A DNA stretch of 25,846 nucleotides from a virus, in the IMG/VR virus record IMGVR_UViG_3300042691_021874, positions 1-25,846 of that record, one strand, 5' to 3'. Each line of letters begins with the position of its first letter. Positions within the stretch are counted from its first letter, which is position 1. The notes under the pieces are model-generated. The model was not told the origin of the DNA, ran no database searches, and was given only the letters and a program-made list of their open reading frames with translations. A program made the translations under genes and the position numbers. Shown here one piece after another: positions 1 to 25,846 of this stretch.

Positions 1-181
1 CATCCCAATAATCACCAGGTTCATCTACGTTTAAAGGACCATATTTGATATAATCTGCTTTAATAGCTGAATCTCTATTTCTAGTGTTTAATTCTAGATC
101 TTGGGTAGGTAAAGGACAAGCCATTGCTGCTTCATATAATTTACCTTCAGCTAGATATTTTCTTAAATCAAATGTGTCCAT
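1..181 (-). CDS. Partial phage protein with N-terminal tag (3' end outside window)
   Basis: Only the first 60 codons are visible, starting at the ATG at 181-179, one base after the TAA of the upstream gene. The protein opens with MDTFDLRKYLAEGKLYE, close to the start of the acidic protein at 4861-5499 (FDLRKFLKE). It therefore carries the short amphipathic tag seen across this region, with LAE as a possible prohead-protease-type L-x-E site. The rest (DLELNTRNRDSAIKADYIKY and then GPLNVDEPGDYW) resembles from memory a hypothetical protein common in uncultured marine phages. The function is unknown; a packaged or structural role is inferred from the tag and neighbours only. Confidence 0.75.
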   Translation of the reverse strand, partial: MDTFDLRKYLAEGKLYEAAMACPLPTQDLELNTRNRDSAIKADYIKYGPLNVDEPGDYWD

Positions 182-182
182 A

Positions 183-650
183 TTATTTTGTTTTACCCCA
201 TTTTTTACCTTTTCCAGGTGTTTTACATTGAGCAGGTGTAGGGCGACATGAAGGATATTTTGAACGTGTTTCTCCTTTTTCCCTACCACATGCTTTACAT
301 TTTGTTTTACCGTCTACTTCACGGCAAGTATTACAATCTACCCATCCACCTTTTTTACCAGGTTCACCTTTACGTGAAAACCAAGTGCGTAATGTTTCTT
401 TAACTTTTTCAAAAATTAATTCTTCTGTAACTTTAGAAAATCCTGATCCATAAGGAGCAGCTTTACCTGATTGTGGGTCATCTGTTTCTTTAATACCTTT
501 CCAAATATCTCCTTTACGACATCTAACTACAGCACCTGATTTATAAGCGGAAGGTTTATCAAATTTACGATCAGCAATGCGTAAACATCTGTCGCGTTTG
601 TTTTTTTCCTCTTGTAGGACTTCTTGTATTATTCTGTCTAATCTATCCAT
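183..650 (-). CDS. Cys-rich small phage protein, DUF5872-like C-terminal domain
   Basis: This is a 155-residue basic protein. I chose the ATG at 650-648 rather than a TTG two codons upstream. The ATG overlaps the upstream stop in a TGATG junction and puts the tag MDRLDRIIQEVLQEE at the very N-terminus. Residues 1-15 are the amphipathic tag with IQE as a candidate cleavage triplet. Residues 20-55 hold a basic segment with Cys22 and Cys44 (VVRCRKGDIW). Residues 88-142 hold WFSRKG, GWVDC, a CxxC pair (106/109), a second CxxC pair (118/121) and Cys135/142 near YPSCRPTPAQC. That layout matches, from memory, the DUF5872-type domain of phages and large viruses. Metal binding by the Cys pairs is plausible. 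The tag suggests a virion-packaged protein, but the function is unknown. Confidence 0.8.
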   Translation of the reverse strand: MDRLDRIIQEVLQEEKNKRDRCLRIADRKFDKPSAYKSGAVVRCRKGDIWKGIKETDDPQSGKAAPYGSGFSKVTEELIFEKVKETLRTWFSRKGEPGKKGGWVDCNTCREVDGKTKCKACGREKGETRSKYPSCRPTPAQCKTPGKGKKWGKTK

Positions 651-1318
651 CACCAAAAACCGCTAAAAGAACTTTTTAGACCCAAAAGAGATGCGTAACG
701 AGGAAGCCTACATGACCAATATGAAGGTTTAGTTCTATCGGTTTTATTTTTACAATCATGACGTGCAGCAAATGCTCTACGTGCTTTAGGGTCATTTATT
801 TTAGCAGACATTCCTACTTGACCAAAAGATACTTTTTTTACTTTACCTTTATCTCTTACGTAAACGTAGAATTTTTTAGATCCACCACGTTTTGGTTTTC
901 CAATTGGTGGAGTTTTTTTATCTTCTGCTTCTTCAAGTTCGTCTTCCTCTAACATAGGTAAGTCTAAAGGTACTTTTTTACCTTCATACATTCCATATTC
1001 ACCTAAATTAGTTTCAAGTAAAATTTCTTTATCATCATCATTTACATGAATAATTTCACGTAAATATAAATAACGAGCTTCCGACCATAAATTAAGAAAC
1101 GATTGCGAACCATATCGGAACGTGTTTTCGGTAAGTGGTAGTTGTTTATCCACGTGATAACGCAGATTTTCCGATAATATATCTTTTTTAACTAAACTTT
1201 CGTTTAGTACTACACCAGTATTACCTACATTATCACAATCGTGACATCCACAATTACAAGAATCTTTTTTAGGTGGTGTAGATAGTACTTCTTTTATAAG
1301 TTGTCTTAAGCGTTCCAT
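650..1318 (-). CDS. Tagged hypothetical phage protein with basic C-terminal RHxC-type domain
   Basis: This 222-residue protein starts MERLRQLIKEVLS, a clear copy of the tag with IKE as candidate cleavage triplet. A Cys cluster follows at residues 21-28 (CNCGCHDC). Residues 50-105 form a helical segment (LRYHVDKQLPLTENTFRYGS) and residues 120-135 are acidic. A basic domain follows at residues 142-205 (KPKRGGSKKFYVYV, then AFAARHDC and SYWSCR). The last part recalls the AxRHxC...YWSC domain of hypothetical proteins in T4-like marine phages. It overlaps the next gene by one base (TGATG), which suggests coupled translation. No enzymatic motif is visible; a packaged nucleic-acid-binding protein is an inference from the tag, the Cys residues and the charge. 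Confidence 0.8.
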   Translation of the reverse strand: MERLRQLIKEVLSTPPKKDSCNCGCHDCDNVGNTGVVLNESLVKKDILSENLRYHVDKQLPLTENTFRYGSQSFLNLWSEARYLYLREIIHVNDDDKEILLETNLGEYGMYEGKKVPLDLPMLEEDELEEAEDKKTPPIGKPKRGGSKKFYVYVRDKGKVKKVSFGQVGMSAKINDPKARRAFAARHDCKNKTDRTKPSYWSCRLPRYASLLGLKSSFSGFW

Positions 1319-1321
1319 ACT

Positions 1322-1330
1322 TATAAATAT
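1322..1330 (-). promoter_or_regulatory. ATATTTATA motif just upstream of a start codon
   Basis: On the coding strand ATATTTATA lies 3 bases before the ATG at 1318 and overlaps the upstream stop codon. The same 9-mer precedes several other starts in the window. The spacing is too short for a -10 box serving this ATG, so a translational or RNA-processing role is as likely as a promoter. Confidence 0.3.
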
Positions 1331-2553
1331 TATTTATTTGTTCTAATGTTCATTCTTAAAGGTAATACCTTACCAGCAGCATTTCTAGCTACAATTTGAT
1401 ATACTAAAGGAACATTTTTTCCTCCTTCTAGTACTTCACTATCTGTTTCAATTCGTACCTCTAAAACTTTTGTTGAAGGACCAGGATATTTTATTTTAAC
1501 GGAATCTGGTCTTAATTCTCCTACCATTTTATAAGCATCCTCTGGGGTTGCTACGGGGTAAATGAATAATTTTCCTCCGGGTTTTTCTCTAACATACCAG
1601 TAACCATATCCAAAAGAGGAGGCAAGTAAGTTTTTTACTTGAGTTAAATCATCTATTTTAGTAGATTCCCAATTATTTGGTGTACCTGTTTGGTTAATAT
1701 AATTGTTTAACCCATCTGCTATTCGTTGAGAATCTATTCCCAAAATATTAAATATATCTGCAAATAGTGGATTATCTCCATATTTGGATTGATCAAATAT
1801 TACTTTACCTTCTTTATCAAATGTTATAAATGGTATATTTCCACCATTGTAAATTGCGGAACCACCTACATTTTTAATTGATAAATAATATGGCTTATCT
1901 GCTGTAATTACTATATCTGCAATAGTTGAACCTATTTCTTTAGGTCCATCAAATGAAAGTTGCCTTGAAGTGTCAGATGCACCAGCAAATTCAATTTTTT
2001 CTGGGGTTAAAGTAGATGGATCAATTCCTAGGGTAGAAAATATTTGTTTTACTTCAGGATCCTCTATTGAATCTAAAGGTGTACCAGCTGCTGCTTTTAA
2101 TTTTCCAAGTAAACCTTGTTCATATTTTTCACCTTCATTTGCTCCACCTGCTAAGGTAATTTGAACTTGACCTTCACCTTCTAAATCAAATTCAAACATG
2201 TTATATTTTGAACTATCGTTAGGTCCTTCTTTTGGAGCGTATACTTTTATTTTAGGTGAATTAAATACACTATTTAAAATTTCAAGAAATTTATCTTTAT
2301 CTATTTTATTGATATTACCTACTCTATAGGTATCTTTCATTTTAGACAAACCAGCTTCTTTACCTTCTTTTGAATTAACTATAGAATCAATTGCTTTACG
2401 CGTATTAGCTGCTTTAGTTCCCTCTCTTAAGTCAATGTTATGTTTAAACAATTCACGTTCTATTAATAACATATCCTGCTTATTTTTTAAGTCAGGATAT
2501 CCTTTAGGAAACTTATAAGCTATACTATGTAAAAATTGTTCTAAAATATCCAT
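1330..2553 (-). CDS. Unknown 407-aa phage protein, possible PD-(D/E)XK-like fold
   Basis: The start ATG at 2553 overlaps the upstream stop (TAATG). Residues 1-15 (MDILEQFLHSIAYKF) are amphipathic but lack the Glu of the shared tag. A core from about residue 130 to 245 has GGANEGEKYEQGLL (candidate first-helix Glu), then Asp213 in ADIVITADKPYYLSIKN ending in S-x-K. Spacing and predicted strands look like a PD-(D/E)XK nuclease core (E... D...(E/S)xK), as in some restriction-endonuclease-like families. The usual acidic residue before x-K is Ser here, so catalysis is doubtful. The C-terminal 150 residues (GYGYWYVREK, then basic strands) are not recognised. It could equally be a structural protein. 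Confidence 0.75.
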   Translation of the reverse strand: MDILEQFLHSIAYKFPKGYPDLKNKQDMLLIERELFKHNIDLREGTKAANTRKAIDSIVNSKEGKEAGLSKMKDTYRVGNINKIDKDKFLEILNSVFNSPKIKVYAPKEGPNDSSKYNMFEFDLEGEGQVQITLAGGANEGEKYEQGLLGKLKAAAGTPLDSIEDPEVKQIFSTLGIDPSTLTPEKIEFAGASDTSRQLSFDGPKEIGSTIADIVITADKPYYLSIKNVGGSAIYNGGNIPFITFDKEGKVIFDQSKYGDNPLFADIFNILGIDSQRIADGLNNYINQTGTPNNWESTKIDDLTQVKNLLASSFGYGYWYVREKPGGKLFIYPVATPEDAYKMVGELRPDSVKIKYPGPSTKVLEVRIETDSEVLEGGKNVPLVYQIVARNAAGKVLPLRMNIRTNK

Positions 2554-2813
2554 TACCCTTTTATTTTTACGTCTATTGTTTTTTTCAATGATTGAGCAAT
2601 AGCATTGTTTGATCTAAAACTTTCATTCATTCCATTCCATATTAAGGTAAGAATATTTTTAAGTTCTATAGGATTATTTATTTGAGATAATGCTGATTTT
2701 CCTGGGCCTTCAAGAAAAGATTGGATTTTAGTTACTTCAGCTTTTTGGGTTTCTTCTTCAAATATATTTTTAATTTCTTCCTTGATTAGTTTTTTAAATT
2801 GATTCTTTTTCAT
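2553..2813 (-). CDS. Possible separate 86-aa tagged protein from internal start
   Basis: This alternative product of the ORF 2553-3227 starts at the internal ATG 2813-2811. Its first residues match the shared amphipathic tag, which is N-terminal or near-terminal in the other clear copies. The preceding 24 bases are almost all A and T, as for other starts in this window. I cannot tell whether it is used. Confidence 0.35.
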   Translation of the reverse strand: MKKNQFKKLIKEEIKNIFEEETQKAEVTKIQSFLEGPGKSALSQINNPIELKNILTLIWNGMNESFRSNNAIAQSLKKTIDVKIKG

Positions 2814-3227
2814 TTTTATTTTATTTTTATTTTCTTGTATACCTGAAATGGTTCTTCCGGAATATTTGGTTTTAAGATAAGTAACCATTTTAGCATTCAT
2901 GTTAAAATCATCTTCTAAAGGTTTAGTATCAGATTCAGATTCTATAGTTTTAGATAATGTTTGCAAAAATCCATTTTCTACAGTATCGTCTACTATAGCA
3001 GACATTTCATCATCAATATCCAATTTATCCAACCAAGTTTTGGTTTTTTTAGTATCAGGTTTTTTAAAAGCAGCTTTAATAAAATCAAATGTAGATTTTG
3101 CAGCATCTGCCCCTGGGATGAATCCTACAATAGTTCCCAAGGCTACATCTCCTATCTTTTCACCTTTTTGTTTAAGAGAAATAGCTTTAATTACTTTTTT
3201 TAAATCACCATAAGTATTTAATTCCAT
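2553..3227 (-). CDS. Fused hypothetical phage protein: small N-module plus tagged C-module
   Basis: This 224-residue ORF appears to be two small phage proteins joined. Residues 1-130 (MELNTYGDLKKVIKAISLKQ at the start, a Gly-rich hydrophobic stretch at 26-45, then TWLDKLDIDDEMSAIVDDTV) resemble a stand-alone hypothetical protein I remember from marine phage genomes. From Met139 (genomic 2813) comes MKKNQFKKLIKEEIKNIFEE, a textbook N-terminal copy of the tag with IKE, followed by about 65 helical residues. The bases before Met139 are A-rich (AAAATAAAATAAAAATG), like the leaders of real starts here. An internal start that yields a separate 86-residue tagged protein is therefore plausible, as is a real fusion. 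Function unknown. Confidence 0.75.
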   Translation of the reverse strand: MELNTYGDLKKVIKAISLKQKGEKIGDVALGTIVGFIPGADAAKSTFDFIKAAFKKPDTKKTKTWLDKLDIDDEMSAIVDDTVENGFLQTLSKTIESESDTKPLEDDFNMNAKMVTYLKTKYSGRTISGIQENKNKIKMKKNQFKKLIKEEIKNIFEEETQKAEVTKIQSFLEGPGKSALSQINNPIELKNILTLIWNGMNESFRSNNAIAQSLKKTIDVKIKG

Positions 3228-3238
3228 ATTTTATAAAA

Positions 3239-3724
3239 TTATGCTTCTGCTGGGATTTCTTCTGCTGGGGTTTCCGCTGCTCCTGGAGTTTCTTCTGCTG
3301 CTGGTGGGGTTTCACCTCCTAATGCTGTTTCAGCCGCTCCTCCAGTTTCTGTTTCTTCCTCTTTTGTTCCGTATCTTAATATACGAGCAATAGCTTGTGC
3401 TGCTCTTTCTTCTTCAGGTAAATTAAGTAAATAATATTTTTTACCTTCTACTTGAGCTATCCAACTACGTTTACCATAAATTAAATAAAACTCTTGTCCG
3501 TTTTTTAAATTAATTCTAAATGTAGTAGGACGTGGAGATACCCAATCAATTGAATCTAGAAAATTATCGTATTCGTTTGTCAATAAATCAACTATAACTT
3601 TTTTAAGTTCAGGGAATTTAGTTAGCTCATCATATTGAGCAGCCTCTTCAGGTGTTACTTGATTTACAGAGTAAACCTGTTTAACTAAACCTCTGATTCT
3701 GTTTTTAAGTTGATCGCGAGTCAT
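3239..3724 (-). CDS. Conserved marine-phage hypothetical with acidic A/E/P/T tail
   Basis: This is a 161-residue protein whose ATG overlaps the upstream stop (TAATG). Residues 1-19 (MTRDQLKNRIRGLVKQVYS) are amphipathic and tag-like but lack the Glu triplet. Residues 32-117 form a compact globular domain (FPELKKVIVDLL, IDWVSPRPTTFRINLKNG, RSWIAQVEGKKYYLLNLPEE) that I recall from many uncultured T4-like phages without an assigned function. Residues 120-161 are a low-complexity Ala/Glu/Pro/Thr tail. It lies with two other proteins that carry the same kind of PAEE-rich linker. A virion-associated role is plausible; no enzymatic motif is visible. Confidence 0.8.
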   Translation of the reverse strand: MTRDQLKNRIRGLVKQVYSVNQVTPEEAAQYDELTKFPELKKVIVDLLTNEYDNFLDSIDWVSPRPTTFRINLKNGQEFYLIYGKRSWIAQVEGKKYYLLNLPEEERAAQAIARILRYGTKEEETETGGAAETALGGETPPAAEETPGAAETPAEEIPAEA

Positions 3725-4659
3725 TATTTTTTATCTTTAAGTTTAGCTAAGATAGCTTCTTTAATTTTATCTTTAGCAGATAAATAAGATGATTCAGCCA
3801 TTTTATTTTTTTTCTTTTTTGATTTGCCTTTAAATTGAGGTGCATCAGATTTTCTAAAATCATCAACATATGCACCAGCACCCATAGAAGGTTTTAATTT
3901 TTCATCAATTACATCTTCTTGAGCAGCAACATCAACTATTGAATCAATTTGTGGTTCTTTTATTTCAAAATCAAGATAATGTTTTGCTGAAATAAGCATA
4001 TCTTTAGCTTTAATAATTTTGGATTGCCACCAATGTGGAAAATCAACTTCTTGTTCACCTTCAAACTGATCAATCATTTTATAAAGTTCCATAGCGTATT
4101 TTCCAATACGATATAAATCTGCTTTAAGCATATGTGGTTCATCATCTTGATGACCTAGATCTAAATCTTCTGAAATTGGTTCATCTGCAATTAATTCTTC
4201 TGAGGTTTCATATTCATCAATCACACCTCTACCTTTTAAAATATCAGCTTGGGTTACTTTACCATCACCTGTTAAATCAGGGAATGATTTTTTCTTTTCA
4301 GACAATGGCTTAGATAAAGCCGCTTGAATCATTTCTTTTAATTTAGTTTCTTTGTCCATTGGTTCTTCAGTTGGTGCTTCTTCAGCGGGTGTTTCTTTAG
4401 CAGCAGGGGCTTCTTCAGGTTGTTCTGCTTTTTTCTTTACTTGATTAACAGCAATTCCATAAGCATATAATTCACCATCAGCTCCTTTAGTATCATATAA
4501 TTTATCTAAACGAGTATTGATAATTGATTTAAAATTGTCTATTATCTCTTTAGATTGTTCAGCAGTTGGAATAAATCCTTCATTTAAAGAACCAAAAGAT
4601 CCAACGGGAGTTCCGTTGGATGTTTTGTTAATTTCATCTTTGGTTCTTTGTTTTTGCAT
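3724..4659 (-). CDS. Modular virion-associated protein with EF-hand-like loop
   Basis: This 311-residue protein starts at the ATG at 4659, one base after the histone-like gene's stop. It has an N-terminal helical region (1-78), an acidic PEEAP/PAEE linker (80-104) and a tag-like helix TKLKEMIQAALSK (105-117). Next is an EF-hand/dockerin-like loop FPDLTGDGKVTQADI (126-140) with D128, T130, D132 and D139 in calcium-ligand spacing. A helical domain around EVDFPHWWQSKIIKAKDML (204-222) follows. A lysine-rich C-terminus ends in a second tag-like helix KDKIKEAILAKLK (297-309). The loop and the FPHWW domain are familiar from marine phage hypothetical proteins. The role is unknown; calcium binding is inferred from the motif alone. 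Confidence 0.8.
   Translation of the reverse strand: MQKQRTKDEINKTSNGTPVGSFGSLNEGFIPTAEQSKEIIDNFKSIINTRLDKLYDTKGADGELYAYGIAVNQVKKKAEQPEEAPAAKETPAEEAPTEEPMDKETKLKEMIQAALSKPLSEKKKSFPDLTGDGKVTQADILKGRGVIDEYETSEELIADEPISEDLDLGHQDDEPHMLKADLYRIGKYAMELYKMIDQFEGEQEVDFPHWWQSKIIKAKDMLISAKHYLDFEIKEPQIDSIVDVAAQEDVIDEKLKPSMGAGAYVDDFRKSDAPQFKGKSKKKKNKMAESSYLSAKDKIKEAILAKLKDKK
4373..4391. repeat. 19-bp exact repeat, copy 1
   Basis: The 19-mer GGTGCTTCTTCAGCGGGTG occurs here and again at 5048-5066. Both copies encode part of the Pro/Ala/Glu linker (read on the minus strand). It could promote recombination or linker exchange between the two genes. Confidence 0.7.
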
Positions 4660-4660
4660 T

Positions 4661-4831
4661 TTATGCTTTGTCTTCTGTAGTTGAAGTCTTTTTAAAATCA
4701 GCTGCTAATTTTTTAATTGAATTAGCTGCACTTCTAGCTCTACCACGAGCTGCTTTTGAAGTTTTAGCATGTTCTGTTTCTAAAATAGCTACTTCAGCTT
4801 TAATTGCTTCTAAAATTTCTGTTGTGTTCAT
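4661..4831 (-). CDS. Histone H1 (Hc1)-like DNA-binding mini-protein
   Basis: This 56-residue protein reads MNTTEILEAIKAEVAILETE, then AKTSKAARGRARSAANSIKK, then LAADFKKTSTTEDKA. It has an acidic amphipathic helix, then a Lys/Arg/Ala-rich helix with the pattern AARGRARSAANSIKKLAADF. This matches the layout of the Hc1/histone H1-like family in Bacteroidota and chlamydiae (helix, KxxxAxxRARKAxxxLKxLAxxxRK). The likely role is binding or compacting DNA, either phage DNA in the head or host DNA. The ATG at 4831 follows an A/T-only-like leader and a 29-base spacer; the stop is one base before the next ATG. An opposite-strand ORF covers the same bases but has low-complexity hydrophobic coding and is a shadow. 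The family call is by eye. Confidence 0.7.
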   Translation of the reverse strand: MNTTEILEAIKAEVAILETEHAKTSKAARGRARSAANSIKKLAADFKKTSTTEDKA

Positions 4832-4860
4832 AGATTTTATTTTTATATAGATTTAATTGT

Positions 4861-5499
4861 TTACTGTTCTTCTCCACCAATATATTCGCTAACGAAAAAT
4901 TTAAGTGTGTTTCCTATTTGAGTAGTAAGTTTTTCATTGTTCATACCTTTAGCTACTTTTAAAGCAGACATTAAATGATCCATAAGATCACCTTCTGTTC
5001 CTTCCATATCAGCAGCTATATCTTCTAAACCACCTCCACCAGCGGCAGGTGCTTCTTCAGCGGGTGCTTCTTCACCTTCAGGTGCTTCTTCAGCAGGTAC
5101 TTCTTCTGTTTCAGTATCTTCTACTTCAACTTCTTCTTCATCTTTTTTAGCTTCCTCTAAAAATCCACCTTCAGCAGCAGCATCCATTGCTTCTGCTTCT
5201 TCTTCTCCAGGATCTGCTTCCATTAGTCTTGGATCAAGATCATAATCCATAGGTTCATCTTCTAAACCTTGCATAGATGGAAAATATCCTTTTTCTTCAT
5301 CATTATAATCACCATATAAATCTTCCTCAGAAGATCCTTCATAATCATCATCAGGATTTCCAAGTTCAGCTATGATCATTTCTTTAATTTTAGAACGAAG
5401 ATCACCTTCATCTAATTTTTCTTTTCTTAGTATTGGATTTAAATTCTCTAAAGCTCTACTTTCTTTTAAGAATTTTCTTAAATCAAAATTATCTGCCAT
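4861..5499 (-). CDS. Highly acidic tagged protein, probable head-internal or virion protein
   Basis: This is a 212-residue, strongly acidic protein. It begins MADNFDLRKFLKESRALEN, a tag copy with LKE as candidate cleavage triplet. A second tag-like helix follows at residues 33-46 (DLRSKIKEMIIAEL). Residues 47-165 are an Asp/Glu-rich low-complexity stretch with PAEEAP repeats and a GGGG linker. The C-terminus (172-208) is a conserved-looking helical segment (DLMDHLMSALKVAKG, then TTQIGNTLKFFVSEY). The acidic core recalls T4 internal and scaffold-type proteins in composition only. The start overlaps the upstream gene's end with a one-base gap (TAA-A-ATG). Role in head packaging is inferred. Confidence 0.8.
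   Translation of the reverse strand: MADNFDLRKFLKESRALENLNPILRKEKLDEGDLRSKIKEMIIAELGNPDDDYEGSSEEDLYGDYNDEEKGYFPSMQGLEDEPMDYDLDPRLMEADPGEEEAEAMDAAAEGGFLEEAKKDEEEVEVEDTETEEVPAEEAPEGEEAPAEEAPAAGGGGLEDIAADMEGTEGDLMDHLMSALKVAKGMNNEKLTTQIGNTLKFFVSEYIGGEEQ
5048..5066. repeat. 19-bp exact repeat, copy 2
   Basis: Identical to 4373-4391. It lies in the PAEEAP linker coding of the acidic protein; a close variant (…CAGCAGGTA…) follows about 40 bases later. Confidence 0.7.
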
Positions 5500-5500
5500 T

Positions 5501-6121
5501 TTATTTGTTATTTGGGTATAAATATTCGGAAAGTAATGTTCCTATCACTCCTACTTTCTGTCTGATAAAAATCCATTCGGGAGTTACAATATTATGTTCA
5601 TCTATAAATGAAATTCCCATTACACCTATTAAATGATTATTTAAATCATATAGGCCAACCATACATAAAGATTTTGTTTTAAATTGAGATGTTAATACAT
5701 CAACTCCAAATGTATTTTCTTCTATTTCTACATTTAAAATTTCAAGTTCTCCATGTTGATGAACTTGAGATAAAGCTTTACCAAATAAAGACACTGGGAT
5801 GTTTTGGAATGTAGTTTGTAATGGGGGGAGAACTGGGTTATATTTTTCATAGAACATAGAAAATTTCTGGATAGATTTTCCTGTTGGGTAAAAGTGGCCT
5901 CCATTATGAAATTGAGCTATCCATACTCTATCGCAATTTAATTCTTGCATTATGTCTTCTAATTGATGGTCAATTAAAGCACTTGCCTCTAATGCTTCTG
6001 CCATAGGAGTGCCTTTCTGTTTTTTCTCCATTTTTAACTTAACCCAATTAACTATAATAGGTCCTACAACAGCAGTAATTAATGCTACTAGTATAGTTGT
6101 TAACATTGCAAAATTTTCCAT
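5501..6121 (-). CDS. Membrane-anchored GAF-like domain protein
   Basis: This is a 206-residue protein. Residues 5-28 form one hydrophobic segment (AMLTTILVALITAVVGPIIV) followed by Lys-rich sequence, which predicts a single N-terminal transmembrane anchor with a cytoplasmic body. Residues 45-200 look like a GAF-type sensor fold (CDRVWIAQFHNGGHFYPTGK, then SLCMVGLYDLNNHLIGVMGI, a typical GAF beta-hairpin ending). No output domain such as a kinase or cyclase is attached. Why a phage encodes this is unknown; sensing host state, membrane attachment during lysis or superinfection control are all only guesses. Start ATG at 6121 overlaps the upstream stop (TAATG). Confidence 0.8.
   Translation of the reverse strand: MENFAMLTTILVALITAVVGPIIVNWVKLKMEKKQKGTPMAEALEASALIDHQLEDIMQELNCDRVWIAQFHNGGHFYPTGKSIQKFSMFYEKYNPVLPPLQTTFQNIPVSLFGKALSQVHQHGELEILNVEIEENTFGVDVLTSQFKTKSLCMVGLYDLNNHLIGVMGISFIDEHNIVTPEWIFIRQKVGVIGTLLSEYLYPNNK
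5517..5525 (-). promoter_or_regulatory. ATATTTATA motif upstream of the acidic-protein gene
   Basis: On the coding strand ATATTTATA lies 17 bases before the ATG at 5499, inside the last codons of the upstream gene (EYLY). It is one of several copies near starts; because it is coding here, chance is a real alternative. Confidence 0.2.
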
Positions 6122-6693
6122 TATTTTTTTAAAGAATTTAAGTGTTTAACCATCTCGTCTAAAGCGTTTTGAGCACGCTCTTTATCTATTCCACCAACCC
6201 ATTTTTGAATTTCACCATTTTCGGAAACATAGTTTTGATTTCCTTCTGAAAGGATGGATTCAAAATAACTTTTATATTCTTCTATTTGTTTATCAATTTC
6301 AGCATTAAATGTAGAATTAACATAATCTTCCCATTTACCTTCTATTTTAAGGCGGGTTTCAAATTTAGATCTACAATCTAAACATTGCCCATATGATTTA
6401 AAGTAAAATGGATCTAATTGTTTATCCATTACTTGTTTACATTCAGGGCAAAATAAAGGAACTGCTGCTTTTTTAAATTTATCTAATTTAGTAACGTTTT
6501 CTTTAATTCCATCTCGAATAGTCCAAGTTTTTCCACCTTGTTCCCAAACGTCACCTTCTTTGTGTTCTTCTTGTGTTTCACCATTATAACCAATTCCAAC
6601 TGTAGTTCTGTCACCGTGTTTACCTTTAACAAGATTACGGAGACGTTCTACATCTCGTTTTTGAAATTGTTTCTTTAAAACGTTATCTTTCAT
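6121..6693 (-). CDS. Zinc-ribbon phage protein of unknown function
   Basis: This is a 190-residue protein. The basic N-terminus (MKDNVLKKQFQKRDVERLRN, LVKGKHG) is followed by GDVWEQGGKTWTIRDGIKEN. A four-Cys zinc ribbon comes next, with CPEC at 82-85 and CLDC at 104-107. The C-terminal half is helical and charged. I remember this arrangement as a conserved hypothetical protein of T4-like marine phages. Nucleic-acid or protein binding through the ribbon is plausible; there is no catalytic motif. The gene overlaps both neighbours by stop/start fusion (TAATG), so it belongs to the same translationally coupled unit as the nucleotidase and the GAF-like protein. Confidence 0.8.
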   Translation of the reverse strand: MKDNVLKKQFQKRDVERLRNLVKGKHGDRTTVGIGYNGETQEEHKEGDVWEQGGKTWTIRDGIKENVTKLDKFKKAAVPLFCPECKQVMDKQLDPFYFKSYGQCLDCRSKFETRLKIEGKWEDYVNSTFNAEIDKQIEEYKSYFESILSEGNQNYVSENGEIQKWVGGIDKERAQNALDEMVKHLNSLKK

Positions 6694-7226
6694 TAGAGTC
6701 CTAATTGTTTTAGTTGTTCTATTGTAGTAGAATCAGAGGTATGTAAAATTCCTATACCTCCAGCGGCATTCCATCTATCAATAGTATCTGCTCTATCATC
6801 TATAAGTATTCTATTTTTACCTGAAAAATCAGATTTAGATTTAGCAGGTCTAAAATAAATATTTTTCATTCCACTTAAACGTTGAACCCAATCACGTTTT
6901 CCTTCTCTAGATTCTGGGTTGTATGTAGGGGCTGTTAAAATATAGGGTTTATATGGAGAAATATAATTCCATAGTTCTTTTCCTCCAGGTTGCCAATCTA
7001 AATTAGCCCAATATTCATATTCGGATATTCCTTTTTCTTTTAAACTAGTATTAAATAGATTCCAAAATTCATCTCTGCCCTGTGAATCGACATGATGAGT
7101 AGCAACACCTGTTAAATCTTTATAACCTTTATCAAAGTCAACTAATACACCATCCATATCACAAAATATAAGATATTTTGGTTTAATTGCTTCGTATAAA
7201 TCAAGTAAAGTAGGTGTTTTTTTCAT
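6693..7226 (-). CDS. HAD-superfamily 5'(3')-deoxyribonucleotidase-like phosphatase with N-terminal tag
   Basis: This is a 177-residue protein. Residues 1-14 (MKKTPTLLDLYEAI) are tag-like, with LYE as an [L/I]-x-E triplet. The HAD core follows: motif I FCDMDGVLVDFD with nucleophile D23 and acid D25, motif II Thr98 in ILTAP, a Lys around 110, and motif III/IV ILIDDRADTIDRWNAAGG with D143/D144. The substituted cap and the WNAAGGIGILH ending resemble the NT5C/NagD-like deoxyribonucleotidases of phages, which dephosphorylate (d)NMPs. A 3'-phosphatase of nucleic acid ends is an alternative, given the adjacent P-loop kinase gene. The tag suggests the enzyme could be carried in the virion. Confidence 0.85.
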   Translation of the reverse strand: MKKTPTLLDLYEAIKPKYLIFCDMDGVLVDFDKGYKDLTGVATHHVDSQGRDEFWNLFNTSLKEKGISEYEYWANLDWQPGGKELWNYISPYKPYILTAPTYNPESREGKRDWVQRLSGMKNIYFRPAKSKSDFSGKNRILIDDRADTIDRWNAAGGIGILHTSDSTTIEQLKQLGL

Positions 7227-7244
7227 CTTAAAATTTAAATAAAT

Positions 7245-8648
7245 TTACAACATGTCTTTTACTCTTTCAAGTAATTCTTCACTAAAATCAACTCCATGTC
7301 GAAATTTAAATTGTTTTTCTAATCTATCTGTAGGTAAACCCTTATTTTTTAATAAAATATAAGCACCTAAATCAGCATCCATTTCATCATCTTTTGAATA
7401 TGGGCCGGTATGTCCTAAAAGTAAATGGGTTATTTCATGGGCTTCAACAATTTTAAAATCATCTTTATTTAAACCAGAATCAACAAAAGTTTCACCATCA
7501 ATAAAAATTGTTTTATCTTGTGGGTAATAAAAACCATATCCATATTCATCAAAATATGGTTTTAAAGTTCCATAATTTTCATTTTCCTTAAATATAACAG
7601 TAATATTTACCCCAGGTTTAAAACTGCTAGGATACGATATTAAGTCATTTTCTGTTTCTTCTTTTAAAACACCTTCAGTAATAGTATCTGTCCAATTTCT
7701 AAACATCATATTACCTTTTTCATATGCTTCACGTTCAATTTCAGGTAAATCACCTTCCTCGTTTGTATTTTGAGTTGTAATATTACCTAATTTACCATTA
7801 CAATTTTGTTCGTGATGGATCATTTCATGCGCAAATGAACGCATAACATCTTTTGGATGACGATCCATTGTATAAAGCACAATTGATTTTTCATTTGGAT
7901 TGTAGTATGCTGTTTTACCAAAGAAATCCCTAGCATTTTCTACATCATCCTCTATAAATTTAACTTTAGGTAAAGGACGAATATTCATCCCCTTACTTAA
8001 CATATATTGAATTAAAGATGATAACATTGTAGGATAACTAAATTTGCTTGGTTCAGCATACATTACTTCCTGGATAGGGGTTTTAGTAAGGATAGACCAA
8101 ATTTTATCTCTATCTTCATTTGATATTTCAGTAGGTAAATAACGTTGGAACGATTCATACTCACTGTTTAAAACTGCTAATCTAGCATTTGTACCACTTA
8201 CGCGATCTCCTTCTCCTTCACTTTTAATTACAATAGGTTCAAAGTTATCGTATTTTCCTTTTAAACTATCAAATCTTTTTAAATCACCCATATCTTCCTC
8301 TCCTCTAATTCCTACTACAGGAAAATAAAAGCTTGTTGGATCATTCTTAATAATTGAACTTACATCTGTTATAGGGGAAGGATTTTGTGAAATTTGAATT
8401 TCAACATTAGATGGTAAATATTTTTTGTAAATATTCCATATTTGTTCACTTTCTTCTTTTGTAATTCCATCCCTGTCTTTGTGTCCTATCAAAACAATAA
8501 CTTTTGACATTTCGGGACGTTTTGCAACCTCATCAACTAAATAAAAATGACCTAATGTAGGTGGTTTAAAACCACCAGGGATTAAAGCAACACCTTGTTT
8601 AGTTTCCTCTAGTAAAGGTTGTATAAGTGATTTAACTAACGAATTCAT
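7245..8648 (-). CDS. Three-domain protein: nucleotidyltransferase plus two HExxH metallopeptidase modules
   Basis: This is a 467-residue protein starting at the ATG at 8648, inside the end of the kinase gene (17-base overlap). Residues 1-15 (MNSLVKSLIQPLLEE) form a tag with LLE/LEE. Residues 18-175 are a cytidylyltransferase-like Rossmann domain. They carry GGFKPPTLGHF (a (H/T)xGH nucleotide-binding motif, T31-H34) and SGTNAR at 151-156, in the place of the ISSTxxR signature of NMN/pantetheine adenylyltransferases. Residues 205-320 hold the first zincin motif HEMIHHEQN (H274, E275, H278) with Glu303-307 downstream. Residues 345-465 hold a second, HEITHLLLGH (H404, E405, H408, H413) with E422 and D424-D426, like the ImmA/IrrE type. 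Substrates are unknown; NMN or a nucleotide-linked substrate is inferred for domain 1. Confidence 0.85.
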   Translation of the reverse strand: MNSLVKSLIQPLLEETKQGVALIPGGFKPPTLGHFYLVDEVAKRPEMSKVIVLIGHKDRDGITKEESEQIWNIYKKYLPSNVEIQISQNPSPITDVSSIIKNDPTSFYFPVVGIRGEEDMGDLKRFDSLKGKYDNFEPIVIKSEGEGDRVSGTNARLAVLNSEYESFQRYLPTEISNEDRDKIWSILTKTPIQEVMYAEPSKFSYPTMLSSLIQYMLSKGMNIRPLPKVKFIEDDVENARDFFGKTAYYNPNEKSIVLYTMDRHPKDVMRSFAHEMIHHEQNCNGKLGNITTQNTNEEGDLPEIEREAYEKGNMMFRNWTDTITEGVLKEETENDLISYPSSFKPGVNITVIFKENENYGTLKPYFDEYGYGFYYPQDKTIFIDGETFVDSGLNKDDFKIVEAHEITHLLLGHTGPYSKDDEMDADLGAYILLKNKGLPTDRLEKQFKFRHGVDFSEELLERVKDML

Positions 8649-9381
8649 TTACTTTATTTTTTGCTACATCTAATGTATCAAATTCACGTTCTATATTTAG
8701 AAGTGATTTTATTTCTTGATTTGTTTTTTCTTTATCTGCTTTAGCTTTTGCCATTTCCTCCGGTGATTTTTCTTTTCCTTTAGGTTGAGGAAATTGATTA
8801 ATTATCGATTGAACATCAAATGCAGGATCAGCATTTTCCGGATCGTTATTTAAAACAACAATATTATTTCCAAATGATTGTCTGTATAAATCGATATTTT
8901 TTACTACACCCTCCCAGCTTTTTAATACTGCACTTGTAGGTAAACTTCTACCACGTTCAGCATTACGAGTTAAAGAAGTCATAGGTGATACATAAAGTAA
9001 TATCATAAATGTATCGTATCCCATTGCCTCTAAATCTCCTTTTTTCTTAAGTAATGGATTTGAAGCAGCACCTGTACCATCAATTATAATATTTTCTAAA
9101 TTAGATAAAGCTTGAGTTTCTTTTTCTCTGGTTACTACTCTAGCTTTACCCATTAATTTAGCTGCAGTGGAAAGTTCTTCAGGGGACATTGAAGCAAAAT
9201 CTTCTTTACCTAATTCAGTTTTTAATAACTCTTCGTAAACATCATCTACGTTTATTACTTTAAAGCCTTGAAGACCTAATTGATTAAGTATAGTTGTTTT
9301 ACCAGATCCAGCAGGTCCAGCCATAAAAATAGCTTTAGGTTGTCCTTGAACCTCCTTAAGTAATTGAACTAGACTTATCAT
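8632..9381 (-). CDS. P-loop kinase (zeta-toxin/polynucleotide-kinase-like) with N-terminal tag
   Basis: This is a 249-residue protein. Residues 1-12 (MISLVQLLKEVQ) are the tag with LKE. A P-loop kinase core follows immediately, so the tag leaves almost no linker. Walker A is GPAGSGKTT (22-30), with D46/D47 in INVDDVYEELL, a strand-end Walker-B-like IIIDGTG (98-104), and a LID-like basic stretch RNAERGRSLP (139-148). This is typical of the AAA_33/zeta-toxin/polynucleotide-kinase group that phosphorylates small substrates or nucleic-acid 5' ends. Residues 200-249 are a charged helical tail. The target is unknown. It overlaps the nucleotidyltransferase-peptidase gene by 17 bases, suggesting coupled expression. 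Confidence 0.85.
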   Translation of the reverse strand: MISLVQLLKEVQGQPKAIFMAGPAGSGKTTILNQLGLQGFKVINVDDVYEELLKTELGKEDFASMSPEELSTAAKLMGKARVVTREKETQALSNLENIIIDGTGAASNPLLKKKGDLEAMGYDTFMILLYVSPMTSLTRNAERGRSLPTSAVLKSWEGVVKNIDLYRQSFGNNIVVLNNDPENADPAFDVQSIINQFPQPKGKEKSPEEMAKAKADKEKTNQEIKSLLNIEREFDTLDVAKNKVNEFVS

Positions 9382-9392
9382 ACTTATACATA

Positions 9393-10166
9393 TTACAAGT
9401 TTCGTTTAGCTACTGTTCTAAATTCAGTAAATATTGGTGAGTGGGTTGGGTTTTCTAGATCAAATAGACGTTTTACTGTTTTAAAAATATCAATATTTTC
9501 ATCAAATGAGCGGGTCGATTCAACTACTTCCCATCCTTTACCTTGCATTTTGTCTTTTTTGGCTCCACGTTTAGATGATTTTAACCATAAAATACCGTAA
9601 TGATCTATTTTTCTACCAAAACATTCTTCATAACATTGACCATAAACTGCAGTTTGTAATTCATATGTTGTTTGTAATTGGTTTGATGTTTTTAAATCTA
9701 ATAACCATAATTTACCCTCAATTTCTACAATCAAATCACACGTACCAGCTACTTTTAATACATCTGAGAATATATGGACTTCTGTTTCAATTAATGTAGG
9801 TTTAATGGTTTCCCAAAATTCAACAAAACGTAAAAACATTTGCCAAACATCTGGATTATGTTGTGGACGATCTTTGTCATCTAAAAATCTTAATTCTTCT
9901 CCATTCAAATAAGCTTCACACAATTCATGAACTTGAGTACCTTCTTCAGCTGCTTTTTTAACAATATAATCTGAGGCGAATCCAACTTGTTTAAGCCAAT
10001 TTTCAAAAAATTTACCTTTTGGGTAATATCCTAAAACATATGTTACAGATGGATAATATTTTCCATTTCGTCTATAATATCGGGAATCAGGTAATGTTAT
10101 TTGTTGTGCATCGTCTGAAATTTCTAAAATTCGATCATAGGATTTTTTAATGTTCCTTTTTTTCAT
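9393..10166 (-). CDS. RecB/Cas4-like PD-(D/E)XK exonuclease
   Basis: This is a 257-residue protein. Core motifs are GTQVHELCEAY (His80, as in the RecB-type nuclease N-terminal motif), IETEV (E127/E129), AGTCDLIVEIEGKLWLLDLK with D144, D157 and K159 (the D...DxK catalytic triad), and QTAVYGQ (the Q-x3-Y motif). This is the PDDEXK_1/Cas4-Dna2 class. I see no iron-sulfur Cys cluster, so it is the cluster-free phage form. It likely degrades or processes DNA ends in replication or recombination. The gene overlaps the primase by ATGA, which supports a shared replication role. It has no tag at its N-terminus. Confidence 0.85.
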   Translation of the reverse strand: MKKRNIKKSYDRILEISDDAQQITLPDSRYYRRNGKYYPSVTYVLGYYPKGKFFENWLKQVGFASDYIVKKAAEEGTQVHELCEAYLNGEELRFLDDKDRPQHNPDVWQMFLRFVEFWETIKPTLIETEVHIFSDVLKVAGTCDLIVEIEGKLWLLDLKTSNQLQTTYELQTAVYGQCYEECFGRKIDHYGILWLKSSKRGAKKDKMQGKGWEVVESTRSFDENIDIFKTVKRLFDLENPTHSPIFTEFRTVAKRNL

Positions 10167-11092
10167 ATAGTTAAAAGTTTTTTCTCCATCAATTTGTATT
10201 GAGTTAAAGGAGAAACTGTTTGTACTAGTTTAGTAAAGTTTTCAAATCCCATTTCACTTGGATCTTTTCCTTGCATTTCTACGAGGTAAACTTCCTTTCC
10301 AATGTCTAAAAGTTGTTCACAAAAGCCAAGGGCTTGTTTCAAAGCATCTGTATCTAGAGCAATGTATATTTTTTGCACCTTAGAGGTAACTATTTTTTTC
10401 ATTAAATTAGATTGAATATTTTTTCCAAATAATGGAATAGCATTTCTTTTTATTGCCATTGCATCAAATGGACCTTCACACAATATGATTGGTAAATCCC
10501 AATTAATAAACAATTCAAACGGTATTATATCGCGGGACGTTTCAGGGTTACGGTATTTGGTGAAAGCATCTTTTTCGAATGATCTAGCGGTGAAATAATT
10601 TAATTTACCATTGCTATCATATGAAGGAATAACAATCATATTATTATATGGACCTGAATTGCAGTATCCAATGTTATATTTTAAGATATCTTGTTTAGAT
10701 ATGTTTCTTTTTTTAAGATATGCTAGAGCATGCCTTGCAGTAAAATCTTTATTGTTGATAAAAGTTTTAAATTCTTTTGGAAGTTCTAATATATATTGTG
10801 GATTTTCTCCTATATCATCTATAGTAACATTTTTTACTAGTTTTCCAAGTTCTTGAAAATAGGAAGCATCAACTTGAACTTGTTTAAATAAACTTTTAAT
10901 TGTTTTTCCTTTTTTACCACATGCCCAACAAGCCCAAGGGTTATTTCCTTGACTATTTTCTGTAAAATTAACTTCAAGTTTTGGTTTATGGTGATGGCAA
11001 AAAGGGCATGTGTATGCTTGATTACCGCGAGCGGTACGTTTTCCTGTTCCTAAAACAGAATTTACCAAATTAACTAGTAATTCATTTACCAT
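10163..11092 (-). CDS. DnaG-type DNA primase (CHC2-like zinc finger + Toprim)
   Basis: I chose the ATG at 11092 (MVNELLVNLVNSVLG) over a TTG 15 bases upstream, giving 309 residues. A zinc finger has C29/C32 in CPFCHHHKPKLEVNF and C55/C58 in WACWACG. An intermediate domain follows, with the reading YNIGYC, MIVIPSYD and LNYFTARSF typical of DnaG-like primases. The Toprim motifs are ILCEGPFDAMAI (E206) and IYIALDTDA (D247, D249). It makes RNA primers for the lagging strand and would correspond in role to T4 gp61. No helicase gene is in the window. It overlaps the exonuclease gene by four bases (ATGA). Confidence 0.9.
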   Translation of the reverse strand: MVNELLVNLVNSVLGTGKRTARGNQAYTCPFCHHHKPKLEVNFTENSQGNNPWACWACGKKGKTIKSLFKQVQVDASYFQELGKLVKNVTIDDIGENPQYILELPKEFKTFINNKDFTARHALAYLKKRNISKQDILKYNIGYCNSGPYNNMIVIPSYDSNGKLNYFTARSFEKDAFTKYRNPETSRDIIPFELFINWDLPIILCEGPFDAMAIKRNAIPLFGKNIQSNLMKKIVTSKVQKIYIALDTDALKQALGFCEQLLDIGKEVYLVEMQGKDPSEMGFENFTKLVQTVSPLTQYKLMEKKLLTI

Positions 11093-11109
11093 AAATAAAA
11101 GATACAACT

Positions 11110-11565
11110 TTATTCTTGGGTAACAAAGTCTTTTCTATAAAATTTACCTAAAATATTATCGTTAATCCATTCATCTGAGTTTTCTAAAACACCTAATTGG
11201 AACAGATACTTGCATTCATAATATGTTAAGAGTTTTTTATTTGGCACTAAACATAATATTTTACGAGTAAAATCTTTTTGTTTTCCTTGTTTTATTAACT
11301 CAAGTATAGGTTTAGCTGAGCCATAATAGGTTTTCCAATCGGATTCTTTTTGAATGGTTTGGGTAGTTGATTTACGTCCTCTACCAGTTTGTTCAGCTAG
11401 TTCTTTTTTGGTGAGTTTTTTCTTTACATTGTGATATAAAGATTTTTTACCTAAATAGGATTTACCTGAAGGGTCATGTATTGTAATGTAAATAAAACCA
11501 TAAGTGTCTTGAGGGAAATCCTCGATGGATTCTATCCATTTGTCATTGTAAAACCATTTTTCCAT
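11110..11565 (-). CDS. GIY-YIG-like nuclease
   Basis: This is a 151-residue protein. Residues 23-39 carry GFIYITIHDPSGKSYLGKK-type sequence, in which GFIY and YLG correspond to the GIY and YIG strands. Further along are W77 and Y80/Y81 in SDWKTYYGS, R101 in FTRKIL and Glu117 in TYYECKYLF, at the places of the conserved Arg and metal-binding Glu. Free-standing GIY-YIG proteins of this size occur in T4-like phages (homing-type or repair endonucleases). Because it lies in a replication cluster and no intron or intact flanking gene is interrupted here, either a homing or a repair role is possible. Confidence 0.7.
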   Translation of the reverse strand: MEKWFYNDKWIESIEDFPQDTYGFIYITIHDPSGKSYLGKKSLYHNVKKKLTKKELAEQTGRGRKSTTQTIQKESDWKTYYGSAKPILELIKQGKQKDFTRKILCLVPNKKLLTYYECKYLFQLGVLENSDEWINDNILGKFYRKDFVTQE

Positions 11566-11572
11566 AAAAAAT

Positions 11573-12460
11573 TTATAAATCTAAATTAACTAATATTGTT
11601 GTGTCAGTAATTGATGAAAGTGGTAAAGGTTGTGCTAGTTTAGCTACAGCTATAAGTTCATAACTATTGTTATATAAACCTATTGTTGTAACATATGGAT
11701 CAAAATAAGAGCCAGTTGCATAATCATATATTATTCCACTATTTGAACTTCCAGAAACTAAAGTTGGATTTTGTGAAAAATTAAATTCATTTTGTCTAAT
11801 AGTACATTTATATTGAGATTCATATATTGTGACTGTACTTTGGAATGAACAAGTTAAATTAGGAGTAGTAATAAAATTATTTATAAATGATCCACTGGTT
11901 AATATTATTACTCCATGTTCGTAAATTACATTTCCTATATTTGTTGATCCTGATATGATATTTCCTAAACCATCGTCTTGTAATGTTACACTTCCTGAAG
12001 TTAATGTTACAGAAGTAGGTTTTAAGTATTCTCCAAATAAATTTGAAGGAATAGATATTACTCCTATTATATCCCCTGATCCTGTAGGAATATATCTATA
12101 AGTTGGTAAAGTAGTTGAAAGATAATTATAGTAATTTGGAGTATATGCAGGTCCTGTAATAGTACCATCTGTGTTAAAAGAAGCAGTACCAACTAAAGAT
12201 CCTGAGGGGTTAGTTAAATAATTTGAATAATAAAGTTCTTTAACTGAGTGGTATACTAGGGATTTATCTTGAGTATAAATTTGACCTGTTGGGTTTGAAC
12301 CAGATACCCAAAATGGTGAGATTATATTTTGCCCAATATATCTATCAATACCAGCATTTGAAGCAGTTAATTCAAAAGTTCCTTTAAAGGTAAAAGATTT
12401 ATTTACCTCAAAAGGTGAGACAATAACGTCAGAAGTTATGAATGGTTTGAAGATGCTCAT
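11573..12460 (-). CDS. Tail/baseplate-associated structural protein (paralogue A)
   Basis: This 295-residue protein is rich in Ser, Gly, Thr and Tyr beta-strand sequence with SGS repeats. Its C-terminal part from about residue 228 (EFNFSQNPTLVSGSS, then YVTTIGLYNNSYELIAVAKL and a final VNLDL) aligns with the C-terminus of the next protein upstream (12467-13474). The shared domain is familiar from marine phage structural proteins near baseplate genes. A tail-fibre or adhesin-like role is inferred from position and composition. No tag is present. Confidence 0.8.
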   Translation of the reverse strand: MSIFKPFITSDVIVSPFEVNKSFTFKGTFELTASNAGIDRYIGQNIISPFWVSGSNPTGQIYTQDKSLVYHSVKELYYSNYLTNPSGSLVGTASFNTDGTITGPAYTPNYYNYLSTTLPTYRYIPTGSGDIIGVISIPSNLFGEYLKPTSVTLTSGSVTLQDDGLGNIISGSTNIGNVIYEHGVIILTSGSFINNFITTPNLTCSFQSTVTIYESQYKCTIRQNEFNFSQNPTLVSGSSNSGIIYDYATGSYFDPYVTTIGLYNNSYELIAVAKLAQPLPLSSITDTTILVNLDL

Positions 12461-12466
12461 TCATTC

Positions 12467-13474
12467 TTAAAAATCAAGTTTTACTCTAACTAGAGCTTCT
12501 TTTGTAAAATCTTTTAATAATGGTCTTGACATTTTAGCAACTGCTAAAAGTTCATTTGAATCATTATACATTCCCACAGTTGTAACATAAACTTGAGGAG
12601 CGTTTATAAAATTATCGTAAATTACCTCACCTGTAGATCCTGATATAAATGATGGGTTTTCTGAGTAGTTAAATTCACTATTTCTTGCTCTAACAAATAC
12701 ATAATCAGATGTAATAGTTTCCTCTGAGTTTAATGCAAATGAAGCTCCTAAACTAATAGCATTATATAAAGTTTGATTATTTAAACCATCTGAATTGCTT
12801 GAACGGCTAGGTGAAACTTTGATTGATTGTGATATTGCTGAAGGATTTAAAATGATTGTTCCTAAATCTGGGAATACTAGACCATATGAACCTGATCCAG
12901 CTACATACCCACTATTAGCTAAAGATCCTGCTGTGCCATTAGATCCTGAAATCAATTGATAAACACGAGATGAACCTATAAATGTATTTACTGGGTTGTC
13001 TTGGGAATCATCTGTTAAGGTAATTTTTCCACCAGAGCCAGAAAGAGAAATATTTAATGATCCTGGGAAGAGTGATTGTTTATATCTTGCTCTTTCAATA
13101 GATATTACCCAAAAATTAGTTCCTGTTAAAACATTATTACCTTTTCCAAAAGTAAAACTAGCATTTTCATCTTCTAAAATCATTGAACGATATTGTCCAT
13201 ACATTGTTTTAGTATATGAATTACCAGGAACAATTGGATTATATAATTCACTTCCACTTCCTACAGAATCAGCATATACTATATCAAATTGAACTTCTTG
13301 ATCAACAGAAGAAGTATTATATATACTTAAGTAATAGTTTCCTGCTGAACTTGCAACTTGAACAGATGAAGTAAAAAAGGAAGTTAAAGTAGGGGTTCCA
13401 GTTGACCATAAAGTAGAGGTAATTGAATCACTACTTACTACAAAATCTTCAGGATCAAATCTTTTAAATGACAT
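12467..13474 (-). CDS. Tail/baseplate-associated structural protein (paralogue B)
   Basis: This is a 335-residue beta-rich protein. The N-terminus MSFKRFDPEDFVVSSDSITS precedes a Ser/Gly/Thr-rich body. The C-terminal domain from about residue 271 (EFNYSENPSFISGSTG, then YVTTVGMYNDSNELLAVAKM and a final VRVKLDF) is paralogous to the C-terminus of 11573-12460, so the two genes probably arose by duplication followed by divergence of the N-terminal parts. It is separated from paralogue A by 6 bases. Likely a virion protein; exact location unknown. Confidence 0.8.
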   Translation of the reverse strand: MSFKRFDPEDFVVSSDSITSTLWSTGTPTLTSFFTSSVQVASSAGNYYLSIYNTSSVDQEVQFDIVYADSVGSGSELYNPIVPGNSYTKTMYGQYRSMILEDENASFTFGKGNNVLTGTNFWVISIERARYKQSLFPGSLNISLSGSGGKITLTDDSQDNPVNTFIGSSRVYQLISGSNGTAGSLANSGYVAGSGSYGLVFPDLGTIILNPSAISQSIKVSPSRSSNSDGLNNQTLYNAISLGASFALNSEETITSDYVFVRARNSEFNYSENPSFISGSTGEVIYDNFINAPQVYVTTVGMYNDSNELLAVAKMSRPLLKDFTKEALVRVKLDF

Positions 13475-13490
13475 TATATATTAATTTTTA

Positions 13491-14147
13491 TTATTGAACT
13501 TTATTTATTGTAATTGGAATAGTTAATCTAGCTCCACTATCTAAACCTACTACAGTTAATGTAGCAGAAAGCTGAGTATTTGAACCAAATAAAGTATTAA
13601 CAGTTGTTGCTCTCAAGTTAAATTGAGAACCTATTACTGTTGTAGAAACATTAGTTCCTAATGTAGTAGTTGCATTAGCAGTTGTAGCAGCAGTAGTATT
13701 AATTCCAATACCATTAAATGTTGACATTAAACGAACATCTGAAATAGTTGCTGAATATCCACTAGTTTCAAATGCTTGAGTATTGCCTAGATAATTTAAT
13801 GTTTGAGGTGTTATAGAAAGAGAAGCTCCTTGTTGTAATGTAATTCCAGAATATCCTAAATCAAGTACAGGTAATTTAGCTGTTCCACGAGGTAAAGTAG
13901 CTAATTTGTATTTCATAATTTGTGTTTCTGTTGGAAACGCTTCTAACAATGGCATGTTTTGAATAGCTTCACCATAAAATGCAGAACCAGAAGGATGGGT
14001 TGGATTATACAAAGTATAATCTATTTCATCATCTGCTAAAGCAAATTGTGTAATTCGAAAAGAACCATCATTTCTAGCTAAGAGTTCTCTTCCTTTTGTT
14101 GTTAATATAGCGTCAACTGTGACAACTTGATTATTTAAATATCCCAT
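13491..14147 (-). CDS. Conserved phage structural protein (MGYLNN family)
   Basis: This is a 218-residue protein starting MGYLNNQVVTVDAILTTKGR, followed by DGSFRITQFALADDEIDYTL. I recognise this from memory as a widespread hypothetical virion protein in uncultured marine myoviruses, near tail and baseplate genes. The C-terminal half (130-218) is Thr/Ala-rich beta-type sequence. There is no enzymatic motif. It sits between the giant structural protein and the paralogous pair. A role in the distal tail is inferred from location. Confidence 0.8.
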   Translation of the reverse strand: MGYLNNQVVTVDAILTTKGRELLARNDGSFRITQFALADDEIDYTLYNPTHPSGSAFYGEAIQNMPLLEAFPTETQIMKYKLATLPRGTAKLPVLDLGYSGITLQQGASLSITPQTLNYLGNTQAFETSGYSATISDVRLMSTFNGIGINTTAATTANATTTLGTNVSTTVIGSQFNLRATTVNTLFGSNTQLSATLTVVGLDSGARLTIPITINKVQ

Positions 14148-14157
14148 TGTTTTTTAT

Positions 14158-14166
14158 TATAAATAT
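14158..14166 (-). promoter_or_regulatory. ATATTTATA motif in the 36-base spacer
   Basis: On the coding strand ATATTTATA (followed by ATAAAAAAC) lies 10 bases before the ATG at 14147, in an A/T-only-like spacer between the giant gene and the MGYLNN gene. It resembles copies at 21648 and 24264, both also followed by AT. Confidence 0.35.
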
Positions 14167-14183
14167 ATTATATTAATAAATAC

Positions 14184-17100
14184 TTACCCAATCAACCCCT
14201 TTTCAGTAAGAAGTTTAACATATTCATCAGTATTTTTATCTAATTTTGGAATTACATACTCTGGGGTAAGAATAAATGAATTTGGAGAGGCACCATTTGT
14301 AGGCCTAAACCCTTCAAATATTATTTGAGAAGAATCTTCTACATACCTTCTAATTAAAAAATGATCTAAATTAAATACTGAGGTACTAGCACTTATTGGA
14401 AGATTTTTATCGAAATGGACTTCAATGGATCCTGTTTGAAATATACGTCCTGAACCGCTGTCAGCAGGGGAAAATATTTTTCCTACAACATATGTAAAAT
14501 CTTCTCTTCCTTCAAATCTAAATTCATCTCCATATTGAATTGACCACGGTAACGCTATGGGATTAAATCCTGATCCTGTAATATCAGATTGTTTAACATT
14601 TGAATTATAGAGTTCAACTAATGTTTGGTTTGAAGAAGTTATAACATATGGATAACTTCCTGAGTTAGGATAACCCCAAATTGTATTAGCCCCTGAAGAT
14701 GTTACTGGGAGTGTGTAGGATGGGTATTGTAAAACTTTAAATTTTGATCCAGGATAAATTTCAAAATTAGTAAGATTAGTTTGGTAAGGAGCCCCATTTT
14801 GGTATGGATTCTGGATTATAGAGTTATAATATTTAGCATATATTCTATATAAATCATTTACTTGTAATTCAGGGTTATTTACAGTATGTTCAAAATATAT
14901 TTTACCATCTGGGGGAACTTGGCTAAGGGTACTGGCTATTAAAGTGGAATTTTTGTAAAGTAAAATTTCAGCATCATAACCATTTAGAGGAACATCTATT
15001 CCAGCAACATTTTCTGTTCCTAATACTGTTAGTTCAACATTAAATGTTAAATTAACTCCATCTATTACAGCATTTAATGGAACTTGATACCCATTAGAGC
15101 TTAAATAAGAGCCACCATATGTGCTAGTATTAAATTGAACTAATGTTACTGTGTTTGGAGTAGATACATTATCTATAGTATTTTTACCAAATAAAGCAGT
15201 ATAATTTCCAACATTTCCTGTATCAGAAGGAACAATATCTTCAAAACTCATTGTTGTATTCCATTGTGCATTTGGAGCACTTCCTGATTGAGTATAAAGA
15301 ATGGGCTCAATTCTATATCCTCCTCTAATTATATTTCTAAATTGGTTTTCTACTCCACCTTGATTTCCTGATTGGCCTAGAATAGAAGAATATCTAAATC
15401 TGTCTCCTGATGGGAAGTTTTGTTGGACAGTAGGTAAAGAAATATTTGAAATATTAGGTGTAGAAATATTTCCATCTTGATCAATTAAATACTTAATTGT
15501 AAATGCAGAAGCATTCATTTTTTCAGGGGCATAACTTCCATCCATGTAACCATAAGCAACATATGATTTTAAATTTTCAACAGTTGGAAGTTTACCAAAA
15601 GTACCACTATCACCTTCCGTCCACTTATTTAGTTTTTGAGAAGTTGATTTTGAACCTTCATATCTAGGTATAGTTACACGTTTTGAAGTATAATTTGAAT
15701 CTTGTACTTTTGCTCTAGTTGCACTTCCACTTATAATATAACCAAAATTAACTGGCTCTGTTAACCCTGCTGAATAATCAACGTCCATATAATAGGAACT
15801 GTCTCTTAATTCAAAAGCATTATTTAATAATGCATTTTCATCACTATTGTAGAAATTTGGGGTTGTAATGTATGGTTCTAAAATTGTAGGTTCACAACTT
15901 GAGGCACTTACTGCTCTACTTTGAGTAATTAATAAACTACCTGATTTTAAAACAGGGGTAGAACCTCCAGTAACATTTCTAGTAAGAGCAAGAAAATAAA
16001 TATCATTTTGTAAAGGATATACTAATGAAGATGTAAAAGTAGTTGTTGTTACTGTTGTTAAATTAATCCCAGAAATTTGATTTATAGTAGAAAAATTACC
16101 ATTTCTGTATAATCTAAGAGCTAAAGTACCTGATCCATTAGTAGTAGATGAACCTGAAGTAGTAATAGATGCTGAAAAAGCTAATGGAGTATTTGGAGTA
16201 TTTTCTAGGGTAAAGTAACCAAATGTTGAATTAAAATACGGAGTTCCATAATGGGATGCATTTCCTGTTACTGAAGTCCATAAATTAATTCTGTCTTGGA
16301 ATGGGTTTAAGATTGAAGGGTCATTTATATTTTTAGTAGTTCCTTTTGAGGCGGAAACAGTATAGTCAAATACTTGATTAGGCCATTGAGAAGGACTATA
16401 TAATTGGGTTTGACTTAATTGATATAAATAATAATTAGGTTGTTCATTTAAAACTGTTAAATTGTATGGAATATATAAATTGTAGAAAGGAATATATATT
16501 AAAACTTTATTTATATCTCCTAAAGCAATTGTATTATCATTTCCGTTGCAATCAATTTTAGATATTTTTAAATATTTTGTTGAAAATATATTTGGGTTTA
16601 ATGATCCTAAAAAGAATGTATTTTCATAAAAAAACAATATTTCTCCATCTTGTGGTGAAGTAATATTGTTTAAAAAATTACTTTCAAATATAGAAGTTTC
16701 AACACTTGAAGTTCCATAATAATGAACTTGTTTATATTCAAATTCTTGATTACTTATTGGATAAGCCTCATTTAATATTCCATTTGATACTATTATATTA
16801 GATCCACTAAATTCACCGTTGTAAAACTCATCTTGATTATCGTGCAATACAAGTACTGAACCTGAAGGGGTTTGTATGGTTTCATACCAACTTTGAGATG
16901 TATTTAAAATAGAGTTAAATGTATCAAATACACCCCCTGTTCCACCACTAAAATTTTCTACAGTACCTGGTTCATAATTGTTCCAAGTTGGTTTTAAAGT
17001 GCCTGAAATATCTAAATCTTCCCATTCTATTTGAGGTTGAGGATATTTATTTCTTTCAAGTAAATGTTGCTTAATTACGATTCCAGAGGCAAGACTTGTA

Positions 17101-20100
17101 CGTGCAGGTACAAAATCTCTAATCATTTTAAATAATGAATTATCAAAGAATTTAATTAAACGTATAAAATCTGTTAAATTGTAATTTGAAGTATATTTTT
17201 CAAAATATTCGTTTCTTAATTGATCCAATGCAGGATATGTAGTTGCAGAAGATGATCTTAATCTTGGATCACCAATAAATTCCCCTATATTAAATGAACC
17301 AATTTGATCCATTATATCTTCATTTATCTCATTTTGTGGTGAAAATGCTACCTCTAAGTAATTTATATTTTGAGTATAGCTTTGAGATATATTTGCCATT
17401 TGAGATAATGACATAAATGGTGATAAAGTATCTCCTTCAGGTAATACATTATTTTCTATTCTAATTTTATCCGAAATAGCATTTCTAATACCTGCTATTG
17501 GTTGATCGTAAAAGAAATATTCTTCATTTGGAGTAAAAACTGGAGGATAAAAAAAAGTAAAATTACTATCAGAAACAAATGATTGAGTTGGGATCCAAGA
17601 TCCTGTTATTTTAGGATGAATTGAAGTAGAACCAGTATAAAGTTCACCTCCTAAAGATGCTCTAAATAAGAGTTCATTTGGTCCGCTATTTAATGAATTT
17701 CCTTCAATTGAATAAGGATTCATAATATAGTCCTTAAATACACTTTCACTTATAGGATTAGCATAATATCTAATTTCTTGATAGGAGCCTGAAAATGCTT
17801 TATATTGGGTAAGGGTATTATTTCCTCTACCAAAAACAGAACCATTAGTGGGTAAAGCCCAAGCTAAAGTTGAGTCTTCTGTTATTGAGGCAGTACTAAA
17901 AAATCCTAGTAAAGTTCCGTTATCTCCACCTTCATATATTTTATTTCCTGCAGATAGCCCAAAATCATCTCCGTTTCTAGTTATCATAACAGACCACCAC
18001 CCCTCATCAAAAAATGGGAGATATATACTAGCTGATGAGTTGGGGTAATTAATATAATCCGGGATAAAAGTTAGAGTAGCATATTGGTAATATGGGTCTA
18101 TTATAGATCCACTATAAGAACCACTAGTATATCCTGATCCAGTATAAGTTAAAAGAAGATTTGTTGGGGAACTACCAACATCATTAAGATACCATAAACT
18201 TTGAGAGTATGGAATATTTGTTTGAGGTAATCCATTAGTTTTAAATCTAAAGGTTAATGTTGAAGGAACATTATCTGGGGAGTTCCAGTCTGAGGTAAGT
18301 TCCCATGGAGTAGTAATATAATTACTTCCCGTAGTATAAAAAGCGTAATTGAATTCATTTTGCCAATAATCCCAATCATTTGAATCTACTTTATCTTTAC
18401 CTCCATATTCATTAATTCTTAATATAGTATCAGGAATACCATATGAGGTAATTAAAGCGCGCAAACCAGGTAAAGTACCTTTTGATTTAAGTAGGTATGG
18501 TAAATTATGGTAAATACGTTTGTATAACGATTTATTTACATCATCTAACGGCATATAGTCATTAGATGCTGAAATAAATTGATCAATATATTCAAATCCA
18601 GAGGGTGTAGGTAAGGATCCTGTTATATTTGGGAAAGGGAATAAACCCCCTTCAGGAGTTAAACCTAAAAATGCAGTATACAAATCATCATTGGAAAAAT
18701 TATTTTGATATAATTTAATCCCAAAATCACGAATAGCATCTGCAACTATATCTTTAGATACACCATATTCTAAACGGTTATCCGCATTATATTTTTCAGT
18801 AACATCCTTATAATATATCCAAATATTATCGTAAAATTGTCCTACCATATTTACAAATAACTCATATTGAGCATTGTTTGGATCATCTCTTAAATATTCA
18901 GGTATAGAATAATAAAGATTATTTGGATTATCGTTATCATAAACAGAAGCTGAAAGAAGTAAACCTCCATAATATGGGTTATATTCATTAGTACTTCCTA
19001 TCCATGATAAAACTTGTGGTGTGGTTGATTTTGCTAATTCATATGGTTTTTCTGTGTTGGTTTTAGGCCAAGCATATGAACTACTTTCATAATATAGAAA
19101 ATAATCATAACCATCAAAATTAGTTATAATATTATCTATTTTAGATTGGTAATATACAACACTTCCACTTATGTCAGAATTAATTGTATTATTTAATAGA
19201 GCTATTGAAGATGAATATTGTTCAATTAATTGGATTTTAGAGTAAAAATTTTCTAATCTAGTTTGAACTGAACTAAAATGGGTAAATTCTGAAAAGTTGG
19301 TGTAATCTACATTTATATCTATTTCTTTTTCTTCAAGTAAACTATTTAGTTGTTGTTGGGAACTAGTTAAAGATGTAGTTACTAAATCAGTATATGAAAG
19401 TTCTATAGTTGAATTATTAACTTGATCTTTTAAATCTAAATTAAAATTAGGTCCTTGAATAGATGTAGTATCATTAGGAACAAAAATTTCATCCTCAAAT
19501 GCTATCTGATATGCTATAGAATCTTCAAATGAAGTAACAATCCATAAAGTAGAATTAATATCGAATTCATCTGGAAGTGGTTCGTATAATTTAATAAGGA
19601 TTGTAGAGTTGGTAGTATCTTGGAGATCAAGAGCTATATTATTAGCAATAATTAAATTATTGTTTCCAAAATTTAAATAAAAATCTACAAAATAATCACT
19701 TTCTTGTCTTTCTTGAATAAATTTATTTGTTTGTTCAATTAATGAAAGTTCATCTAATGTATTGCTATCTAATCTAATTTCTGTTCTATCATTTGATATT
19801 TCAGATATATAAAGTTGTTCAAGATTAGATCCTACTTTTTTATTTAAAAAATTATAATAAGTATTATATTCTCCAATATCAAAACCAGCATCTATTAACG
19901 ATTGTGATGGTTCTACATAAATAGAAGAAAACTCATTACTTAATGATGATTGACCATCATTCAATATAGTGTAATCTACAAAGTTAAAATCTGTATAAAG
20001 AATATCTTTATCAAGAGAATATACAAAAAATTCAATATAACTTTGAGAAGAAAAATTATTATTTACATCAAATGAAGATATCAAATTAGTTTCTCGAGTT

Positions 20101-20156
20101 TCATATGTTTGAGATATGAAATCTAAAGCATTTATTTGAGTAACTGTTACTGCCAT
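14184..20156 (-). CDS. Giant virion structural protein with LamG-like domain, probable baseplate/tail component
   Basis: This is a 1990-residue protein. The N-terminal 500 residues are beta/helix mixed with a coiled-coil-like stretch near 260-330. Around 545-590 is a conserved block (NLPYLLKSKGTLPGLRALI, TSYGIPDTILRINEYGG). Residues about 615-825 form a LamG/concanavalin-like domain (STLTFRFKTNG, EGWWSVMITRNGDDFGL, SGSYQEIRYYANPIS). Near 985-1035 is FFDNSLFKMIRDFVPARTSL, then IVIKQHLLERNKY, which I recall from equally large proteins of Bacteroidota and marine phages. The C-terminus is beta-rich. It takes the place where T4 has the large wedge protein gp7 and other distal tail genes, but I see no sequence match to gp7. 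Glycan binding by the LamG-like domain is inferred. Confidence 0.85.
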   Translation of the reverse strand: MAVTVTQINALDFISQTYETRETNLISSFDVNNNFSSQSYIEFFVYSLDKDILYTDFNFVDYTILNDGQSSLSNEFSSIYVEPSQSLIDAGFDIGEYNTYYNFLNKKVGSNLEQLYISEISNDRTEIRLDSNTLDELSLIEQTNKFIQERQESDYFVDFYLNFGNNNLIIANNIALDLQDTTNSTILIKLYEPLPDEFDINSTLWIVTSFEDSIAYQIAFEDEIFVPNDTTSIQGPNFNLDLKDQVNNSTIELSYTDLVTTSLTSSQQQLNSLLEEKEIDINVDYTNFSEFTHFSSVQTRLENFYSKIQLIEQYSSSIALLNNTINSDISGSVVYYQSKIDNIITNFDGYDYFLYYESSSYAWPKTNTEKPYELAKSTTPQVLSWIGSTNEYNPYYGGLLLSASVYDNDNPNNLYYSIPEYLRDDPNNAQYELFVNMVGQFYDNIWIYYKDVTEKYNADNRLEYGVSKDIVADAIRDFGIKLYQNNFSNDDLYTAFLGLTPEGGLFPFPNITGSLPTPSGFEYIDQFISASNDYMPLDDVNKSLYKRIYHNLPYLLKSKGTLPGLRALITSYGIPDTILRINEYGGKDKVDSNDWDYWQNEFNYAFYTTGSNYITTPWELTSDWNSPDNVPSTLTFRFKTNGLPQTNIPYSQSLWYLNDVGSSPTNLLLTYTGSGYTSGSYSGSIIDPYYQYATLTFIPDYINYPNSSASIYLPFFDEGWWSVMITRNGDDFGLSAGNKIYEGGDNGTLLGFFSTASITEDSTLAWALPTNGSVFGRGNNTLTQYKAFSGSYQEIRYYANPISESVFKDYIMNPYSIEGNSLNSGPNELLFRASLGGELYTGSTSIHPKITGSWIPTQSFVSDSNFTFFYPPVFTPNEEYFFYDQPIAGIRNAISDKIRIENNVLPEGDTLSPFMSLSQMANISQSYTQNINYLEVAFSPQNEINEDIMDQIGSFNIGEFIGDPRLRSSSATTYPALDQLRNEYFEKYTSNYNLTDFIRLIKFFDNSLFKMIRDFVPARTSLASGIVIKQHLLERNKYPQPQIEWEDLDISGTLKPTWNNYEPGTVENFSGGTGGVFDTFNSILNTSQSWYETIQTPSGSVLVLHDNQDEFYNGEFSGSNIIVSNGILNEAYPISNQEFEYKQVHYYGTSSVETSIFESNFLNNITSPQDGEILFFYENTFFLGSLNPNIFSTKYLKISKIDCNGNDNTIALGDINKVLIYIPFYNLYIPYNLTVLNEQPNYYLYQLSQTQLYSPSQWPNQVFDYTVSASKGTTKNINDPSILNPFQDRINLWTSVTGNASHYGTPYFNSTFGYFTLENTPNTPLAFSASITTSGSSTTNGSGTLALRLYRNGNFSTINQISGINLTTVTTTTFTSSLVYPLQNDIYFLALTRNVTGGSTPVLKSGSLLITQSRAVSASSCEPTILEPYITTPNFYNSDENALLNNAFELRDSSYYMDVDYSAGLTEPVNFGYIISGSATRAKVQDSNYTSKRVTIPRYEGSKSTSQKLNKWTEGDSGTFGKLPTVENLKSYVAYGYMDGSYAPEKMNASAFTIKYLIDQDGNISTPNISNISLPTVQQNFPSGDRFRYSSILGQSGNQGGVENQFRNIIRGGYRIEPILYTQSGSAPNAQWNTTMSFEDIVPSDTGNVGNYTALFGKNTIDNVSTPNTVTLVQFNTSTYGGSYLSSNGYQVPLNAVIDGVNLTFNVELTVLGTENVAGIDVPLNGYDAEILLYKNSTLIASTLSQVPPDGKIYFEHTVNNPELQVNDLYRIYAKYYNSIIQNPYQNGAPYQTNLTNFEIYPGSKFKVLQYPSYTLPVTSSGANTIWGYPNSGSYPYVITSSNQTLVELYNSNVKQSDITGSGFNPIALPWSIQYGDEFRFEGREDFTYVVGKIFSPADSGSGRIFQTGSIEVHFDKNLPISASTSVFNLDHFLIRRYVEDSSQIIFEGFRPTNGASPNSFILTPEYVIPKLDKNTDEYVKLLTEKGLIG

Positions 20157-20518
20157 TATTGTGGATTAGCTAAGGGGGTTCCTGTTTGTAATTCTATTAT
20201 TTGTTTTTGAGCATCAAGCAATTCTGTTCTTAATTGAGCTATTTCAGCCTGAAGTGCTTCTATTTCTTCTTGATTTGCTTCAAAACCTATATATTCACTA
20301 CTTTGTTTAATTAAATACTCATGTGAATTAACAACTCCTAATTCCGGTATATCATAAAACATTTCATTATACATGTTAAAAAAATCATTTACTGTTGGTT
20401 GATTTTCAATTTGTTCATTTATAGGTTGAACTCCTAATTGAGTAAAAGAGGTATTAATTACCTTCTCATATTGTAATTTATTATATACTTGTTTATTAAA
20501 TGAAATATTTTCAGCCAT
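20156..20518 (-). CDS. Small coiled-coil structural protein
   Basis: This is a 120-residue protein with a globular N-terminal part (SFNKQVYNKLQYEKVINTSF) and a C-terminal coiled coil at about 83-112 (EEIEALQAEIAQLRTELL, then KQIIELQ). It overlaps both neighbours by TAATG-type junctions, so its amount is probably coupled to the DNRLRE-like protein before it and the giant protein after it. Oligomerisation or a chaperone/linker role for the giant protein is plausible but not shown. Confidence 0.75.
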   Translation of the reverse strand: MAENISFNKQVYNKLQYEKVINTSFTQLGVQPINEQIENQPTVNDFFNMYNEMFYDIPELGVVNSHEYLIKQSSEYIGFEANQEEIEALQAEIAQLRTELLDAQKQIIELQTGTPLANPQ

Positions 20519-21633
20519 TAGTTAATAACTTTAAAATAATAATTATCATCAAATATTAAAGTAGAATTATTAATTATTGTTTTAATTAATATCTTGTAAT
20601 ACCTTTCAGGTTCTAATCCACTCATGTAAATATCAAAATAATTACCAATTGAATCAGAACTAATTTGAGTATATTGATCATCGAAATTAATAACAAATTC
20701 ATTAGTAGCCAAGTCTTTTACAGCATAGTATGAAGAAGTTGGTAAATAATTTAAATTAGTAAATAATGAAGATGTTTGATATACTCTAGCAGGATATAAA
20801 GGGCTTACATTTATGTAAAATCTATTAACACTTTCTGGGGTAAATGTCCCAGGATTTTCAGCTAAAGACATTTTTAAATTTGTAGTAGTAACTACTGGGG
20901 ATGATCCTGTGATAATTGAGGAATAATCTCTCCATCTAAATTCTAGTTGTGGGGGATAAATTGTATTAGTATCAACACTGTAATATTTTAATATAGGTTG
21001 AATATCTTTATCGGAATTAAATTCTTGAGATCCAGTTAATTTAACTATAAATCCATAATTTGGAATAGAAGAACTATACCAAGCATTTACTATATTACTT
21101 ACATCTAATTCAATATCTTTTACAGTACGTAAACCAAATGATTCAGTAACTTTAAAATTAGATCCTGTATACCAGTTACCTCCTCCAATGCTTATGTAAT
21201 TGGAATTAAATGAACTTGTAAAATAATATCCACTATTTGAACCACTTCCCAGCCAATAACCTGAACCTGAAAGTAAAGGGTAATACCAAGAAGCACCATC
21301 TGTAGTTTGGGGGGAATCTAAATAATATCCTGTCCCGTTATTCCATTGTTGAGCTAAAGTTAATACTTCAATAGAAGTGTCAGCATTTATTCCCTCAGCG
21401 GTGGCTATAAAACTTTTAAAATATACTTTATATGAATCACCAGATATTTTATTATTTATAATATCTTGTATTTCCTCAGTATCAAATTGAGTTAAAAATC
21501 TTGAAGCACCAGGGTTACCATCTAAATTCAGAGTATTTGTAGTTTCACAAATAGCATCTAAACCAGTGTTCATTAGGGGGTAATTAGAATATAAAGTAGT
21601 ATCCTTTGTAGGGAAAATTTTATAAACAGCCAT
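20518..21633 (-). CDS. DNRLRE-like structural protein
   Basis: This is a 371-residue protein. Residues 1-210 resemble the DNRLRE/carbohydrate-binding-type beta domain: IFPTKDTTLYSNYP, then NTGLDAI, SRFLTQFD, YKVYFKSFIA, IEVLTLAQQWNNGTGY and LDVSNIVNAWYSSSIPNYGF. The order of ADT-like strand, SRxLxxFD, W and V..W..... is as in that family. Residues 225-371 are a second beta domain ending YYKILIKTI and DDNYYFKVIN. It lies between gp6-like and giant structural proteins, so it is most likely a baseplate or fibre-attached virion protein. Sugar binding is an inference. Confidence 0.8.
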   Translation of the reverse strand: MAVYKIFPTKDTTLYSNYPLMNTGLDAICETTNTLNLDGNPGASRFLTQFDTEEIQDIINNKISGDSYKVYFKSFIATAEGINADTSIEVLTLAQQWNNGTGYYLDSPQTTDGASWYYPLLSGSGYWLGSGSNSGYYFTSSFNSNYISIGGGNWYTGSNFKVTESFGLRTVKDIELDVSNIVNAWYSSSIPNYGFIVKLTGSQEFNSDKDIQPILKYYSVDTNTIYPPQLEFRWRDYSSIITGSSPVVTTTNLKMSLAENPGTFTPESVNRFYINVSPLYPARVYQTSSLFTNLNYLPTSSYYAVKDLATNEFVINFDDQYTQISSDSIGNYFDIYMSGLEPERYYKILIKTIINNSTLIFDDNYYFKVIN

Positions 21634-21647
21634 TTATAATATTTTAT

Positions 21648-21656
21648 TATAAATAT
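21648..21656 (-). promoter_or_regulatory. ATATTTATA motif upstream of the DNRLRE-like gene
   Basis: On the coding strand ATATTTATAATAAAA lies with its core 14 bases before the ATG at 21633, in an intergenic spacer of 27 bases. The extended ATATTTATAATAAAA is shared with the copy at 14158. Confidence 0.35.
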
Positions 21657-21660
21657 GCAA

Positions 21661-23505
21661 TTATAAAGGAACTACTCTACCTTTTATATCAGTATCAGGA
21701 TATCTTATTTCAAAAATACTAGGATCTAATGAAGGATATATTACTTGGTTTTGAGTAGCAGCTGTTATATCATATGCATATTGAGAATATCCTTGGGTTG
21801 AACCTGCTTTATTTACAATAGAAATGTTTTTTACGGTCTGTACTCCTTTAATTTTGCTTAAAAGAACATATAAATCTTTTAAAAATATAGGTTGATTTAA
21901 TTGCCAATTGTCTGTGTTAAAATATAATTTTAATGAATTTATACAATTTAATAAAACTTCATTGTTATTATATTCTGGAAGTACTATGATTTCAAAATTT
22001 ACTCCTATATTGATTATAAAGGCATCTCTTATTTCTATATTATCACCAATCATTCTGTATTGGGATAAGTAAGTTCTTAGATTATTTTTTAATGTGTTAG
22101 TAGCATAATCTAATTTACCTGTAGAATTTTGGGAAAGAACATATAGATTTAAAGTTTCAATTGTTGAAACTTGATTATCTGTTAGTTTAGGTTGTTCAAT
22201 ATATGCTTTAGAAATAGTTCCATAGTCAGAAGGCATACTTAAAGCTCTAATTAAATAATCATCAGCTGTTACTGAACGTTTTTGGGAAGCTACTAAGGCT
22301 AATGAATTTTGTCTGATTTCTTCAGGAGTATCTCCTCCCTTCCCTCCAGATGCTGCTTCAGGATTAGTAACTGTTACAGAAGAAAAAATATAGTTAGCAG
22401 TAACTGGGTTTAAATTGGTTTGGGTAAAATTAATAAAACTATTATTAATACTATTTAATGTATTAGAAGAAATATTTGAATTAAGTCCCCCCCCTGTTAA
22501 ATATCTTACAGTTAAAGTAGTGTTAGAAGGTGCTATACCATATGTTCCTGTGTAAAGAAAATTTACAGGTGAATAAGCAGATGTTAATTTATCTTTTTTA
22601 AATGGTAAACCAATACCTACATTATTAGCATTTGGAGTAATTTCTTCATCTATCGTGTTTGGAGAACCTACACCAAATTGGATTTGAATATTATTTAAAG
22701 ATGTTATACGGGTAGCAAATCGTCGTTGAACTTTTTTAAGTTTTAAAAGATATGGTGTAGTATTATTACTATTAGGGTCATTTATATTAGTATTTTTAAT
22801 ACTATCTAAAACCATTTCTTGACCTAAATGATCTACTTCATACCATACATTTCCATCAGAATCAGTAATATCTAATATTTTTAAAAAATTATTAGCACTG
22901 ATGTTTATTGTAGTAAATGGAATAGGGTCTGTAAAGGCAAATGTTTCTGTGTTTAGTGTAGCTGAAATTGAGTTTCTAGATTTTTTTAAAAGATAATATT
23001 GAGGAGTGCTTCCTGCTATTTGATATACTGAAACTTCGGTTGGGTCTTGGGAGCTTGAAAGAGAAAAATCTATTTTATCTTCACATAAAAAATTAGTTCC
23101 ATCTTGGGAAGATACTATAACATTTTCTCCTAAAACTACAGCATAATCATAATCAGGAACCGTTATTCCTCCTACAACTTTGGATGGAACTTGTTGATAA
23201 AAATCTATAGTAGTTTGAGAAGCAACAGAATTTTTTGGTTTATAGCCAAACATATATGCTAAATCATATATATTATTTGTTTGTTGAGCATATTGTAAAA
23301 ATGTTTCTTGAAATTGATTATCAAGATAAAAACTTAAAATATCCCCAACGTATGCGGCTTGTTCCATAAACATCATACCAGGAGATGAAGGGGAAAAATC
23401 TGTGTATGTGTTAGGAAAATAAGTTTTAGAATATTCTATTAATCGTTGTCTTAAATCAGAAAAGTCACGATTTAAATATTTTATATCTCTATTAGTAGTA
23501 GCCAT
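21661..23505 (-). CDS. 6: Baseplate wedge protein, gp6-like (baseplate J family)
   Basis: This is a 614-residue protein. The N-terminus has the gp6/J-type signature: IKYLNRDFSDLRQRLIEYSK, then YTDFSPSSPGMMFMEQAAYV and GDILSFYLDNQFQETFL. The middle has the J-type core DYLIRALSMPSDYGTISKAY, and the C-terminal part has KLYFNTDNWQLNQPIFLKDL followed by a strand-rich end (VQTVKNISI). It is about the size of T4 gp6 (660). It forms the baseplate wedge dimer that closes the inner baseplate ring. It follows the gp25-like gene by one base, the T4 order gp25-gp6. A run of eight G at 22487-22494 encodes TGGGL. Confidence 0.9.
   Translation of the reverse strand: MATTNRDIKYLNRDFSDLRQRLIEYSKTYFPNTYTDFSPSSPGMMFMEQAAYVGDILSFYLDNQFQETFLQYAQQTNNIYDLAYMFGYKPKNSVASQTTIDFYQQVPSKVVGGITVPDYDYAVVLGENVIVSSQDGTNFLCEDKIDFSLSSSQDPTEVSVYQIAGSTPQYYLLKKSRNSISATLNTETFAFTDPIPFTTINISANNFLKILDITDSDGNVWYEVDHLGQEMVLDSIKNTNINDPNSNNTTPYLLKLKKVQRRFATRITSLNNIQIQFGVGSPNTIDEEITPNANNVGIGLPFKKDKLTSAYSPVNFLYTGTYGIAPSNTTLTVRYLTGGGLNSNISSNTLNSINNSFINFTQTNLNPVTANYIFSSVTVTNPEAASGGKGGDTPEEIRQNSLALVASQKRSVTADDYLIRALSMPSDYGTISKAYIEQPKLTDNQVSTIETLNLYVLSQNSTGKLDYATNTLKNNLRTYLSQYRMIGDNIEIRDAFIINIGVNFEIIVLPEYNNNEVLLNCINSLKLYFNTDNWQLNQPIFLKDLYVLLSKIKGVQTVKNISIVNKAGSTQGYSQYAYDITAATQNQVIYPSLDPSIFEIRYPDTDIKGRVVPL
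22487..22494 (-). other. G8 homopolymer inside gp6-like gene
   Basis: On the coding strand GGGGGGGGA encodes Gly-Gly-Gly using GGG GGG GGA in a very AT-rich genome. The same string occurs in the gp25-like gene. It is slippage-prone on paper; a shift would truncate the protein. Confidence 0.6.
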
Positions 23506-23506
23506 T

Positions 23507-23911
23507 TTATAATTCTAGTTCTAAATTGTCTGTTATATTAGTATTTTGCACTGTGTATTTTAATTGAACAGTTAATGTATTAGTATCATCATCACGTAAT
23601 ATATTTAATGATGTTATATTAATACCTGGAAAAAATGTTTTTAGTTGGGTTTCAATTCTATTTTCTATTCTATATAAATTATCTTCAGCTATTTGTTCAA
23701 ATATAAAAGCACGCAATCCCCCCCCAAAGTTTGGATTTAAAGGTCTTTCTCCAGGTTCAGTAAGAAAAAAATTAATTAAATTATTTTTTATAGCATCTTT
23801 AGTAGTAAAATTAGATATAAAAACAGCAGGACCATTTAATGGTAAGTTTACCCCAACAGCAACATTAGGATTCAAATCAACAGGATTTATTTGTTGGGGG
23901 TTAAAAGGCAT
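23507..23911 (-). CDS. 25: Baseplate wedge protein, gp25-like (GPW/gp25 family)
   Basis: This is a 134-residue protein, the usual size for the family (T4 gp25 is 132). Residues 38-72 carry DAIKNNLINFFLTEPGERPL, then NPNFGGGLRAFIFE, the E-P-G-E-R-P and N-x-x-F-G-G-G-L-R pattern of gp25/W proteins. The C-terminal beta-strands (NTLTVQLKYTVQNT) end the fold. It is the wedge component next to gp6 that contacts the sheath end and controls contraction. It overlaps the upstream gene (stop/start at 23911) and is one base from the gp6-like gene. The FGGGL segment is encoded by a G8 tract. Confidence 0.9.
   Translation of the reverse strand: MPFNPQQINPVDLNPNVAVGVNLPLNGPAVFISNFTTKDAIKNNLINFFLTEPGERPLNPNFGGGLRAFIFEQIAEDNLYRIENRIETQLKTFFPGINITSLNILRDDDTNTLTVQLKYTVQNTNITDNLELEL
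23718..23725 (-). other. G8 homopolymer inside gp25-like gene
   Basis: On the coding strand GGGGGGGGA encodes the conserved FGGGL motif with GGG GGG GGA. It is an exact match, including the trailing A, to the tract in the gp6-like gene next to it. Confidence 0.6.
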
Positions 23912-24258
23912 TATTTAGTATTTAATAAACTCATAATTTGGTCCATCCCCACTTCACCATTACCTAAATTACCATTTATAGGATCAGATACTTGAGGTCT
24001 AAATGACTGTTGGACATCATTTGATGTAAAACTTAAAGCTGTTTCTCCTAATACATCTTTATATTTTTGTCTTATATCCATTGTTGGTGGAGTAAACGTA
24101 GGTTGGGTAGGTTGAATTGGGTTTGTTGTTGGAGCATATGATTCTCTAACAACTGTTTTCGGTGAACGAACTGCTTCTAAAAGAATATCTTTCAATTCTT
24201 CTTGAATTGCTTCTCGTACTGCTTCTTTAATTAATTTTTTTAATCCGTCGGTTTTCAT
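23911..24258 (-). CDS. Small tagged protein next to the baseplate genes
   Basis: This is a 115-residue protein starting MKTDGLKKLIKEAVREAIQE and continuing ELKDILLEAV. It is the strongest copy of the amphipathic tag, extended to about 30 residues, with IKE, IQE and LLE triplets. A Pro/Thr-rich linker follows (TNPIQPTQPTFTPPTM), then DIRQKYKDVLGETALSF and GNGEVGMDQIMSLL. From memory it is a conserved hypothetical of T4-like marine phages next to gp25. It is the only tagged protein in the tail block, so the tag need not mean head packaging for this one. It may be an assembly factor. Confidence 0.8.
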   Translation of the reverse strand: MKTDGLKKLIKEAVREAIQEELKDILLEAVRSPKTVVRESYAPTTNPIQPTQPTFTPPTMDIRQKYKDVLGETALSFTSNDVQQSFRPQVSDPINGNLGNGEVGMDQIMSLLNTK

Positions 24259-24263
24259 ATGAT

Positions 24264-24272
24264 TATAAATAT
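24264..24272 (-). promoter_or_regulatory. ATATTTATA motif in the short spacer
   Basis: On the coding strand ATATTTATAATC lies 5 bases before the ATG at 24258, in an 18-base spacer. It is one of five exact copies near start codons. Confidence 0.3.
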
Positions 24273-24276
24273 AAGG

Positions 24277-25305
24277 TTATTCTGCTTTTAAATCGTTTTG
24301 TTGTATATAAAATACTAGTTCATCTATTAATATCTGATCAATTGATGAAAATGACCATTCTCCTTTTAACATTACTACACCTTGTTTATTTCTAGCTATA
24401 GCTCTTCTACGTTTTAAAGAATTAGTTGTAGGTTCAGTTTCAACACCCATTTCAAACCCATTTACATTTATAACAATAGGCGATTCTTGTTGTGTTTGTT
24501 GTAAAGTTAAAGCTGTTAATTCAACTGAGAGTGGTTCTTGGATAGCATCTGGGGAACAATGTTGAATGAGATTATCTAGCAAATTTAAATATTGAATTAA
24601 TTGAGTTAAAACTTGTCTAGTTAAAATAAGTACTGCTAATATTCCAGCATTAGCTATACTTAATCTTTCTAATAAATTACTAATTTTTTGTAAAGCTATA
24701 GGAACACTAGCAGGAACAGGAACAGGAACTGCTAAACCTGCTGTAATTGCAATTTGTAGTGAAGTTATTACTCCTTGGGTTATTCCTAAAGCTTTAGTAG
24801 TTGAGTCTATTATTTGATAAGATTTATTAATTTGTTTTACTAGTTTATTTTTACGACTAATTAACCTAGATAATTCATCAGGGGTTGGACATGTGATATT
24901 AGGTAAATCAGGGATTTTAGTTTTTCCTTTAGATACTAATTGTGATACTTTAGTAATACCAAAAGATGATATTAATGTTAAAGATAAAGGTATAGCGGTT
25001 TGTTTTAAATTTATGACCAAATCAGTAAGTTTCTTTTGAGCAAAATATTCGGGTGTTTTTCCTTCCTTATTAAGTTCTTTTATTTGATCTATAGATAGTT
25101 GAGATGATTCTATTTTATCTAATTCTAAAGCATCTTGAGTAGGTGTTAATTTAATTATCCCTAAATTTTCTTTTACAGTACCATCCCCTTTATATGGGGT
25201 CTTTTCTACAGATTCATACCCAGGAGCAGATATAGTAATAGAAGGTAAATTATTACCTTCATTTAAAGATGATGTTAATGGAATAAATACGTTTTCAGTT
25301 CCCAT
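24277..25305 (-). CDS. Structural protein; N-terminus completes a split carboxypeptidase-regulatory-like domain
   Basis: This is a 342-residue protein. Residues 1-55 (ENVFIPLTSSLNEGNNLP, then SITISAPGYESVEKTPY, ending IIKLTP) look like the second half of a CarboxypepD_reg-like beta domain whose first half is the end of 25308-25790. The ORFs are two bases apart, in different frames. Residues 88-110 and 175-245 are long hydrophobic helices (LTLISSFGITKVSQLVS, PVPVPASVPIALQKISNLLE, ILAVLILTRQVLTQLIQYLN). Residues 265-342 are beta/charged (VINVNGFEMGVETEP, then RRRAIARNKQGVVMLKGEWS). It probably belongs to the tail or baseplate. I think it and 25308-25790 are one protein in relatives, but cannot check this. 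Confidence 0.75.
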   Translation of the reverse strand: MGTENVFIPLTSSLNEGNNLPSITISAPGYESVEKTPYKGDGTVKENLGIIKLTPTQDALELDKIESSQLSIDQIKELNKEGKTPEYFAQKKLTDLVINLKQTAIPLSLTLISSFGITKVSQLVSKGKTKIPDLPNITCPTPDELSRLISRKNKLVKQINKSYQIIDSTTKALGITQGVITSLQIAITAGLAVPVPVPASVPIALQKISNLLERLSIANAGILAVLILTRQVLTQLIQYLNLLDNLIQHCSPDAIQEPLSVELTALTLQQTQQESPIVINVNGFEMGVETEPTTNSLKRRRAIARNKQGVVMLKGEWSFSSIDQILIDELVFYIQQNDLKAE

Positions 25306-25307
25306 AA

Positions 25308-25790
25308 TTAATTAACTGTTGCTTTAATTGGTTTACCAGTTTTTGAATCTATTACTGTTGCTGTGACTGTAGGATTTGTTGTAGGTTCAAATAGATATTT
25401 TGGGTATGTATTATCTATTAAAGTAAAAATATACCCAAACTTACCTTTTTGGTTTTTGGGTAGTTTAATTGAATATACCCCATTTAAAAAAATTAAACCA
25501 GTTGGTTTTTTTGGAATTATTACAGTATTATTTTTATCCCTTATTTCAAAAAGTATAGTATACCCAGTCCACTTATTTTGAGAATCATATAAAAAAGAAT
25601 ATTTTTCTTCATTTAACCTTAATTCATAATAGCCATTTAAAAAAGAAAATTTATCTCCTAATTCAGGAAGAATTAAATCATATGTGTATCCTTTTATGTT
25701 TTTTTTTCTTTCATCTGTTGGTCTAGCAGAGTTAAAAGGAAATGTATATTTTGATGATTTGTATGGATCTATTAATGTTGGATCTGCCAT
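25308..25790 (-). CDS. Structural protein; N-terminal part of a probable split gene
   Basis: This is a 160-residue protein, one base after the preceding stop. Two similar beta units are visible: ELGDKFSFLNGYYELRLNEE and GLIFLNGVYSIKLPKNQKGK. The C-terminus VTATVIDSKTGKPIKATVN matches the opening of a carboxypeptidase-regulatory-like domain (V.G.TGKPI.GA.V) and stops abruptly where the next strand should begin. The next ORF carries that continuation in another frame. A -1 shift at the stop would give in-register KATVN-LI-MGTENVF. Real gene end plus split gene, programmed frameshift and sequence error are all possible. Confidence 0.75.
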   Translation of the reverse strand: MADPTLIDPYKSSKYTFPFNSARPTDERKKNIKGYTYDLILPELGDKFSFLNGYYELRLNEEKYSFLYDSQNKWTGYTILFEIRDKNNTVIIPKKPTGLIFLNGVYSIKLPKNQKGKFGYIFTLIDNTYPKYLFEPTTNPTVTATVIDSKTGKPIKATVN

Positions 25791-25791
25791 A

Positions 25792-25846
25792 TTAATTAGT
25801 TTTTACAAAGTTAGACTTAATACTATCTAGTTGTTTTAAAACTTTA
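25792..25846 (-). CDS. Partial C-terminus of upstream gene (5' end outside window)
   Basis: The last 17 codons of an open frame are visible: KVLKQLDSIKSNFVKTN, then TAA, one base before the next ATG. The spacing matches other gene junctions here, so I read it as the end of another minus-strand gene. Nothing can be said of its function. Confidence 0.5.
   Translation of the reverse strand, partial: KVLKQLDSIKSNFVKTN

What the first reader, a model, noticed from the sequence alone, without database searches (positions are those of the whole stretch)
24277..25790. One beta domain split across two ORFs at a -1-type junction
The end of 25308-25790 (IDSKTGKPIKATVN) and the start of 24277-25305 (ENVFIPLTSS ... 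ITISAPGYESV ... IIKLTP) together make one carboxypeptidase-regulatory-like domain. They are two bases apart in different frames. A one-base slip at AATTAATTATG (read AAT, then TTA ATT ATG) would give one in-register protein of about 505 residues. This may be a recent frameshift, a programmed event, or a sequence error. I recall single-chain versions in marine phages but cannot verify it.
Basis: partly seen in the sequence, partly recalled or inferred. Interest (0 to 1): 0.55.

Follow-up and report, generated by a model that had tools for sequence, protein, structure and literature searches.

The report
Docking domain split across two genes
In a group of uncultured phages one small protein domain is repeatedly split between the end of a variable tail gene and the start of the conserved gene after it, which suggests that the two proteins snap together so that different parts can be swapped at the phage's tail.

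Summary
In detail: ORF A (25308-25790, 160 aa) ends, and ORF B (24277-25305, 342 aa) begins, inside one carboxypeptidase-regulatory-like (transthyretin-like) domain, two bases apart. It is neither an accident nor a programmed slip. Two other IMG/VR contigs carry the identical junction. Of 125 non-redundant loci, 83 hold the domain's first half inside B, 22 in the gene just upstream, none in both; 17 show neither and 3 are cut by contig ends. All three frame offsets occur, so no fixed slip can join the halves. The split state needs about 10 changes on the tree, at least 6 forced. The upstream gene carries interchangeable cargo (GH19 lysozyme-like, DUF5675, unknown families); two cargo families occur both fused to B and split from it. 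Between unrelated cargos the half-domain can be the only shared part. Best reading: translationally coupled genes whose products dock by completing one domain, as described for VgrG-Tle1 of type VI secretion. Docking is inferred from sequence and a guided model; no binding was measured.

The parts
25792..25846 (-). 3' end of the upstream spike gene (gp5-like by position and sequence as I read it; no profile was run on it), ending ...VLKQLDSIKSNFVKTN, stop TAA; complete in relatives (about 420 aa)
25308..25790 (-). ORF A, cargo gene, 160 aa, unknown cargo family; its C-terminal tail is the first half of the split domain
   Evidence: same cargo in L086, L091, L093, L028
25311..25358 (-). First half of the split domain (TVIDSKTGKPIKATVN, strands 1-2)
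   Evidence: profile hit 8.0 bits; DNA homology with L083 begins 4 bases before it
25303..25310 (-). Stop-start junction TAA TT ATG; same pattern as the spike-A junction (TAA T ATG)
25141..25305 (-). Second half of the split domain (MGTENVFIPL...IIKLTP)
   Evidence: alignments; models of relatives
24277..25305 (-). ORF B, 342 aa, conserved baseplate-region protein with long predicted helices and a nearly invariant C-terminus (LKRRRAIARN...DQILIDELVFYIQQNDLKAE)
23911..24258 (-). 115 aa gene downstream of B, unknown
23507..23911 (-). Baseplate wedge gp25 (PF04965, 49.7 bits)
21661..23505 (-). Baseplate wedge, gp6/baseplate-J-like (phrog_219, 3.4e-16)

Best explanation
A and B are two separate, translationally coupled genes of a contractile-tail baseplate operon. 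B is the conserved scaffold; A is an exchangeable cargo. The cargo's C-terminal tail gives strands 1-2 and B's N-terminus gives the remaining strands of one carboxypeptidase-regulatory-like (transthyretin-like) domain. The break lies in a flexible loop between strand 2 and the DGxFxI strand, where the domain tolerates a chain end. After coupled translation the two chains would complete the domain together and so fix the cargo to the tail. Shown: the split, its recurrence, the mutual exclusion of the two states, the varied frames, the cargo exchange. Inferred: that translation is coupled, that the two halves bind, that B sits at the tail tip, and that cargo such as lysozyme acts on the host wall.
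For: Mutual exclusion: of 125 non-redundant loci 83 carry the first half inside B, 22 in an ORF upstream, 0 in both, 17 neither at 8 bits, 3 cut by contig ends (Fisher p 5e-14, relatedness ignored). The classes are well apart: in the 83 single loci no upstream ORF scores above 3.0 bits, in the 22 split loci no B scores above -0.7. First half at 8 bits or more upstream in 21 of 29 by-eye split loci against 2 of 4160 shuffled ORFs. Recurrence: 10 changes on a 105-row tree, at least 6 forced; 9 and 7 on a 106-row tree with by-eye labels. Stop-start gap within 10 bases in 18 of 22. Same cargo fused and split: fused L016 against split L113 (71.5%) and L094 (56.7%); fused L121 against split L134 (66.5%), L117, L126, L022, L141, L112, L105, L096, L108. 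Nine cross-cargo pairs: DNA homology at the spike end and in B in 9 of 9, at the half-domain in 4 of 9. Between otherwise dissimilar cargos blastp finds only the C-terminal tail, e.g. L083 and window A (residues 136-159), L122 and L130 (52% over 65 residues). L026: a 32-codon ORF that is nothing but the first half, overlapping B by ATGA. L094 read-through model: tail strands in blocks of mean pLDDT 77-93, stop (185) just after a loop under 50 (164-183), domain aligned across the stop with SusC NTE (Z 9.4) and carboxypeptidase D (Z 9.2). Precedent: VgrG-Tle1 fold complementation of a TTR domain (PMC10715212, passage).
Against: No binding data. The model (mean pLDDT 69, pTM 0.53; cargo body mostly under 50) was guided by single-chain homologues and read through a stop, so it does not show that two free chains assemble; Foldseek's first match for it is SleC, with carboxypeptidase D at E 0.012 and 9hfj outside the 50 listed. 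Selection on the half-domain is clear only in the window's cargo family (pN 0.07-0.19 against 0.19-0.37 in the cargo body, 5 pairs); over all 12 pairs the tail's pN/pS (0.61) is no lower than the cargo body's (0.58, 11 pairs), and one pair exceeds 1. In 5 of 9 cross-cargo pairs no DNA homology is seen at the half-domain, and in the same-cargo pair L105-L117 it has diverged. In L111 an extra cargo without the half-domain stands between the half-domain gene and B. In L096, L105, L111, L112, L125, L022 the first half scores under 4 bits. L171 and L196 have a B without first half and none is evident in the last 130 residues of the ORF upstream.
Confidence: 0.62

Rival explanations
1. Two separate proteins whose half-domains do not pair. 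The first half at the end of the cargo gene is a leftover or a shared stretch of DNA that serves as a crossover point for cargo exchange.
For: DNA homology restarts at or near the half-domain in 4 of 9 cross-cargo pairs, as expected of a crossover point; overall pN/pS of the tail is no lower than that of the cargo; the half is degenerate in several loci and not evident in L171 and L196.
Against: Mutual exclusion of the two states and a minimal 32-codon ORF that keeps only the first half (L026) are odd for a relic; in the window's cargo family the tail is more conserved than the cargo; the split is kept in several clades.
Confidence: 0.22
2. The two ORFs act apart: A is a free enzyme or structural protein made together with B, and B's partial domain folds alone or binds another partner such as the spike.
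For: A' in L111 has no half-domain and still stands before B; B heads are well conserved by themselves (pN/pS 0.40).
Against: The same cargo families are covalently joined to B in L016 and L121.
Confidence: 0.08
3. Programmed frameshift or stop bypass makes a fused A-B protein in this phage, alone or beside the separate chains.
For: Single-chain relatives exist, so a fused protein would be functional; the two frames lie two bases apart.
Against: Gaps run from -8 to 38 bases and all three frame relations occur (B taken to start at its first ATG); in the window the frames overlap only at A's last sense codon and no slippery heptamer lies there; in L111 another gene lies between the halves.
Confidence: 0.06
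4. Recent frameshift mutation or assembly error in one virus.
For: None beyond the frame change itself.
Against: Identical in contigs L082 (4854 bases) and L002 (2346 bases), 100%; the same kind of split in 22 non-redundant loci.
Confidence: 0.02

Closest known systems
VgrG-Tle1 loading in type VI secretion (enteroaggregative E. coli; PMC10715212, passages seen)
   Same: A cargo strand completes a transthyretin-like domain of a contractile-tail tip protein (their words: fold complementation), which loads the cargo.
   Different: There the cargo's N-terminal strand adds to VgrG's C-terminal domain; here the cargo's C-terminal strands would add to the N-terminus of a protein that is not the spike, single-chain relatives carry the same cargo, and it is a phage. 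Binding is untested here.
CarboxypepD_reg / transthyretin-like domains (PF13620; SusC NTE 9hfj; carboxypeptidase D 5aq0)
   Same: Same fold by profile and by model in relatives.
   Different: Those are single chains; here the domain is divided between two genes.
Translationally coupled gene pairs (GeneTack class, PMC3711429, passages seen)
   Same: Start within 10 bases of the stop, kept across relatives.
   [quoted passage not shown] here it is.
T4 gp5 tail lysozyme (recalled, no call)
   Same: A wall-degrading enzyme carried at the tail tip.
   Different: In T4 the lysozyme is part of the spike chain; here lysozyme-like cargo is a separate gene before B.

Membership tests
CarboxypepD_reg (PF13620) | Profile score above the curated cut-off (32.3 bits) in single-chain relatives | tested here: met
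   5 of 15 single-chain loci scanned: L011 41.1, L107 35.8, L097 33.3, L068 39.3, L078 33.4 (the last two at the far N-terminus); the other 10 fall below it or have no hit
CarboxypepD_reg (PF13620) | Window's own ORFs score above the cut-off | tested here: not met
   No hit in A or B alone; the read-through L091 protein has none either
Transthyretin-like fold | Fold match over most of a solved domain | tested here: met
   For relatives, not the window itself. L094 read-through: 9hfj Z 9.4, rmsd 2.6, 78 of 80 aligned; 5aq0_B Z 9.2, rmsd 2.6, 79 of 82; single-chain L011: 9hfj Foldseek E 2.5e-4
Programmed frameshift gene | Conserved frame relation between the two ORFs | tested here: not met
   In 22 split loci gap mod 3 is 0 in 2, 1 in 7, 2 in 13
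Programmed frameshift gene | Slippery heptamer in the frame overlap | tested here: not met
   Window only, by reading: overlap limited to A's last sense codon and stop, no X_XXY_YYZ
Translationally coupled pair | Start codon within 10 bases of the upstream stop, conserved | tested here: met
   18 of 22 split loci
Translationally coupled pair | Downstream translation depends on upstream translation | not testable with these tools
   needs expression
TTR fold-complementation cargo loading (VgrG-Tle1 type) | Strand of the cargo completes the partner's TTR domain | tested here: inconclusive
   Sequence and guided model only
TTR fold-complementation cargo loading (VgrG-Tle1 type) | Carrier is a VgrG spike | tested here: not met
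   B is a separate gene that follows a spike-like gene in the order read

The most novel reading that the evidence does not exclude
A naturally split transthyretin-like domain serves as a standard plug between a conserved baseplate protein and interchangeable, partly peptidoglycan-active cargo in a large group of uncultured phages. Evolution moves between fused and two-chain forms of the same device, so one system shows how a covalent domain turns into a docking interface or back, and offers a natural split pair, with some twenty or more homologous pairs, for assembling proteins.
Probability: 0.5. Interest if true: 0.75.

Novelty: new variant of a known kind. Interest (0 to 1): 0.6.

Why it matters
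[quoted passage not shown] Here a small compact domain is divided again and again in related phages, with fused relatives of the same cargo, so fusion and docking can be compared directly. If the halves bind, it links phage cargo loading with VgrG-Tle1 loading in type VI secretion and gives a natural set of split-domain pairs.

Tried and rejected
Pfam and PHROGs on A and B alone gave nothing convincing. INPHARED holds no match to B at E 1e-3. PDB sequence profile: SusC homologue at 0.0033 is the best of 6. Foldseek and VIA gave no convincing match for the helical C-module of B; matches to AhlC (Z 9.8) and other helical bundles lie under the level that the tool calls common for helices. In the viral library two uncultured Caudovirales proteins (A0A6J5KV62, A0A6J5LXM8) match the L011 model best, without a function. 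GTDB genome contigs: 2 relatives only, one in a Flavobacteriaceae MAG, so the host is a guess. The dN/dS test of the tails was mixed.

The 8.0-bit threshold was chosen after seeing that the window scores 8.0; at 11 bits or more 19 of the 22 split loci remain. The first profile had two wrong training segments (L095, L112), left out. Rows dropped: 5 loci cut by contig ends before the tree; B frames under 200 aa or running off the contig and B proteins at 98% identity or more (222 to 125). Of the 17 complete loci with neither, 9 were read by eye as split with a weak first half (8, L019 being L111, and L189), 2 (L171, L196) have a B without first half and none evident in the last 130 residues upstream, and 6 have long B ORFs and were not resolved.

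Papers: the searches listed no report of such a split in a phage baseplate; subscription journals are mostly not held. PMC10715212 and PMC3711429 were seen as found passages only, the others as search listings.

Full report
The observation. ORF A (25308-25790, minus strand, 160 aa) ends ...TVTATVIDSKTGKPIKATVN and ORF B (24277-25305, 342 aa) begins MGTENVFIPLTSSLNEGNNLPSITISAPGYESVE. Stop and start are TAA TT ATG, two bases apart in different frames. The gene before A ends with the same kind of junction, TAA T ATG. Of 23 neighbouring gene pairs listed in the window, A-B included, 10 lie within 2 bases of each other (ORF 10163-11107 and the first genes of the window were left out of that list). 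The surroundings are a contractile-tail baseplate: gp25 (PF04965), a gp6/baseplate-J-like wedge protein and, in relatives, a gene of about 420 aa just before A that I read as a gp5-like spike without a profile test.

Is the domain real? Neither ORF alone matches Pfam. Relatives of B were fetched in five scans of viral contigs, two of them with cargo queries. In the single-chain relative L011 the N-terminus scores 41.1 bits against CarboxypepD_reg (cut-off 32.3); 5 of 15 single-chain loci scanned pass the cut-off. The L011 model (mean pLDDT 74) has the domain at residues 1-84 in blocks of pLDDT 80-94, and its best solved neighbours are the SusC N-terminal domain 9hfj and the transthyretin-like domain of carboxypeptidase D 5aq0.

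Accident or rule? The window's junction is identical in L082 over 4854 bases and in L002 over 2346 bases, contigs with different IMG sample numbers; whether these samples come from one site was not examined. By eye 29 of 111 distinct loci have a B without the first half of the domain, and in all 29 I read a first half upstream: in the next ORF in 28, one ORF further in L111. A profile trained on 60 segments of single-chain loci finds it at 8 bits or more in 21 of the 29; 2 of 4160 shuffled ORFs reach that. On 125 non-redundant loci the rule gives 83 single and 22 split, none with both, 17 with neither, and 3 cut by the contig end. The classes are well apart: among the 83 the best upstream score is 3.0 bits, among the 22 the best B score is -0.7. 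The threshold was set with the window's score in view; at 11 bits 19 split loci remain. Of the 17, 9 look split with a weak first half, 6 have long unresolved B ORFs, and L171 and L196 show no evident first half in the last 130 residues upstream, against the rule.

Evolution. On trees of the C-terminal module the split label needs 9 changes (at least 7 forced; 29 of 106 rows) or 10 (at least 6 forced; 22 of 105 rows). Both trees have long branches, and the bootstrap of the first had not settled. Gains and losses are not told apart. In the loci read and in the printed rows of the alignments the break is in the loop between strand 2 and the DGxFxI strand. Insertions occur in the same loop beside the break (L060, L095, L125, L126) and also in the single chain L085.

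Frame relation. Taking the first ATG as B's start, gaps run from -8 to 38 bases; modulo 3 they are 0 in 2, 1 in 7 and 2 in 13 of 22 loci. No fixed slip can join the halves across the family. In the window a slip would have to happen at A's last sense codon or stop, because B's frame is closed just upstream, and there is no slippery heptamer there.

Cargo. The upstream ORF varies. GH19 lysozyme-like: L090 (31.0 bits, cut-off 25.5), L125 (25.0) and L130 (20.3) by Pfam; L009, L095, L099 are 52-78% identical to L090. DUF5675: L105 and L122 above the cut-off, L096 below it; L134, L117, L126, L022, L141, L112, L108 are similar to these. A SGSYYP-type family: L113 and L094 (no Pfam hit for L113). Two unknown families: the window's (L086, L091, L093, L028) and that of L083, 37% identical to the first cargo of L111. 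Fused forms exist for two: L016 is 71.5% identical to L113 and 56.7% to L094, and L121 is 53-67% identical to nine split DUF5675-type cargos. In nine pairs with different cargo, DNA homology has islands at the spike end and in B in all nine, and includes the half-domain in four: L002-L083, L083-L091, L113-L141, L099-L141 (the pairs were chosen by me and are not independent). Between the window and L083 homology restarts 4 bases before the half-domain. By blastp several otherwise dissimilar cargos share only the tail, such as L083 with window A (66.7% over 24 residues) and L122 with L130 (52% over 65). So, at least there, the half-domain did not go with the cargo. L026 has no cargo: a 32-codon ORF holds only the first half and overlaps B by ATGA. 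L111 carries the L083-type cargo with the half-domain, then the window-type cargo without it, then B.

Mechanism. In L094 the two ORFs share a frame, so the stop could be read as a residue for folding. The model (mean pLDDT 69, pTM 0.53; cargo body mostly under 50) puts strands 135-143 and 153-158 of the cargo tail (blocks of pLDDT 77-93) with strands 193-239 of B (81-92), with a loop under 50 at 164-183 just before the stop at 185. The domain aligned across the stop with 9hfj (Z 9.4) and 5aq0 (Z 9.2); Foldseek's own first match is SleC, with 5aq0 at E 0.012. The guiding alignment contained single-chain homologues, so this shows that the halves are compatible with one fold, not that two chains bind. 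The nearest known case is VgrG-Tle1 of type VI secretion, where a strand of the cargo completes the transthyretin domain of the spike by fold complementation (PMC10715212, passage). I take docking by domain completion as most likely.

Selection. For five pairs of the window's cargo family (L091-L093, L086-L093, L091-L086, L002-L091, L028-L086) the tail's pN is 0.07-0.19 and that of the cargo body 0.19-0.37. Over all 12 pairs (11 for the body) they do not differ (pN/pS 0.61 and 0.58), and L117-L126 exceeds 1. The tail segments of up to 25 codons in the other families include loop residues, which may blur this.

Limits. No member was found among INPHARED records, the host is uncertain, no binding or expression was tested, sample metadata were not examined, and counts of related loci are not independent events.

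Noticed in passing
window 23911-24258, 183-656, 650-1318, 2553-3227, 4861-5499, 3724-4659, 7245-8648, 8632-9381 (all minus strand): Several seemingly unrelated genes carry a short amphipathic stretch like LxxLIKExVxExL, mostly near the N-terminus; it may be a shared targeting or packaging tag. Seen by reading only.
   Followed up: no
L111:3982-5000: Two cargo genes in a row before B: the first (L083 type, 37% identical) has the half-domain, the second (window type, 81% over residues 1-139) lacks it.
   Followed up: partly
L026:2146-2241: A 32-codon ORF that consists only of the first half of the domain, overlapping B by ATGA.
   Followed up: partly
L122:1404-2249 and other DUF5675-type cargos: H-x-G ... 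SS-x-GC motif by eye and a weak Tlde1_dom hit in L122 (E 0.023); from memory this resembles L,D-transpeptidase-type wall enzymes.
   Followed up: no
window 24280-25140: B's C-module is predicted (L011 model) as very long helices and a nearly invariant C-terminus, with no known family. Weak fold matches to alpha pore-forming proteins (AhlC, ClyA) are at the level common for helices.
   Followed up: partly
window 14184-20156: A 1990 aa ORF in the tail region with no PHROGs match at E 1.
   Followed up: no
L085:4200-5972: Single-chain relative with an extra stretch inserted in the loop where other loci are split.
   Followed up: no
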